Shown one piece after another: positions 1-64,000 of a DNA stretch of 64,000 bases. Every line of letters starts with the position of its first letter. Position 1 is the stretch's first letter. The position numbers and the translations under genes were made by a program. The stretch covers positions 31,368 to 95,367 of the forward strand of contig JAOMOG010000003.1 of assembly GCA_028353405.1 (NCBI GenBank), in the 5' to 3' direction. This stretch comes from Candidatus Poseidoniaceae archaeon. GTDB lineage: Archaea; Thermoplasmatota; Poseidoniia; Poseidoniales; Poseidoniaceae. The notes under the pieces were generated by a model, which did no database searches, was not told where the DNA came from, and saw only the letters and a list, made by a program, of their open reading frames with translations.

Positions 1-3000
1 TTGCATCCAACCACTGTTGACCGTAGTAATCCCATTGTTCCATTGTCCAACCGTCCGGTAATCCAGTATCTGGTAGAGCAGGACTCTGATTGGTTTGCAC
101 TGGTTGGGCAGCAGCTGGTTGCTGGACTTGTGGTTGGGCGACTTCAGCACCAACTTGTCCAAAGGCATCATACTGCGCAGCAGGTTGTTGGCTAGGGGCA
201 ACTGCCGCTTCACCAAACAAATCAGAACCAGGTTCAGAAGTAGGTAGGCTTGCACCGGAAGCGAATCCTCCATAGGATTGATATTTGTCTTCCGTTGGTT
301 CTGAAGATTTACGTGTGATCAGTAAGAATATTGAAAGTCCGATTACCAACGAAAACAATAACACCAATACACCAGTTCCGACAGAACCAATTTCATCACT
401 AATAGAATCAAGAATAGAATCAGAAGGGATTGCTTTGACAACGATGGTCATCGTAGATGATGCACTTTCATTATTGTCATCGATTACAACCAATGTAATG
501 TCCCAAGTTCCAGCAGGCATGTTTTCCATAGTGTAATTAATTCCATAAAAGTCAATGTCACCATCATTATCGCCATCTAAATCTGTATCTAAGTGGTTTG
601 ATTTCCATTGATAGATAAGGTTTGACTTGTCTGCAGGAGTATCAATCGAATCTTTAGCACTCAACAATACGTTATCACCTTCGGTAATATCTGTAAGGTT
701 TGTAACAGTTGATATTACTGAGCGTGGCGGCAAGTTCTGTACACTAATGTTAACCGACTGGGAAGCACTTGCTCCATCATCATCAGTAACAGTAGCAGTA
801 ATCCAACGAATACCAGTTGTAGGCCAAGAGAGTGTCATATTTTCACCAGTTTCTTGACAGTCGTTTGTAGCATCACCGTCACTGTTCAAATCTACTGCAC
901 CATTCAAGTCCCAGCAAATCTCTAATGTATCAAGATCCGATGCAGTATCGCTTACTTCAACATTTAATGTGATGTCATCATCTTCAAAGATTGGTGCATC
1001 TCCAGGTAGTCCAGTTATTGTTGGCACAACATTTGAAATCATTACTTTCGCAGTTCTATCTTCCGACTTTTCACCGTCATCGTCCCAAGCAGCAACACTG
1101 ATTATGTGTTCGCCAGAAGTATCCCAAGAGATAGATACAGTTGATGCTGGTCCATTTGTAGTTTCACTCCAATTAGAATCTAGATGAGATGGTAACCATT
1201 CAATATTGAGATAATCTCTATCGCTGAGTGTATCATCACCATTTACTCGTAATAATACAATTTGGTCTTCATCTAGATACCAAGTACCATTTTCATCAAG
1301 AGAAATATTTTGACCAGCATTCCAAAGTTCTGGTGTGTTGAGTGTTGGTGCAATATTCAGAACATTTAATGTCCGATTTACAGTTGTTACTGTGCCATCA
1401 TCATCCATCGCTTCAGCGACGATCATAATCTCCCCTTCTGCTAGTGGAGTAAAAGTACAAGTCGGCTGTGTCAAACCTTCCTGACAATTTGTACCAGGCC
1501 AAGAAATAGTTACTTCTTGACCAGTAGGCGAAGTTGTATCCACATCCCCTGAGTCAGTTGCATCAATTGTAACTGAGCTCTCTACTGGGATGCTATCTGG
1601 CATTGACAGATTGATATATGGTGCTCGATTAAGTACGGTTACATTTGTATCTATTACATCAAAATCCAATTCATCATCAATGACGATTAATTTGATATTC
1701 CAAATGCCACTATCGCTCCAATTCCATTGAGTCCAGCAATCCGGGGAATCGATTACATCTATCAATCCAGTACGAGATTCTATCTCAAAGCGACAATCAA
1801 CATCACCGCCATCCTCGTCAAAAGAAGCAGTCGCATTCAATGTTACATTCTCAAAAGTATATTTTCCTTCATCAATCATTATGTCGGCAGTAGGTGCTCT
1901 ACCGATGAAAATACTGATGTTCGCATAATTGTTACTTCTATTAGCATCTTGAGTAACAGTTTGGTCTGGGTCTACTGTAAATGCCAATGTCTTGAAACCA
2001 ATTGACTCACTTTCTAGAATAGTCCAATTTACCAATATACGTTGCTCTGAATATGCAGATATTGGAGGAATGCTCTCTCTGAAACTAGTGCCATCTGGAG
2101 TGGTAATTTCGATCTCTGTAGCAGGCGAGGTCAATACTCCACGATTCTGTGCAGGTATTGAGAAAGATAGTATGTCACCCGGTAATGCTGCAAAACCTAT
2201 CGATTGAGAAAGTATTGCGGAGTCTTGTCCTCGATGTCTAGTTACGATGATAGAATCGGATTGTGCGACTAAATCGACAGCGACAACACTCAAATCGACA
2301 ACCAATGTTTTGGCGCCGATTATTTCTTCCACAGGATCCCAAACAATGATTCCATTACTGGTATAATCGTCACTCGAAGGCGTATCGTCAACGACAGTCG
2401 ATGAGTTCAGACTACTGGTAGCATTACCATTACCATCTGTAGTAGGATTATCTATTGTTTCATTCAATTCATATCTCAATTGTAAATTTTTGTTAGCCTG
2501 AGGTATATTGTTGATCATATATGATATTGAAATATCCTGAATTGCTTCAGGGAGCGTGGCAATAGATTGGGTATTGACTTCTATTTCCACATTTCTCGCA
2601 CCTGGATTTGAACTATCTTGTACTCCCCATGAATCTGCAGGGGAGTATTCCTTTAGCAACCAATCGATTGTGAATCCTGCTGAATTAGCTATTCTAATCC
2701 ATGCTGGACCTCTTACCGCTGGACAGTACCACTGGAAACCTGCATTCACACCAGTTTCATTCCATTCCATAATTTTGTACGAATCATCACAACCAGTGTA
2801 GGAGATTTGAGTTCCATCTTCGATTGGCACACCATTTGATGTTACTTGCCAACTAGAATTGTCAGTGCTATTTGTATCAAATTCCGACGGGTCAAAATAA
2901 TCTGAAGTGCCGGTTACAGTTGTACCTGCTCGGAATGGCATATACCATTGGTCCCCAGTATGAATTGGGAAGTCATATTTTTCTTTGGCAGGTTCATACC

Positions 3001-3529
3001 ATGTATCAAAAGTCAAATCAGCTAGATCTTGCTTCAAAAACCCGATGTTGAAAGGTAAGAAATCAACTCCTAATGTGAATTGCATATTGATGACAGCCAG
3101 GTCTCTAACCCTAACGATATCTACTCCATCGTATGCGATGTTAAGTCGTCCACTTGTTCCTTCAAGAGTTGCACCACTATTACCCGATGTAAAATCACCA
3201 CTAATTGTGATTTCATAGACCAATGTCTGCACACCATCTATCATCATAAATTTAATATCTGTAATTTCATAATCTGTTTCTCCAGTTAAAGTATTAATTG
3301 ATGCAGTAACATTTGCTTGGGCAATTAATGCCGCAACATCAAACAGAGTATCGTAAGTCCATTCATCTCCAATACGGTAATTTGGAACATCTGGTGCTGA
3401 TGTCGTACCATCAGCATGTGACTGATTGGAGTCATCTAAGTGCTGATTATTTTCATCTAGCAGCAAAGAAAATGGTGCAAGGAAAATAATCGCGAAAAGA
3501 GCAATTGCAACGATTCGTTGTTGTATCAT
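1..3529 (-). CDS. Giant secreted protein with PKD/Ig-like repeats and C-terminal tail (3' end truncated by the window edge)
   Basis: Not in the supplied ORF track because it has no stop inside the window. Manual translation from ATG at 3529 gives MIQQRIVAIALFAIIFLAPFSLLLDENN... followed by ...VPNYRIGDEWTYDTLFDVAAL... and ends at the edge in LPDGWTMEQWDYYGQQWLDA. It resembles the adjacent 3585..7175 protein. Confidence 0.85.
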   Translation of the reverse strand, partial: MIQQRIVAIALFAIIFLAPFSLLLDENNQHLDDSNQSHADGTTSAPDVPNYRIGDEWTYDTLFDVAALIAQANVTASINTLTGETDYEITDIKFMMIDGVQTLVYEITISGDFTSGNSGATLEGTSGRLNIAYDGVDIVRVRDLAVINMQFTLGVDFLPFNIGFLKQDLADLTFDTWYEPAKEKYDFPIHTGDQWYMPFRAGTTVTGTSDYFDPSEFDTNSTDNSSWQVTSNGVPIEDGTQISYTGCDDSYKIMEWNETGVNAGFQWYCPAVRGPAWIRIANSAGFTIDWLLKEYSPADSWGVQDSSNPGARNVEIEVNTQSIATLPEAIQDISISYMINNIPQANKNLQLRYELNETIDNPTTDGNGNATSSLNSSTVVDDTPSSDDYTSNGIIVWDPVEEIIGAKTLVVDLSVVAVDLVAQSDSIIVTRHRGQDSAILSQSIGFAALPGDILSFSIPAQNRGVLTSPATEIEITTPDGTSFRESIPPISAYSEQRILVNWTILESESIGFKTLAFTVDPDQTVTQDANRSNNYANISIFIGRAPTADIMIDEGKYTFENVTLNATASFDEDGGDVDCRFEIESRTGLIDVIDSPDCWTQWNWSDSGIWNIKLIVIDDELDFDVIDTNVTVLNRAPYINLSMPDSIPVESSVTIDATDSGDVDTTSPTGQEVTISWPGTNCQEGLTQPTCTFTPLAEGEIMIVAEAMDDDGTVTTVNRTLNVLNIAPTLNTPELWNAGQNISLDENGTWYLDEDQIVLLRVNGDDTLSDRDYLNIEWLPSHLDSNWSETTNGPASTVSISWDTSGEHIISVAAWDDDGEKSEDRTAKVMISNVVPTITGLPGDAPIFEDDDITLNVEVSDTASDLDTLEICWDLNGAVDLNSDGDATNDCQETGENMTLSWPTTGIRWITATVTDDDGASASQSVNISVQNLPPRSVISTVTNLTDITEGDNVLLSAKDSIDTPADKSNLIYQWKSNHLDTDLDGDNDGDIDFYGINYTMENMPAGTWDITLVVIDDNNESASSTMTIVVKAIPSDSILDSISDEIGSVGTGVLVLLFSLVIGLSIFLLITRKSSEPTEDKYQSYGGFASGASLPTSEPGSDLFGEAAVAPSQQPAAQYDAFGQVGAEVAQPQVQQPAAAQPVQTNQSPALPDTGLPDGWTMEQWDYYGQQWLDA

Positions 3530-3584
3530 TACACTCCCATATCGGTGACTCATTTAATGCAATTGATTCATTGACTAATGGCAA

Positions 3585-6500
3585 CTATTGCATTGAATCC
3601 AAGTATTCCTGTCCAAAATGCTGCCACTGGTCTTCACTCCACCCCTTCGGTAAGCCATCTTCAGGGATCGGCGGTGAGTCTATATTCAACTCAGCAGTTG
3701 GGCTAATTTCATCTTCTTGTTGCTGCTCATTTATTGGTGATTTGGGATCAATCGAATCTTGCGGTGCTATTTCCATGGCAGCCGCAAATGTGTGAAGCGG
3801 TGGAGAGGTTTCAGGTCTCTTTGCTTCAATCATCCTCGCCATGTGGTCAATCGGTTCACCGAATTCATCTAATTCGTTTTGAAAGTTGGATAGTTCTGGC
3901 CACATATCAGGCTGAATCTCTTTTCTTCGTCCAGATAATAATGTAAGCACTGACAGAATTGTCACCAATAATGCAAGTTGAGCAAATGCATTTGCTTCTT
4001 CACCAATTAATGAAGCGCTTATTTTTTCAACAACATTTCGCTCAGGAGGAGATACGTCGATATTCTTTGTAGAGGTTCCAGGACGTTCAGGGTCTTCATC
4101 CCAAGCGATTGCTTTGATTTTAGCAACCCCTGAAACACGGAATACATGAGAAACTGTTTTTCCAATCAAATCAGCATCGTTATCGGAGATTCCATCACCA
4201 TTACTATCGCTTGTAATATCCAAATCCCAGACGATAGTGATGTCGTCAATATCGTTAATTGAGTCGATTGTCGCAGAAGCATCGAGAGTACATTCGCGGT
4301 ATGCTACACAAGATACATCACTGATTCTTACCTTTGGAGGTATGTTAAGGACTTCGATGACGAGAACTTCACTCGAATATGCGCCATCATCATCAGTGAC
4401 ATGGTAGATAATTGTGTGAGAGCCACTTCTATTCCATGAATATGTTAAATCATCTCCACGAATGTCACAATCATCAGCAGCAGAGCCGTAGCCGTCACTA
4501 TCTATTCCTGGGTCAATATCCCAACATCTGCTCAATGTAGCAATGTCACTCTCTGTGTCAGTAGCAGAACCGGTAATCGAAATTTCTTGCCCTTCAGCAA
4601 TTGGTAATATTTGATCTAAAGCCTCAACAATAGGTGCAGCATTTCTGACATTGACCCAGCGTTCTTCAACCGCACTAGATGCTCCATCTGTGTCGGTTAC
4701 TTGCAAGCGAATCTTATGCAATCCCGAATCACTCCACAACATTGGGAATTGAGATGTTCTTCCTTCCAAAATTTCCATCAGAGATGGTTGTGCATCATCA
4801 GGCCACCATGTATGAATTAATTTATCAATATCATCAATGGAATCATCAGATTGGCCCTTGATATTGACCAATTGGTCTTCATCAACTTGCCAAATATGTT
4901 GGTTATCACTCTCAATCGCAATTGAACCATCCAATAATTGTATTGTGGTTCCATGCGGCGCAATATTGGTGAATTTTATATCAATACTCGCTGTGGTCTT
5001 TGTAAAGTCATCATCTTCTGCAATTGCCAAAAATGAATGCCATCCTTCATGCAAAGCAGTGGTGGTACATACTCGCGTATAGTAACCCTCTTGGCAAATT
5101 GAATTGGGCCAATAAACATCTACAACACCCGGCCAAATCTTCTCAGAATCAGAATCATTTGCATATGCATACAATGTGATTGGATGCTCAACCTTGGCTT
5201 CAGTTCTTGAACTTCTAATCTCTATCTTTGGTGCCCGGTTCTCAACCTCAACGATCAAGGTAATCGTCACCTCATCCCTCTCATCATCAATAACGGTGAT
5301 ATCAACAGGATATTGACCATCATCAATCCAAGAATAATTTAGCATGCAGGATTGCGAAATAAACTCTTGATTTTTCCATTGGCGCGAACCATCATCAAAG
5401 GTGACGGCGAATTTACAAAACACATCTCCACCATCTTCATCAAAACTTTGTGAAGCGTCAATTAATGCTAATTGATTGGTTTGAATTGATGAAGAATTAG
5501 CCAAAGCGGTTGGCATTCTACCAACGTTTAGATTCAATTGTGCATAATCATTAGTTGAATTTGCATCAGCGGAATTAACCGAATCAGGATCAGCTTCCCA
5601 ACTCATTGGAATACTGCCAATAGGTGAATCGGCAGGAACAGTCCAGGTGAAGTTGACTTTGTGCACAGCATAAGTGGCTAATGGTGACATCATGTGCCGA
5701 CTGGTTTGGCCATCTGGGTGAGTGATTAGAATCTCAGCAGGTGTGGATGTAGTGATGCCACGATTTTTTACTGAAACTTCAATGAATAATTGATCTGCAG
5801 GCAATACATTCCATCCGGTAATTGAATTTAATTCAGATGTGATACCACTTCTATTCCTCATCACGATTGCAGAATCTAAATCCGCAATTAAATCAAGTCC
5901 GACCATATATTCATCTAATGTAATGGTTGCAACTCCGATATGATTGGCAATTTTAGCAACGAATGCGTGACTGGCCCAATCTAAAGCGTAGGCAGAAGAG
6001 TCTAATTTGTCTGAAACATCGATAACCGCCCAAGCACTTCCGTTAGCAGCAGTGGTTAGAGATGCAAGGAATCCAGTGGTCTCATAACGCAATTCTAATT
6101 GTAATCCAGCAATGTTTGAAAAACAGGTAGCGGATACATTAGCCCATACTTCAATTGGCGTATTGAGTGCAGTAATTGAGTTGGTTGATTCAACATTTAT
6201 ACAACGCTCACGAGTACCAGGGTTTTGATAAATATCGACTCCAGTAGAGTCCTTTGGAATATATTGTTTCAATCTGAAATCAATTGTTAATCCAACATCT
6301 TCTTCATTATGCATCCATGCATAATTTCTTGCTTCTGGGCAATACCAACGGTATCCGGATTCATCACCTTGAGAATCATAGGAAGTCAAGCCGTAAGACT
6401 CATTGCAACCACCATAACCAATTGTCTGTCCTCTACTATTGAATGGTTTACCAACTGCAGTAACCTCCCATGTTGTAGAATTGGTGTCGGAGACTGGTGG

Positions 6501-7175
6501 CGGGAATGGTGTGATGTAATCACTTGTTCCAGACCAAGTAGAACTGGTAGTTTTTGTTGTAGTCCAACGTTCATCAGCTCTAAGTGGGAAATCATATACT
6601 TCATTGACAGGTGAATAGGTATTGGTAATTGTAATATCACCAAGAACCATAGTTAAGGATGAAATTCCGTATGGAACGAATTGGATGTACATGTCCAAGT
6701 CGCTTCGTATTGTTGATAAATCGCTAACCTGAATTATTTCCGTCTGAGTATATTCAATGAATGCATTACCAGTATATCCATCCAATTCTACTCCGGATTT
6801 ATCAAAATTAGCATATGATCTAAGAGTATAGGCCAAGACGGTCTTATTGTCAACTGACTGCTCGGTAATGGAGATTACTTCCGCAGTGGTGTCACCATTT
6901 ATTTCTCCGACTGAAGCGCTTACTCCACTGTTGACAATCAATGCAGTCGGGTCAAAGGTTCCGGAATAAATCCACTTGTCACCGATTCTCCAAACGGGAA
7001 CGTCGCTAACACCTGGGTCGCCAGAAGCACCTGATCTAGCAGGAATTATATTTTCAAATTCTAGCGGGCCTGCAGTATCATCTTGCTGAGAAGATAGGAA
7101 GGGGCTGAGGGATGATATCACTATCAAAAAAAAGAGCGCCACAGCCGGAACTGCAGAACTAGACTTGCGCCTCAT
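3585..7175 (-). CDS. Giant secreted protein with PKD-like repeats, TM segment and C-terminal GWSEDQWQHFGQEYLD tail
   Basis: 1196-aa ORF; N-terminal signal peptide (VALFFLIVISSLSPFLSS); repeated N-x-A/P-P-x domain junctions (NRAPKIEI, NIAPHGTT, NAAPIVEA, NIPPKVRI); TM near the C terminus (AFAQLALLVTILSVLTLLSG). Confidence 0.9.
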   Translation of the reverse strand: MRRKSSSAVPAVALFFLIVISSLSPFLSSQQDDTAGPLEFENIIPARSGASGDPGVSDVPVWRIGDKWIYSGTFDPTALIVNSGVSASVGEINGDTTAEVISITEQSVDNKTVLAYTLRSYANFDKSGVELDGYTGNAFIEYTQTEIIQVSDLSTIRSDLDMYIQFVPYGISSLTMVLGDITITNTYSPVNEVYDFPLRADERWTTTKTTSSTWSGTSDYITPFPPPVSDTNSTTWEVTAVGKPFNSRGQTIGYGGCNESYGLTSYDSQGDESGYRWYCPEARNYAWMHNEEDVGLTIDFRLKQYIPKDSTGVDIYQNPGTRERCINVESTNSITALNTPIEVWANVSATCFSNIAGLQLELRYETTGFLASLTTAANGSAWAVIDVSDKLDSSAYALDWASHAFVAKIANHIGVATITLDEYMVGLDLIADLDSAIVMRNRSGITSELNSITGWNVLPADQLFIEVSVKNRGITTSTPAEILITHPDGQTSRHMMSPLATYAVHKVNFTWTVPADSPIGSIPMSWEADPDSVNSADANSTNDYAQLNLNVGRMPTALANSSSIQTNQLALIDASQSFDEDGGDVFCKFAVTFDDGSRQWKNQEFISQSCMLNYSWIDDGQYPVDITVIDDERDEVTITLIVEVENRAPKIEIRSSRTEAKVEHPITLYAYANDSDSEKIWPGVVDVYWPNSICQEGYYTRVCTTTALHEGWHSFLAIAEDDDFTKTTASIDIKFTNIAPHGTTIQLLDGSIAIESDNQHIWQVDEDQLVNIKGQSDDSIDDIDKLIHTWWPDDAQPSLMEILEGRTSQFPMLWSDSGLHKIRLQVTDTDGASSAVEERWVNVRNAAPIVEALDQILPIAEGQEISITGSATDTESDIATLSRCWDIDPGIDSDGYGSAADDCDIRGDDLTYSWNRSGSHTIIYHVTDDDGAYSSEVLVIEVLNIPPKVRISDVSCVAYRECTLDASATIDSINDIDDITIVWDLDITSDSNGDGISDNDADLIGKTVSHVFRVSGVAKIKAIAWDEDPERPGTSTKNIDVSPPERNVVEKISASLIGEEANAFAQLALLVTILSVLTLLSGRRKEIQPDMWPELSNFQNELDEFGEPIDHMARMIEAKRPETSPPLHTFAAAMEIAPQDSIDPKSPINEQQQEDEISPTAELNIDSPPIPEDGLPKGWSEDQWQHFGQEYLDSMQ

Positions 7176-7294
7176 GATATGGGCAAAACGGAACTACCTC
7201 ATCTATTCTTTGCCGTTACGGGATTGCTAGATTCATCAATAGATGAACAAACATTCGTGTTGATAGTCAAGAAATATGCTTCTAATTGGTTACT

Positions 7295-7927
7295 TCAAAG
7301 AAGATCTGCCAATTCATCCTTGATGATTTCTACAGCTTCAAGAATTTCACTCTTGTGACGAGCACCAGTAATTACCATCTTTCCAGAACCGAAAATCAAA
7401 CAGACAACCTTAGGGAAGTCAAGTCTGTAAATTAGTCCAGGGAATTGCTCTGGCTCGTACTCAACCTTGTCGAAAGGTAAGTGGAATGTTAGATTGTTAA
7501 GGTTCAACTTGCGTGGAAGTCCTGCAAGAGGGGAACCCTTTGGAAGGTCAAGGGTGTCAATTCTTTGTAGTCCATCATAATCTTCAGGATAGTGAAGGGC
7601 ATAGGTTGCAACCATGTTTTGAACTTCAATTTCAACATCTTTCTTGTCCCATGTCTCAATACCTGCGCCGCGTAGGTCCTGAATCATGCGCTCAATTCCA
7701 GTGTGAATGTTATCCTTGTTCTTTCCACCAGTACAAACAGCTCTTCCAGAACGGAACATCAATATTGCAAGTTTAGGGTCTTTGACACGGTATACGACAC
7801 CAGGGAATTGTTCTGGCTCATATTCACAATTCAATTGAATTGCGATGTCCGGAAGATCAAGTTCTTCCGCTACTCGAGTGCTGGCTACTACGTTTACGAC
7901 AGTTAGACGCTCTTCATCAGTGGTCAT
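7295..7927 (-). CDS. tbp: TATA-box-binding protein (TBP)
   Basis: Two direct TBP repeats (QFPGVVYRVKDPKLAILMFRSGRAVCTGGK ... QFPGLIYRLDFPKVVCLIFGSGKMVITGAR). ORF opens at GTG 7939; ATG 7927 (MTTDEERL) preferred from TATA spacing. Confidence 0.97.
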   Translation of the reverse strand: MTTDEERLTVVNVVASTRVAEELDLPDIAIQLNCEYEPEQFPGVVYRVKDPKLAILMFRSGRAVCTGGKNKDNIHTGIERMIQDLRGAGIETWDKKDVEIEVQNMVATYALHYPEDYDGLQRIDTLDLPKGSPLAGLPRKLNLNNLTFHLPFDKVEYEPEQFPGLIYRLDFPKVVCLIFGSGKMVITGARHKSEILEAVEIIKDELADLL

Positions 7928-7950
7928 GTCCCTCGCCACTTATAACCACT

Positions 7951-7960
7951 ATATAAAAAG
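7951..7960 (-). promoter_or_regulatory. TATA box upstream of tbp
   Basis: Minus strand reads CTTTTTATAT, about 24-33 nt upstream of ATG 7927, in the canonical archaeal range. Confidence 0.6.
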
Positions 7961-8009
7961 AAAGCCAACTTTTACTATTTGCCGAGAAGAGAAATCATCA
8001 TGCAGTACT

Positions 8010-9203
8010 CTATTTACTAGATGGTTTCCAAAAAGGCAATCCTTCATGGCTTTCTATTCGCACTCCAGCGTTGCCTATTTTAGAGATTAGAGTTCTACCA
8101 CCAGCCAATTCAATCGCTTCACTGGTTTGCTTTGGATTTCGAGTTAATGCCACCATACAACCGCCACCACCCGCTCCAGTTAGTTTCGCTCCCAGCGATG
8201 AAGGTGCAGCAGCACGAACCAGATCATCTAACTCCAAGCATGATACGCCGAGGCCTCTAAGCATCAGATGATTTTCACTCATCGCTCTTCCAACCGCTTC
8301 ATAATCGCCTTTCAGCAGTGCTTCAACTCCTCTGCGAGCGATGAGTCCAATAGTTTCAATCTCTCTCATCCGCTGTGGGTTTTCACTCATCGCCGCAGCG
8401 ACTTTGGCCACTTGTATTGAAGTTGGAGCATGAACTCCAGAGTTCCCTATTACGAGATACACATCTTGTTCATCTGTCATTACAGGAATGGTATGTACCT
8501 GCCAAGTTCTATCACCTTCAGGAATATTAAGAGTTCTTGTATATACCCAATCAGTTCCCTTTTCAACTTCATCAGAAAGTAAAACAATTCCTCCATGTGC
8601 GCATACTGAAGAATCCATAGGAGATGCTCTTCCTCCTTGTGCAATCGCTTCGACAGCATGGCCAAGCAATGCACATTCATCAACATCTATTGCTTGCTCG
8701 CCCCAAACGTGTGAACTTCCTTGGCCATTAGCCCCTACTCTTCTAGCAGGGTCTTTACCCTCATCAACTTTAGAATATACATCGGTATCAGTTAGTTGGC
8801 TTGAGAAACCTTCAGCCCAGTCTTTGGTTTCAGTTGCTTCTCCACCCTCGGATAACCAACGCCCTCTTGCAGCACGTAAACAAGCGCTGGCAGCAACTGA
8901 CAATGCTGCTGAAGAACCCAGTCCAGAGGCTGGAGGTACGTCACCATTAATATGAATCGAAAGTGCTGGCGCTCCTGCCTTTTTTTGCCATAGACGCGAG
9001 CGCAATGCCTCAACATGAGGATGTTTGGAAGGAATTAATTTCATACCATCAATACGCCACTCATCGGCTCCTTCTTCTAATAATTCAAGGCTGACGGTAA
9101 TGCGCTGCTCAATAGCTACAGCAACAGCAGGTTGTCCAAAAACAACAGCATGTTCTCCGAACAAGATACACTTGCCTGGTGCACTTGCTTCAACTTTAGC
9201 CAT
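8010..9203 (-). CDS. mvk: Mevalonate kinase (GHMP kinase)
   Basis: GHMP motif PPASGLGSSAALSVAASA; N-terminal APGKCILFGEHAVVFGQPAVAVAI; C-terminal KLTGAGGGGCMVAL. Confidence 0.93.
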   Translation of the reverse strand: MAKVEASAPGKCILFGEHAVVFGQPAVAVAIEQRITVSLELLEEGADEWRIDGMKLIPSKHPHVEALRSRLWQKKAGAPALSIHINGDVPPASGLGSSAALSVAASACLRAARGRWLSEGGEATETKDWAEGFSSQLTDTDVYSKVDEGKDPARRVGANGQGSSHVWGEQAIDVDECALLGHAVEAIAQGGRASPMDSSVCAHGGIVLLSDEVEKGTDWVYTRTLNIPEGDRTWQVHTIPVMTDEQDVYLVIGNSGVHAPTSIQVAKVAAAMSENPQRMREIETIGLIARRGVEALLKGDYEAVGRAMSENHLMLRGLGVSCLELDDLVRAAAPSSLGAKLTGAGGGGCMVALTRNPKQTSEAIELAGGRTLISKIGNAGVRIESHEGLPFWKPSSK

Positions 9204-9366
9204 CTAACCCCTCCTCTATTCAAAGGCAGTAGGGCTGCCCTTGATAATTATGCTACATTCTCAATTTAACAATAGCACTAATTTAGTAAGTGGAAAATCA
9301 ATGCATTGAATAATCTATTTGCCTTCGCTGATTTGTTGGGAGGTCAATCCTAACGGTGATTTGTCA

Positions 9367-11424
9367 ATGGAACACCCATTATTCATGAATTATGGACCGA
9401 TTCCGGGGATCTTAATTTTCGCTGTATTAATGGCAGTATCCGGTGGTTTCTTCTCATATCAAGTTGTCAAAGCGACCCGTCTTGTTCGTCTTGGGAGGCC
9501 AGATAATAGATTTGATAATTGGGGCGCAAGAATTTCCGAAGTAATAACTGGATGGTTAGGTCAAAAGAAGGTCTTGAAGGACAGAGTTGCTGGTGGAATT
9601 CACGTAATGATGTTTTGGGGATTCTTGATGTTATCAACTGATATGTTTGATTTAGCAACAGGTAATTGGTTCTCTCATAACTTACTGCCAGCGGTCATTA
9701 AAGGGCCGTGGAATCTAATGGTTGAATTTGGATACAGTCTTGCATTTGTCGGTTGTTTACTGGCATTGATTAGAAGAGTTGTTTTCACACCTGATAAGTT
9801 GAAAGGAAAATCTCAACTCGAAGGTAATGCAATTCTTCTACTGATAATGACGATTACAACGACCTCATTCGTAGTTGAGGCTGGTGAAGCGTCAGTGAGC
9901 AGCACTTGGGAGCCAATCGGTTACTGGGTTGCTCAAACATTCACTCCAAGCACCGCAATGGTAGTTATTTCTTATTGGGCTCATATGTCTGCGATTGCAG
10001 CGTTCCTTTTCCTAATTCCAGTTTCAAAGCATATGCACTTAGTAATGGCTTTTCCAAATGTATTCTTCCACGATATGACTCCGATGGGAACTATGCTTCC
10101 GTTGGCGGTTGGCGAAGACGGAAAGGCAGTACCATTAGATGATCTAGACATTGAATCCTTTGGAACTGAGAACTATACAGATTTGTCATGGAGAGATTTA
10201 ATCGATGGCTGGGCTTGTACTTCTTGTGCTCGTTGTCAAGATGTTTGTCCAGCATATGCTTCAGGAAAACCTCTCAATCCAATGACGGTTATCCATTCGT
10301 TGAGAAACTATGCTAACGACCACTACGAGACTCTCATCGCTGGTGAAAAACCAGAAGAGGATATCATTGCACGTCTTGATGAACAAGCGATTTGGGCTTG
10401 TACGACTTGCCATGCTTGTGTTGAGGCTTGTCCGATTTACATCGACCATGTACCGAAACTAACTGATGCACGACGCCATCTAATGATGGAGAGAATGGAG
10501 TTTGACCCTGCGGTGGAAGATTCTATCATGCCTTTGATGGGTGCGATTGAAAACATTGAATCCGATTCAAATCCTTACGGAATGCCATCACATGAAAGAG
10601 GTGATTGGGCTGAAGGTTTGGATGTTAAGATTGCAGAACCGGCAGAATACATCTACTTCGCGGGTTGTGCTGCATCATTCGATGAGCGCAACAAGAAAGT
10701 CGCACGCGATACAATTAGCATAATGAAAGAAGCAGGACTAGATGTTGGTATTTTGGGAATGCAAGAAGGGTGTAGTGGAGATGCTGCTCGACGTGCAGGA
10801 AATGAATATCTATTCCAGATGCTAGCAGAAACAAATATTGCTACCTTTGAAGAAATTGGTGTTAAGAAAATCGTTGCATCTTGCCCACACTGTTTCCATA
10901 CTCTTGGCAAGGAATACAAAGACTATGGTGGTGAAGACATTGAAGTAATGCACCACTCTCAATTAATTTCACATCTTCAGCAAGAAGGAAAACTACCAGA
11001 TCCTAAACACGACGGCTCTGTAACTTACCATGACCCATGTTACCTTGGAAGAATCGGTGGTGAAACAGAAGCACCACGCGCTGCTATCGGTGGAGTAGAT
11101 ATTGAAACTGAACGCAGTGGTAAGGATTCTTTCTGCTGTGGTGCTGGTGGAGCACAAATGTGGATGGAAGAGCATGTTGATGATGGATATGACAAAGTTA
11201 ACGTAATCCGTTCAAAGGAACTTGCAGCGACTGGAGCAGATACTGTAGCAGTTGGTTGTCCATTCTGTTCAACTATGGTTACAGATGGATTGAATGCAAT
11301 CGGTTCAGATATGGAAGTCAAGGATATTGCAGAAATTGTATGGCAACAAATCAAGTCAAACGATGAAGCATTACAATCTAAGAAAGCCACTCCAGAAATC
11401 GCAGTTGAGCCTGCAGAGGCATGA
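9367..11424 (+). CDS. Membrane-bound Fe-S oxidoreductase (HdrD/GlpC/FadF-like, NarI-like N terminus)
   Basis: N-terminal multi-TM region; two ferredoxin clusters (CTSCARCQDVCP, CTTCHACVEACP); two CCG-type cysteine regions (CAASFDE..., SCPHCFH...; CCGAGGAQMW...CPFCSTM). ORF track starts at TTG 9319; ATG 9367 preferred. Confidence 0.85.
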   Translation: MEHPLFMNYGPIPGILIFAVLMAVSGGFFSYQVVKATRLVRLGRPDNRFDNWGARISEVITGWLGQKKVLKDRVAGGIHVMMFWGFLMLSTDMFDLATGNWFSHNLLPAVIKGPWNLMVEFGYSLAFVGCLLALIRRVVFTPDKLKGKSQLEGNAILLLIMTITTTSFVVEAGEASVSSTWEPIGYWVAQTFTPSTAMVVISYWAHMSAIAAFLFLIPVSKHMHLVMAFPNVFFHDMTPMGTMLPLAVGEDGKAVPLDDLDIESFGTENYTDLSWRDLIDGWACTSCARCQDVCPAYASGKPLNPMTVIHSLRNYANDHYETLIAGEKPEEDIIARLDEQAIWACTTCHACVEACPIYIDHVPKLTDARRHLMMERMEFDPAVEDSIMPLMGAIENIESDSNPYGMPSHERGDWAEGLDVKIAEPAEYIYFAGCAASFDERNKKVARDTISIMKEAGLDVGILGMQEGCSGDAARRAGNEYLFQMLAETNIATFEEIGVKKIVASCPHCFHTLGKEYKDYGGEDIEVMHHSQLISHLQQEGKLPDPKHDGSVTYHDPCYLGRIGGETEAPRAAIGGVDIETERSGKDSFCCGAGGAQMWMEEHVDDGYDKVNVIRSKELAATGADTVAVGCPFCSTMVTDGLNAIGSDMEVKDIAEIVWQQIKSNDEALQSKKATPEIAVEPAEA

Positions 11425-12065
11425 GCATGAAAAAACTCCTCGTAGTCGACCTATTGGCTGAGAGAGAAGGATTTGGCAAGCATGGAACTGCAGAAATAGT
11501 TAGTCACTTTCCTGATTATGAGATTTTCTTGTGGGCACCACATACTACTAAAGCACTCGACTATGGATGGGGTGTAAGAGTTGACTCAGCAATAGATGCT
11601 GATGTGATTATCATTACTGGCTCAAGAAAGAATGTAAGTCAATGGGAAGATTGGATGGATCAAGTTGCAGATTTGATTAGGACTGCAGATGTACCAATTT
11701 ATGGGATTTGTTTTGGCCATCAAATAATTGCAGCTAGTTTAGGTGGAAAAGTAGTCAGAGCAGAAAAGAATAGTAATTTCCTTGCAGATGTAAACTATGA
11801 GGATGGAACTCTCGTCAAGCAATTATTTACTCATCAAGACCATGTTATTGACGCTGGAGAAATGCAAGTCATTGCGAGTTCACAACATTGTGCAATAGTT
11901 GCCTGTCAACATCCTACGCGACCGATTAAGTCAGTACAATTCCATCCCGAAGCAGTACAATCAGTAATGCATGAATCCATTCTCTGTGGAGATTTGAGTG
12001 AAGACGAAGCGAATGCATTTGGAGATGCAATCCAAGATTTGAATGTAGCACAGTCACTGTTCTGA
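11421..12065 (+). CDS. Class I glutamine amidotransferase-like protein
   Basis: PIYGICFGHQIIAASLGGKV nucleophile elbow and SVQFHPEA His-Glu motif; ATGA overlap with the upstream gene. Confidence 0.85.
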   Translation: MSMKKLLVVDLLAEREGFGKHGTAEIVSHFPDYEIFLWAPHTTKALDYGWGVRVDSAIDADVIIITGSRKNVSQWEDWMDQVADLIRTADVPIYGICFGHQIIAASLGGKVVRAEKNSNFLADVNYEDGTLVKQLFTHQDHVIDAGEMQVIASSQHCAIVACQHPTRPIKSVQFHPEAVQSVMHESILCGDLSEDEANAFGDAIQDLNVAQSLF

Positions 12066-12779
12066 ATCTTGATCAAGAGATTTTGTCTCTTCCAAATCCG
12101 ATTCAAATGAAGCAAGGGCAATAAACAAGCCAATGACCAAGAAATATTCAGCTGGTGCTGCGATATCTATTGCACTTTGTAATGGTGTTAATTGAATCAA
12201 AGCATCTTGTGCCTCAGCCTTGGACATTCCGTCCACGGCATCCCTTAATGCGGAAGTCATAACATTGAATGAGATGAAAGAAATAATAATAGCAATCCAT
12301 CGTAAGATTTTACCCTTTTTCTGTGCGTTAGGCAACGCTAAATGAGCCATTAAAGCCCATAACATACCAACTTGGAAAACACCCAAAGCAGTGAATATAT
12401 GAAACTCTAAGAAATCATACATATTTGCAAAAGCCATCAATGAAATATTGACTCCGGTGTAAAATCCACATAGCATGCTGATGAACAATAATTTCGGGCG
12501 GCAGTCTTGACGTTGAGTCCACCACATTCGGTACGAAACAGCGCAAATAATGAATCCTGAAATGAATAATCCAGATGTAAACAAGATTCGTTGTGGGCCC
12601 GGATAATCCGATTCAGAAATGAAAAATGGTACAGCACGCGCATCACCGCTAAGCCAATGAATAAGCATTGCAAGACTCAATGTCACTGCAGGAACTGCCC
12701 ACCCCAATCTTGCTAACATCGTATCAGCAACGAACTTGTCTCCAAGTTTGATTCCGCCTTGACCCTTGAAATCAATCAT
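12054..12779 (-). CDS. Multi-TM membrane protein (Frag1/DRAM/Sfk1-like topology)
   Basis: 241 aa with about six hydrophobic helices; family assignment tentative. Confidence 0.6.
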   Translation of the reverse strand: MIDFKGQGGIKLGDKFVADTMLARLGWAVPAVTLSLAMLIHWLSGDARAVPFFISESDYPGPQRILFTSGLFISGFIICAVSYRMWWTQRQDCRPKLLFISMLCGFYTGVNISLMAFANMYDFLEFHIFTALGVFQVGMLWALMAHLALPNAQKKGKILRWIAIIISFISFNVMTSALRDAVDGMSKAEAQDALIQLTPLQSAIDIAAPAEYFLVIGLFIALASFESDLEETKSLDQDSEQ

Positions 12780-13795
12780 TGATATGCCTCCACAGTATCC
12801 TTGATTGTAGTATCAACATCAATCCATTCAATTCCTAATACTTCTGTTGCAGGTGTTGAATCATAATCTGCATCTCCACGCATTATCCCCTTTGCTATCT
12901 GCCTGGTGAGAACTCGCTTTTTAGTGAATATTGCACCAACCCAATCTTGGAATACGGCCAAAGGTAACATCCAATTTTGTAGAGCTAGTTTCGGAGATTT
13001 TGATTTAGGATATAATTCTCTTGTTCTTTTATGCAACGCTGCCACCGTTGTATTATTATGAGGTGCTAGAATGAATCTTCCACTGGCTTCATCAACTTCA
13101 AATGCTCTGCGATGAGCCATTGCAACATCTTTGACATGAACAAAAGCCATAGGGATTTTCATTGTCATCGGGAATTTTCCTGCCAGTGCATCTCCTATGA
13201 TATCAGTTGATGGTGTTGGGCGAGAGAATCCACCACCGAGAACACCACTTGGATTGATTACTCGTAGGTCTAAATTGAATTGCTTAGCCAATTTCCAAGC
13301 ATGCCTTTCAGATTCGGTCTTTGCCATTACATAAGGCATTGAGGTATTGGTTTGCCAGTCAGTATGATCCTTTACTTTACCTTTCGGTTCCGAGCCCACA
13401 GCAGCAACGCTGGAGGTGTAAACGACTCTGTTAATTCCCACTTTAGCAGCGGCTTTGAGTAAATTATCAGTTCCTATATTTGCAGTATCAATGATAAGTT
13501 GTCCGTCTCCACTTGTAGCATAAATTGTTGCGGTATGGAATAAGCCATCACATCCCGCAAGGTGTTGTTCCCAACCTTCTGAATCGAGAACATCTCCTTC
13601 AACCAACTCTAAACGCTGTTGACAGTCCAACTTTTTGGCGTGTGCAATCACATGATTCACTTTGTTTGGATCTGCTAAATCACGAACTGAACCTTTGACA
13701 TTGTAGCCATTTAACAATAGGTCTTCAACGATATGATTGCCAATATGTCCATTGACTCCGGTAACGAATATCGTCTTGCCATCGCCTTGTCCCAT
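12776..13795 (-). CDS. NAD-dependent epimerase / dihydroflavonol-4-reductase-like SDR
   Basis: Rossmann motif TIFVTGVNGHIGNHIVEDLL; YxxxK as PYVMAKTESER. ORF opens at 13918 but ATG 13795 (MGQGDGKTIFVTG) avoids overlap with cysS. Confidence 0.88.
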   Translation of the reverse strand: MGQGDGKTIFVTGVNGHIGNHIVEDLLLNGYNVKGSVRDLADPNKVNHVIAHAKKLDCQQRLELVEGDVLDSEGWEQHLAGCDGLFHTATIYATSGDGQLIIDTANIGTDNLLKAAAKVGINRVVYTSSVAAVGSEPKGKVKDHTDWQTNTSMPYVMAKTESERHAWKLAKQFNLDLRVINPSGVLGGGFSRPTPSTDIIGDALAGKFPMTMKIPMAFVHVKDVAMAHRRAFEVDEASGRFILAPHNNTTVAALHKRTRELYPKSKSPKLALQNWMLPLAVFQDWVGAIFTKKRVLTRQIAKGIMRGDADYDSTPATEVLGIEWIDVDTTIKDTVEAYQ

Positions 13796-13851
13796 GAGCA
13801 ATGCAAAGAGCGATACTGTATCAACCTTCAAGTGAGAGTGGCAACACCCCC

Positions 13852-15351
13852 ATGATGAGTCAGATGCCAATTCGCATGCATGATACCCTTCGCAGGAAAA
13901 AGGTGGATTTCTCCACAATCGAAGCTGGTAAAGTTTCGATGTATGTCTGCGGTGTCACAGTTTACGACCGCTGTCACTTAGGTCATGCAAGGTGTTATCT
14001 TTCCTTTGATTTGATTCATCGATGGTTAGAACAGAGTGGTTTTGATGTTCATTACGTGCAAAATTTCACAGATATTGATGATAAAATAATTCACCGTGCC
14101 AATGAACTAGATGGTGATTGGAAAAAGTTGGTTGATGAGAATATTGAAACCTATTACGAAGATATGGACGCTTTGAATATACTTCGTGCTGATGATTATC
14201 CACGTTGTACAGATTATGTTGATGACATGATTAGAATCACTGCAGATTTAATTGAAAAAGGCAATGCTTATGTTGCTGATGATGGAGTATACTTCTCAAT
14301 TGAATCAGCTCCAGAGAAATATGGTATGTTAACCGGACAGATTCTTGAAAATGTCCGCAGTGGTGCGGGTGGAAGAGTTGATGATACTGGCAAGAGCAAG
14401 AGAGATCACAAGGATTTCGCACTTTGGAAAGCAGCAAAACCAGGTGAGCCAACATGGGATTCACCTTGGGGTGCAGGCCGACCGGGTTGGCACATAGAAT
14501 GTACAGCGATGTCAATGGATTATTTTGGAGCGCAATTTGATATTCATGGTGGCGGTCACGATTTACGTTTCCCTCATCATGAAGCAGAAATATTCCAAGG
14601 AGAATGTCATACCGGTTGTTCACCTGTAGTCCATCATTGGTTGCACAATGGTTTTGTCAATTTAGATGGAGAAAAGATGAGTAAGTCATTAGGCAACTTT
14701 TGGACTATTAATGAGATATTGAAAAAGGTTGACGCAATGGTACTTCGTTTCGCATTAATCAATGCCCATTATCGTTCACCAATTGACATGAACGATGCAT
14801 TGCTGAATGATGCTGAACGTAATTACAACCGAGTATTGGAATGCTATGTTACATCTCTAAAGGGTTGTCTTGCAGAAAATAATGTACCGCTGCCAGTAGC
14901 AGACTTTGCCAGTACTAATCCACTTTCAAAATCATTAGCACTCTTGGAAAAGATGGGAGAAGGTTTTGCTAAAGCAATGGATGATGATTTCAATTCACGT
15001 GAAGCAGTTGCCAAGGTATTGGGTGCTGTACGAGAAATAATGAAGATGCACAATAGTGATATGGACGCTGTAGATTCAAACGCCTTTTCACATTATGCAA
15101 TTGATTGGTTAGAAGAAACAGCTGGAGCAGTTCTTGGAGTCTTACCGACGCGAGAGATGGCGCTAGCAGAACCTGAAGAAGATCCGCGCAAATTAGAGAT
15201 TGCAGATGAAGTAGACGCTTTATTGCTAGCAAGAACCCAAGCCCGTAGCGACAAAGATTGGGCAAAGGCTGATGAGATTCGAGATGCACTACATCAGATG
15301 GGTGTGGTGGTAACCGATACTGCTGAAGGACCTACTTGGGACTTAGCTTAA
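13852..15351 (+). CDS. cysS: Cysteinyl-tRNA synthetase
   Basis: HIGH-type [42 protein letters not shown] opens at 13801; exact start uncertain among Mets at 13852 and downstream. Confidence 0.95.
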
Positions 15352-15354
15352 CGC

Positions 15355-18021
15355 TTATTCCTCTTCAGACTTTGATTCAGTTTTAGCCATCGGTGGTGGT
15401 GCAGGAACGAAAGAATCCTCTTGCGACTCTTCAAGTTCAGTCTCATCCCATATTTTCTCAATACGGGCCTCTCCAGCGAGATCTAAATCTTCGCCACTGC
15501 TCTTACCTAGAACATACAATCCTATGCCGATAACCGCAACCATTGCAATTAAAAGCATCGTGGTAGTTGTTTTAGTCTCTTCATTCGAAACTGCTTCGGT
15601 ATCGCCTGAAGTATCATCGTCAACTGGTGGATTTTCAGTACAAGGAGGAGCAGTTCCGTCATCACAAAGTGTAATTTGGTTATTATTGTTAGTTTCGTCA
15701 GTTCCGGCCGAGTTTCCTCCGGTATTATCTGTACCTCCGGTATTACCTGTACCCCCATTATTACCTGTGCCGCCGGTATTGGTTTCGTCGTCAGGAAGAA
15801 CAACATTGGTTCCAGTCCGATCTCCATTCTCATCCATTGGAATATCGTAAAACGAGTAGAGCAAAGACAAATCTATGTGGGTATTAGCCCAAGATGAACG
15901 GTTGATGACATCGAAATATCGTTCATCACCAGTGGTGAAGATTGGGTCGACTGTTATGTTTCTGAGTTGTGAGACTCCTGTATTTGCAGAGTTTTTACCA
16001 TCGAATGCTGTGTTGAGGTACGATTGAACTTCTGCATCAGTACTCCATGCTACACCGTCTGGTGCGTTCCAGTGTTCACGTATGTCAGTGACATTATTGC
16101 GCATTGCCATTGCAAGCCCACTTTCTATTTGTTCCCAAGTCTGAGAACCATCAACGACTGAGGTAGATGTGATGTCAATGACTTTGGAAACGCCACCACC
16201 AGTAATCGGTTCCCAATCATCGCCTTTCAATTGTGTCATGATATCTTGGTCACCAAACAGTGCCCTTCCGTTCACGACTGTGAGACGAACATCAGCATCA
16301 ATAGCCTCAATGAGGTTTCGATATGGGTCGTCATGGAAGGTATCAATGACCACGAGGTCTGCTACCATTTTATCTTTAATTTTTCCAACATGATCTTCCC
16401 ATTTAGCAGCAGCGGCAGGATTTGATGTTACCATTTCCACCATTTGATAATTGGTGAAATACGAGTCCATGACTTCGGTGTTCCATAGATCTGCGACCTT
16501 GAGTTCGTGCAAATTATTCTTGGAACCACTTGGTCCCCAATCGGGTGCCAGTGATATTTCGATACCAGCTTTGTCAGCCGCACGAACATCGGTTGTGTTC
16601 CCATAAAGCAGGAGATTGGAGAGTGGTGACCACACTAACTTTGAGCCAACAGCACCCATTGAATCAAATTGTGATGGCGTAAGTGCTGTACCATGAATGA
16701 CAACAGTAGGTTCAGCGAGAAGACCCTTGCTGTTGAGTAAATCGAATTCATCCCTACTTGTTTGGTCAACACCTTCTGACAAGTGTATGTACCATGCTTC
16801 AATGGAGCCATCATTGAAACCAGCAATCTTGCCATCGACGTTGTAGTCTGAATCATACCAACTGCATACTGCGCATGTGGTGGCATTGTCTTTTCCAAAG
16901 TTCCATAATTCAACGTTTCGTGAAAGAGTGTTATCCCATGCATCATTGCCGGAAGGTGAACCTTGAACTGCAGTAACGCCACCAGCTATTGCTTGGACTT
17001 CGGCATACTTCATTTGTTCAGTTGCCATGCCCCATTGATTGTTCGATTGAACATTGTTTTTCATCCAAGTGATACTCGGTTGGTAGTCGTAGTTGTTTCC
17101 CCATTGACCACGATTGGTATAGCCGCCTTCGGCTGACCTTTGAGATTCAGAGAGGTGAACATCAAAATCCCATAATGGTATGTGGTTGTAATGCATGTGA
17201 TTGTGTAAGTCAATAAGTCCAGGATAGATGGTTCCATCGGTTTCAACAATAGGTACATTCGTCAAGTCAACACCATTTGGTATCGCTGAACCAGTTGACC
17301 AAACACCATCAATCATTCCATCTCGAACCATGATGTTTCCTTGGTTGATGACACTTGTTTCTCCTTCTATAGTTACAACGCGTCCCTTGAGTAGGTAGGC
17401 GTTATTGGAAGATGTTTCTGGAATATGATAGCAATTGACTATGTTAAGAGCGGTCTCAGATGCTTGACCGCCAGGAGCCCAACCCGGTGTTGGGTCTACT
17501 TTTTGCAAATCTCCATTACCATCTTCAATGTATGATTTACCGTACCAAGAATCTTCACTAGGGAAGGACATTGAATCAACAGCAGTTCCAGAATCATCAC
17601 TGATGGTGACAGTGTTATTATTGAAGTAATCAAGCAATAGGTCAGAATTTGCATTGAATACAGTTAATCGTCCATCAGCCGGTAAGACTGTGTTCCAAGC
17701 CAGTTGGCAAGGAGGACTTCCACTGGTTAGTGATAGTTGCCAATTTGAAACATTTACTGGTGAAGAACCGGTATTCCACAGTTCGATGAACTGGTCGGAA
17801 TATTTGCCGTAATCACCATCACCATTCCAGTCGACTGCTCCGTAGACATTATCTGAGGTGTCATTAGAAACGAGGTTATTCGGACTGATCAATAATTCAG
17901 AGACTACGACCGTATTTTCACGGCTGGCAGTTGTTGATGATTCATCGCTAGCAATGACCGACATCACCGGTACGAGCATGATGACGAGAACGATGAGGGC
18001 GGGTAATTGGTTGATGCGCAT
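15355..18021 (-). CDS. Secreted membrane-anchored amidohydrolase with N-terminal lamin-tail-like domain
   Basis: LTD-like VVSELLISPNN...DQFIELWNTGSSPVNVSNWQLS; amidohydrolase IYPGLIDLHNHMHYN; Asn/Gly/Thr-rich linker; TM TMLLIAMVAVIGIGLYVLG. Signal peptide supports start at 18021 (MRINQLPALIVLVIML). Confidence 0.85.
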   Translation of the reverse strand: MRINQLPALIVLVIMLVPVMSVIASDESSTTASRENTVVVSELLISPNNLVSNDTSDNVYGAVDWNGDGDYGKYSDQFIELWNTGSSPVNVSNWQLSLTSGSPPCQLAWNTVLPADGRLTVFNANSDLLLDYFNNNTVTISDDSGTAVDSMSFPSEDSWYGKSYIEDGNGDLQKVDPTPGWAPGGQASETALNIVNCYHIPETSSNNAYLLKGRVVTIEGETSVINQGNIMVRDGMIDGVWSTGSAIPNGVDLTNVPIVETDGTIYPGLIDLHNHMHYNHIPLWDFDVHLSESQRSAEGGYTNRGQWGNNYDYQPSITWMKNNVQSNNQWGMATEQMKYAEVQAIAGGVTAVQGSPSGNDAWDNTLSRNVELWNFGKDNATTCAVCSWYDSDYNVDGKIAGFNDGSIEAWYIHLSEGVDQTSRDEFDLLNSKGLLAEPTVVIHGTALTPSQFDSMGAVGSKLVWSPLSNLLLYGNTTDVRAADKAGIEISLAPDWGPSGSKNNLHELKVADLWNTEVMDSYFTNYQMVEMVTSNPAAAAKWEDHVGKIKDKMVADLVVIDTFHDDPYRNLIEAIDADVRLTVVNGRALFGDQDIMTQLKGDDWEPITGGGVSKVIDITSTSVVDGSQTWEQIESGLAMAMRNNVTDIREHWNAPDGVAWSTDAEVQSYLNTAFDGKNSANTGVSQLRNITVDPIFTTGDERYFDVINRSSWANTHIDLSLLYSFYDIPMDENGDRTGTNVVLPDDETNTGGTGNNGGTGNTGGTDNTGGNSAGTDETNNNNQITLCDDGTAPPCTENPPVDDDTSGDTEAVSNEETKTTTTMLLIAMVAVIGIGLYVLGKSSGEDLDLAGEARIEKIWDETELEESQEDSFVPAPPPMAKTESKSEEE
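15719..15787. repeat. 18-bp imperfect tandem repeat in the linker of the amidohydrolase gene
   Basis: Units ccggtattatctgtacct / ccggtattacctgtaccc / ccattattacctgtgccg / ccggtattggtttcg (partial), encoding (NTGGTx)n-like linker. Confidence 0.85.
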
Positions 18022-18067
18022 AGATAATCCTCGTAGCGATAGCACATGAACTCGTCGGCAGGATGGC

Positions 18068-18484
18068 ATGGGTGGTTTGAAGAACCCCAGCCGCTGGCAA
18101 TTAGATATGGCAGTAGTCGATGTTACCGAACCAGAGTTCGCTGGATTAATTGAAAATAATAATATTGTAATCCTAGATTTCTGGGCGGAGTGGTGCGGTC
18201 CTTGTAAGGCATATGGACCAGTTTTCAAGCGTGTATCAGAAGATTACCCCGATGTTGTTTTTGCAAAAATTAACACTGAACAAGAGCAAGCATTATCACA
18301 ATCATTTGAAATCCGCTCGATTCCAACAACTATCGCATTCAAGGAAGGAATCGGTGTATTCATGATGCCAGGTGCATTACCAGAGAAAGATTTGAGAGAA
18401 TTAGTAGTTAAGTTAGGCGAGATTAACATGGATGAAGTTCGGGCACAACTTGAAGCTGAAGAAACCAGTGAAAATTCACAATAA
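18068..18484 (+). CDS. Thioredoxin
   Basis: Active site DFWAEWCGPCKAYGPVF; cis-Pro region RSIPTTIAF. Confidence 0.95.
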   Translation: MGGLKNPSRWQLDMAVVDVTEPEFAGLIENNNIVILDFWAEWCGPCKAYGPVFKRVSEDYPDVVFAKINTEQEQALSQSFEIRSIPTTIAFKEGIGVFMMPGALPEKDLRELVVKLGEINMDEVRAQLEAEETSENSQ

Positions 18485-18538
18485 TGCTTTACTCCAACAA
18501 ACCAACAATTCAAAACCAAGCGAAGATGCCCAAAGGGC

Positions 18539-20341
18539 ATGGACAAGCGCCCATTACTCATTACGCTGCTATTTGTTAGCAGCATGTTTGCTGGATGTTT
18601 TGGCAACGATGTCGTTGAAAATGAGGAAATAGAGTCTGATTACGATGTTTATCCAGAACCTTGGCAACGTGCTGATATAGATTATTCTGTGAATGCAGAT
18701 TTTTCTAGAGTCACCGTTAATGGAACATTTGGCATAGATGATGTTCGCTCGGTATTCGTACCTGTTCCTTCAATCACTCTAGCCGATGGCGGTGCAGGTG
18801 CTACTGGTTCTGCAGAAGTTCACCTTGGACTTTGGTTACCTATCATAGAGGGCTGTGATTGGGAAAGTGCTGAACTTCCCGAAGAGTGCCATGTGCCAAT
18901 TATTTCAGAGATTGGACCATATTATTCGGATGGAGATGTTGACGCATTAACTCCTGCTGATAGATTGGGTAGATTTTTGATTGAGAATTATGTTCCACAT
19001 GGATATGGGGTTGCTCAAGTATCTGTTTTTGGTACTGGAGAATCAAATCATTGTATGGACTTGATGGGAACTGATGAGCAGCGTGGAATTGATGCTGCGG
19101 TCACTTGGCTTGGTTCACAACCTTGGTCAAATGGTAAAGTTGGAATCATTGGAAAGTCATATGATGGTTCAACTCCTTGGCAAGCAGCAACATTCGGTAA
19201 TGAATTTCTTGCAACTATCGTTCCTATGTCTGGATTGATTGGAGTTCATGATTTGATGTGGAGAAATGGAAGCATGGAAGCACGTGGCATGATTATGCAT
19301 AATGGTGTCTATGGCTCATTTGGTGTTGATGGTGATACAGAAGATTCACAAAATATGTGTGAAGGCTACATAGAAGGATATGCGATGGGTCCATTGGCAT
19401 ACTTGAGCGGTGGAATGGTAGATTATGCTGGTAATACCTATTGGACTGAACGCTCATTCTTAGATCGTGTTGTGGATAATTACAACGGCTCAGTGTACAT
19501 TATTCAAGGAATGCAGGATTGGAACGTCGACCCGCATATGACATTCCCAACTCATCAAATCGTTGAAGATGCTGGAATTGAAATCAAGACTTTAGCCGGT
19601 CAATGGAATCACAATTATCCAGACCGTGCTGACCATGCAGACCTTTCATCAGGTGAAGGAGCAGAAGCTTATCCATACACATTAAGATGGGATTGGGCTG
19701 ATGAGATGTTATATTGGTTTGATTGGTATTTGAAAGGTGAAGGCAGAGCCCCAAGTTTGGGAGTTGAAATGCAAGATAACCGCGGTGGCTGGAGATTTGA
19801 AGCAACATATCCTGCATCAGATACCGAATATCTTGAGATTGCTGCTGAAGACTTATCTCCATCAGGTGCATCAATTACGGGAACTAATTCGATTATGATG
19901 ACATATGGGCCATTTGAAAGTGATACATATATTGCTGGAATGCCCACTTTCCATATGGCAGTAGCACCGCATACGACTAATGGTGCACATGGCTACTTGG
20001 AAATGACTGATGATTCAGGAATGCATCTTGGTCATGCGGTAATGGATTACAGATTCCATGCTGGTGGCCGTGATGGGCAAGAATTACTTATACCATTTTC
20101 TCAAGTGACAGGATTAATGGAATTCATGCCAATGGATATATTCTTAGAAGCAGGAGAATCAATTCACATAACTATGACTCAAACAGGTTCTGATTATGTT
20201 CCAAGTCCGGCAAGTATTGGTCCATACTCAATCGATTGGTCTACTGCAACATTGACTCTTCCTATAGTTAACAGAACTTGCGATCAGTTATTCCAAGCAC
20301 CTATCCATGAATATGGTGGAGAAGGGCAACGAACTTGTTAG
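18539..20341 (+). CDS. CocE/NonD-like (X-Pro dipeptidyl-peptidase family) secreted hydrolase, lipoprotein
   Basis: Lipobox [14 protein letters not shown]; nucleophile elbow [24 protein letters not shown]-terminal galactose-binding-like region. Confidence 0.85.
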
Positions 20342-20419
20342 TCCTCTATGACAAAATCCGCTTCAGTTTGCGTTTTCAGCATATAACCATGCGCTATTCT
20401 CTTAAACGGTTGGCAAACC

Positions 20420-22420
20420 ATGGTAAGTATGGTATTGAGTGCCCTCCCTGGTGTTGGAAAACAATTGGCTAAGAAATTGACCAGTCATTTTGGCTCTGAA
20501 GAATTGGCAGTAGCATCTCTCAAAGGCGGAGATTTGGCAAGGATTGCTGAGATTGATGGGCTATCACCAAAACGTGCATTATCACTGGCTAGAGCTGTTG
20601 CAGGAGATAGCGGTACTTTCCTTGCAACTAAAGAATCAATCAGTGTTCACAAACAATTACTCTCGAGCATTAGCGCCTTTACTTCTTGTCAAGCGAGCAG
20701 AGATAGAATGCAATTACTAACTCCAGTTGCAGACCCGAGTGAACGCAGAAAGAAATCAATTCTTTCTCATAACTTTGCATCAAGTCATCCGGAATTGGTT
20801 ACAATTTTTTCAGAATCTTGGAAGTCACTTGCAATCACACGTTCTCCAAATAATCGATATGAGCGTGTAGTGGTCTCAAAGCAACCACGTGAGCATCTTA
20901 AAAAATGGTGTAGAGTTCTAACTCCTGGTAATGGGGAAACATGGAAGGATTACACTGTTTTCAAGTCAATTACATGGATTGGAGGAGGCGCACCTGCTGA
21001 AATTCCAGATGGTTGGCTGGTTCTCAGCAATGATCCGGATGAAGAATTAATCGTCCCTGAAAAAACACTTGACTGGTTTCAACATAACAAGCGTACTTTA
21101 CAAGTGGTTAGAGAAATCGTTGAATTGAAAGCGATAGAAGAGGATTTCCACCCATTCCTAGACGCACTTTTCACTTCTGTTGAAGGACTTAGTGCATTAC
21201 CAGAACTATTGGATGAGATAGATGATGAAAGTGATTTAGAAAAAGTCGCAGAAGTCAAAGATTTGCTCTGGGGTAAAGTCAAATCGCTTTGTGAAGAAGT
21301 CAACTTAGAAGTTGAGAACGCTATGAATGATGCCAAAATGGCCCTATCCGGTGCAGAATTGTTAGAGGCATTATCTGATGGTACAGCATTCCAAAGAAAG
21401 ATACGAGATGCAACAAGTATGGTAATTTCTGATGCGATGGAGAAAGCAAAAACCACATTGAATGAATTCCTTGAAGGAACTGGCAGTCGATGCCCATTCG
21501 ATCTGTTCACCAATGATTGGCCTGCAAAAATTAACCGTTCAACAATTGACAAAATAGATGGTCAACTAGAATCGAAATTAGTTTCTGATAAAGCGCAGCA
21601 TATCTCTAATTTAGCGGCTAAATTAGGTCCGCTAAAGAGTCACTGCGAATCTGCAATCCGAGAATTAATCGAGTTTGACCAATGGCTTGCAATCGCTAAA
21701 TGGGCTCAGAAAAATGATTGCACAATCCCAGAGATTGTGGACCATGGAATCTATGTTGAAGAGGGGCGACATCTGCTATTGGGATGTCCAGCAGACCCGG
21801 TCACTTACGGCTTAGGTCAAGCTGCTGATGAAGGAGATAAGCAATCCTTAGCACTACTCACTGGTGCAAACTCTGGTGGTAAAACCACTCTGTTAGAACT
21901 GCTCGCTCATGTTAGTATTCTAACTCACATGGGGTTGCCAGTTCCAGCCAAGAGTGCTAAAGTGGGACTCGTTGAATCGCTTCACATACTGGCCAAGGCT
22001 GGTGGGACTCAAAGCGCGGGTGCGCTTGAGCAGACTTTAGTTGAATTAGCAGAAGTGGTTTCAGACCCGTCTGCAAAATTGATTCTCGCTGATGAATTGG
22101 AAGCAATTACAGAGCCGGGTGCAGGTGCAAGAATTATTGCTGGTATGCTCTTAGCGGCAGAATCTCAACCTGAAACTACGATGATGCTAGTAACGCATCT
22201 AGCACCAGCTATAATCAAGGCAAGTGGTCGTGATGATCTACGAGTTGACGGAATTGAAGCGAGTGGATTAGATGCGGATATGGAATTGATTGTCGATAGA
22301 ACTCCAAAGCGAAATCACTTAGCCCGTTCAACACCGGAATTGATTGTTAAGAGGCTTGTTCAACGCTCACAAGGAAATGCTCGGGGACTCTTCTCAGATA
22401 TTCTTCAAATGTTTGATTGA
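20420..22420 (+). CDS. MutS/MutS2-related ATPase with N-terminal helix-hairpin-helix
   Basis: HhH LSALPGVGKQLAKKL; MutS domain V Walker A LLTGANSGGKTTLLELLAHVSILTHMGLPVPAKSA; Walker B LILADELEAITEPGAGARI. Confidence 0.87.
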   Translation: MVSMVLSALPGVGKQLAKKLTSHFGSEELAVASLKGGDLARIAEIDGLSPKRALSLARAVAGDSGTFLATKESISVHKQLLSSISAFTSCQASRDRMQLLTPVADPSERRKKSILSHNFASSHPELVTIFSESWKSLAITRSPNNRYERVVVSKQPREHLKKWCRVLTPGNGETWKDYTVFKSITWIGGGAPAEIPDGWLVLSNDPDEELIVPEKTLDWFQHNKRTLQVVREIVELKAIEEDFHPFLDALFTSVEGLSALPELLDEIDDESDLEKVAEVKDLLWGKVKSLCEEVNLEVENAMNDAKMALSGAELLEALSDGTAFQRKIRDATSMVISDAMEKAKTTLNEFLEGTGSRCPFDLFTNDWPAKINRSTIDKIDGQLESKLVSDKAQHISNLAAKLGPLKSHCESAIRELIEFDQWLAIAKWAQKNDCTIPEIVDHGIYVEEGRHLLLGCPADPVTYGLGQAADEGDKQSLALLTGANSGGKTTLLELLAHVSILTHMGLPVPAKSAKVGLVESLHILAKAGGTQSAGALEQTLVELAEVVSDPSAKLILADELEAITEPGAGARIIAGMLLAAESQPETTMMLVTHLAPAIIKASGRDDLRVDGIEASGLDADMELIVDRTPKRNHLARSTPELIVKRLVQRSQGNARGLFSDILQMFD

Positions 22421-22484
22421 TACTAACTCGCTTATTGTTTCGCAATCTGCAAAAGTTTGTAAATTGCATGGGGAATATATCTTG

Positions 22485-22515
22485 CTTAGGGTGAAGTTCA
22501 AGTCAAAACCCTAAG
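22485..22515. promoter_or_regulatory. 8-bp inverted repeat in the ileS upstream region
   Basis: CTTAGGGT(22485-22492) - 15 nt - ACCCTAAG(22508-22515); TATA-like AATATAT at 22474-22480. Confidence 0.5.
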
Positions 22516-22525
22516 TGGCCCAAGT

Positions 22526-25500
22526 ATGGCTCAACCAAACGCTGCTGGTGATTTGGATGCGGTTGCCCTCGAAACAGCGCTATTAGAGGCGTGGGGGCAA
22601 GAAAATGCTTTCCAATCTAGTATTGATTCACGTCGTACAGGAGCACCATTCATTTTCTTGGAAGGGCCGCCTACTGCAAATGGAAAACCTGGAATTCACC
22701 ACGTTGTTGCTCGTGCTTACAAGGACTTAGTTTGTCGATGGAAAACAATGGAAGGTTTCCTAGTTGAAAGAAAAGGTGGATGGGATACTCATGGCTTACC
22801 AGTTGAGATTGAAGTTCAGAAGAGATTGGATTTAATGAGTAATGAACAGATTGAATCTTTTGGAATGAAGGAATTCAATCAGGCCTGTCGCGAATCGGTT
22901 TGGACCTATGAAGAATCTTGGAGAGAAATGACCGAGCGCATGGGTTATTGGGTTGACTTAGACAATCCATATGTCACCTTAGACAATAATTATGTTGAAT
23001 CTTGCTGGTGGGCATTGAAACAAATGTTCAGCAAAGATTTACTTTATCGAGGGCACAAGGTTTTACCTTATTGTCCACAAACAGGAACGTCTTATTCTTC
23101 TCACGAAGTAGCACAAGGATACAAGGAAGTCGAAGAGCCTTCAGTTTATGTTAAATTCAAATTAGTTGATCAAGATGCATCAATTCTTGCTTGGACAACC
23201 ACTCCTTGGACACTTCCAGGAAACGTTGGATTAGCAGTTGGACCAGAGGTCACTTATGTTCGAGTCAAGGTTACAGAGGATGCAGTAAATTGGCAAGGTG
23301 CTGGTGGTGCTACAATCGGTGAAGAGTTAATCCTCGCCAAAGATTTGATGAAAGAAGTATTGCGTCATCATGCAGAAGTTTTGGAAGAATTCCCTGGTAG
23401 TGAATTAGTTGGTAAAGCATACGAGCCGCTATTCCCTGATGCTGTACCACGTGGTGATTCACAATCAGCATGGACTATTTTAGAAGCAGATTGGGTAACA
23501 ACTACTGATGGTACAGGTGTGGTTCACACCGCAGTAATGTATGGTGAGGATGATTACAATCTTGGAATGGCTGCAGGTTTGCCTGCTCACCACACAGTGG
23601 AAATGAATGGTTCATTCTGTGAAGGAATCCATCCTCAACTAGATGGCAGATATGTCAAAGAATGTGACGGCACTATCATTGAATTATTATCAAGTCCGGG
23701 TGGCTCAAATGGTAAAGGTCCACAAAGTGGATTACTATACCGAGAGAAACTATATTCTCACGATTACCCACACTGCTGGAGGACTGATCATCCACTTCTT
23801 TACTATGCAATGGATTCATGGTTTGTTAGAATGACTGCAGTAAAGGAGAGATTAATCGAATTCAATAGCCAAACAGAATGGGCTCCAGATTGGGTCGGTG
23901 AGGGTCGCTTTGGTGAATGGATTCGTAATGTCAAAGATTGGGCGATTTCTCGCGAAAGATACTGGGGGACGCCTATTCCAGTATGGAGAAGCGAAGACGG
24001 TCAAATGAAATGTGTTGGTTCTATTGCTGAACTTCAACACGAAGTCGCTTTAGCAGTGGCAGCTGGATTTGACAATCCAGATTGTCCTGATGATGTTGAT
24101 CTACATCGCCCGATAGTTGATGAATTTACTTTCGTAAGTGATGATGGTAAACCAATGAAGAGAGAACCTTTCGTAATGGACTGCTGGTTTGATTCAGGCT
24201 GTGCATCTTTTGCTCAATGGCACTATCCGTTTGAGAACAAAGACACATTTGAGTCATCATACCCGATTGATTACATCTGTGAAGGAGTGGACCAAACACG
24301 AGGATGGTTCTACACATTGCTAGCAGTTTCTACAACTGTCTTTGATTCAATTTCTTACAAACGTTGTCTAAGTCTCGGTCTAATCTTGGATGCTGAAGGT
24401 AAGAAAATGTCTAAGTCTAAAGGAAATATTGTAGACCCTTGGGATCATTTTAATCGAGAAGGTGCAGATGCTACTCGCTGGTATATGGTGACAGCAGGAG
24501 CGCCATGGAGTCCGTTGAAGTTTGACCCGAATGGGGTTAGAGAAACTTATGCAAAGATGTTCCTAACCCTTTGGAATGTTTACAAATTCCATGCAGATTA
24601 TGCAGCACTTGATGGGTTTGACCCAGAAAAATCAGAAAATGATGTTTCATCAAGGCCAGCATTGGACCGTTGGATTCTATCGCGAATGTCATCTGTTGCA
24701 AGTGAATATCACAATGATTTCGTTTCTTGGAATTTCCATAAGGCTTGTCGTGACCTAGAAGATTTCGTTGTCAATGATTTATCCAATTGGTATGTTAGAC
24801 GCTCCCGCAGAAGATTGTGGGATGAGGCTGAAAACGAAGACAAGGCATCTTGTCAACATACACTTCACGAAATATTGGTGGTAATTTGCCGTTTGATGGC
24901 TCCAATATCTCCATTCATGGTCGATGTCATTCATCGTAATATTACTGGAAAACCAGTTCATCAAGCCGCTTGGCCATTGGGCGTTCCAGGAAGCCTTGAG
25001 GGTGCAACATCGGATGAGTGGGACATTGAAGCAGCAGCAGCTACCGCAACAATACCACCTGTAGATAAGAAATTAGAAGAGACAATGAGTTTGGTTCGTG
25101 AACTCGCTGAAGCAGGAAGAAGAATTCGCGTTGATGCTGGTAGAAGGCAAAGACTTCCTTGTGCACAAGGATGGATTGTTGCAGGTCCAGACGTTTCAAT
25201 TTTCCATGAGATTTTAGCAGAAGAATTGAATGTTGAGACTATTGCAGTTGAACAAGATTTAGACCGATTCCAAAAAGTAGAACTTGCACCTAATTTTAGA
25301 ACCTTAGCACCGAAAGCAAGAGCAGAGGTTAATGCAGTTTCTAACGCGATAAAGAATGCACAAAACCCTGATGAGATGCTTGCAGCAATCAAAGCCGGTG
25401 GAATGCAAATTCTAGGCGTTGACATAGATGAAAACGATGTTGAGATTCGTAGAGCAGAAAGAGATGGATTTGCTGCTGAAACGGTCACTATCGGCCAAGG

Positions 25501-25810
25501 CGAAGATGCATTCCAAGTATCATTAGTATTGGATATGCAAGATACACCGTTGCTTTTATCCAAGGGATTGGCGAGAGATATAACTCGTAGAATCCAAGCC
25601 AAGCGCAAGGAAATGGACTTTGAAATAGAAGCGACAATCGATTTGCAGGTGTGGTTGCAAAATGCACCTGAGATGTTTGAATCAGATCAAACATGGATTG
25701 CTACAGAAACACGAAGTGCAGCAGCAGTATTCCATTCAGAGGGCCAAGCACCAGCAAATGCAGATTCATTCACAGTCGATGGAATCTCTGTTCAATTTAC
25801 AGTAGAGTGA
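22526..25810 (+). CDS. ileS: Isoleucyl-tRNA synthetase
   Basis: PPTANGKPGIHHVVAR, GWDTHGLPVEIEVQK, KKMSKSKGNIVDPW; length 1094 aa. Confidence 0.96.
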   Translation: MAQPNAAGDLDAVALETALLEAWGQENAFQSSIDSRRTGAPFIFLEGPPTANGKPGIHHVVARAYKDLVCRWKTMEGFLVERKGGWDTHGLPVEIEVQKRLDLMSNEQIESFGMKEFNQACRESVWTYEESWREMTERMGYWVDLDNPYVTLDNNYVESCWWALKQMFSKDLLYRGHKVLPYCPQTGTSYSSHEVAQGYKEVEEPSVYVKFKLVDQDASILAWTTTPWTLPGNVGLAVGPEVTYVRVKVTEDAVNWQGAGGATIGEELILAKDLMKEVLRHHAEVLEEFPGSELVGKAYEPLFPDAVPRGDSQSAWTILEADWVTTTDGTGVVHTAVMYGEDDYNLGMAAGLPAHHTVEMNGSFCEGIHPQLDGRYVKECDGTIIELLSSPGGSNGKGPQSGLLYREKLYSHDYPHCWRTDHPLLYYAMDSWFVRMTAVKERLIEFNSQTEWAPDWVGEGRFGEWIRNVKDWAISRERYWGTPIPVWRSEDGQMKCVGSIAELQHEVALAVAAGFDNPDCPDDVDLHRPIVDEFTFVSDDGKPMKREPFVMDCWFDSGCASFAQWHYPFENKDTFESSYPIDYICEGVDQTRGWFYTLLAVSTTVFDSISYKRCLSLGLILDAEGKKMSKSKGNIVDPWDHFNREGADATRWYMVTAGAPWSPLKFDPNGVRETYAKMFLTLWNVYKFHADYAALDGFDPEKSENDVSSRPALDRWILSRMSSVASEYHNDFVSWNFHKACRDLEDFVVNDLSNWYVRRSRRRLWDEAENEDKASCQHTLHEILVVICRLMAPISPFMVDVIHRNITGKPVHQAAWPLGVPGSLEGATSDEWDIEAAAATATIPPVDKKLEETMSLVRELAEAGRRIRVDAGRRQRLPCAQGWIVAGPDVSIFHEILAEELNVETIAVEQDLDRFQKVELAPNFRTLAPKARAEVNAVSNAIKNAQNPDEMLAAIKAGGMQILGVDIDENDVEIRRAERDGFAAETVTIGQGEDAFQVSLVLDMQDTPLLLSKGLARDITRRIQAKRKEMDFEIEATIDLQVWLQNAPEMFESDQTWIATETRSAAAVFHSEGQAPANADSFTVDGISVQFTVE

Positions 25811-25870
25811 GTTGAAATCGTTTAATCTTTGAAGCGATGCCTTGAAAGAGAGGATGCGCGAGGTTTTCTT

Positions 25871-27268
25871 ATGCGCCGAGTGCTGCTTTGCTTGTTCATT
25901 GCAACTTCCACCCTAATGGCTGGTTGTTTAGGCGGTGGTGAAGGATTAGTCAGTGAGGAAAAGGTAGCACCTATTTTTGATGATTACATCATGATAGATG
26001 AAGCAGCTCATGGTGATGTGAGAGAATTCCTTACCATCGATTTGCGAACAAATGAAACTACCAATACTACATGGGCAGTTTTCAATAAGGATTACGGTGG
26101 TAATTGTTGCGAGCATTATATCGCTACTACAATTGAAGGAGATATCATGAATATTGGTGGCGAGTATCCTGTTTACACAGAAGACCGCGGCCATGCTTGG
26201 GACACTTACATCCCAGGAGTTCTCCCAGACACTCAGTGCCGAACTTTCGTTCCAACAAATCCAGGCCAAGAGGGACTTGGTGAGGGGAGTATTGTCCAAG
26301 CAACAAATGGAGATATTATCTCAATGACGTGGTTCCCGTATATTGGTGCTGATGGCAAGATTGACAAATTCTATGCACTCTTGTATGATGATAGTGAAGA
26401 GGAATGGAAGTGGTGCTATAATCGGATCACTGAACCATTTTATGACCGTTCATGGCAAGTCGAAGTAGTAGGTCCAATATCATCCAGTTTAGGCAGTGGT
26501 GATTGGGCTAGTATTATCGTTTCTAATTTCTGGCATCAAACTCAAAATGCTGGAGGTCAAATCAGTGTTGACGGATTGAATTATTATCCATTCCAATTCC
26601 CAAATAGAGGTGGTGGCGACCCAACAATCGAATTAGATTTGAATTTTACAGAAGCTGATTTACCAGCATACTATGATGTCAATAAGCCACACAAAGAAAT
26701 GCGTTCCTTCCCACTCCCTTCTGGTGGATTGCTATTCCCTAATTATTATGATAATGGTAATGCAGCATATATGGATACTACATTGTCATGGAATGAACTT
26801 GAAGTTCAATTCCCTTCCGAATATTGCCAAATAGATAGTACTGGTTCGATTCATTGTATGAAGAATACTGGTACTGATTTTACACATTTCATTTCATATG
26901 ATGGAACTAATAGTTGGCAAAATTATACTTATCAAATGGGTAATGTTTCAACATCAATCGAAGAGTGGGAGTTTCAAGCAAATGGAGAATTAGACCTATT
27001 TGTTCTAAATATTCGCTACCAAAGTAGCGAAGGTCCAGACGTTGATATGGTCTACCATGTACGCGGATATTCAGAAGACATGTCGCCAGATACTTTGACC
27101 TATATTGGAGAGGGTGATTTAGATTCAACATCCGGTGCAGGCAACGATATTCGCTTTGACTTTGCAAGCCTAGCAATATTGTCTGACGGAGGGGTTGTAG
27201 TCGCTTTCCACGACTCAACCGATGTAGATCCGTTATTCGCAATTGAATTGGAACTTCCTCAATATTAA
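25871..27268 (+). CDS. Secreted lipoprotein of unknown function
   Basis: MRRVLLCLFIATSTLMAGCLGGGEG lipobox; ORF opens upstream at 25829. Confidence 0.75.
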   Translation: MRRVLLCLFIATSTLMAGCLGGGEGLVSEEKVAPIFDDYIMIDEAAHGDVREFLTIDLRTNETTNTTWAVFNKDYGGNCCEHYIATTIEGDIMNIGGEYPVYTEDRGHAWDTYIPGVLPDTQCRTFVPTNPGQEGLGEGSIVQATNGDIISMTWFPYIGADGKIDKFYALLYDDSEEEWKWCYNRITEPFYDRSWQVEVVGPISSSLGSGDWASIIVSNFWHQTQNAGGQISVDGLNYYPFQFPNRGGGDPTIELDLNFTEADLPAYYDVNKPHKEMRSFPLPSGGLLFPNYYDNGNAAYMDTTLSWNELEVQFPSEYCQIDSTGSIHCMKNTGTDFTHFISYDGTNSWQNYTYQMGNVSTSIEEWEFQANGELDLFVLNIRYQSSEGPDVDMVYHVRGYSEDMSPDTLTYIGEGDLDSTSGAGNDIRFDFASLAILSDGGVVVAFHDSTDVDPLFAIELELPQY

Positions 27269-27397
27269 TTTTGTAATAAGTGTCCATTTTACGCTGGCAA
27301 TCGCATAAAATTAATTGACTCAATATATTGAATAAACGACATTATTTGAGATTGAGCAGGGGTATCATTGAAGACCTTTCATCAACAGCGTCAGCCT

Positions 27398-30300
27398 ATG
27401 GCGAGAGGAGGCTATGCCCATCGTGCAATTCTCCTAGTCGTATTGTTATTGATTGGAGGGCCAGTCCAAATCGGCCTTTCAGCGCAATATGATGGCACAA
27501 TTGCCCAGCAGTCACTGATTGATGAGCCTACAATATTCCCTGCTGCTACTGGCTCAACGCAGACCATTTCATTAGATGGCTCAACTGTTAATGATGCCTT
27601 TGAAGTGGAGGTACTAAGCGAAGAGCCACTAGTTGATATCAAACTCAATCTTTCACCAGCGGTACAAGTCACTCAATCTTCATATATTTGGGATGATAAC
27701 AACATATGGTCACATGCAGATGCACAACTAGATGGTGCCAAGCAATCCGGTGTTGGTTTATCTCTGAAGGGCGTAGACGCAGTATGGGATTTTAATTCAG
27801 GCAATGATGGTTGGACTTTCTCCAACGCTTATTCGGGAAGGTCAACCCTTCAATGTGGAACAAACGGTACTGGTGGTGGTTCGATCAGAACTTATGCGGG
27901 TTCAACATACGCAACTTCTCCAGTAGTCAATCTTAACGGATTATCTTCAGTTTCCGTTCATGCGTGGGTGAAACAGGGTAATTCAGGGTGTGGAGAAGAA
28001 CCAGATGCCAATGAAAACCTTGCATTCCAATACAAGACAAGTAGCGGTGGATGGACAACTTTTCAAACATACATGGGTTCAACTGCTGGAGGTACAGCGG
28101 TTCAGTTGAGTCAAAATTTACCAGCCGTAGCATTACATGCTAATAGCCAGATTAGAGCATACCAGAATTCAGGTTCAAGCACATGTTGTGATTATTGGTT
28201 CTTTGATGACGTATTCATGGACATTCCTTCATCTGCAACTTGGATCAGCCCCACCATCGGTTGGGCTAGCAATGCATCATTCCCAGTTTCAAAATCTGTT
28301 ATGGCTCCAATGTATATCGATGCCGATGTACCTGCAGGAGCACGGCTTGATTGGACCGTATTGGATGATAATGGGCTTGAAATTGATGGAATGAGTGGTT
28401 CAGGCGCAGTGATCCCTCTACAATTTATTGATTTTGAAAATATTAACGAAGTCAGGATTAAGTTTGAATTTAATGAATCAAATGCTGGATTGATTCCAAG
28501 AATTTTCGCACTTTCATTTGATGGTGCATACAAAGACACATTACAACCACTTCAAACAGGGATGATTTGGACCAATAATGGAGCACTCTATACCAGCAGT
28601 GCAACCCAATTCTCAGGTAATGCAACTGCAAATATCACCTCTCCTTGGTATAGTGCTGACTTTGCATCTGAAAGTGTAGTGGTAGATGGTCAGAGCACAA
28701 ATGCACAAGCACAAATACGATTTGATAGAGATGATAACTGGACTAATATTTCTTTACCATACACCTATAATTTGGATGAGACACTATATGGATTACAATT
28801 ACAATTCGCAGCCCTTGCTCCTGCCGATGGCAATATGAGTAATTTCACATCTTGGCAAGTTGATGAAATTGAACTTAGATTTAGTGGTGGGTCTTACCCA
28901 GCCCAACCTGCAATAGATTTCTCCGGCGATGAACTCCTTGAATGGGGAGGCAGTGATGATAGAGTCGGCTCTTGGGGTTGGCAAGATCGATTCGCTAATG
29001 GCGAGACACAGGTAGAAGTCATAGCAGGTATCTCAGGGTATGCTACAACAAAAGCTTGGATTCCAAAGGATGATTTACAATCACTTTCGTTCTCAGTATT
29101 GGCACAAGGTGGGACATTTAACACAGTCAACATCGTTGTTGGAAGTACTACTGTCACTACCTACACATTTTCCGATCGCACTAATGCACAAATACAATTG
29201 GATATTTTAGAATTGGATGATCTCAAATTAGAATTAGCAGCATCTACCTCAGCAGTTGCCGCATTAGGTACATTCTTTGTAGAAGTTGAATTAGAAATCC
29301 TGGGCTCTGGCAATATCACTTATGGTGGATTGAGTGCACCGTATCAGGCATCAATGACATTGGATGCTGGTCCACAATCAGCATTCGTTTTAGCAATTAA
29401 TTCCGCTCGAAGAGGATTAGTTCCGAGTCAAGGGATTCACCATATTCCTGTTCCATTCATCGCATCATCCGCAGGTGACTTGAAAATTGAATTGGTATCA
29501 ATGAACTCCTCATCAGAGGTTGTTCTTATTGATACTAGCATGGAAGATGAACCATTGACACTGACTCCAAGTCAGCAATGGATGACTATGCACGCATCAT
29601 ATCAAGTGTTTTCTTCAACCGCCAATATGGTTCGTTTTGATGTATTTGGTTCTGAAAATGAAGCGACTTGGTTGCTACCATTGAATGGGGGAGGACCGAT
29701 TGGACAAGGAGATTATGACAAGGTTGAGTTACACCCAACCAATGCCCTACAATCAACTGTTAATGGCACTGATGTTGATTTCAGTATAACCTTTAGACTT
29801 GAACCGGATTGGGAGGATGAAGATATATTGACTGTTTCCTCAAGATTGATTCTCAGTAGTAATACAATCTCAATTCCAGCATCCTACTATTGGGGTGGAT
29901 TTGACTACCAAGGATTTGAAAACGACTTAGAAATACATTCATTCAGTGTCTCAACGGATGAAGGAGAAATTCCTCAATCTGTTAATTTCTTACAATCGTC
30001 AGATGAGATCGTATTTACAGTTGATATTGGATTTGAGGGCGTTGATAGCAATGCTTCATTTGCCGATGGTGATGCGTTGGTAGAACTTGTCAGAGGAGGA
30101 CAAGTGATTGCAAATACAACGAGTTTGGATGAGGATATTTGGGTTGTCAACGATACAATTCCTTTCACTCACGGAAATCTAACTTGGACTATCAGAGTAA
30201 CTCCATTAAGCGGTTCAGGTACAACAACTAATTCTGAGATTTCTAGAACGTTCTTTATCGATTCAGTGAGACCGAGGGTGCTTGAGACCAGTGTTGGTTG

Positions 30301-32500
30301 GTATGATCATAGAGAACCAAGTGATACTCAAACGATGCATATTCAAATCACTGACCAGCCTGAATTACCGACCAATATTCATGCTAAAGTATGGCGGCAA
30401 TGGCTTGAAGATGACAATATGAATGGCTGGCCAGACCCTGGTGAGTATTCTTCAATGTCATTGCTACACCCGTCAAACCTTGGCTCTTTAGTAGGGCAAT
30501 ATACACTGTTATTGGATGATAGCGGTGGCAGCATCGGGCAGAAAGTTGCAGTCTATATCGTAGGCCAAGATACCGCCGGTTATGCAATCAAAGATGCAGG
30601 TTCAAATCAAAGTGGTGAGCACTTATTCATGTATCAATTAGCACCTGATGGCCCTCCATCCATTATGGCTAATGCATTCTCATGGCAAGATGGTCGTCAA
30701 GCTTGGTTACATCCGGATATGCCATATGTTCTGGAGGTTGATATCAGTGAACCAAACGGTGGTTCTGATCTTGCTTCTGTAGAAGTGGCCTTGGCTGGAA
30801 ATCAAGGTTCTGACCCACTTCTAATAACTTGGGATTTTGAAACTGGAAATTGTACAAGTGCTTCATCGCATATCATTTTAGATGATTGTAAAATGATGGG
30901 TGCTAATGGCTATGCCACTCCTTATGAAAAGGATATGACTCTGCAAATTGAATTACATTTGGCCTGGACAATGCCTGATTTAGGAGAAACGAGAAGAGAG
31001 CCAATAGTCACTGTAGTTGATAGAGCGGGTCAAGAAGCAACTCATAATTTCCCAGAAAACAGATGGAAGTTTTCAGCCGCAATGGAAGTACTTGAAGAAT
31101 CAGTAAATCTACATCTCTCCTCTGGTACATTGCTTGGTGATGGAGCGAGATTAGGGCCGAATAGTGCTATGGAGATTTCAGGAGGCGTAGTTTTCTCAGA
31201 AACAGGAACAATACCAGACTTCAACTGTAGCATTGATATTTTGTTTGATGGTGAAAGCAAATCAACTTTAGCACAACAAGGCATTTGGAACATCGCTCTA
31301 ACCACGCCGGGCCTTTCTGGTACAATTCCACTAACCTGGTCTGTTGGCTGCATGCCTGAACAAGGAATTGATGCTACTGATAAAGGAACTTCAGTGCGTT
31401 GGATTGTAGTTGATGGAGAAGGGCCTATTCCAGTTGAAATTCTCTCACCGAGAATGGATGCAATACTTGATTCGGAGCAACATGAGATTCGAATTGTTGT
31501 TTCTGAAGAAGGCGGTATCGATATTGAATCATTACAATTAATTTGGTGGGTTGAAGATGAAATCACAGGAGACCATCTTAGAGATGGAACTGAGCCAATG
31601 CTATTGGTGGGCAATGAGATTGAAGGTCTCAGATTAGAACTCACCTCTTCGTTTGATTTAACAGAAATTACCGATGGTATGCTAGAGGATCGATTGCAGG
31701 TTTATGTTCGCATTGATGGAAGAGATTTAGCAGGTAATCAGATACTCGGATTCTCGGGTACTCCTGCGGGCACTCCAGTTGCACAGTGGGGTATGAGATT
31801 CTTAGAACCTGAATATCAATTGGAGCCATCATCAGTAGAATATTCACGGCTGATGGTTGAAGTCGGTCAAACAACTTCAGTGTTAATTAGTGTCCAAAAC
31901 ATTGGCACTTTGGACGGAACAACAGACGCAGTCATTACCGCAGTTTCCCAAGATGGAACACGCACGATAGTTAGGCGAACCAGCGTTGATGTTCCAAAGG
32001 GTGGTATCGGAATCATCAGCCTAGATTGGGGTCCTGAAAGTCCAGGATTGCAGTGGATTGAGGTTACCCTTGAAGATGGAGAGACTGCTAATGGCCCATC
32101 GATTGACGTTAGGCCAGAGAGAGTAATGACAACCAGTGAGAAAATCTTTGGCGATGTCCACCCTGTTTTGGGTACATTCGTTGGGATTCTATTCCTTTCA
32201 ATTATAATCACAGGATTGATTTGGGCTAAGAGATTAACCAATAATAAGGGTAGTAGAGAGCATTACGATTGGGATGAATACTCATCCGAATTAGATGATG
32301 ATGAAGATGATGAATACGAAGAAGATGAAGTTCAACCGACCCAATCGGCGGCAGTAGCAGCAGTTCAGACCCAAGTTCAGGAAGAAGTGGTTCAAAGTGA
32401 ATGGGAATTAGGTGCTGATGGTTATTGGTGGTATCATGATAAAGAGACCAATGAATGGTGGTACAAAGATGCTGAAGGTAATATCGTACAGTTTTCTTGA
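27398..32500 (+). CDS. Giant secreted single-TM protein with Trp/Tyr-rich C-terminal tail
   Basis: ORF from TTG 27368; ATG 27398 gives MARGGYAHRAILLVVLLLIGG signal. Region with AVWDFNSGNDGWTFSNAYSG...CCDYWFFDDVFMDIP (MAM/concanavalin-like). TM VLGTFVGILFLSIIITGLIWAKRL, acidic linker, ending GYWWYHDKETNEWWYKDAEGNIVQFS. Confidence 0.88.
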   Translation: MARGGYAHRAILLVVLLLIGGPVQIGLSAQYDGTIAQQSLIDEPTIFPAATGSTQTISLDGSTVNDAFEVEVLSEEPLVDIKLNLSPAVQVTQSSYIWDDNNIWSHADAQLDGAKQSGVGLSLKGVDAVWDFNSGNDGWTFSNAYSGRSTLQCGTNGTGGGSIRTYAGSTYATSPVVNLNGLSSVSVHAWVKQGNSGCGEEPDANENLAFQYKTSSGGWTTFQTYMGSTAGGTAVQLSQNLPAVALHANSQIRAYQNSGSSTCCDYWFFDDVFMDIPSSATWISPTIGWASNASFPVSKSVMAPMYIDADVPAGARLDWTVLDDNGLEIDGMSGSGAVIPLQFIDFENINEVRIKFEFNESNAGLIPRIFALSFDGAYKDTLQPLQTGMIWTNNGALYTSSATQFSGNATANITSPWYSADFASESVVVDGQSTNAQAQIRFDRDDNWTNISLPYTYNLDETLYGLQLQFAALAPADGNMSNFTSWQVDEIELRFSGGSYPAQPAIDFSGDELLEWGGSDDRVGSWGWQDRFANGETQVEVIAGISGYATTKAWIPKDDLQSLSFSVLAQGGTFNTVNIVVGSTTVTTYTFSDRTNAQIQLDILELDDLKLELAASTSAVAALGTFFVEVELEILGSGNITYGGLSAPYQASMTLDAGPQSAFVLAINSARRGLVPSQGIHHIPVPFIASSAGDLKIELVSMNSSSEVVLIDTSMEDEPLTLTPSQQWMTMHASYQVFSSTANMVRFDVFGSENEATWLLPLNGGGPIGQGDYDKVELHPTNALQSTVNGTDVDFSITFRLEPDWEDEDILTVSSRLILSSNTISIPASYYWGGFDYQGFENDLEIHSFSVSTDEGEIPQSVNFLQSSDEIVFTVDIGFEGVDSNASFADGDALVELVRGGQVIANTTSLDEDIWVVNDTIPFTHGNLTWTIRVTPLSGSGTTTNSEISRTFFIDSVRPRVLETSVGWYDHREPSDTQTMHIQITDQPELPTNIHAKVWRQWLEDDNMNGWPDPGEYSSMSLLHPSNLGSLVGQYTLLLDDSGGSIGQKVAVYIVGQDTAGYAIKDAGSNQSGEHLFMYQLAPDGPPSIMANAFSWQDGRQAWLHPDMPYVLEVDISEPNGGSDLASVEVALAGNQGSDPLLITWDFETGNCTSASSHIILDDCKMMGANGYATPYEKDMTLQIELHLAWTMPDLGETRREPIVTVVDRAGQEATHNFPENRWKFSAAMEVLEESVNLHLSSGTLLGDGARLGPNSAMEISGGVVFSETGTIPDFNCSIDILFDGESKSTLAQQGIWNIALTTPGLSGTIPLTWSVGCMPEQGIDATDKGTSVRWIVVDGEGPIPVEILSPRMDAILDSEQHEIRIVVSEEGGIDIESLQLIWWVEDEITGDHLRDGTEPMLLVGNEIEGLRLELTSSFDLTEITDGMLEDRLQVYVRIDGRDLAGNQILGFSGTPAGTPVAQWGMRFLEPEYQLEPSSVEYSRLMVEVGQTTSVLISVQNIGTLDGTTDAVITAVSQDGTRTIVRRTSVDVPKGGIGIISLDWGPESPGLQWIEVTLEDGETANGPSIDVRPERVMTTSEKIFGDVHPVLGTFVGILFLSIIITGLIWAKRLTNNKGSREHYDWDEYSSELDDDEDDEYEEDEVQPTQSAAVAAVQTQVQEEVVQSEWELGADGYWWYHDKETNEWWYKDAEGNIVQFS

Positions 32501-32513
32501 GAGGTGATTTACT

Positions 32514-34280
32514 TTGAGCAACCTTGTCGGATTACTACAACTTGATCCAACTGTTGGAGATTTAGAAGGTAATTCTAAGCGTATAGAAGGATTAGTGTCT
32601 CAAGCAAAAATGAACGGAGCCAGCGTCGCTATTACTACAGAATTAGCAATTTGTGGCTATCCTCCTCGAGATTTATTATTACAAACTGATTTTATCAACA
32701 AATCACAAAAAATTGCTAGTGAACTTGATGTTGATTTACCAGTTCTAGTCGGCACTCCAATCGCTGCAGAAAACGATAGACAATTACCATTCAATGGTGT
32801 TGTTTTAGCAGGTCCAAATGGCGGTAAAACTAGAGGCGAAGGTAGCAGTAGAGTGATTGCAAAAAAACAATTATTACCAACTTACGATGTATTTGATGAA
32901 GCTCGTTATTTCAAAGCAGATTCCCGTTCAGGTATTGCACGAACAATCGGTGGAATGGATTTCGGTGTTACTATTTGTGAAGATGCTTGGCAAGCAGCAG
33001 GACAAACTCCCTCAGCATATGCAGCAGACCCAATTGAACATCTCGCTGAATGGGGACGACAAGGAGTAGAACTTTCTGCAACAGTCAATCTTAGTGCATC
33101 ACCATTCCATTCTGATAAAGTCAGTACTAGAGTTCACGTAAGTCGTACGGCAGCAAAGATACTCGGCCATCCATTCCTGTTAGCAAATCAAGTAGGTGCT
33201 AATGATGATTTATTATTTGATGGATGCTCCTTGATAGCATGGCCAGACGGGCAAGTAGTAATCGCTCCTGCTTGGCAAGAAGGAGTGCTTGTAGTCGACC
33301 TTGATAATCCACAAAATTGCCATTGGGTTGCTTCTGATTCGGAAGATTCAATCAATATTGGTAGTGATAAAATAAAACATCTTTCAAGTGATGATGATGG
33401 GCACGATGATGCTAAGCATTTAGTTGAAGAATTAGCAGATGCAGTAGTCACTGGTTTGTCTGATTATTGTAGGAAATCTGGTATTAATTCAGTGGTGCTG
33501 GGATTATCTGGTGGGATTGATTCTGCTGTTGCAGCCTGTGTTGCAGCAGCAGCGGTAGGGCCAGAGAATGTTACTGCAATCGCAATGCCGAGCCGTCATT
33601 CCAGCCAACATTCGATCGATGATGCACACTATACGGCGAAGGCACTAGGTCTAAACTTTTCAATTCGTGAAATCGATGATCTTCACAAGGCAGTTGAAAG
33701 TAGCATCGGAGATATTTTGGTTGCTGGTAATCCAGTTGCAAGTGAAAACTTACAGGCGAGATTACGCGCTATAATTGTCATGGGTCATGCAAATGCCCAA
33801 GGTAGTATGGCTATTGCAACCGGTAATAAATCCGAACTAGCACAAGGATACTGCACTCTCTATGGTGATATGGCGGGTGGCTATACTCCACTAGGAGATC
33901 TTTACAAAATGGAGGTTTATGCACTGGCTGAACTGTTTAACGCGCGAGCATTAGAGGATGGAAAAGAAGTTCCTGTTAATGAATCAACTCTAACCAAACC
34001 ACCTAGTGCAGAATTAGCGCCAAATCAAAAAGATGAAGATTCACTACCTGCATATCCAATACTTGATGGAATACTTGAGGCACACATAGAAGATGGCTTG
34101 GATAGCCACTCAATAGCACAATTAGGTTTTGAAATAAAAACCGTAATAGAAGTACTAAATCGTTTAGAGAAAAACGAGCATAAGAGGTGGCAAATGTCTC
34201 CAGCACCAAGAGTTTCAAAACGTGCATTCGGTCAAGGTTGGAGGCATCCTCTAGCCTCAAAACACTCATGGAGAAGTTGA
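32514..34280 (+). CDS. nadE: Glutamine-dependent NAD+ synthetase
   Basis: N-terminal nitrilase domain (VAITTELAICGYPPRDLL, FGVTICEDAW) and synthetase P-loop VVLGLSGGIDSAVAACVAA; TTG start preceded by GAGGTGA. Confidence 0.94.
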   Translation: MSNLVGLLQLDPTVGDLEGNSKRIEGLVSQAKMNGASVAITTELAICGYPPRDLLLQTDFINKSQKIASELDVDLPVLVGTPIAAENDRQLPFNGVVLAGPNGGKTRGEGSSRVIAKKQLLPTYDVFDEARYFKADSRSGIARTIGGMDFGVTICEDAWQAAGQTPSAYAADPIEHLAEWGRQGVELSATVNLSASPFHSDKVSTRVHVSRTAAKILGHPFLLANQVGANDDLLFDGCSLIAWPDGQVVIAPAWQEGVLVVDLDNPQNCHWVASDSEDSINIGSDKIKHLSSDDDGHDDAKHLVEELADAVVTGLSDYCRKSGINSVVLGLSGGIDSAVAACVAAAAVGPENVTAIAMPSRHSSQHSIDDAHYTAKALGLNFSIREIDDLHKAVESSIGDILVAGNPVASENLQARLRAIIVMGHANAQGSMAIATGNKSELAQGYCTLYGDMAGGYTPLGDLYKMEVYALAELFNARALEDGKEVPVNESTLTKPPSAELAPNQKDEDSLPAYPILDGILEAHIEDGLDSHSIAQLGFEIKTVIEVLNRLEKNEHKRWQMSPAPRVSKRAFGQGWRHPLASKHSWRS

Positions 34281-34305
34281 AGAACAATAGTTTTCAGCCC
34301 AACTT

Positions 34306-35130
34306 ATGGGCGAAGCGGTTGTCAACATAGCAGGTTATCGCTTTGTTGATTTACCTGACCGCGATGAGTTGCGTAAACCGCTACAAGAGCTGTGCGCAAC
34401 GCTTGAATTGAAAGGAACAATATTACTTTCAACAGAAGGAATAAATTTCTTTCTAGCAGCGAGTGAACCAAATGTTAGCAAATTCATTAGTGAATTAGAA
34501 AAAGATGAGAGATTCGTTGGCATCACTCTGAAGCGATCATATACTGATTATCAGCCTTTTAATCGTATGAATGTACGACTCAAGAAGGAAATTATCTCTG
34601 TGGGGATGGATGAGATACAGCCTGCCCGTTTCACCGGCGAGGATATTACGCCAACTGAATTCAAGAAATGGTTAGACGAGGAAAGGGAGATCGCAGTTAT
34701 CGATACTAGGAATGGTTACGAATTACGCGTTGGTACCTTTGAGAATGCCATTGACCTCAATCTCAAATCATTTCGTCAATTCCCTCAAGCAGCAGAAGCA
34801 TTGCTAGAAGAGTTGGAGGATATTCCAATCGTAATGTACTGCACAGGAGGAGTTCGCTGTGAAAAGGCAAGTGCTATAATGCTCAATCAAGGATTCAAAA
34901 ACGTATACCAACTCAAGGGGGGAGTCCTAGGATACTTCGAAGAAGTAGGAGGAGCGCATTGGGTTGGCGATTGTTTCGTTTTTGATCAGAGAGTCTCGGT
35001 TAATTCTCAACTTGAAGAAACAGGGTTCGCTCAATGCTTTGCATGCAGAGAACCAATCTCGGAACAAGAGCAGAACTCACCTGAATATGTTGTAGGAGAG
35101 TCCTGCCCTTACTGCATAGGCCGTAAGTAG
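34306..35130 (+). CDS. Rhodanese-domain protein, TrhO/YceA (UPF0176)-like tRNA uridine hydroxylase
   Basis: KGTILLSTEGINFFLAAS; PTEFKKWLDEEREIAVIDTRNGYELRVGTFENAIDL; active site MYCTGGVRCEKASAIM; C-terminal Cys pairs CFACREPI...CPYCIG. Confidence 0.9.
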   Translation: MGEAVVNIAGYRFVDLPDRDELRKPLQELCATLELKGTILLSTEGINFFLAASEPNVSKFISELEKDERFVGITLKRSYTDYQPFNRMNVRLKKEIISVGMDEIQPARFTGEDITPTEFKKWLDEEREIAVIDTRNGYELRVGTFENAIDLNLKSFRQFPQAAEALLEELEDIPIVMYCTGGVRCEKASAIMLNQGFKNVYQLKGGVLGYFEEVGGAHWVGDCFVFDQRVSVNSQLEETGFAQCFACREPISEQEQNSPEYVVGESCPYCIGRK

Positions 35131-35140
35131 TGAATCAACT

Positions 35141-37423
35141 TCACCAGATCAACCATTCATCTGTTAATTGCAAGTGTGTCCATGCGTATAACTCGTTACC
35201 ATTTTGACCATCTAATGCTACGAAGATAACCTGGGTGTCGGTAACGATCATATTGCCATACTGACCACTATCGGAATTGTTGCCAATCCCTTGATATGGG
35301 TCGTATTGTAACTGAATAGTTCCTGATGAATCAAGTGACCATAATGCAAATCCAATATCGTCAGCTGAGGCGATAAAAACAATATCATCTCCAATTATAG
35401 AAATATGCCTAACATCAGAATCAACAACTCCACTGCTCAAATCTGTAGCAACGATTGTTCCATCTATTGTTCCATCACTGCTACATAATTCACTACCAAA
35501 GGTAGCGGTTACGCAGTCAAAGAAGATCTTTCCACCATTGATAACAGCTTCAGTCCTTTCACCAGGTATCACAATCTCAGTCGATAGTGAAGTAGTCATT
35601 CCGTTATGGAAATCATAAGACCAAAGCGTCGGATTTACACCAGTTGTTTGTGCATCAAAAATTATCTTAGAAGAAAGTAAATGCAAGCCTAGACCAGTGC
35701 CAACATTTGTTGGCCAATTACCGGTAGTAGTATCCATCAATGATGTCAACCAAGTAACGTTTCCAGAACTTAGTAATGCCAATTGTCTTCCAGAGTTTGC
35801 TGTAGCAACCACCACCAATCCTTGTTCAGTAGAAACACTAAATTGTGCTAAGGAGTTTCCATTTGGATTGACGTCATATGCAGTTAGTAGTCCACTTGTT
35901 GACAATTGATATGGTTCAAGATCGCCATTTGAATCTTTAGCGTTAAACCAAAGATTATCAGCATCGCTATCAAGTATTGAGAATGCATTTGCAGATAGTG
36001 CCGATAAACTTGAACTCAAAATAGATTGAGTTGCATTATCAAATGTTGGAATCTGTGAAAGTTCAACAATATCGCTTGAATTAGCCCAATGTATTGTATT
36101 GGAACTAGTAGTAAATACAACGCCTTGCATGAATGGAACCAATACTGAGTTCGCATCTATACTATTGTGAACAAATATATCTTGTACAATATGAGTGCCA
36201 ATGGTAGTTCCATCAGTTACCCATAGTTCTCTTCCATTAGTTCCATCATCAGCGTCAAAGAAAACAAGTTCACCTTGTTCACCTGCTACACTGGTGAATC
36301 CCAATGCATTACCTGGAAGTGAGTCTCCTAGAGGATTTATATCGAGAAGCATAGTTGTAGTATCCATTATTCCTTCAGTAGTCCACAATTCACAACCGTC
36401 AAGAGGACTATATGCTGCAAAAATGGTAATAGAATATTTTTGATTCCAATTCATAGCATCACAATTTGCAGTGATTCCATCATTAACATTCGGTGCGGCG
36501 TCTGAGATTCTTTCAGCAGTGAGTGGAGTTGAACAAACTTTCAATTCCTCGTCTACTTCATCATCAGAAAGGTTTCCATCAAAGGCGGTTGAATTACCAG
36601 TGCCATCATCTATTCCAAAGCGTAAAATAAATCCAACTGGACAAACATTAGAAGGAGGTATTTCCTTCTTTACTAAGGCAGGAGCACCGTTTCCACCACT
36701 GTTTCCATCTCCACCGATTTTACCATCACAAAGTTCGTTAACAGTAGCAAACTCTTCATCATCAAGGTAATCATTTTGATTTTCATCCATTCCAGAATAG
36801 ATCGCAATACCGCCTTCGGGACAAGTTGTATTGCCGACATAAATTGTAACCATTCTAACTAGACTAGATGTGCCATTACTGCCGATTTCACCTGAGTCTC
36901 CATTCGCACCTTGCGGTCCTGAAAGCCCTTCTTTTCCATGACAAATTTTTGTAGTTGAAGTAATTTCTACACTATCGAGAACACCATTTTGATTAGTATC
37001 AGTACCAATGAAAATATCAGAGCCACCTTCCGTACAAATCGAATCTGCTTCACGTCCTTCAGAAAGAACAAGAGTTTCTATTGCATCTTGACCATCCTTT
37101 CCTTGAGATAATTGCAAACCGTTTAGAAGAACAAGAGCATAACTTGACAATATTAGTGCAATAATAATTGATAATACCTGAATTGTAGTCAATACTTTTG
37201 ATTTCTTACTCGAGCGGTTTCTTGCCAAAACACCTTGATATCGGCCATTTTCCACAACACTTTGTCTGCTACGACTTTGTGCCTCTGTACTACGGTTTCC
37301 ATCATTAATCTGTGGCACATCTTTGGCTATTTGGTCATGCGCAGGTTCTCCTGCAATAGGGGCATGTTCAACCGTGTTGCTATTTGGTGACATGAACAAG
37401 AGGGAATACCTCAATGGTATCAA
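35141..37423 (-). CDS. Single-TM surface protein with DUF7151-like repeats, collagen-like Gly-X-Y stretch and ELWxTDGT-type repeats
   Basis: ICTEGGSDIFIGTDTNQNGVLDSVEITSTTKICHG and related repeats; GKEGLSGPQGANGDSGEIGSNG; GCELWTTEG, GRELWVTDGTTIGTHIV, SELCSSDGTIDGTIV; N-terminal TM VLSIIIALILSSYALVLL. Confidence 0.8.
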   Translation of the reverse strand: MIPLRYSLLFMSPNSNTVEHAPIAGEPAHDQIAKDVPQINDGNRSTEAQSRSRQSVVENGRYQGVLARNRSSKKSKVLTTIQVLSIIIALILSSYALVLLNGLQLSQGKDGQDAIETLVLSEGREADSICTEGGSDIFIGTDTNQNGVLDSVEITSTTKICHGKEGLSGPQGANGDSGEIGSNGTSSLVRMVTIYVGNTTCPEGGIAIYSGMDENQNDYLDDEEFATVNELCDGKIGGDGNSGGNGAPALVKKEIPPSNVCPVGFILRFGIDDGTGNSTAFDGNLSDDEVDEELKVCSTPLTAERISDAAPNVNDGITANCDAMNWNQKYSITIFAAYSPLDGCELWTTEGIMDTTTMLLDINPLGDSLPGNALGFTSVAGEQGELVFFDADDGTNGRELWVTDGTTIGTHIVQDIFVHNSIDANSVLVPFMQGVVFTTSSNTIHWANSSDIVELSQIPTFDNATQSILSSSLSALSANAFSILDSDADNLWFNAKDSNGDLEPYQLSTSGLLTAYDVNPNGNSLAQFSVSTEQGLVVVATANSGRQLALLSSGNVTWLTSLMDTTTGNWPTNVGTGLGLHLLSSKIIFDAQTTGVNPTLWSYDFHNGMTTSLSTEIVIPGERTEAVINGGKIFFDCVTATFGSELCSSDGTIDGTIVATDLSSGVVDSDVRHISIIGDDIVFIASADDIGFALWSLDSSGTIQLQYDPYQGIGNNSDSGQYGNMIVTDTQVIFVALDGQNGNELYAWTHLQLTDEWLIW

Positions 37424-37519
37424 AACCTTCGGTGTTTAATCAATATATATTCACCGAATTAGCGCGTGCGAGAGAAATAATTGATCAAAGTATATTTCTC
37501 AATCAGTGTAGGGGGTTAA

Positions 37520-39319
37520 TTGATGAGCATCCAATCACTGCCTCGTTGTATGGAACTACCTCCGCGCCTCCAATCTCAATTAGATGGGGCAGAAGGTGAA
37601 ACGAGACAAAAGGCCGCACGATTGGTAGTTGACTTGGCTACAACTGCTGGTGCTGACGGATTTGTTAAAGCAGCCCACGCCCACGTTTCGGGAGTTTCAG
37701 TTATTACTGGCGGACATGGGTTGCGTAGATTCCTTTCAGATTTAAGCGGAGATAGCAGCGGTGTTGTCGCCATCCCCACGACTCTCAATTCAGCGGGTTG
37801 TGACAAAGAAAAAATGCAAGAAATGGACATTGCATGGCCGGATTTCTTGGAACAACAATTTGAGATTGTTGTGGCTTATGAAAGATTGGGAATAGATGCA
37901 ATACTCTCTTGCACACCTTATGATCGAGGAATTAACAACCCTGAAGGGATTGCTTCTTGGGCAGAATCAAATGCAGTATGTTTCTCCAATACTTGGACGT
38001 CGCTTATCACAAATAGAGAATCTGGATTATCTGCACTAGCAACTGCATTAACAGGTTATGCTCCACGCTGGGGATTACATCTTGAAGAAAATAGAATCCC
38101 CAATATCATTGTTGATATCGATTGTCAAATGGAGACCTTATCAGACTGGTCTGTACTTGGTGATTGGATTGGAAAGCAAGTCAAACCAGAATGGGATTTA
38201 CCCTGGGGTCCAATGCCTCTGATTACAGGTTTACCTAAACATTTGAGCTTTGCCCGAAAGAAGGCATTGACTGCAGCAGCAGCAAATTATGGAATTCCAA
38301 TGCTTTGGGCAGTAGGTCATTCGCAAGATCCCCCATTGAATAGAAACGAAGATGGACAATGGCAAGCACCTGACAATGGTTGGCAAGGTAAACTAACTTT
38401 TAGTGCAGAAGATTTACAACAACGATATGACGAATTAGCACCCAAAGGTCAAGTTGACTTAGTTGTAATCGGCTGTCCTCAAGCAAGTCTGGAAGAGATC
38501 CGAATTACTGCTTCAGCAGTGCGTTCACATGCGGAATTTGGAGGAAAAATTCCGGATAGAAGATTATGGGTTTTTACAAGTGGAGAGAATTATCAATTAG
38601 CTTTGGCAGATGGCAGCATTTCAATTCTTGAAGAAGCAGGGGCTTTAATTTTGCAAGACACTTGTCCAGAGGTTACGCCATATAATCGCCAACATTACAA
38701 TCATTTATTGACAAATTCGTTGAAGGCTGAGCATTACTTGACTAGCGGACTTAACAAATTACCAACCAGTGTAATGCCTATTGAGCAGTGTGTTGCACAT
38801 GCCATAGACCCAGAGTTAAGTGCAGGACCTCGTCCTCAATTACAAGCAAAAGCACAACCTCAACACCAATCAGCAAAGACATATCAAGAAGGTGAAGTGG
38901 AAATAAAAGGAAGTGGATTATTATCGCAAGAAGATTTCACAGTAACGGGTACTGCCTTGGTAACTGATGTCGCAATCACCTATTTGGGCTATGTAAATGC
39001 AGATACTGGAGTAATTGAAGAAACAGGACATCCCCTCGATGGCAAAGCGGTAAAAGATACAATTCTAATTTATCCTAAAGGTTCAGGCTCCACTGTTGCT
39101 CCATATGTTTTGATGGGATTAATTTACACAGGAGTCGGTCCTAAAGCGATTGTCAACAGAGATGTATGTCCGCTAACACTTCCAGCTTGTTCACTTCTTG
39201 ATTTACCATATGGGCATGGTTTTGAAACAGATCCATGTATTGCAATAAACAATGGCGACCAAATTGAAATGAAGCGAGTTGATGGAGTGGTAACCATTTC
39301 AGTATTACAACGTGTATGA
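37520..39319 (+). CDS. Fused aconitase-X protein (DUF521 large + DUF126 small domains), candidate phosphomevalonate dehydratase
   Basis: N-terminal AcnX-like region (HAHVSGVSVITGGHGLRRFL, SCTPY, VVIGCPQASLEEI); C-terminal swivelling domain LIYPKGSGSTVAPYVLMGL...IVNRDVCPLTLPACSL. Confidence 0.82.
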   Translation: MMSIQSLPRCMELPPRLQSQLDGAEGETRQKAARLVVDLATTAGADGFVKAAHAHVSGVSVITGGHGLRRFLSDLSGDSSGVVAIPTTLNSAGCDKEKMQEMDIAWPDFLEQQFEIVVAYERLGIDAILSCTPYDRGINNPEGIASWAESNAVCFSNTWTSLITNRESGLSALATALTGYAPRWGLHLEENRIPNIIVDIDCQMETLSDWSVLGDWIGKQVKPEWDLPWGPMPLITGLPKHLSFARKKALTAAAANYGIPMLWAVGHSQDPPLNRNEDGQWQAPDNGWQGKLTFSAEDLQQRYDELAPKGQVDLVVIGCPQASLEEIRITASAVRSHAEFGGKIPDRRLWVFTSGENYQLALADGSISILEEAGALILQDTCPEVTPYNRQHYNHLLTNSLKAEHYLTSGLNKLPTSVMPIEQCVAHAIDPELSAGPRPQLQAKAQPQHQSAKTYQEGEVEIKGSGLLSQEDFTVTGTALVTDVAITYLGYVNADTGVIEETGHPLDGKAVKDTILIYPKGSGSTVAPYVLMGLIYTGVGPKAIVNRDVCPLTLPACSLLDLPYGHGFETDPCIAINNGDQIEMKRVDGVVTISVLQRV

Positions 39320-40315
39320 GTGATTTCCATGTTAGAAGGAAAGAAAGTTCTCGTCACTGGGGGGGCTGGTTTTCTTGGTTGCGATCTTGTTGGAAAGTTA
39401 ATTGAAAAGGGTGCTTTAGTCATTGTTCTTGACAATTTGTTTAGAGGCAAGATGACTAATTTACAGGAATATTTGGACAATCCTAATTTAACTTTCATAG
39501 AAGGAGATGTATGTCTTGAATCTGATTTATTAAAATGTGAATCAATTCATTCTGGTTTAGATATTATTTTCCATCTCGCAGCAATCAATGGAACAAAATG
39601 GTTTCATGAAAAAGCCAGAGATGTTATTGAAAATAACATCGTTGGCACTCTAAGGACTTTGGAATCGGCCCAGAGATGTAATGCAAGATATGTATTGGCA
39701 AGTTCGCCTGAAGCATTTGGAGAATCAAAACAGCAACCTCTTAGTGATGGTAATCCGATGGTATTTTCAAATCCAGCCATGCATCAAAGGCATTCTTATG
39801 GAGCAAGTAAATATCTTGATGAAGTTGCTACACAACATGCGATTCGAGACGGCTTAGATGCAAGAATCGTTAGACCATTCAATGCTTATGGGCCAAAACT
39901 ATTGGGCGATGAGTATGGCCAAGTTGTGGCGATATTCTTCCAATCGATTCTAGAAAACGAAGCAATTACTTTGCATGGCGATGGTAGCCAAACACGTTCA
40001 TTTACTTGGATTGATGATGTCACTGATGGATTCATAAAAGCTGCAAGCGATAAAGCGCAAAGCGGTGATGTATTCAATATTGGTAGTCAGCAAGAAGTTA
40101 GCATCGCTCAATTACAAAAGATGATATTTTCAATCGTATCGGAAGATGTCAACTGGTTTGGTGGACTTCCGATGGTGATAATGGGTGAGGGCTATCATGG
40201 TGATAGTGCAAGGCGACTTCCGGATATTAGCAATAATATCAAAATAGACTGGGAGGCAAAGGTATCTTTGAATCAAGGTTTACAACAGATGTGGGATTCA
40301 ATAAGAAGCAATTGA
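39320..40315 (+). CDS. NAD-dependent nucleotide-sugar epimerase/dehydratase
   Basis: KVLVTGGAGFLGCDLVGKLI; HSYGASKYLDEV; VRPFNAYGPKLLGDEYGQVV. ORF opens at 39320; ATG at 39330 (MLEGKKVLVTGG) is the likelier start. Confidence 0.9.
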   Translation: MISMLEGKKVLVTGGAGFLGCDLVGKLIEKGALVIVLDNLFRGKMTNLQEYLDNPNLTFIEGDVCLESDLLKCESIHSGLDIIFHLAAINGTKWFHEKARDVIENNIVGTLRTLESAQRCNARYVLASSPEAFGESKQQPLSDGNPMVFSNPAMHQRHSYGASKYLDEVATQHAIRDGLDARIVRPFNAYGPKLLGDEYGQVVAIFFQSILENEAITLHGDGSQTRSFTWIDDVTDGFIKAASDKAQSGDVFNIGSQQEVSIAQLQKMIFSIVSEDVNWFGGLPMVIMGEGYHGDSARRLPDISNNIKIDWEAKVSLNQGLQQMWDSIRSN

Positions 40316-40320
40316 GCAGT

Positions 40321-41127
40321 TCAATTGTAATGCTTGTCCACTTTCATAGACCAACTATCTGGCGACTCAGTCAATCTGTCCATACCATGTTGGCATAATA
40401 CTCTAAGTCCATTGATAGGTAATTCTTCATCGCTGACAAATAGTTTTTCAACTCGTAAGATAACTAATTTAGCAACAGCTTGAGGCAAATCTCTTTCCTC
40501 TATAAGAGATACTTGAATTGCAGCAACTGCTTGTCCAATAAGCATTTTATTGTCGCCAACATTAGTGAAATCGCAAAGATCCCACTCACTCTTATCTGCG
40601 GGTAACTGTGTACCGCTGAGATCAACATTTTCAGCAGATTTCTGTGAGGCTGGAAGCAGATGAAGGATTGCTTTACCATTTATTCTTAAATTTACCAAGG
40701 TATCTCTGGGCCGGCCATCTCTTGATTGTGACAAGGATGCTACTAGCAATGGCGGAGTATTGGAAACAAGCATTACAGAAGATAGAGGGGCTAGGTTACC
40801 CATCCCCTCTGCGTTTTCACTCGCAGCTACGACAAGAGGGCGAGGTGATAACAAGCCACTAAGCCAGGTCGCTCTTTGGGAATGTTCCAAATCATCAATA
40901 CTAATTTGATGGCAATTATCTAACAAATTAGTAGGTTCGTCTTCATCAAACCAATCATCCAATTTACCAGAATTAACTTCCTCTAAAGAATATGCAGTGA
41001 AATCCCTATAAGACTGCCAAGCAGCAATTTCTTCATTGTCGCCACGTGCCTTTTTTCTTGTAATTGACTTTTCTGAATAGGTGATGCAACGACTAAGGAA
41101 ATCTGCTACGATTGCTTTCTTATCCAT
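40321..41127 (-). CDS. Flavin reductase-like (DIM6/NTAB) flavoprotein
   Basis: GNLAPLSSVMLVSNTPPLLVASLSQSRDGRPRDTLVNLRINGKAILHLLP. ATG 41127 preceded by AAGAGGTGAG SD, preferred over the 41148 opening. Confidence 0.78.
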   Translation of the reverse strand: MDKKAIVADFLSRCITYSEKSITRKKARGDNEEIAAWQSYRDFTAYSLEEVNSGKLDDWFDEDEPTNLLDNCHQISIDDLEHSQRATWLSGLLSPRPLVVAASENAEGMGNLAPLSSVMLVSNTPPLLVASLSQSRDGRPRDTLVNLRINGKAILHLLPASQKSAENVDLSGTQLPADKSEWDLCDFTNVGDNKMLIGQAVAAIQVSLIEERDLPQAVAKLVILRVEKLFVSDEELPINGLRVLCQHGMDRLTESPDSWSMKVDKHYN

Positions 41128-41131
41128 TATC

Positions 41132-41638
41132 TCACCTCTTGGCATCATATTGTTGGCGGGTCATTAGGAATCTTGCTGGATTACCAGCCCACACTTCTCC
41201 TACGGGGATGTCATGTGTCAATGTTGCTCCTGCCGCTAGTACCGAATCATCGCCCAACGACACACCTGCCACGATGTTAGAGCCGCCTCCTATTACAACG
41301 CGATTACCGATTTCAACAATTTGCCACAGGCTTGAATCACCGGAAGGTGGATACTTGTCATTCATTATGGTGGCGTTTGGGCCGATGAACACATCATTCC
41401 CGACACGCGTCTTATTCGCAATATATGCTCCACCTTGGATTTTACAATTATCGCCAATGATTACACTCGCTCCAATGTGGGCGAGAGATCCAATATTACC
41501 TGCGTTACCAATTTTGCAACTGTCACCAATGTGGCATGGCCACCATGCAATGCTACCTCCGGAAAGAGTGACTTTTTGATTGCGAAGTTGATTGAGTTCT
41601 AGCCCAATATCTCCACCGTTGGCGCTCACAGATTTCAC
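41132..41638 (-). CDS. Left-handed beta-helix hexapeptide acyltransferase
   Basis: Hexapeptide repeats (CKIGNAGNIGSLAHIGASVIIGDNCKIQGGAYIANKTRVGNDVFIGPNATI), GEVWAGNPARFL. Confidence 0.9.
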   Translation of the reverse strand: MKSVSANGGDIGLELNQLRNQKVTLSGGSIAWWPCHIGDSCKIGNAGNIGSLAHIGASVIIGDNCKIQGGAYIANKTRVGNDVFIGPNATIMNDKYPPSGDSSLWQIVEIGNRVVIGGGSNIVAGVSLGDDSVLAAGATLTHDIPVGEVWAGNPARFLMTRQQYDAKR

Positions 41639-42120
41639 TCCGTAATACCCAGTTCTCGAATTAACATTTCAACGTGATTTTTTGCCTTAACATTATATCT
41701 TGCAAATATCAAATCACCTTGTGGATTTATGACAAAGGTTGAACGGGCACAACCCATGTATTCTTTGCCATAATTCATCTTCGTACGCCAAGTTCCATAT
41801 GCATTATGAAGCGTTTTATCTTCATCCAATAATAGGGGGAAATTTAGTTGTTGTTTGCTGATGAAATTTTGATGTGATTCTGCTGAATCTACGCTGACTC
41901 CTAATACCAAATATTGGTTGTTATTCAACCTCCCCATCTGGTCTCTGAAGTCACAAGCTTGTACTGTGCACCCAGGTGTGGAATCGCGTGGGTAAAAGTA
42001 CAAAATTACTGTCTTTCCAGAGGCGTTAATCGCTTCTAAATCATGCATATTTCCATCACTGTCTGTCATACAAAAAGTGGGTGCTTTTTGGCCGTTTTCT
42101 AGGTTCACCGTATCGCTCAT
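41635..42120 (-). CDS. bcp: Peroxiredoxin (Bcp/AhpC-TSA family)
   Basis: YFYPRDSTPGCTVQACDFRD; RSTFVINPQGDLIFARYNVKAKNH; 4-bp ATGA overlap with the downstream gene. Confidence 0.92.
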   Translation of the reverse strand: MSDTVNLENGQKAPTFCMTDSDGNMHDLEAINASGKTVILYFYPRDSTPGCTVQACDFRDQMGRLNNNQYLVLGVSVDSAESHQNFISKQQLNFPLLLDEDKTLHNAYGTWRTKMNYGKEYMGCARSTFVINPQGDLIFARYNVKAKNHVEMLIRELGITE

Positions 42121-42311
42121 TGTTTACGAGGGGCGGAATCTAGCACATCAATGGTTGCTTTGTGCCGTATTGCATCTATTTGAGAGGTAATACTCTTGCG
42201 ATTCTATCTCTGTATGTCATTTATGCATTATTCATAATATGTGCTACGATTTGCATAGGTAAAAGGGTGTCAAGCGATTCTTTCAATAACTGCCGGTATC
42301 AAGATGTAAGC

Positions 42312-42743
42312 ATGGTGACGACACGCATGACCGGCAGAAGCCGTCGTTACTTCAAAAAAATACAGAGGTCAAACACTCGTTATGAGTTGCAAGAACTGTC
42401 CAGTTCCATCCAATCAGATTTGGATAAAAGAAATATCACTTATGATGCAGCATTAAATTTGGGTAACCTCATCCAAAACAGGGCTGATCAATTACCCGGA
42501 GATGCCATAGTTTACTCCATCTCCGATAGGGATGCATATCGCAGAACTTTAGAACTCTATCTTAGAGATTCTTTGCTGACGAAAACCGAGCAATTATTGC
42601 TTTGGGAAGAGAGGCGTAGATTAGGAATTAGCGACGAGGATCATGAACGTTTATTAGTTCAGTTAGTAGCTCAATGGAAACGTCAAGGAAAGAATGTTAC
42701 AATCGACCAATTCCGTAAGCCTGGTGGTGAGTCACATGCGTGA
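42312..42743 (+). CDS. Small basic helical protein of unknown function, first gene of the archaellum-linked trio
   Basis: ATG 42312 (MVTTRMTGRSRRYFKKIQ...); ORF open from GTG 42162. Stop overlaps the next ATG (ATGCGTGA, 42736-42743). Confidence 0.65.
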   Translation: MVTTRMTGRSRRYFKKIQRSNTRYELQELSSSIQSDLDKRNITYDAALNLGNLIQNRADQLPGDAIVYSISDRDAYRRTLELYLRDSLLTKTEQLLLWEERRRLGISDEDHERLLVQLVAQWKRQGKNVTIDQFRKPGGESHA

Positions 42744-45700
42744 TTCAAGCACCAATATTAGTACCCTCTTGGCAGGGTTAATTCTACTGGTATTATTGAC
42801 TCCAAATATCGCCCCATTTACAAGTGCTAGTGATGGTGCAAGGGCTAACCCGGATTTCTCCGTGCAATCGATTACACTCGATGGCGCAGGTTCTGTTTGG
42901 GACGGAGTGGATTTAGTCCTTGAACAAGAAGAACATATTGTTAGAATAGTTGTAGCTAATACTGGCTCGGCTGCCGGACAGGTCATACTTAGTCTCGTAC
43001 ACCGAGGCTCGCCAACCGCCGGTGAAACCACAATTACAAGTGTTAATTTAGGAACGATGTCTGCTTCATCAACCAGCAATCCAATCTTAATCTCTTGGAA
43101 TGCTACTACGGGCGATTCACAGACTTTATTTGCTAGGGTAGCTCCTTCTTCTGCTACAATAGATACCAATAGTGCAAATAATGAACAAAGATTAGATTTC
43201 AATGTCAGGGTATTCCATTCTGGCGCAGTTACTGGGGAAACTATTCCAGTACCTACTGGTGGGCAGAGTACTGCTAGATTGACCAATGCAGTTCATCCAG
43301 TGACAGCAACCGTTCTCAATCAAGGAGTAATGGCAATGTCTGCGGCCATGGAACTTTCATTCTTTGAAATAAGCAACCCCGCTAACACCTTTACACTGTG
43401 GTCTAATACGGTGACTCTAGAACCAGGTTCTCTTTTGAATCCTGCAATTGCTAGCGTACTAAACACCAATCTCGATGCGACTTCAATAACAGGTATCTGG
43501 AATTTAACGGCGACAGTCCATTTCAATGGGACGGCATATACAGATCCACAAATCATCAGTGAAGTGGATGTAGAATTTTCAAACTTTGTTGCCGAATTAA
43601 CGACTCCTTCTGATAGAACTACAGAACCTGGAATGCAGACTACATTAACCTACATTGTCAAGAATACTGATACGTCATCAGACTCGTTTGTTGTCAGTAT
43701 TAGTGATGTACTAGGTTGGGCAGATAAGACACGAGATGGTGCGTCAACCCCTGTAATCTCTCCAAATGGAACTCATATTGAAGAAATAGTAGTAACAGTA
43801 CCAATAGGTGCATCAAGAGCATTGGTAGAAAGTATCACCCTGACTCTAACATCTGTTTCAGCGAGTTATACTCTTACAGGTATGGCTCGTGTAATGTCTG
43901 GTGAACATTTTTCTGCATCGGTGTCGATGCCAGCAGGAGTCACCTTGGTAACTCCGGGACAAGAAGTTGAATTGTCTGTCCAAATTACGAATGATGGTAA
44001 TGTTCCAGCGACTTTCAATCTAAATTCTGGATTAGGCGTTTTGGCAAATAATTGGACTTTATCTTTGTCATCCACTTCAACAACGGTGGTCAATGATGGT
44101 TCTACCGTCACAGTAGTACTTACAGTCGTAGTACCACCGATACAACTCCCTCTTGATGCAAGCGAGTATAATCGCGCTGGTGATTCAATTAACGTATGGG
44201 TGCAGGCTCAAGCAACAGGCGGTGGACTGCCTGCAATTGGTTTTTCAGCAGTTGAAGTTAAGCCAATAATTGTGGTAGATCCTGGTTTGCCAACAGAGCA
44301 TATTGAATTAACAGTTCAGGATGTCATCGATGCCAAGAATGGAATGGGCTTTGACGAAATACTAGGGCTCAATGTTGAAGTTCGGCATAATTTAGTCTCA
44401 GATATTTCAGAAACCTTGGATGTAACTATCAATGCCTCTGAACAATTCTTTACTGCAGACAATACTGGTGGGTTTGAAGAAGCGGAAAGATGGAACTCCT
44501 CAGTAACCCCTACCACTCTAACAGGATTAATACCTGGAGAGATAAGATTAGCAGCATTGGGAATTCAAGGCCCTGCTAGCAATGAGTATCCTCTTGCAGG
44601 AACTATTAGGATACCAGTGACTGCATACCCTTCCTTAGGATTAGTACATTCAGGTTCAGGAATCGAAGCAGTAAATGTGACGAGAAATCTTACCATTACT
44701 ATACCACGAGTGTTGGGTGGTGAAATAATAGAGCAAGGTCCACTCAATGCAACAGTTGGAATTAAAACAGACTTTGGCCTGAATCTCTCAAACATTGGTA
44801 ATGATTTGACATCATATCGCCTAACTATAGTTGATGACTTACCAGATAATTGGATTGCAACCCTTAACACCACTACTCCCACCTCTAATACGATTGATAA
44901 TTTATCAGCAGATGTCTCAGATTGGTCTTTGACTTCTGGAGTTATCGGTGACATCCATCTGCAAGAATTCACACTTTCGGTAACTACCGATCCCCAAGCT
45001 TCCGCTGACATATCACAGCCACTATCAATAATAATAGAAGAGAGAGATACCGGATTTTATATTGATACACATACGATCAACATTAGTGTTAACGAAGTGA
45101 TCAATGCATCACTCTCACCAACCAATCAATCAGTAGATCTGAGTGCATATGAGACTCAACTGACAAGAGTAATAATCAATAACACTGGTAACGCTCCAAC
45201 AAATTTCAACCTATGGCTGGATGATTCTAATTCAGCAGATGTTGATTTCACACTTGAGAGTCCAGACAATCTTCTAATCGCGGATGGATATGAAAGTTCG
45301 GTAAAGATTAGAATTAATCCAAGTGAAGATGCTAGTTTTGACGAATTATATATGGCCACACTTTGGGTATCAACCGATTCTGGTCTGAATCTGTCCGCCA
45401 ATATAGTGGCAAATATTAGTGAAGAACACTTACTTGAAATCGATGCACCTTCACAAATTGCAGTAGTTCCAGGAACAAATCAAGATGTCGCATTCAATTT
45501 GACTAACATAGGTAATTTAGTAGAAACTGTAACTGTGACTATCGGTGTTGAAGGTAATTGGACAGTCACTCCACCCACTCAGCAATTTACTTTGCCAATA
45601 GATGCGGTTGTTGATGGCACAGTCATTGTAGAAGTCCCTTCTCTTGGTGGTTCAGATGATCTTCTAAATGGTGCAGTGCACAATATGACTATTACCGTAA

Positions 45701-47631
45701 CCGATTCAGTTACGGAGGCAACACTGGGTGTTCGCTCCGTTGAATTAGTGGTCGGTGCATTATTCCTCGTTGAAGCAGATAATTGGCCGGATGAGATGTT
45801 GTATCACCGTCAATGGGAAAGGACTTGGAATGTGATTCTAACCAATACTGGAAATGATGATGTTACAGTTTCAATCGATTACGACATATTACTGCCTGGA
45901 TTGACTATTAATAGTGATGCTTGGGAATTGAGTGAGGGTGCAGTAACTACGCTGACATTACCGCGTCAATCAGCAATACCGTACTCGTTTAGCGTATCAG
46001 GTACTGAGTTTGAACCGGATTTGACATTAGCAGCAGACTTGGTTGTAATACTCACTCCTCTTGATGAAACAATCGAAGGTACAGCGGAATTACGAACTAC
46101 TTTGAAGATGTCACGATTCTTTGAAGCAACACCGATTGAACTTCGTCCACCAGCGGATGATGGACCAATGGAAGTTGACTTAGTATATTCACACATACCT
46201 TCTGTCAATTCATCAATAGTGGCTTATGAATTGGAAATGTGTTCAGCAGTCAGATTAATTGAAGTTGCCAATTTAGACTTAAATCCGGATGACTATGTCT
46301 GGAATTTCACTGTTTATGTCGATACCACAGTGCACTATCTATCTCTTAACGCAAGTTGTGCCACTGGCTCACAAGGTAACAGTTCTAGAATCTCACTCCC
46401 GCCACGAGCTGCTTGGGATACAAGTGCTCCAATTAGAATCATTGTCGACGCTCCGAACCGACCAAATATTTTGCCAGGTGATGGATATGATCTAACATTT
46501 AGGTTGTACCATCCAGATGAGAATGTTGGCTATACCATCTTCACTGAAGAAACATTTACATTTGCCTTGGATGTATTTTCAGACCCAGAAATTGGAGATA
46601 TAGAAATCGTTGAAGGTAAACTTATTGAAGGAACTGAAGCGATAATATCCGTTGATGTAAAGAATGGTGGAACAGCGCTTGCTCTTGGAGTCAGAGTAGA
46701 TTTAGTATGTGATAATCTAAACATTCTTGAATCACCACCAGAGATTTTCCTATTAGGTCCTAATAGTGAAGAAACTCTAACCTTTAGAGTTGAATCAATT
46801 AATTTGGACTGGTGGGCACAATCATTGCCAGTAGAATGTACTGCAAGTCTTAATGGCACATTAATGCACAAAAACATCGTTGCTAATGATGTAGGTACAT
46901 ATGAAGGAAATGTTGAATCATTCAGTTGGGGGCTTTCCATTAGTTTCATTGCAACAGTAGTTCTAATGATAATTTCACTATTCCTAATCAATCTATCATC
47001 AAAGAATGAAAAGATGCGATTAGTAGCGGTTTACACTGGTGTGGCTGCATTAGGATTCGCATTCCATATTGGGCAAGCCTTCTCATTAACATGGTGGGGG
47101 CCTGCTATTCTTGCACTAACCGCCTTGTGGGTTTGGAGGATGACGTGGTCATGTAGTGAAGAATTCCGCCTTATCCATGAGGATTACCAGCGTGCTAGAA
47201 GAGGTGTTTCAACTATGTATGCTGATCACTTTGAGGCTCTTGCAGATGGCCGAAGACAACTTTCACTGATTTTGGCATTACCGATATTCGGTATGATGGG
47301 AATTGTACTGGGTGTTCCTCCTCAAATGGCCTCAGATCGTACTAACCTGGTCTCATTAGTAGTGTATATGGCTGTAATAATGATCGGCGTTTGGATTCTC
47401 TTATCAAAGTCAGACAAGATGTATGGAAATCTATTCGGTCGCCTAACAGATGTAGAAGTAAAGGCAACAAGAATCGAAAGAGATTTGGGAGACCCTGCTC
47501 GCCTTCTTAATGAATTAGCAGATGAGGGATTAGATTTAACCGCCATCTTTGAAGGAGTTTCAACAACGACATCAGTTTCCGATATAATTCCTGACAACAA
47601 CAACGAAGAGGGGGTGAACGACGATGTCTGA
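42736..47631 (+). CDS. Giant cell-surface membrane protein with repeated CARDB/NEW3-like beta domains and C-terminal TM cluster
   Basis: 1632 aa from ATG 42736; signal MRDSSTNISTLLAGLILLVLLTP; recurring segments such as IVVANTGSAAGQVIL, YIVKNTDTSSDSFVV, VQITNDGNVPATFNL, NLSNIGNDLTSYRL, VIINNTGNAPTNFNL, NLTNIGNLVETVTV, ILTNTGNDDVTVSI; about five C-terminal TM helices and acidic tail. Confidence 0.85.
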   Translation: MRDSSTNISTLLAGLILLVLLTPNIAPFTSASDGARANPDFSVQSITLDGAGSVWDGVDLVLEQEEHIVRIVVANTGSAAGQVILSLVHRGSPTAGETTITSVNLGTMSASSTSNPILISWNATTGDSQTLFARVAPSSATIDTNSANNEQRLDFNVRVFHSGAVTGETIPVPTGGQSTARLTNAVHPVTATVLNQGVMAMSAAMELSFFEISNPANTFTLWSNTVTLEPGSLLNPAIASVLNTNLDATSITGIWNLTATVHFNGTAYTDPQIISEVDVEFSNFVAELTTPSDRTTEPGMQTTLTYIVKNTDTSSDSFVVSISDVLGWADKTRDGASTPVISPNGTHIEEIVVTVPIGASRALVESITLTLTSVSASYTLTGMARVMSGEHFSASVSMPAGVTLVTPGQEVELSVQITNDGNVPATFNLNSGLGVLANNWTLSLSSTSTTVVNDGSTVTVVLTVVVPPIQLPLDASEYNRAGDSINVWVQAQATGGGLPAIGFSAVEVKPIIVVDPGLPTEHIELTVQDVIDAKNGMGFDEILGLNVEVRHNLVSDISETLDVTINASEQFFTADNTGGFEEAERWNSSVTPTTLTGLIPGEIRLAALGIQGPASNEYPLAGTIRIPVTAYPSLGLVHSGSGIEAVNVTRNLTITIPRVLGGEIIEQGPLNATVGIKTDFGLNLSNIGNDLTSYRLTIVDDLPDNWIATLNTTTPTSNTIDNLSADVSDWSLTSGVIGDIHLQEFTLSVTTDPQASADISQPLSIIIEERDTGFYIDTHTINISVNEVINASLSPTNQSVDLSAYETQLTRVIINNTGNAPTNFNLWLDDSNSADVDFTLESPDNLLIADGYESSVKIRINPSEDASFDELYMATLWVSTDSGLNLSANIVANISEEHLLEIDAPSQIAVVPGTNQDVAFNLTNIGNLVETVTVTIGVEGNWTVTPPTQQFTLPIDAVVDGTVIVEVPSLGGSDDLLNGAVHNMTITVTDSVTEATLGVRSVELVVGALFLVEADNWPDEMLYHRQWERTWNVILTNTGNDDVTVSIDYDILLPGLTINSDAWELSEGAVTTLTLPRQSAIPYSFSVSGTEFEPDLTLAADLVVILTPLDETIEGTAELRTTLKMSRFFEATPIELRPPADDGPMEVDLVYSHIPSVNSSIVAYELEMCSAVRLIEVANLDLNPDDYVWNFTVYVDTTVHYLSLNASCATGSQGNSSRISLPPRAAWDTSAPIRIIVDAPNRPNILPGDGYDLTFRLYHPDENVGYTIFTEETFTFALDVFSDPEIGDIEIVEGKLIEGTEAIISVDVKNGGTALALGVRVDLVCDNLNILESPPEIFLLGPNSEETLTFRVESINLDWWAQSLPVECTASLNGTLMHKNIVANDVGTYEGNVESFSWGLSISFIATVVLMIISLFLINLSSKNEKMRLVAVYTGVAALGFAFHIGQAFSLTWWGPAILALTALWVWRMTWSCSEEFRLIHEDYQRARRGVSTMYADHFEALADGRRQLSLILALPIFGMMGIVLGVPPQMASDRTNLVSLVVYMAVIMIGVWILLSKSDKMYGNLFGRLTDVEVKATRIERDLGDPARLLNELADEGLDLTAIFEGVSTTTSVSDIIPDNNNEEGVNDDV

Positions 47632-48625
47632 TGACGAATTAGATGAACTGGAAAGTGATTTTGATGCACAAGATGTTGAACTTGGTGACGGTGATGTTGA
47701 AGAAGCTAGAAGCGTTATTGCAGCAGGTAAAGATTCAGCCGATCGTTTGATGGCCGCTTCACGAGAATTAGAATCAATTGTATATGGAGTGGTACAAGAT
47801 GAAACCAATTCATTAGCGGGAACTGAACTAGATATTTCCGATGCTAAAACTTTCCTTTCAGTACACAAATTGTACAAAGCGAGAAGAAGTGTTCGCCGAG
47901 CAGAAAAAGCGCTTGGTGAATTGGAAGAAGATGTTCTGTACTTACGCCGCAGCATTGCCATGCTACACCGACTTCTAAATGAGAAACAAGTGACAGAGGG
48001 TGAAGTTGAAAATATTCTCATTCGTCTAAGAACAGCAACAGGTGCAGCAGAAATTGGTGAAGTAGGTACTGCAGCAAGTGAAGTTGAATTCCTAGTCGAT
48101 GATTTGATTGGCGGAAACACATCAACTCTCAACCCATTCCTATTCCGCCATTTCTGGTTAGGTGTTGATACACGCTGGCCAGCAGGTGGAGATTCAGGTG
48201 TTTTGCTGGTCAGAATAATCAATGACGGCCCGATTCCAATGCCGGTAATGCGTATTTCACCTCCAGTGCCAATTGGCTGGACTGCCAATCCTAGTGTAGT
48301 GGACTTACCGATTATTTCTCCTGGTGGAAACGTTCCTCTTCGCTTCGAGATTACAGCTGCTAGAAGATATGGTGCAGATGAAATCCCACTCTCTCGTAAA
48401 CTGGCAATCTCAACTTCTTATGAGATGCGATCTGGTGAAATCACGATTACTATTAGGGCGCAAAACCGTTCAATGGAATCATTATCCGATGTAGTACTCT
48501 CGCCATGGCTTCCGCCAGGATATACAACAGATAAGGTGCCATTCGTGGCTCGCTTGACTCCAGACGAAGTTGCATTGATTAGAATGCCACTACGCATAGA
48601 TCTAGGAAACGGAGGAACTTCCTAG
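47624..48625 (+). CDS. Coiled-coil plus beta-sandwich protein of unknown function, upstream of the archaellins
   Basis: 333-aa ORF; ATGTCTGA overlap with upstream gene; N-terminal helical region (ELESIVYGVVQDETNSL...ARRSVRRAEKALGELEEDVLYLRRSIAML), C-terminal beta region (LLVRIINDGPIPMPVMRISPPVPIGW). Confidence 0.8.
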   Translation: MSDDELDELESDFDAQDVELGDGDVEEARSVIAAGKDSADRLMAASRELESIVYGVVQDETNSLAGTELDISDAKTFLSVHKLYKARRSVRRAEKALGELEEDVLYLRRSIAMLHRLLNEKQVTEGEVENILIRLRTATGAAEIGEVGTAASEVEFLVDDLIGGNTSTLNPFLFRHFWLGVDTRWPAGGDSGVLLVRIINDGPIPMPVMRISPPVPIGWTANPSVVDLPIISPGGNVPLRFEITAARRYGADEIPLSRKLAISTSYEMRSGEITITIRAQNRSMESLSDVVLSPWLPPGYTTDKVPFVARLTPDEVALIRMPLRIDLGNGGTS

Positions 48626-48710
48626 ACCATGTATCATTTTCTACCCCGTATGGGGGAGGACGAGTAATAAAAACAAAAAAATAAAAATGGAAAATAAAAA
48701 GGTGAAAGAA

Positions 48711-49280
48711 ATGAAAAAAGAAATAAACGAAAATAACGATGAGCTCGCCGCTATCGGAATTGGTGCAATGATTGTATTTATTGCATTGATTTTGGTGGCC
48801 GCGGTAGCAGCGGCTGTAATTATACAAACTGCTGAAAAATTGCAACAGAATGCCCAGGCAACAGGTGATGACACACAAGAACAGATGTCCACGAAAGTGA
48901 TACTTCTATCTACAGTTATCTCTGACATGACCGGTGGTGCTGAGATACTATTCTCAACCTTCGAGTTAGCGCCAGGTTCAGAACCGATCCAAGGTGACGA
49001 TGTAGCATATACTGTAATTTGTGACAATGCAGGTGTAGCAACATTCGCCGACGGTGAATTTGATGAAGCAACTGTCCACACAGGAGATGGCTCAACACTT
49101 GCAGCTCCAGTCATAACCTTGAATCCAGGGATTACATATGTAGTTGAACTTGATATTGGAGGTTGCGGACCAGCAGCAAACGTAGACCACATTCTCATCA
49201 TCGCAGTTGATGGTGGCGGAAACACATACGAAGAGTTACAATACGGCAGTTCACCTGCTGTAGGGGACGTAGTAGTTTGA
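48711..49280 (+). CDS. arlB1: Archaellin 1
   Basis: LAAIGIGAMIVFIALILVAAVAAAVIIQTAEKLQQNAQATGDDT archaellin N-terminal helix; start at 48711 supported by AAAGGTGA SD (ORF track opens at 48687). Confidence 0.92.
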   Translation: MKKEINENNDELAAIGIGAMIVFIALILVAAVAAAVIIQTAEKLQQNAQATGDDTQEQMSTKVILLSTVISDMTGGAEILFSTFELAPGSEPIQGDDVAYTVICDNAGVATFADGEFDEATVHTGDGSTLAAPVITLNPGITYVVELDIGGCGPAANVDHILIIAVDGGGNTYEELQYGSSPAVGDVVV

Positions 49281-49290
49281 GGTGATTATC

Positions 49291-49860
49291 ATGAAGAACA
49301 ATAATGAAAACAACGACAACTTAGCAGCAATCGGTATCGGCGCAATGATCGTCTTTATCGCACTTATATTAGTAGCAGCAGTAGCAGCAGCAGTGATTAT
49401 TCAAACTGCAGAAAAGCTTCAGCAAAACGCACAATCCACTGGTGATGACACAACAGACGAAATGTCTGGTAAGGTCACAGTCCTCAATGTATTTGTCAAC
49501 GATGCTGATAATTTCGAAGTCTACTTCCGTTTAGCAGCAGGTTCTGATGATACTGCTGACTCAGATATACTTTGGCAACTTACTTGTGATGACGGCGCAG
49601 CCGGCATGGATTATATCGCTGGCGATTTCAGTGGTTCTGCCATAGACCCACTTGATGGAACAGCAGCGGTTACAACTGCAGCAGCAGGTGTTGCTTACCG
49701 AACTACTCTTCTCGCCAGTGCTGGCGGGAATGACTGTGGTCCTGACGCACTATTCACTAACAATGTCAAGGCAACTCTGTACCTACACGTTGTAGGTGGC
49801 GGAACTACCTACGACATTCTCAAAGTTAGCGATTCATCTGTTGGCTCCGTGGTAGTCTGA
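49291..49860 (+). CDS. arlB2: Archaellin 2
   Basis: LAAIGIGAMIVFIALILVAAVAAAVIIQTAEKLQQNAQSTGDDT; ATG 49291 with GAGGTGA SD (track opens at GTG 49282). Confidence 0.92.
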   Translation: MKNNNENNDNLAAIGIGAMIVFIALILVAAVAAAVIIQTAEKLQQNAQSTGDDTTDEMSGKVTVLNVFVNDADNFEVYFRLAAGSDDTADSDILWQLTCDDGAAGMDYIAGDFSGSAIDPLDGTAAVTTAAAGVAYRTTLLASAGGNDCGPDALFTNNVKATLYLHVVGGGTTYDILKVSDSSVGSVVV

Positions 49861-49866
49861 TTTTAT

Positions 49867-49904
49867 CTGAGTCCACAAAATGTGCTTCGGCACTAAGGAC
49901 TCAG
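49867..49904 (+). promoter_or_regulatory. Two-tier stem-loop with cUUCGg tetraloop between arlB2 and the downstream arl genes
   Basis: CTGAGTCC(49867-49874)/GGACTCAG(49897-49904) outer stem; inner GTGC-TTCG-GCAC (49882-49893). Confidence 0.8.
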
Positions 49905-49917
49905 GGAGGAATTACAC

Positions 49918-50760
49918 ATGGCATGGCCATTTAGTGGCGGAGATGGAGATTCCCAGGATGCAGACGCTTTATTGAGTGAAGAACGCTTGAAGATAATGGC
50001 AAATGTTGCCATTGAACAAGTCCCCCTCCCAGAAGAGGGCGAACTCAGTGAAGAAGATGCTTGGACAATATCCCCTGGACCAACCAAAGCCCGCCTCAAC
50101 AGTATCGGAAGCGTACCGAGTGTGGCAGCAAGCCTCGCTCCTGCTCAACCAGTGAATATGAATGCACAAGTTGATACTTCTAGTTTGGAACGTCTAATCA
50201 GTTCACGTCTCGACATGGTCGAAGATGTGCTCAGATTGGTTGAATACAAATTGGATGAAGGACCAATTACTCAAGATGGATCACAATCCGAAGACGCATC
50301 AGACGATGAATCTATGGAGATTGATGCAAACAGTGGAGATGTAATCATCACCTCATCAGGAGAAGTCATCGCCGCTACTGGTGTTGACCGAATGATGGAT
50401 GAAGATGATGCTCCGTTAGTTGAGTTGTATGAAGCACAGGCACTCAGAGCAAATCCATTCCTAGTCGCACCATCTGATGGTCTCGGCGGGGGTACAAACC
50501 AAATCGGAGCTCCGACAGTATCGGCTCTGCTTCTAGACAATATGTCTGGAATGGCAGCAGTTAGTTTTACTCAAAAGGCAATCGATTCTGGAATGTTAAC
50601 AGTGGATGAAGGAGAAACGGTAATGGCAATTGTACAATTGGCAGCACCTGGAGAATCTGAAGCAGCACTCGAAGACCACCTTGCTAACAAAGAACTTCTA
50701 ACACTATCTGCTCTTGTCAAATCTTGGCGCAGTTCAGAAGGATTACGAGGTGAATTGTGA
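49918..50760 (+). CDS. Candidate divergent ArlD/E-like archaellum protein
   Basis: Position between archaellins and ArlF; acidic soluble 280-aa protein with long linker and compact C-terminal helical domain (VSALLLDNMSGMAAVSFTQKAIDSGMLTVDEGETVMAIVQLA...LTLSALVKSW). Homology not demonstrated. Confidence 0.5.
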   Translation: MAWPFSGGDGDSQDADALLSEERLKIMANVAIEQVPLPEEGELSEEDAWTISPGPTKARLNSIGSVPSVAASLAPAQPVNMNAQVDTSSLERLISSRLDMVEDVLRLVEYKLDEGPITQDGSQSEDASDDESMEIDANSGDVIITSSGEVIAATGVDRMMDEDDAPLVELYEAQALRANPFLVAPSDGLGGGTNQIGAPTVSALLLDNMSGMAAVSFTQKAIDSGMLTVDEGETVMAIVQLAAPGESEAALEDHLANKELLTLSALVKSWRSSEGLRGEL

Positions 50761-50761
50761 A

Positions 50762-51403
50762 ATGGGCGCTTCGGTCGGAATCGGAGGTTTGATTATTGGC
50801 ATGACCATGTTGGTCGTGTTCTCTATGGTAGTGGCATCAATTGATGCAAATGTTGATTCATCACTACAAACCATCGATTCGGCCAATGAAGCATTGCCCT
50901 CTTTCACCATCGACGATGCCACCCTTTGGGAAGGCGCAGTCGTCGATGTTCAGATCGGCAGTGGAGGAAGTGGATATACTAATGGAAATCTAGTCTCTTC
51001 AACAGGTAATGGTGGCTTCGCAGCCACCTTTGCTGTTGACGGTAGTGGTGCGATAATTAGCGTGGCAATCACCAGCCACGGAAATTACTCGTCCGCACCA
51101 ACTATCGTTGTTCAAGGACAGACTCCGACAACATCCGCAACCTTCGTTTCATCGATCGGAAATTACATTCACTCGAATGTTACTAATACAGGTTCACAGA
51201 TAACCCCACTAAGAGAAATTTGGGTATTCTCCGATGGCGAAAACCCAACCAATCTTGGAAGCATATACGCGGGTGGAAGTAATAATCCACATTGGTATTC
51301 TGGTGAAACACTTCATGTCCAATGGGCAGAAAGTGGGACATTACCTGTTTCTAGAGTTGCAATTTCAGTTAAAGGTGTCAACATGGCATCAACACTTGCA
51401 TGA
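50762..51403 (+). CDS. arlF: Archaellum stator protein ArlF (FlaF) with inserted repeat module
   Basis: N-terminal TM MGASVGIGGLIIGMTMLVVFSMVVASIDANVDSSL; C-terminal NYIHSNVTNTGSQITPLREIWVFSDGENP; ATG 50762 with GAGGTGA SD. Confidence 0.8.
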   Translation: MGASVGIGGLIIGMTMLVVFSMVVASIDANVDSSLQTIDSANEALPSFTIDDATLWEGAVVDVQIGSGGSGYTNGNLVSSTGNGGFAATFAVDGSGAIISVAITSHGNYSSAPTIVVQGQTPTTSATFVSSIGNYIHSNVTNTGSQITPLREIWVFSDGENPTNLGSIYAGGSNNPHWYSGETLHVQWAESGTLPVSRVAISVKGVNMASTLA

Positions 51404-51412
51404 GGTGAATAT

Positions 51413-51907
51413 ATGGCAGATGGAGGAGCATCAACATTCATTTTGCTGATTACAGCATTGTTAGTGTCTGGATCGGTTTCGGCAATTCTCATTAATCAAT
51501 GGGGGGATATGTCTAGCGCTCTTGAAGAAAACCGCAAGGGCAAAGAAGCTGATGCAAAAACTTCAGTCTCTTTTGCAGGTGATGCGATGGAGGTTGGGTA
51601 TGATGATTCAGTAAGCCCTAATGTGATGACGTTTTATCTTCAAAACACAGGGCAATATGTTCTTGATGAAAGCACTCTTGTAGTGATTGTTGATGGTATT
51701 TCAGTAACATCGAGTATTACAACAACGATTTTGCCCAACGGTGCAGATTGGACCGATGTTAGATTAGTAGAAGTGGAAGTTTCTTCAAGTTCTTGGTCAT
51801 ATCAAAATGATGATAGCGTGAGTATTTCGGCAGTAGTTTCTTCCGAAGTTACTTCCGGTTACCGTGGAACTGATACAATGGATATTGAGGTGAGATTAAA
51901 TGTCTGA
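51413..51907 (+). CDS. arlG: Archaellum stator protein ArlG (FlaG)
   Basis: N-terminal ASTFILLITALLVSGSVSAILINQWGDM; beta-sandwich NVMTFYLQNTGQYVLDESTLVVIVDG; between arlF and arlH. Confidence 0.82.
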   Translation: MADGGASTFILLITALLVSGSVSAILINQWGDMSSALEENRKGKEADAKTSVSFAGDAMEVGYDDSVSPNVMTFYLQNTGQYVLDESTLVVIVDGISVTSSITTTILPNGADWTDVRLVEVEVSSSSWSYQNDDSVSISAVVSSEVTSGYRGTDTMDIEVRLNV

Positions 51908-52643
51908 TGGAATAGATACAGATGACCCTATGTTCGCAGCACATAAGCCGGTTGAAGATGGATACCCATTCGTCTTAGAGACCGATTCACTTGCAGATTC
52001 AATGGGTTCAAGATTGCCTAATCGTTCAATATATGTAGTTCAGGGTGATGTCGGTTCTGGAAAATCTTTGATAAGTCAAAGATTATCTTTTGGACTTGCA
52101 GAAAATGATGTCAAAGTATTAGTCATTACAACAGAACTAACGACACGAGGATGGATTGAACAAATGGAGTCCATCGGTTACGGGGTTACAGAATTCATTC
52201 GTACAGGACAGTTGATGGTTTTCAGCCGCTTTGGAACTATTGCAGAAGCACTTCCAGATGTCGGTATTCAACAAGTACTCGAGAGTGAAGCAGTTTCTAA
52301 AGCAGATATTATTATTATTGATTCTGCAAGTTCTTTAATGCCGGATGATTTAGATGATAACGGAAGATTCAAGATGATGCAAAACCTTCGTAGAATCACT
52401 AGTGAAGGGCGTTCAGTAATGCTATGTGTTGATGAAAATGAAATGGATTCCAAACTATTGCACACACTCAGAGCATCATCTGAAATAGTCTTAGATATGA
52501 AAACAGCAATGATTGGCGGAGATATCAAACGAAATATTGTCGTTACAAGATATCTCCGTGCAGCAGGACCAGTTCAATCTTCAATTGGTTGGAGAGTTGA
52601 ACCTTCTATGGGATTCATCGTAGATATTACAGCGGTAAGCTGA
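51900..52643 (+). CDS. arlH: Archaellum KaiC-like ATPase ArlH (FlaH)
   Basis: Walker A YVVQGDVGSGKSLISQRLSFGL; Walker B ADIIIIDSASSL; upstream of arlI. Confidence 0.93.
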   Translation: MSDGIDTDDPMFAAHKPVEDGYPFVLETDSLADSMGSRLPNRSIYVVQGDVGSGKSLISQRLSFGLAENDVKVLVITTELTTRGWIEQMESIGYGVTEFIRTGQLMVFSRFGTIAEALPDVGIQQVLESEAVSKADIIIIDSASSLMPDDLDDNGRFKMMQNLRRITSEGRSVMLCVDENEMDSKLLHTLRASSEIVLDMKTAMIGGDIKRNIVVTRYLRAAGPVQSSIGWRVEPSMGFIVDITAVS

Positions 52644-52656
52644 TGGAGGGATTAGT

Positions 52657-54378
52657 ATGAGTGATGAACCAAAATTTGCTAAAGGAGATTTGGCCAGTGT
52701 AATGGCCGCTCATCCTCACGTAGCAGATTGGGTTAGAGATTTTGAAGCACAGCATGGGTCTAGACCAATTTACTATGGTGAGTTGGATAGAGGTGCGAAA
52801 AAAGAACGTCCTTACAATTTAATCTACATTACAAAAGAACCAATCTTCGTACACATGTACGAGCCTCCGGAAGATGATCAGCAATCTGGTGGCGAAATCT
52901 TGTGGTTTGGTCTTGAACCACAATTGACAGACTCTGAAGAATATATCAGGAGGGAATTGATTGAAACTCTATTACAAGAAGCCCCAACAGCACCATCATT
53001 TACTACCGATAATGAGTTTGAAAATATTCTCGGACAAATGATAGAGCGATATACGGTACTCGATACTGAATTAAGTGGTACTGTTCGTCGTCAAGGGAAG
53101 TTATGGCAACTTGTTGGTCTGGATGATCGCAGATTGACAGTAACACAGAACCAACGGGAACGACTACGCTATGTCGTTATCCGCGATTTAATTAGAAATG
53201 GTCCACTTGAACCACTTCTTTCAGATGAGATGCTGGAAGATATTCACTCAGTTGGACTAAAACATATTCACATGGACCACAAAATATTCGGTATGGTCAC
53301 TTCCAATATTAGATTCCGTGACAGGGATTTACTGTCTAGATTCTTGAGAGCAATGTCAGAGCGCATTGGTCGACCAGTTTCCGATAACAAACCAATTATT
53401 GACGGAGCACTTCTCGATGGTTCACGTATCAATATCATATTCTCAGACGATGTCTCGATGCTCGGGCCATCTTTCACAATTCGTAAATTCGCAGAAGAAA
53501 CAATCTCTATTACACAATTAATCCAGTGGGGAACAATTTCAGCACAAGTTGCTGCCTACATTTGGATTTGTTTAGAATATGGTATGTCGGTTCTAGTATC
53601 TGGAGAAACAGCATCTGGAAAGACTACAACACTCAATGCAATCCTTCCATTCATTGACCACAATGTCAAGATTTACTCGGCAGAAGATACTCCTGAAGTC
53701 AAAGTACGCCACAAACTATGGCAACGCCTTGTCACTCGTTCTTCCAAAAATGAAGAGTCAAGAGTTGAAATGTTCGATTTGCTAAAAGCAGCTCTAAGAA
53801 GTCGTCCAAGATACATCATCATTGGTGAGATTCGAGGTGTTGAAGGTGCTACAGCATTCCAGGCAATGCAAACTGGTCACCCAGTAATTGCTACTTTCCA
53901 CGCATCGAGTATCGTGAAAATGATTCAGAGATTTACAGGTGACCCGATCAATGTTCCAATGCGGTTCTTCGATAACTTGAACTTCGCGATTTTCCAAGAA
54001 GTAGTTGAAGACCCTAATGGTGGTGGAATCGCAAGGCGTGTAACTGGTATCGACGAAGTAATCGGCTACAATAAACACAGCGATGGTGTATTAACGCGTG
54101 GTATGTTCGAATGGGATCCTATCAAAGATAAGCACTATTTCCGTGGAATGTTCCAATCGCATTTACTTGAAAATAAAATTGCGGCTGTGGCAGGATTCTC
54201 AAATAAGCGTGACATCTATGATGAGATGTTAAAACGCGCAGCAACACTTCAGATAATGGTGGACAGAGATTTAACACATTATGATGACGTTTTTGATTTA
54301 CTCGGAATATATTACAATACAGGATGGGATAATTTCAGTAGAGCGGTAGATACGTGGGTTGGGGTCAACCACAAGTGA
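52657..54378 (+). CDS. arlI: Archaellum motor ATPase ArlI (FlaI)
   Basis: Type II/IV secretion ATPase motifs: VLVSGETASGKTTTLNAILPF, IYSAEDTPEVKV, RPRYIIIGEIRGVEGATAFQAMQTGHPVIATFHAS. Confidence 0.96.
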   Translation: MSDEPKFAKGDLASVMAAHPHVADWVRDFEAQHGSRPIYYGELDRGAKKERPYNLIYITKEPIFVHMYEPPEDDQQSGGEILWFGLEPQLTDSEEYIRRELIETLLQEAPTAPSFTTDNEFENILGQMIERYTVLDTELSGTVRRQGKLWQLVGLDDRRLTVTQNQRERLRYVVIRDLIRNGPLEPLLSDEMLEDIHSVGLKHIHMDHKIFGMVTSNIRFRDRDLLSRFLRAMSERIGRPVSDNKPIIDGALLDGSRINIIFSDDVSMLGPSFTIRKFAEETISITQLIQWGTISAQVAAYIWICLEYGMSVLVSGETASGKTTTLNAILPFIDHNVKIYSAEDTPEVKVRHKLWQRLVTRSSKNEESRVEMFDLLKAALRSRPRYIIIGEIRGVEGATAFQAMQTGHPVIATFHASSIVKMIQRFTGDPINVPMRFFDNLNFAIFQEVVEDPNGGGIARRVTGIDEVIGYNKHSDGVLTRGMFEWDPIKDKHYFRGMFQSHLLENKIAAVAGFSNKRDIYDEMLKRAATLQIMVDRDLTHYDDVFDLLGIYYNTGWDNFSRAVDTWVGVNHK

Positions 54379-54390
54379 GGAGGAGATGAA

Positions 54391-56193
54391 ATGGAGCGTC
54401 TGCCACTATGGCAAATTGCGTTACGTCGCATCGACATGCCTGTTCAAAGATATATTGGTATCTTTGTTGGTGGATCATTTTTACTCGGCTTGATAGTTGC
54501 AAGCATATTGATTTTCTTGACTGGAGGATTTGCAGATGGTGCATTATTCGCCGGTTTCGCTGGAGTATTGATGTTGATACTGCTGCCAGTAATGGCAGCG
54601 TTTGCAGCGATTGCATTCCCTGTATTGGAAGTACAACGCTCGGCTACATTAATTGAAAGAGAAATGCATATGTTCATCACCAGGATGGGAATTCTCTCAC
54701 TCGGAGAGGTAGGTGCATCATCAATATTTGACATTCTAAAGCAAATGAGTGATTATGGTGAATTGGCTAGTGAAGTAAAAAGAATTGAGACTTTGGTAGA
54801 CAAATGGCACACATCCTTGCCTGAAGCATCCAGAATAGTTGCTCAGCAATCACCATCTCCGTTATGGGCTGATTTCCTTGCTAGAATGGCGTTTTCAATT
54901 GAAGCAGGTCAACCAATTGATGCGTTTATGCGTTCAGAGCAAGAAACAGTTTCAGAACAATATGCGACATTATATGATACAAGGTTAGAATCGGTTGATA
55001 TCATGAAGGAGATATATGTCTCATTAGTTTCTGCTGGATTATTTGGACTGATTATCGCTGGAATACATTTGGTGTTATTTGAAGTTGGCACAGGCGCTGA
55101 TACACCTATTGAAGTGGCATCAAGAATCAGATTCTTATTACTCGCATCAATACTATTCATGTTTGTACAAATCGGTGCAGTATTTGCCTTTAGGGCAACG
55201 ATTCCGAAGGACAAGACCTTTGCAAGAGATGAACTAGAGACGCCATTTAGACTGAACTTTAATAGAACTTTATTGATGGCTCTAAGCATTACTATCGTCT
55301 TGTTGATGATTACAACGGCTTCAGTCATTTATGCGTGGGAAGGAATCTCTCAAGAATGGGACAAATACGGATTATTGCTGATTGCATTACCTCTAAGTCC
55401 AATGCTTATTCCAGCATTTTTAGTTGGAAGAGAAGAACATAATATTCTTCGCAGGGATGAAACGTACCCAGATTTTATTCGTGCATTAGGTGGAACCGCC
55501 CAGGCACGAAGTGCAGAACCTAGTGCTACGATTAAGGCACTTAGAGGAATTGATTTTGGTGCCTTGGATTCATCCATCGACCGTTTGGAAAAGAGACTAT
55601 CCACTAGAATCGATTCTGATAGAGCATGGGATTATTTCAATTCAGATACAAACTCAGCAGTAATTTCCCGCTATACTCGGATCTATATTGAAGGTTCACA
55701 ATCTTCGGGTAAGCCTGCTGCTACAGCAGATTTAGTCTCACGTTCAGTAGGTAATTTACTTTCATTACGTCATCGAAGAGCACTTTCTGCAGATACTATG
55801 GCGGGAGTGTCATTGGGTCTACTCATTGCCAGCGTAACCTCACTCAATGTTACAATCGCCATCGTATTGAAATTAGGTGAAGCAATAGCTGGAGTTGCTA
55901 CTGGATTTACCGAAACAGATGTAGGTGCATTGGCAGATTTCGGTGCAGGGGTTGCATTACCTGTAATGGAGGATGCGAGTTCAGTTGGAAGTAATATTAA
56001 GATGTTCAAAGTAATAGTCTCAATACTAATATTGGGTCAAATTGCTGCTGTATCAATCATTGCGACTAGATTGAGAGGTGGTGGAAAGGTTAGTGCTCTC
56101 GGTCAAATTGTCAAATTAATTTGGGTTGCAGGAATTACTTCACTATTGACTTCTATAATGTTAGATGGGGCAAGTTCGATGTTCGGCATCTGA
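54391..56193 (+). CDS. arlJ: Archaellum platform membrane protein ArlJ (FlaJ)
   Basis: Polytopic protein following arlI; T2SF-like regions (FLARMAFSIEAGQPIDAFMRSEQE; YPDFIRALGGTAQARSAEPSATIKAL). Confidence 0.93.
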   Translation: MERLPLWQIALRRIDMPVQRYIGIFVGGSFLLGLIVASILIFLTGGFADGALFAGFAGVLMLILLPVMAAFAAIAFPVLEVQRSATLIEREMHMFITRMGILSLGEVGASSIFDILKQMSDYGELASEVKRIETLVDKWHTSLPEASRIVAQQSPSPLWADFLARMAFSIEAGQPIDAFMRSEQETVSEQYATLYDTRLESVDIMKEIYVSLVSAGLFGLIIAGIHLVLFEVGTGADTPIEVASRIRFLLLASILFMFVQIGAVFAFRATIPKDKTFARDELETPFRLNFNRTLLMALSITIVLLMITTASVIYAWEGISQEWDKYGLLLIALPLSPMLIPAFLVGREEHNILRRDETYPDFIRALGGTAQARSAEPSATIKALRGIDFGALDSSIDRLEKRLSTRIDSDRAWDYFNSDTNSAVISRYTRIYIEGSQSSGKPAATADLVSRSVGNLLSLRHRRALSADTMAGVSLGLLIASVTSLNVTIAIVLKLGEAIAGVATGFTETDVGALADFGAGVALPVMEDASSVGSNIKMFKVIVSILILGQIAAVSIIATRLRGGGKVSALGQIVKLIWVAGITSLLTSIMLDGASSMFGI

Positions 56194-56230
56194 TATTTTG
56201 ATTAAATCATAAGGCGCTGGGTTCATTGCA

Positions 56231-56458
56231 GTGGAACCTTTGCGACATTACATGCGTATGTTACGTACACTCATTCTGGGCGCGATAATGGTGCTGCCTG
56301 GAATGTTTTTAGCTTACTTGGTATGGATACTGGCAGGCAATCCTACCACCGAGCCACTAGAATCTCTCATCTGTAATGGGATTCCTCTAACCTCAATCGG
56401 ACTGGGGTTATTGTTCGGTTGGATGAGTGGAGCAGAGTACTCAGTCAAAATGGAATAA
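56231..56458 (+). CDS. Small two-TM membrane protein, unknown
   Basis: 75-aa ORF with two hydrophobic helices downstream of arlJ. Confidence 0.5.
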   Translation: MEPLRHYMRMLRTLILGAIMVLPGMFLAYLVWILAGNPTTEPLESLICNGIPLTSIGLGLLFGWMSGAEYSVKME

Positions 56459-56460
56459 TC

Positions 56461-57111
56461 TCATCTTTTGGATTCTGCTTGAATTCTTTTCTTAGTCGCA
56501 GCCCATGAACAAATAGGGCATTGGCTGAGATCATGAAATCTTGCTGGGCAATATTCTCTACCAAAGAAAATAATTTGCAAATGGAGTTTATTCCATAGTT
56601 CTCTAGGGAATATTGCTTTCAAATCTTTTTCAGTTCTCTCAACAGTAGTATCGTTAGATAGTCCCCAACGTGCAGCAAGCCTGTGAATATGTGTGTCAAC
56701 AGGGAATGCGGGTACTGCAAATGCCTGAGCCATGACAACGCTTGCAGTTTTATGACCTACACCGGGTAGGTCTTCGAGTTCCTTGAAGGTGCAAGGAACT
56801 TGGCCATCATGTCTTTCGACAATCAGTTGTGATAAACGCAAAATGTTCTTAGATTTTGTTGGCGCTAATCCGATTTGCCTAATATCTTGCAATATAGTAT
56901 CAACATCAAGTTTAGTCATGTCAGCTGGATTATTTGCTTTTGCAAATAGTGCTGGTGTGACTTCGTTAACTTTCAAATCAGTAGTTTGAGCACTCATCAG
57001 TACTGCTACAAGTAATTCAAATGGGTTATTATGGTCGAGTGGTATGGGAGTTTCTGGATATAATTTCTCCAACATGGAGATGATCTTTTCCGCCTTCTCA
57101 CTCCTGCGCAT
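56461..57111 (-). CDS. nth: Endonuclease III
   Basis: HhH LEDLPGVGHKTASVVMAQAF and catalytic FPVDTHIHRLAARWGL; C-terminal Cys cluster CPARFHDLSQCPIC. Confidence 0.94.
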   Translation of the reverse strand: MRRSEKAEKIISMLEKLYPETPIPLDHNNPFELLVAVLMSAQTTDLKVNEVTPALFAKANNPADMTKLDVDTILQDIRQIGLAPTKSKNILRLSQLIVERHDGQVPCTFKELEDLPGVGHKTASVVMAQAFAVPAFPVDTHIHRLAARWGLSNDTTVERTEKDLKAIFPRELWNKLHLQIIFFGREYCPARFHDLSQCPICSWAATKKRIQAESKR

Positions 57112-57144
57112 GTTTGGGCCAGTCTCCGATTAGCAATTAATACA

Positions 57145-59091
57145 TCATGAATGAAGACGTGACATTAAATCTTCACCACTGAGGGAATTTAGAACATCAC
57201 CACTTTCCAACCAACCCTTTCTCGCACACATTACACCGTATGTGATATCCGCCAATCCACGGATAGAGTGAGCATCTGGATTGATTATAATCGGAACTCC
57301 TAACCCCTTTGCATGCTTACAAAGTCGCCAATCTAAATCTAATCGATATGGGCTTGCATTCAATTCGATAGCCTTCAATCTTCCAGCATCGTTATGGTCA
57401 GCCATATGTTCAATCACAGATAGTAAATCAACTTCATAGCCATCTCTTCCCTGTAAAATTCTTCCAGTTGGATGGCCAAGTATTGTTGTCGCTGGGTGGT
57501 CAATTACCTGTAATAATTCTTCAGTATTCTGTACCTCATCACGTGCCTTCCACTTACCCATTGCATGCACGCTGGCAACGGTATAGTCCAATTGTGATAA
57601 GACATCATCAGGGTGATCTAATTTACCACCGGCCAAAATATCTGATTCAACACCATGAACCAATCGGAAATCCTTCCCTTGTTCCTGCCATTGCTGATTA
57701 TATTTTTTGATTGTATTACCCTGCTCAAGTAAATCTTCTGCACTCGCTCCGTTAGCGATTTGTAAGGTAGGTGAGTGATCGGCTAATCCCAACCAATTCC
57801 AGCCCATTTTTTGAGCAGTATCTGCCATCTCTTCCAAACTTGCTTCTCCGTCAGAAAGAGTGGTGTGGTTGTGCAATGATCCGCGAATATCACTCATTTC
57901 AATTAGATTTGGAAGTTGATTAAGTTCCCCCGCAATGACTTCTCCAGTATCTTCTCGCAGTTCAGGAGTGACCCATTGCATTCCTAAATGAGCATAAATT
58001 TCTTTTTCACTGGTCGCTGCTAATGAGAATTTGGCGGCGGCCATTCCCTTCAAATCACCTGCTTCACTGTCAGGTATTAGCCCAAATTCATTGAGGCGTA
58101 GGCCTCTGCTAATCGCTCTTTGGCGCATTGCAATATTGTGCTCTTTACTTCCGGTAAAGTATGCTAAAGTGAATGCAGCAACATGTGGAGGAACTAATCT
58201 CACTTGAGCATCTATTGTTCCACCTGATTCTAATTGCTCGTAATCATCTCCTCCAATCGCTTCGAGAACATTAGAATCAATATGGCCAACAGTAAAGCCT
58301 TCTTCAAAAATAGATGTATCAAGAATCAAACTGATCTTAGAATCACCTGCACCCTTAACATCGGCAATACCATTCAAGTTGAGAATTGCATTAGCAACAG
58401 ATTCATGGTCTTCCTGTTTGACTGAAACTACAACATCAAGGTCACCAATAGTTTCCTTTCTTCTTCGCGTACTTCCAGCTAAAGTTGCTTCAATAACCCC
58501 TGGAATAGCAGCGACCTTATTGGTAAACGCTTCACCATATTTGAGGCCAATATCTAGTCTCCTTCTCGCTCTAAATCTGCTTAACAATTCAATTCCATCT
58601 AGCATTCGTTGCTGGGATTTCTCTCCAAAACCCTTCATCGGTGCAATTTGACCATCTAGTGCAGCTGCTTTCAAACTCGCTACAGAATTAATGCCTAGTT
58701 CATCATGCATCAATTTTATTCGCTTTGGACCCAAACCCGGAATTCCGAGCATTTCTATCAATCCTTGTGGAGTACTATTGTGCAAATCAATCCAATCACT
58801 CGGCCACTTCCCTTCTTGCACCGATTGAGTTAGCGCAGAACCCAAACCTTTGCCGATTCCTTTGATTCCAAAGATTTCCCCCGATGCGATTAATTCACCT
58901 AAATCAGTAGTTAATGAGCCAAGCGTTCTACTGGCATTTTGATATGAACGTACACGGAATACATTGGCTCCTTGCAGTTCCAGTAATACCGCAACTTGAT
59001 GCATTACATTGGCTACTTGGTTGCGAGAAAAGTAAGGTGGGCCGCTCGGGCGAGCCTTGGGTAGAATGAAAGATGCGCCCGCCATAATCAA
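57145..59091 (-). CDS. polX: Family X DNA polymerase with C-terminal PHP domain (PolX)
   Basis: HhH IPGLGPKRIKLM; nucleotidyltransferase STRRRKETIGDLDVVVS; PHP SLHNHTTLSDGEASLEEM, NPDAHSIRGL. Confidence 0.93.
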   Translation of the reverse strand: MIMAGASFILPKARPSGPPYFSRNQVANVMHQVAVLLELQGANVFRVRSYQNASRTLGSLTTDLGELIASGEIFGIKGIGKGLGSALTQSVQEGKWPSDWIDLHNSTPQGLIEMLGIPGLGPKRIKLMHDELGINSVASLKAAALDGQIAPMKGFGEKSQQRMLDGIELLSRFRARRRLDIGLKYGEAFTNKVAAIPGVIEATLAGSTRRRKETIGDLDVVVSVKQEDHESVANAILNLNGIADVKGAGDSKISLILDTSIFEEGFTVGHIDSNVLEAIGGDDYEQLESGGTIDAQVRLVPPHVAAFTLAYFTGSKEHNIAMRQRAISRGLRLNEFGLIPDSEAGDLKGMAAAKFSLAATSEKEIYAHLGMQWVTPELREDTGEVIAGELNQLPNLIEMSDIRGSLHNHTTLSDGEASLEEMADTAQKMGWNWLGLADHSPTLQIANGASAEDLLEQGNTIKKYNQQWQEQGKDFRLVHGVESDILAGGKLDHPDDVLSQLDYTVASVHAMGKWKARDEVQNTEELLQVIDHPATTILGHPTGRILQGRDGYEVDLLSVIEHMADHNDAGRLKAIELNASPYRLDLDWRLCKHAKGLGVPIIINPDAHSIRGLADITYGVMCARKGWLESGDVLNSLSGEDLMSRLHS

Positions 59092-59200
59092 TGATGATGC
59101 CCACCCTTCTCAAAGATTGCTAACAAAAGCAGGTGTAATTCTAAGTGAAATAAATTAGTTACTCCCAACTTTTGAAGAGTAGGTGGCTGTAGGAGTCAAT

Positions 59201-59542
59201 ATGGTGGAGGTTGAGAGCATTGAGCATCTAGCTCAATCATTATGTTTTACTTCTGCAATATTGTTCGCTTTAATCGCAACTTTTAGCCGTTCAGAAAAAG
59301 CAGAGAGTATAGCTCAAAATGCAATCGCAATCTTGCTGGTTTTATCTGCGGCTGTACTTTGGTGGCTTTCTTTATCTGGTGGAGAATTGTGGGGATCTAA
59401 TTACTTGCCAAAGCCATTATCTTTGATTTGCCTAATACTAGCGTTCTCGGCAAGAATGAATATCAAAGGAAAAAACATTTCATTTGGTGCAAACCCGCAC
59501 AATATCAATAAAAAAGATGAATCCGATGATTCTGAAGAATAG
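59201..59542 (+). CDS. Small membrane protein, unknown
   Basis: Hydrophobic helices; ORF opens at 59183; ATG 59201 plausible. Confidence 0.5.
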   Translation: MVEVESIEHLAQSLCFTSAILFALIATFSRSEKAESIAQNAIAILLVLSAAVLWWLSLSGGELWGSNYLPKPLSLICLILAFSARMNIKGKNISFGANPHNINKKDESDDSEE

Positions 59543-59545
59543 TCT

Positions 59546-59860
59546 TCAAACGATTTCGCCAGGTTCTTGCTCGCCTTGTTCGGCTTCCTTAGCCATTTTT
59601 TGGTCGATAAAAGTACGCATATACTCAGGAAGTTCCCCATTGACGAATATCACATCATTGATCTTGTCTAACTTTTTTAGTGAATAATAAATTTGCATTG
59701 CGGTCATGGGAGTGGAAGAGCACCCGTTGCATCCTCCATCCAATGAGAGCATGATATTGCCATCACTTGTGTCAATGACTGTGACAACTCCGTCATGAGC
59801 ATCCAAAATCTCCTGAACAGGGCCAATTTCGGCTAAAACCTCTTCAGCACTAATCGCCAT
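59546..59860 (-). CDS. NifU C-terminal-domain Fe-S scaffold protein
   Basis: GNIMLSLDGGCNGCSSTPMTAM (CxxC NifU motif); start at 59860 (MAISAEEVLAEI). Confidence 0.9.
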   Translation of the reverse strand: MAISAEEVLAEIGPVQEILDAHDGVVTVIDTSDGNIMLSLDGGCNGCSSTPMTAMQIYYSLKKLDKINDVIFVNGELPEYMRTFIDQKMAKEAEQGEQEPGEIV

Positions 59861-60032
59861 ACTGTTACGGCGGTGGCTTATCCCTTTCAACCGTTGCTAA
59901 TTTCTGATAATCATTTTGAGCAAAAATGCATTGAATATGTTCAAACTAAGCGAAATGGCTCATGTCACCTATTACGCTTAGGGATTCACTTATGAGGGGG
60001 ATTTAGGTCGGCGGGTTAACAAGGTGTTACCT

Positions 60033-62084
60033 ATGATGGAAAATATACCAGAGATTGCAGCAGCAGCAGGTCTTTTCGGCCTAATGATTGCTTTCGGTCT
60101 ATACAAGAAAGTAAACAGCATTGAAATCGATAACAAAAAGGTTGCCGAGATTACAGAAGAAATTCAAGATGGAGCAATGGCGTTCCTTACTGCAGAGTAC
60201 AAAGTATTAGCAGTATTCGTAGTCGTTGTTGGTGCCTTATTGTCACAGATTACTGACGTTAATACATCAATTGCTTTCTTTGCAGGTGCAATCGCTTCAG
60301 TTCTAGCAGGATTGTCTGGTATGCGCGCAGCAACTTCCGCTAATGGAAGAACTGCAATGGCTGCAAAGAATGGTGGCCAATCTGCTGCATTAGCAGTTTC
60401 ATACAACGGTGGCGCTGTAATGGGTCTATCAGTTGGAGGACTTGGTCTTCTAGGTATTTCCTTAGTTGCATTCTGGCTTGATGCTGGTAGTGCAACATCA
60501 AGCGAACTTTCTGCGGCTGCAGGATTCGGTATGGGTGCTTCATCCATTGCCCTATTCGCCCGTGTTGGTGGTGGAATTTACACAAAGGCTGCTGACGTTG
60601 GTGCAGATCTAGTCGGTAAGGTTGAGGCTGGTATTCCAGAAGACGACCCTCGTAATCCTGGTGTTATCGCAGATAACGTCGGAGACAATGTCGGTGACGT
60701 TGCTGGAATGGGTGCTGACATCTTCGAATCATTCGTTGGTTCAATAATTACAGCAATGATTATCGCTTCAAGTTTCGATGAGGCAACTAAAGCAGATTAC
60801 ATACTTCTGCCAATTCTTCTTGGCTTAATCGGATATCTTGCATCCATCATTGGTGTATTCTCAATGACTATTCTAAAGAATGGAAGCGACCCAGCAGCAG
60901 CACTTCGTAACACCACCTTTATCGCAGCAGTTCTATTCATTGCAGGCGGATATGGCGCTATCAATCAGGGATTGATCGATGTTACATACGGTGTAATGCA
61001 CGCTGTACTTCTTGGTAGTCTTGTAGGAATCCTAATCGGATTGGTTACAGAATACTATACTGGTATTGAACCAATCTTTGGAATCATTAAACCAAAGGCA
61101 ATTCAACACATTGGTAAGATGTCACAAACCGGTCCTGCAACAAATGCTATCGCAGGACTTTCAGTTGGAATGATGTCTACATTCATCCCTGTACTATTAA
61201 TCGCAGGAGGTATCTATGGGGCAAATTATTTCGGAGGAGATACATATGGATTATACTCAATTGCAATGGCTGCAATGGGAATGCTAGCAACTGTTGGTGT
61301 TACAATGACAGTCGATGCATACGGACCAGTTGCTGACAATGCAGGTGGAATCGCAGAGATGTGTAGTCTTGGTGATGATGTCAGAGCAATTACCGATGAA
61401 CTAGATTCAATCGGTAACACAACTGCAGCAGTTGGAAAAGGATTCGCTATCGGTTCAGCAGCACTAACCGCACTCGCACTATTCGCAGCATATACAACAG
61501 CGATTGGAGGCATCGACCTATCATTGACCAATCCAATGGTCGTAATTGGACTTCTAATTGGTGGCTCTTTGCCATTCGTAGTTGCTGCAATGACTATGAC
61601 CTCAGTCGGAAAGGCTGCGGGAGAAATGGTTGAAGAAATCCGCAGACAATTCCGTGAGATTGACGGATTACTAGAAGGCCGAGAAGGAGTCAAGCCAGAT
61701 TCACAAAAGTGTGTTGACATTTCAACAAAGGCAGCTCTTCGTGAGATGGTCGGACCTGGTGTTGTAGCAATAGTTGCCCCAGTAGTTGTTGGAGTTTTAC
61801 TCGGTGCTGAAGCACTCGGTGGACTACTTGCAGGTTCTCTTGTCACAGGAGTTCTAATGGCTCTATTCATGGCTAATGCTGGTGGTGCTTGGGACAACGC
61901 AAAGAAAGCGATTGAGCAAGGACACATCAAAGGTTCTGCAAAGGGTGATGATTCACACGATGCAGCGATCATTGGAGATACAATCGGCGACCCATTCAAG
62001 GATACTTCAGGACCATCTCTAAACATTCTAATCAAGTTGATGTCAATTGTAGCAGTAGTTCTTGCTGGTACAAGTCTTATTTGA
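60033..62084 (+). CDS. hppA: Membrane-bound ion-translocating pyrophosphatase
   Basis: [94 protein letters not shown]. Confidence 0.97.
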
Positions 62085-62139
62085 GATTGAAAGTGTTCAA
62101 AATATTGAGCGTTACCCTTTCAACGGGTGAGCTGCAGGG

Positions 62140-63102
62140 ATGTCTATGCGAGTACCATTGTTATTGACGGCATTGATGTTATCTCTATCATTAGCGGGAT
62201 GCTTAGAAGGTGGAGATGTACCTTCATCAATAGGTGATACTACTGCCGATGAAATCGATTTACCAGTCTGGGAAATCGGTGACCAATGGTTGTATACCTT
62301 TGTAACACCGCAATTTGGTGAGGATAGTGCTAGGCTTGTTGTCGCAGAGATAGATGACGGGGAACAAGAGTACTTGCTGGGCATCTCAAGTGAAAGAGAA
62401 GCACAACGACACGCAGTTATCAATCACAATCCCTTCCTTGGGCGCATCACGATAGATGGTTTGTCAGTCTTTGAAGAGGGTGAGCCACAACAAGTATTCA
62501 ATTTCCCTTGGGAAAATGGACAGCAATGGAGGTTCAATCTGTTCGGAATCTCATGGGATGCTGAAACGATTAATATCTATAATGGCGTTGCAAATGTAGT
62601 CGCAACTTCAGATGATGGTCAGCAACTAGAATACGAATTTTCTGGAAGAAAAGGATTTATCGAATCATTGATTTGGACCAATGATACCGGAGTAGAACAA
62701 CTACGCATGACACTAACCTTGAACAAAAAGGGCTATGATGGAGATGTGTTCTTCTATCGGGCTAGAGATTTAATCGATGAAAGATATGAAAATAGTCAAA
62801 ATGACATCTATGATTCTTTCTTTGATAGTGGGCATCCAAGTGGAGAGGATTGGAATGTACTGGTATGGTATTTGGATGTTGAAATATCAAATGGTGGCGG
62901 CTCAGGTTCACTGACGATGAAAGATCATGCTGGTGCAAGTCCATTGACTCGAGCATGGGGTGCTGGTGCAACTGAAAAAGGCGCTGTTGGCACGATTCCG
63001 AGTAATTCTGGCGAATATTCACTAACGGTTACAGCACGTGGACAAGGCACTTTTATTCATTTGAAAGTAGCTGGTGCATTGGTTACACAATGGACTTTAT
63101 GA
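62140..63102 (+). CDS. Secreted lipoprotein with PVWxIGDxWxY motif
   Basis: MSMRVPLLLTALMLSLSLAGCLEGG lipobox; LPVWEIGDQWLYTF. Confidence 0.78.
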   Translation: MSMRVPLLLTALMLSLSLAGCLEGGDVPSSIGDTTADEIDLPVWEIGDQWLYTFVTPQFGEDSARLVVAEIDDGEQEYLLGISSEREAQRHAVINHNPFLGRITIDGLSVFEEGEPQQVFNFPWENGQQWRFNLFGISWDAETINIYNGVANVVATSDDGQQLEYEFSGRKGFIESLIWTNDTGVEQLRMTLTLNKKGYDGDVFFYRARDLIDERYENSQNDIYDSFFDSGHPSGEDWNVLVWYLDVEISNGGGSGSLTMKDHAGASPLTRAWGAGATEKGAVGTIPSNSGEYSLTVTARGQGTFIHLKVAGALVTQWTL

Positions 63103-63132
63103 GCCATATTATTTCGTTCAAGAGGTGATTTA

Positions 63133-63735
63133 ATGCCAACTCTCATCTTAATGCACGGCATGACTGGTGACGCCAGCATGATGCGCCCATTCGCAGAAAA
63201 GATATGTCCACAAGGATGGACTCTTCTTGTCCCAGAGGGACGTTTTTCACATCCAACAAGAGGTAGAACTTGGTGGAGATACGAAGATTATGATGCAGAT
63301 ACAACTCGCAGATCTAATCTTTCGCGGATTGAACTGATAGATGTAGATTCTAGTTTATCACAATTAGAGAAATTAATTTCTGAAAATGCGCCACTAGGAC
63401 CTCTCGTTATTGGTGGTTTTAGTCAAGGGGGGGCGATGGCGCAAGAAATCCTTCAACTCCCCATAGCTGACCGTATAGTAGGATTGATTTGCATTGGAAC
63501 GAGATTGATTAGGCCAATGGAATTACGAATACGCCTGGAAGAATTAGATAAAAAAAGGTTATTTTGGATGCATGGTGAAAGAGATATACGAGTTCCAATT
63601 GAAGATGGATGGGCTGTTGCACATCTGTTTGAAACCGCTGGTTGGGCTGTTGAACTTGTGGAGCACAAGAAAGGCCATATGATCCCTACCGAGCATCACA
63701 ATGAGATGACTGAATGGCTAAAGACATTTGAGTGA
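63133..63735 (+). CDS. Alpha/beta hydrolase (phospholipase/carboxylesterase-like)
   Basis: LILMHGMTGDASMM; nucleophile elbow IGGFSQGGAMAQEI; WMHGERDIRVP; KGHMIP; SD AAGAGGTGA. Confidence 0.88.
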   Translation: MPTLILMHGMTGDASMMRPFAEKICPQGWTLLVPEGRFSHPTRGRTWWRYEDYDADTTRRSNLSRIELIDVDSSLSQLEKLISENAPLGPLVIGGFSQGGAMAQEILQLPIADRIVGLICIGTRLIRPMELRIRLEELDKKRLFWMHGERDIRVPIEDGWAVAHLFETAGWAVELVEHKKGHMIPTEHHNEMTEWLKTFE

Positions 63736-64000
63736 TTATTTTTTGAGATATCTAGTGGTCTCATCAAAACCGCCAATATACATTGGTGTTTTACCACGTA
63801 AGTCAAAGATAACCGGCACAGTTCTTCGGCCAGTAGTAGTTACTACATCATTTCTAATATCTGGGTACTCGTCAAAATTTATTTCCTTGAAAGTTAGACT
63901 CTTCTGCTCAAACAGTCTCTTTGCAGCCGTACAATATCCACAATAATTACCAGTGTATATCAAAAAATCAGTACCGGCTTCAGCAGCATGGGCTATGATC
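63736..64000 (-). CDS. Glutaredoxin-like protein (5' end truncated by the window edge)
   Basis: IYTGNYCGYCTAAKRLFEQKSLTFKEINFDEYPD...RRTVPVIF...YIGGFDET; the reading frame is open to the end of the window (IIAHAAEAGTDFLIYTGNYCGYC). Confidence 0.88.
   Translation of the reverse strand, partial: IIAHAAEAGTDFLIYTGNYCGYCTAAKRLFEQKSLTFKEINFDEYPDIRNDVVTTTGRRTVPVIFDLRGKTPMYIGGFDETTRYLKK

Follow-up and report, generated by a model that had tools for sequence, protein, structure and literature searches.

What keeps the motor of the archaellum from turning in place has yet to be settled. ArlCDE has been reviewed as having no membrane anchor of its own, with the positions of the stator parts unresolved (PMC8978795), and in Thermoplasmatales, which swim without an S-layer, the scaffold of the stator is for that reason likewise an open question (PMC12448462). 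The window analysed here, a stretch of 64,000 nucleotides on contig C23 of a Candidatus Poseidoniaceae genome that is 66% complete, carries three genes directly ahead of the archaellum (arl) genes, hereafter ORF1, ORF2 and ORF3. The question this locus raises is whether these genes belong to the archaellum and, if so, what their products could do for it.

ORF1 (42312..42743, 143 aa), ORF2 (42736..47631) and ORF3 (47624..48625, 333 aa) each have an open reading frame on the + strand and run into a co-directional series that amounts to a complete archaellum set: the archaellin genes arlB1 (48687..49280; PF01917, E 5e-23) and arlB2 (49282..49860; PF01917, E 2e-17), a gene in the ArlC/D/E position (49918..50760), an arlF encoding an enlarged ArlF-like protein of 229 aa (50714..51403; NF052590, E 1.8e-4), arlG (51413..51907; NF052591, E 6e-17), arlH for the KaiC-type ATPase (51900..52643; PF06745, E 5e-13), arlI (T2SSE, 52657..54378; PF00437, E 1e-37) and arlJ (54391..56193; NF004704, E 1e-116). 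Reading frames and Pfam/NCBIfam matches agree with an earlier note on this DNA, which had described three co-directional genes ahead of the arl genes. Its gene call for the giant ORF2 product stands; its length of 1632 aa is corrected to 1631 aa. The overlap of exactly 8 bp that it gave for both junctions is borne out by the coordinates (ORF1/ORF2 42736-42743, ORF2/ORF3 47624-47631), and the translational coupling that it suggested gains support from relatives, in which the overlaps are kept. A start codon that yields the identical 8-bp overlap between ORF2 and ORF3 is available in 54 of 79 relatives, and most of the others have a different start that still overlaps. In most relatives all three genes are joined by overlaps, for which 8 bp is a frequent length. 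The gene in the ArlC/D/E position is named by position, its identity being not proven: PF04659 has a match in 0/10 archaellum-bearing family-f1 genomes tested, as compared to 31/77 genomes across the phylum, hhalign against true ArlCDE gives Prob 11 (E 0.003), and four of 15 members match FlaC_arch, weakly.

Upstream of ORF1 lies a 20-nt promoter-like element, CGATTCTTTCAATAACYGGC (42275..42294, + strand), 16-18 nt 5' of the ATG. Allowing at most three mismatches, it is present in 46 of 61 orthologous loci, where its distance to ORF1 is fixed, and 13 loci have only a diverged version. Genome scans of eight archaellum-bearing genomes returned the site before ORF1 as the best match in seven; in the eighth (G133) an equal match with two mismatches also occurs elsewhere. 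The element was not found in two archaellum-less genomes scanned and is essentially operon-specific. Its position would fit that of an archaeal promoter of a leaderless transcript. A GTG at 42162 was considered as an alternative start for ORF1 and rejected as unlikely, since the conserved element occupies that region. The spacer between ORF3 and arlB1 (48626..48686, + strand) contains an A-rich tract as well as a short hairpin, which covaries (score 0.34 versus 0.13 +/- 0.02 in shuffled data, with the peak in register). Nothing resembling the promoter-like element of ORF1 was seen in the ORF3-arlB spacers, which measure 50-85 nt. With such an element before ORF1 and none before arlB, the three genes probably form the first part of the arl transcript.

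ORF2 begins with a signal-like segment (residues 8-26), carries eight repeats of the NxG[NDST] type and ends with five transmembrane (TM) segments, arranged as three, a cytosolic loop (about 1471-1508) and two more, followed by a cytosolic tail (1557-1605). The signal peptide, recurring beta domains and C-terminal TM cluster with cytoplasmic tail that had been read from the letters beforehand were hence all detected. Pfam reports solely Ig-like domains of the NEW3/CARDB type; NPCBM_assoc is passed with 27 bits (cut-off 24.4) and reaches 57.6 bits in a family-f2 orthologue. An AF2 model of residues 881-1631 (mean pLDDT 82) consists of a chain of beta-sandwiches and then helices. The ectodomain comprises about 1360 residues of tandem beta-sandwiches, and with approximately six of these in the 510 residues that were modelled, extrapolation suggests a total of roughly 15. 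It is acidic and enriched in N-glycosylation sequons (27 versus 17.6 +/- 3.8 in shuffles). Its conservation per position is only about 0.5, as compared to 0.84 in the cytosolic loop (1481-1510) and tail (1571-1600), which are the best-conserved parts of the protein. A PDB fold search with the model gave generic Ig-like matches only and a PDB sequence search gave no match. Judged by its sequence, ORF2 does encode a giant membrane-anchored envelope protein.

ORF3 has neither signal peptide nor TM segment (maximum KD19 = 1.09), is predicted to be cytosolic and is for this reason not regarded as an envelope protein. Its AF2 model, of moderate confidence (mean pLDDT 65), shows a helical domain followed by two tandem beta-sandwiches, and invariant residues gather at the junction of helices and sandwiches, in the motif NPFLFRxFW. 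Searches of the PDB yielded nothing informative by fold, using this low-confidence model, and coiled-coil noise by sequence. A resemblance to EzrA was rejected, being coiled-coil only and scoring far below the cut-off. Neither PF04659 nor a FlaC domain of Pfam or NCBIfam matches ORF3, and ORF1 has no match in either database; no Arch_flagellin, ArlF or ArlG model matches any of the three proteins. ORF1 is small and also predicted to be cytosolic. Almost every archaellated genome of family f1 has a strong orthologue of it, as do the f2 genera g15, g17 and g19. None is found in the f2 genera g14 and g21, where ORF2 is present, and ORF1 is absent from the loci outside Poseidoniales (families f11 and f28) described below. 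The core is therefore the pair of ORF2 and ORF3, and ORF1 is dispensable. Weak paralogues of ORF1 occur elsewhere.

The pace of divergence sets ORF2 apart from the other two proteins. At one orthologous locus (L069) identities are 72-73% for ORF1 and ORF3 and 76% for ArlH, as compared to 48% for ORF2, 42% for ArlF and 39% for ArlG; the pace of ORF1 and ORF3 resembles that of the cytosolic motor parts, and the faster one of ORF2 resembles that of the stators F and G. Mirror-tree coevolution of ORF1-3 with Arl proteins could draw on just five loci with all genes complete and was set aside as uninformative.

The association with the archaellum was surveyed in 293 Poseidoniales genomes. ORF3 was detected in 177 of these, the TM part of ORF2 in 180 and ArlJ in 182. 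ORF3 and ArlJ are both present in 166 genomes and both absent from 100, with 11 having ORF3 only and 16 ArlJ only; for ORF2 and ArlJ the corresponding numbers are 167, 98, 13 and 15. ORF2 and ORF3 occur together in 175 genomes and are jointly absent from 111, while five have ORF2 only and two ORF3 only. The odds ratio for co-occurrence of ORF2 or ORF3 with ArlJ is 84-94, with a Fisher p of about 1e-46 that overstates independence, because the sampled genomes are related and the MAGs are incomplete, but leaves the direction unambiguous. Wherever ORF3 and ArlJ lie on the same contig (81/81 pairs) they are on one strand, with ArlJ 5.6-7.9 kb downstream. In ArlJ-positive, module-negative genomes for which coordinates were at hand the contig stops short of the expected position of the module, and in one such exception (G005) a profile search located ORF2 on another contig. 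Among the exceptions followed up, no genome of the order showed the stretch ahead of arlB intact and yet without the module. ORF2 is missing from nearly all archaellum-less Poseidoniales sampled, and the pair and arl have been lost together in many genera. Relatives retrieved by scanning GTDB genomes are, with few exceptions, MAGs of Poseidoniales, Poseidoniaceae or Euryarchaeota, including MG-II chromosome CM001443. The survey of synteny and co-occurrence, which the earlier note had proposed as a check, shows the module to be linked to the archaellum; that note had named orthologues residing mainly in archaellum-less genomes or far from arl as evidence against its idea, and the opposite was found.

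The further expectation that the module would be specific to this lineage does not hold. A module restricted to Poseidoniales was rejected upon finding that weak ORF3 profile matches elsewhere in the phylum adjoin independently found ArlD/E genes, several of them approximately 2 kb upstream of a PF04659 (ArlD/E) gene. In family f11 the order is a giant Ig/5-TM gene (1495-1517 aa), an ORF3-like gene (~370 aa), arlB, C/D/E and F-G-H-I-J, and at two loci (L271 and L273) the giant and ORF3-like genes overlap by 4 bp. Family f28 has the same order, with a giant of 1492 aa and an ORF3-like protein of 322 aa. In family f12 the gene ahead of arlB, at the edge of a contig, is ORF3-like, family f26 has the pair on a contig that ends soon past it, and in family f18 (G309) the pair is present, away from the arl locus. 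Matches of the ORF3 profile in G324 and G329 were set aside as a beta-sandwich protein not near arl. By hhalign, ORF3 aligns over 233 columns with the ORF3-like protein encoded ahead of arlB in Thermoplasmatota outside the order (Prob 96, E 2.8e-9); the membrane part of ORF2 aligns more weakly with its counterpart there (Prob 62, E 7.5e-5), and a mismatched control gave Prob 2. The 3+2 layout of TM segments recurs in these giants. Outside Poseidoniales, at least two Thermoplasmatota families carry a divergent ORF2-ORF3 pair immediately ahead of arlB. No such pair was found beside arl in the archaellated families f27, f16, f24, f15, f21, f8 and f7, and in these families an archaellum can hence function without the pair.

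We propose that ORF2 and ORF3 form a dedicated transmembrane anchor or stator connecting the motor ring in the cytosol with the outside of the cell, a reading to which we give a probability of about one half. It is the best explanation for the combination of a membrane-crossing giant with a best-conserved cytosolic face, a cytosolic partner and adjacency to the motor genes throughout the order. ORF2 would be exported and kept in the membrane around the motor by its five TM helices, its Ig-like rod pointing outwards, where it could meet ArlF/ArlG or bind the envelope and take over the job done elsewhere by the S-layer. ORF3 may hold on to the conserved loop and tail and, by way of its helices and two beta-sandwiches, dock in turn to the cytosolic ArlC/D/E-H-I ring, such that the torque-generating parts would gain a fixed point across the membrane, in a lineage with an ArlCDE-type ring that has no membrane anchor of its own and with best-studied relatives that do without an S-layer; ORF1 might be an optional helper of both. 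Against the proposal speak the archaellated families in which no pair lies beside arl, the pair of family f18 that is away from its arl locus, and the published interpretation of these archaella as serving attachment no less than swimming (PMC6461757). Binding between ORF2 and ORF3, the contacts with ArlF/G and with the motor ring, and a stator function are what this proposal would predict. More tentatively, and with somewhat less confidence than for the reading above, we suggest that Thermoplasmatota archaella might possess a giant Ig-rod transmembrane stator, clamped by a cytosolic adaptor, that connects motor ring and exterior and removes the need for an S-layer. The earlier note had suspected an envelope scaffold or stator anchor tied to the archaellum. 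The tie and the giant anchored envelope protein are retained and a stator anchor fits, while ORF1 and ORF3, predicted as cytosolic, drop out as envelope components.

Other functions can be envisaged for the same genes. ORF2 could be a sensor, its Ig rod perceiving surfaces or ligands and its loop and tail, with ORF3 and possibly ORF1, switching the archaellum or its synthesis in place of chemotaxis. CheW occurs in 0/20 Poseidoniales genomes, chemotaxis genes have been reported absent (PMC6461757), chemotaxis input normally goes to ArlCDE (PMC8978795) and it is precisely loop and tail that are best conserved; nevertheless, ORF1-3 have no recognisable signalling, enzymatic or nucleotide-binding domain and a rod of many Ig domains is a costly design, which leaves a sensor or regulator unlikely. 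Slightly less probable again is a surface adhesin co-expressed with archaella that serve particle attachment. In the literature, the archaella of Poseidoniales are interpreted in terms of adhesion as much as of motility (PMC6461757), and both the giant Ig-like ectodomain and its excess of sequons would suit such a role. An adhesin, however, does not explain why loop and tail on the cytosolic side are so highly conserved, why there is a cytosolic partner in ORF3, or why the genes keep so strictly to those of the motor in families that are far apart. The adhesive sheath that had been suggested for this locus received no direct support.

That the module heads the operon, and would be made ahead of the archaellins, is what one expects of a factor for assembly or export of a lineage-specific archaellum, for instance one providing envelope passage or a lining for the filament, and ORF2 does combine a membrane part with a long extracellular part. 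Its fold is nonetheless a chain of Ig-like domains, none of them pore-like, and we consider this function improbable. Least credible, and largely refuted, is that the genes are unrelated neighbours brought together by chance or by general conservation of gene order. Within family f1, tpx and an acetyltransferase-like gene further upstream are syntenic as well, but in f2 and more distant families these neighbours are different ones and the pair is still found with arlB, and in many genera the pair is lost along with arl. An anchor or stator remains the reading that we prefer, and with it the module offers named, testable proteins for the missing link in how the motor is held still. It may fill this gap in cells for which no rigid protein coat is known. 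Its carriers include archaea that rank among the most abundant in the surface ocean, and it also occurs in other Thermoplasmatota families.

The MGII 'motility operon' described by Tully in 2019 (PMC6336850) and Rinke in 2018 (PMC6461757) is the same genomic region. The former mentions unannotated orthologous hypothetical proteins in and around the operon; in neither are ORF1-3 named, described, interpreted or tied to other Thermoplasmatota. No description of these genes was found in the literature searched, most subscription papers and preprints being outside that search, and as far as could be searched the module is undescribed. Among known systems, the ArlF/ArlG stator with its S-layer anchor in Sulfolobus and Pyrococcus resembles it in having a beta-sandwich outside the membrane, a proposed role as fixed point of the motor and a place in the same operon. 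ORF1-3 do not fit the ArlF/ArlG family, defined by a pilin-like N-terminal helix and a single archaellin-like beta-sandwich: ORF2, with its 1631 aa, is giant, polytopic and not pilin-like, and ArlF and ArlG are retained alongside it. ArlX of Thermoproteota and the ArlC-D-E ring share the proposed job of holding or scaffolding the motor at the membrane. ArlX, however, has a single TM segment and no giant ectodomain, and ORF3 differs from the ArlC-D-E ring by having no sequence match to it and by the separate gene in the C/D/E position of the operon. With surface proteins of the S-layer or NEW3/CARDB-repeat type, ORF2 has in common a signal peptide, a tandem Ig-like ectodomain and a membrane anchor. 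It does not fit a general cell coat, since it is not present irrespective of archaella, and what sets it apart from such proteins is its five TM segments, the conservation of its cytosolic loop and tail, the gene for a cytosolic partner and how strictly it is linked to arl.

The protein encoded at the ArlC/D/E position (49918-50760) was matched by PF04659, the Pfam model of ArlD/E, in none of the Poseidoniales genomes tested, because it is strongly divergent; it agrees with true ArlCDE proteins in its position and in a 'LYEAQALANPFL'-like motif. ArlF (50714-51403 in the window) measures 213-336 aa in Poseidoniales family f1, where a Gly-rich stretch accounts for its larger size, and 131-161 aa in most genera of family f2.

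In the spacer between ORF3 and the first archaellin gene arlB1 (48626-48686), as in the corresponding spacer of other Poseidoniaceae loci, a short covarying hairpin precedes an A-rich tract and a ribosome-binding site, GGTGA. The hairpin perhaps has a role in mRNA processing or in differential archaellin expression.

Weak second copies of ORF1 (E about 1e-5) occur at other sites in many Poseidoniales genomes, including those that lack an archaellum. Two f2 genera (loci L080, L081, L085 and L086) carry an additional gene between ORF1 and ORF2, the product of which, about 1051-1082 aa, combines one N-terminal TM, a coiled coil and repeated 'WDNxNDLDL' domains; a shorter relative adjoins arl at several f2 loci. 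The window itself encodes a further large protein of 1710 aa (27368-32500), which matches nothing in Pfam and begins with a signal-like segment.

In f24, an archaellated Thermoplasmatota family without the ORF2-ORF3 pair beside arl, two single-contig genomes (L288 and L294) encode, immediately upstream of arlB-ArlCDE, a secreted protein of 966-967 aa. This protein, distinct from ORF2, has one C-terminal TM and is possibly an analogous surface partner.
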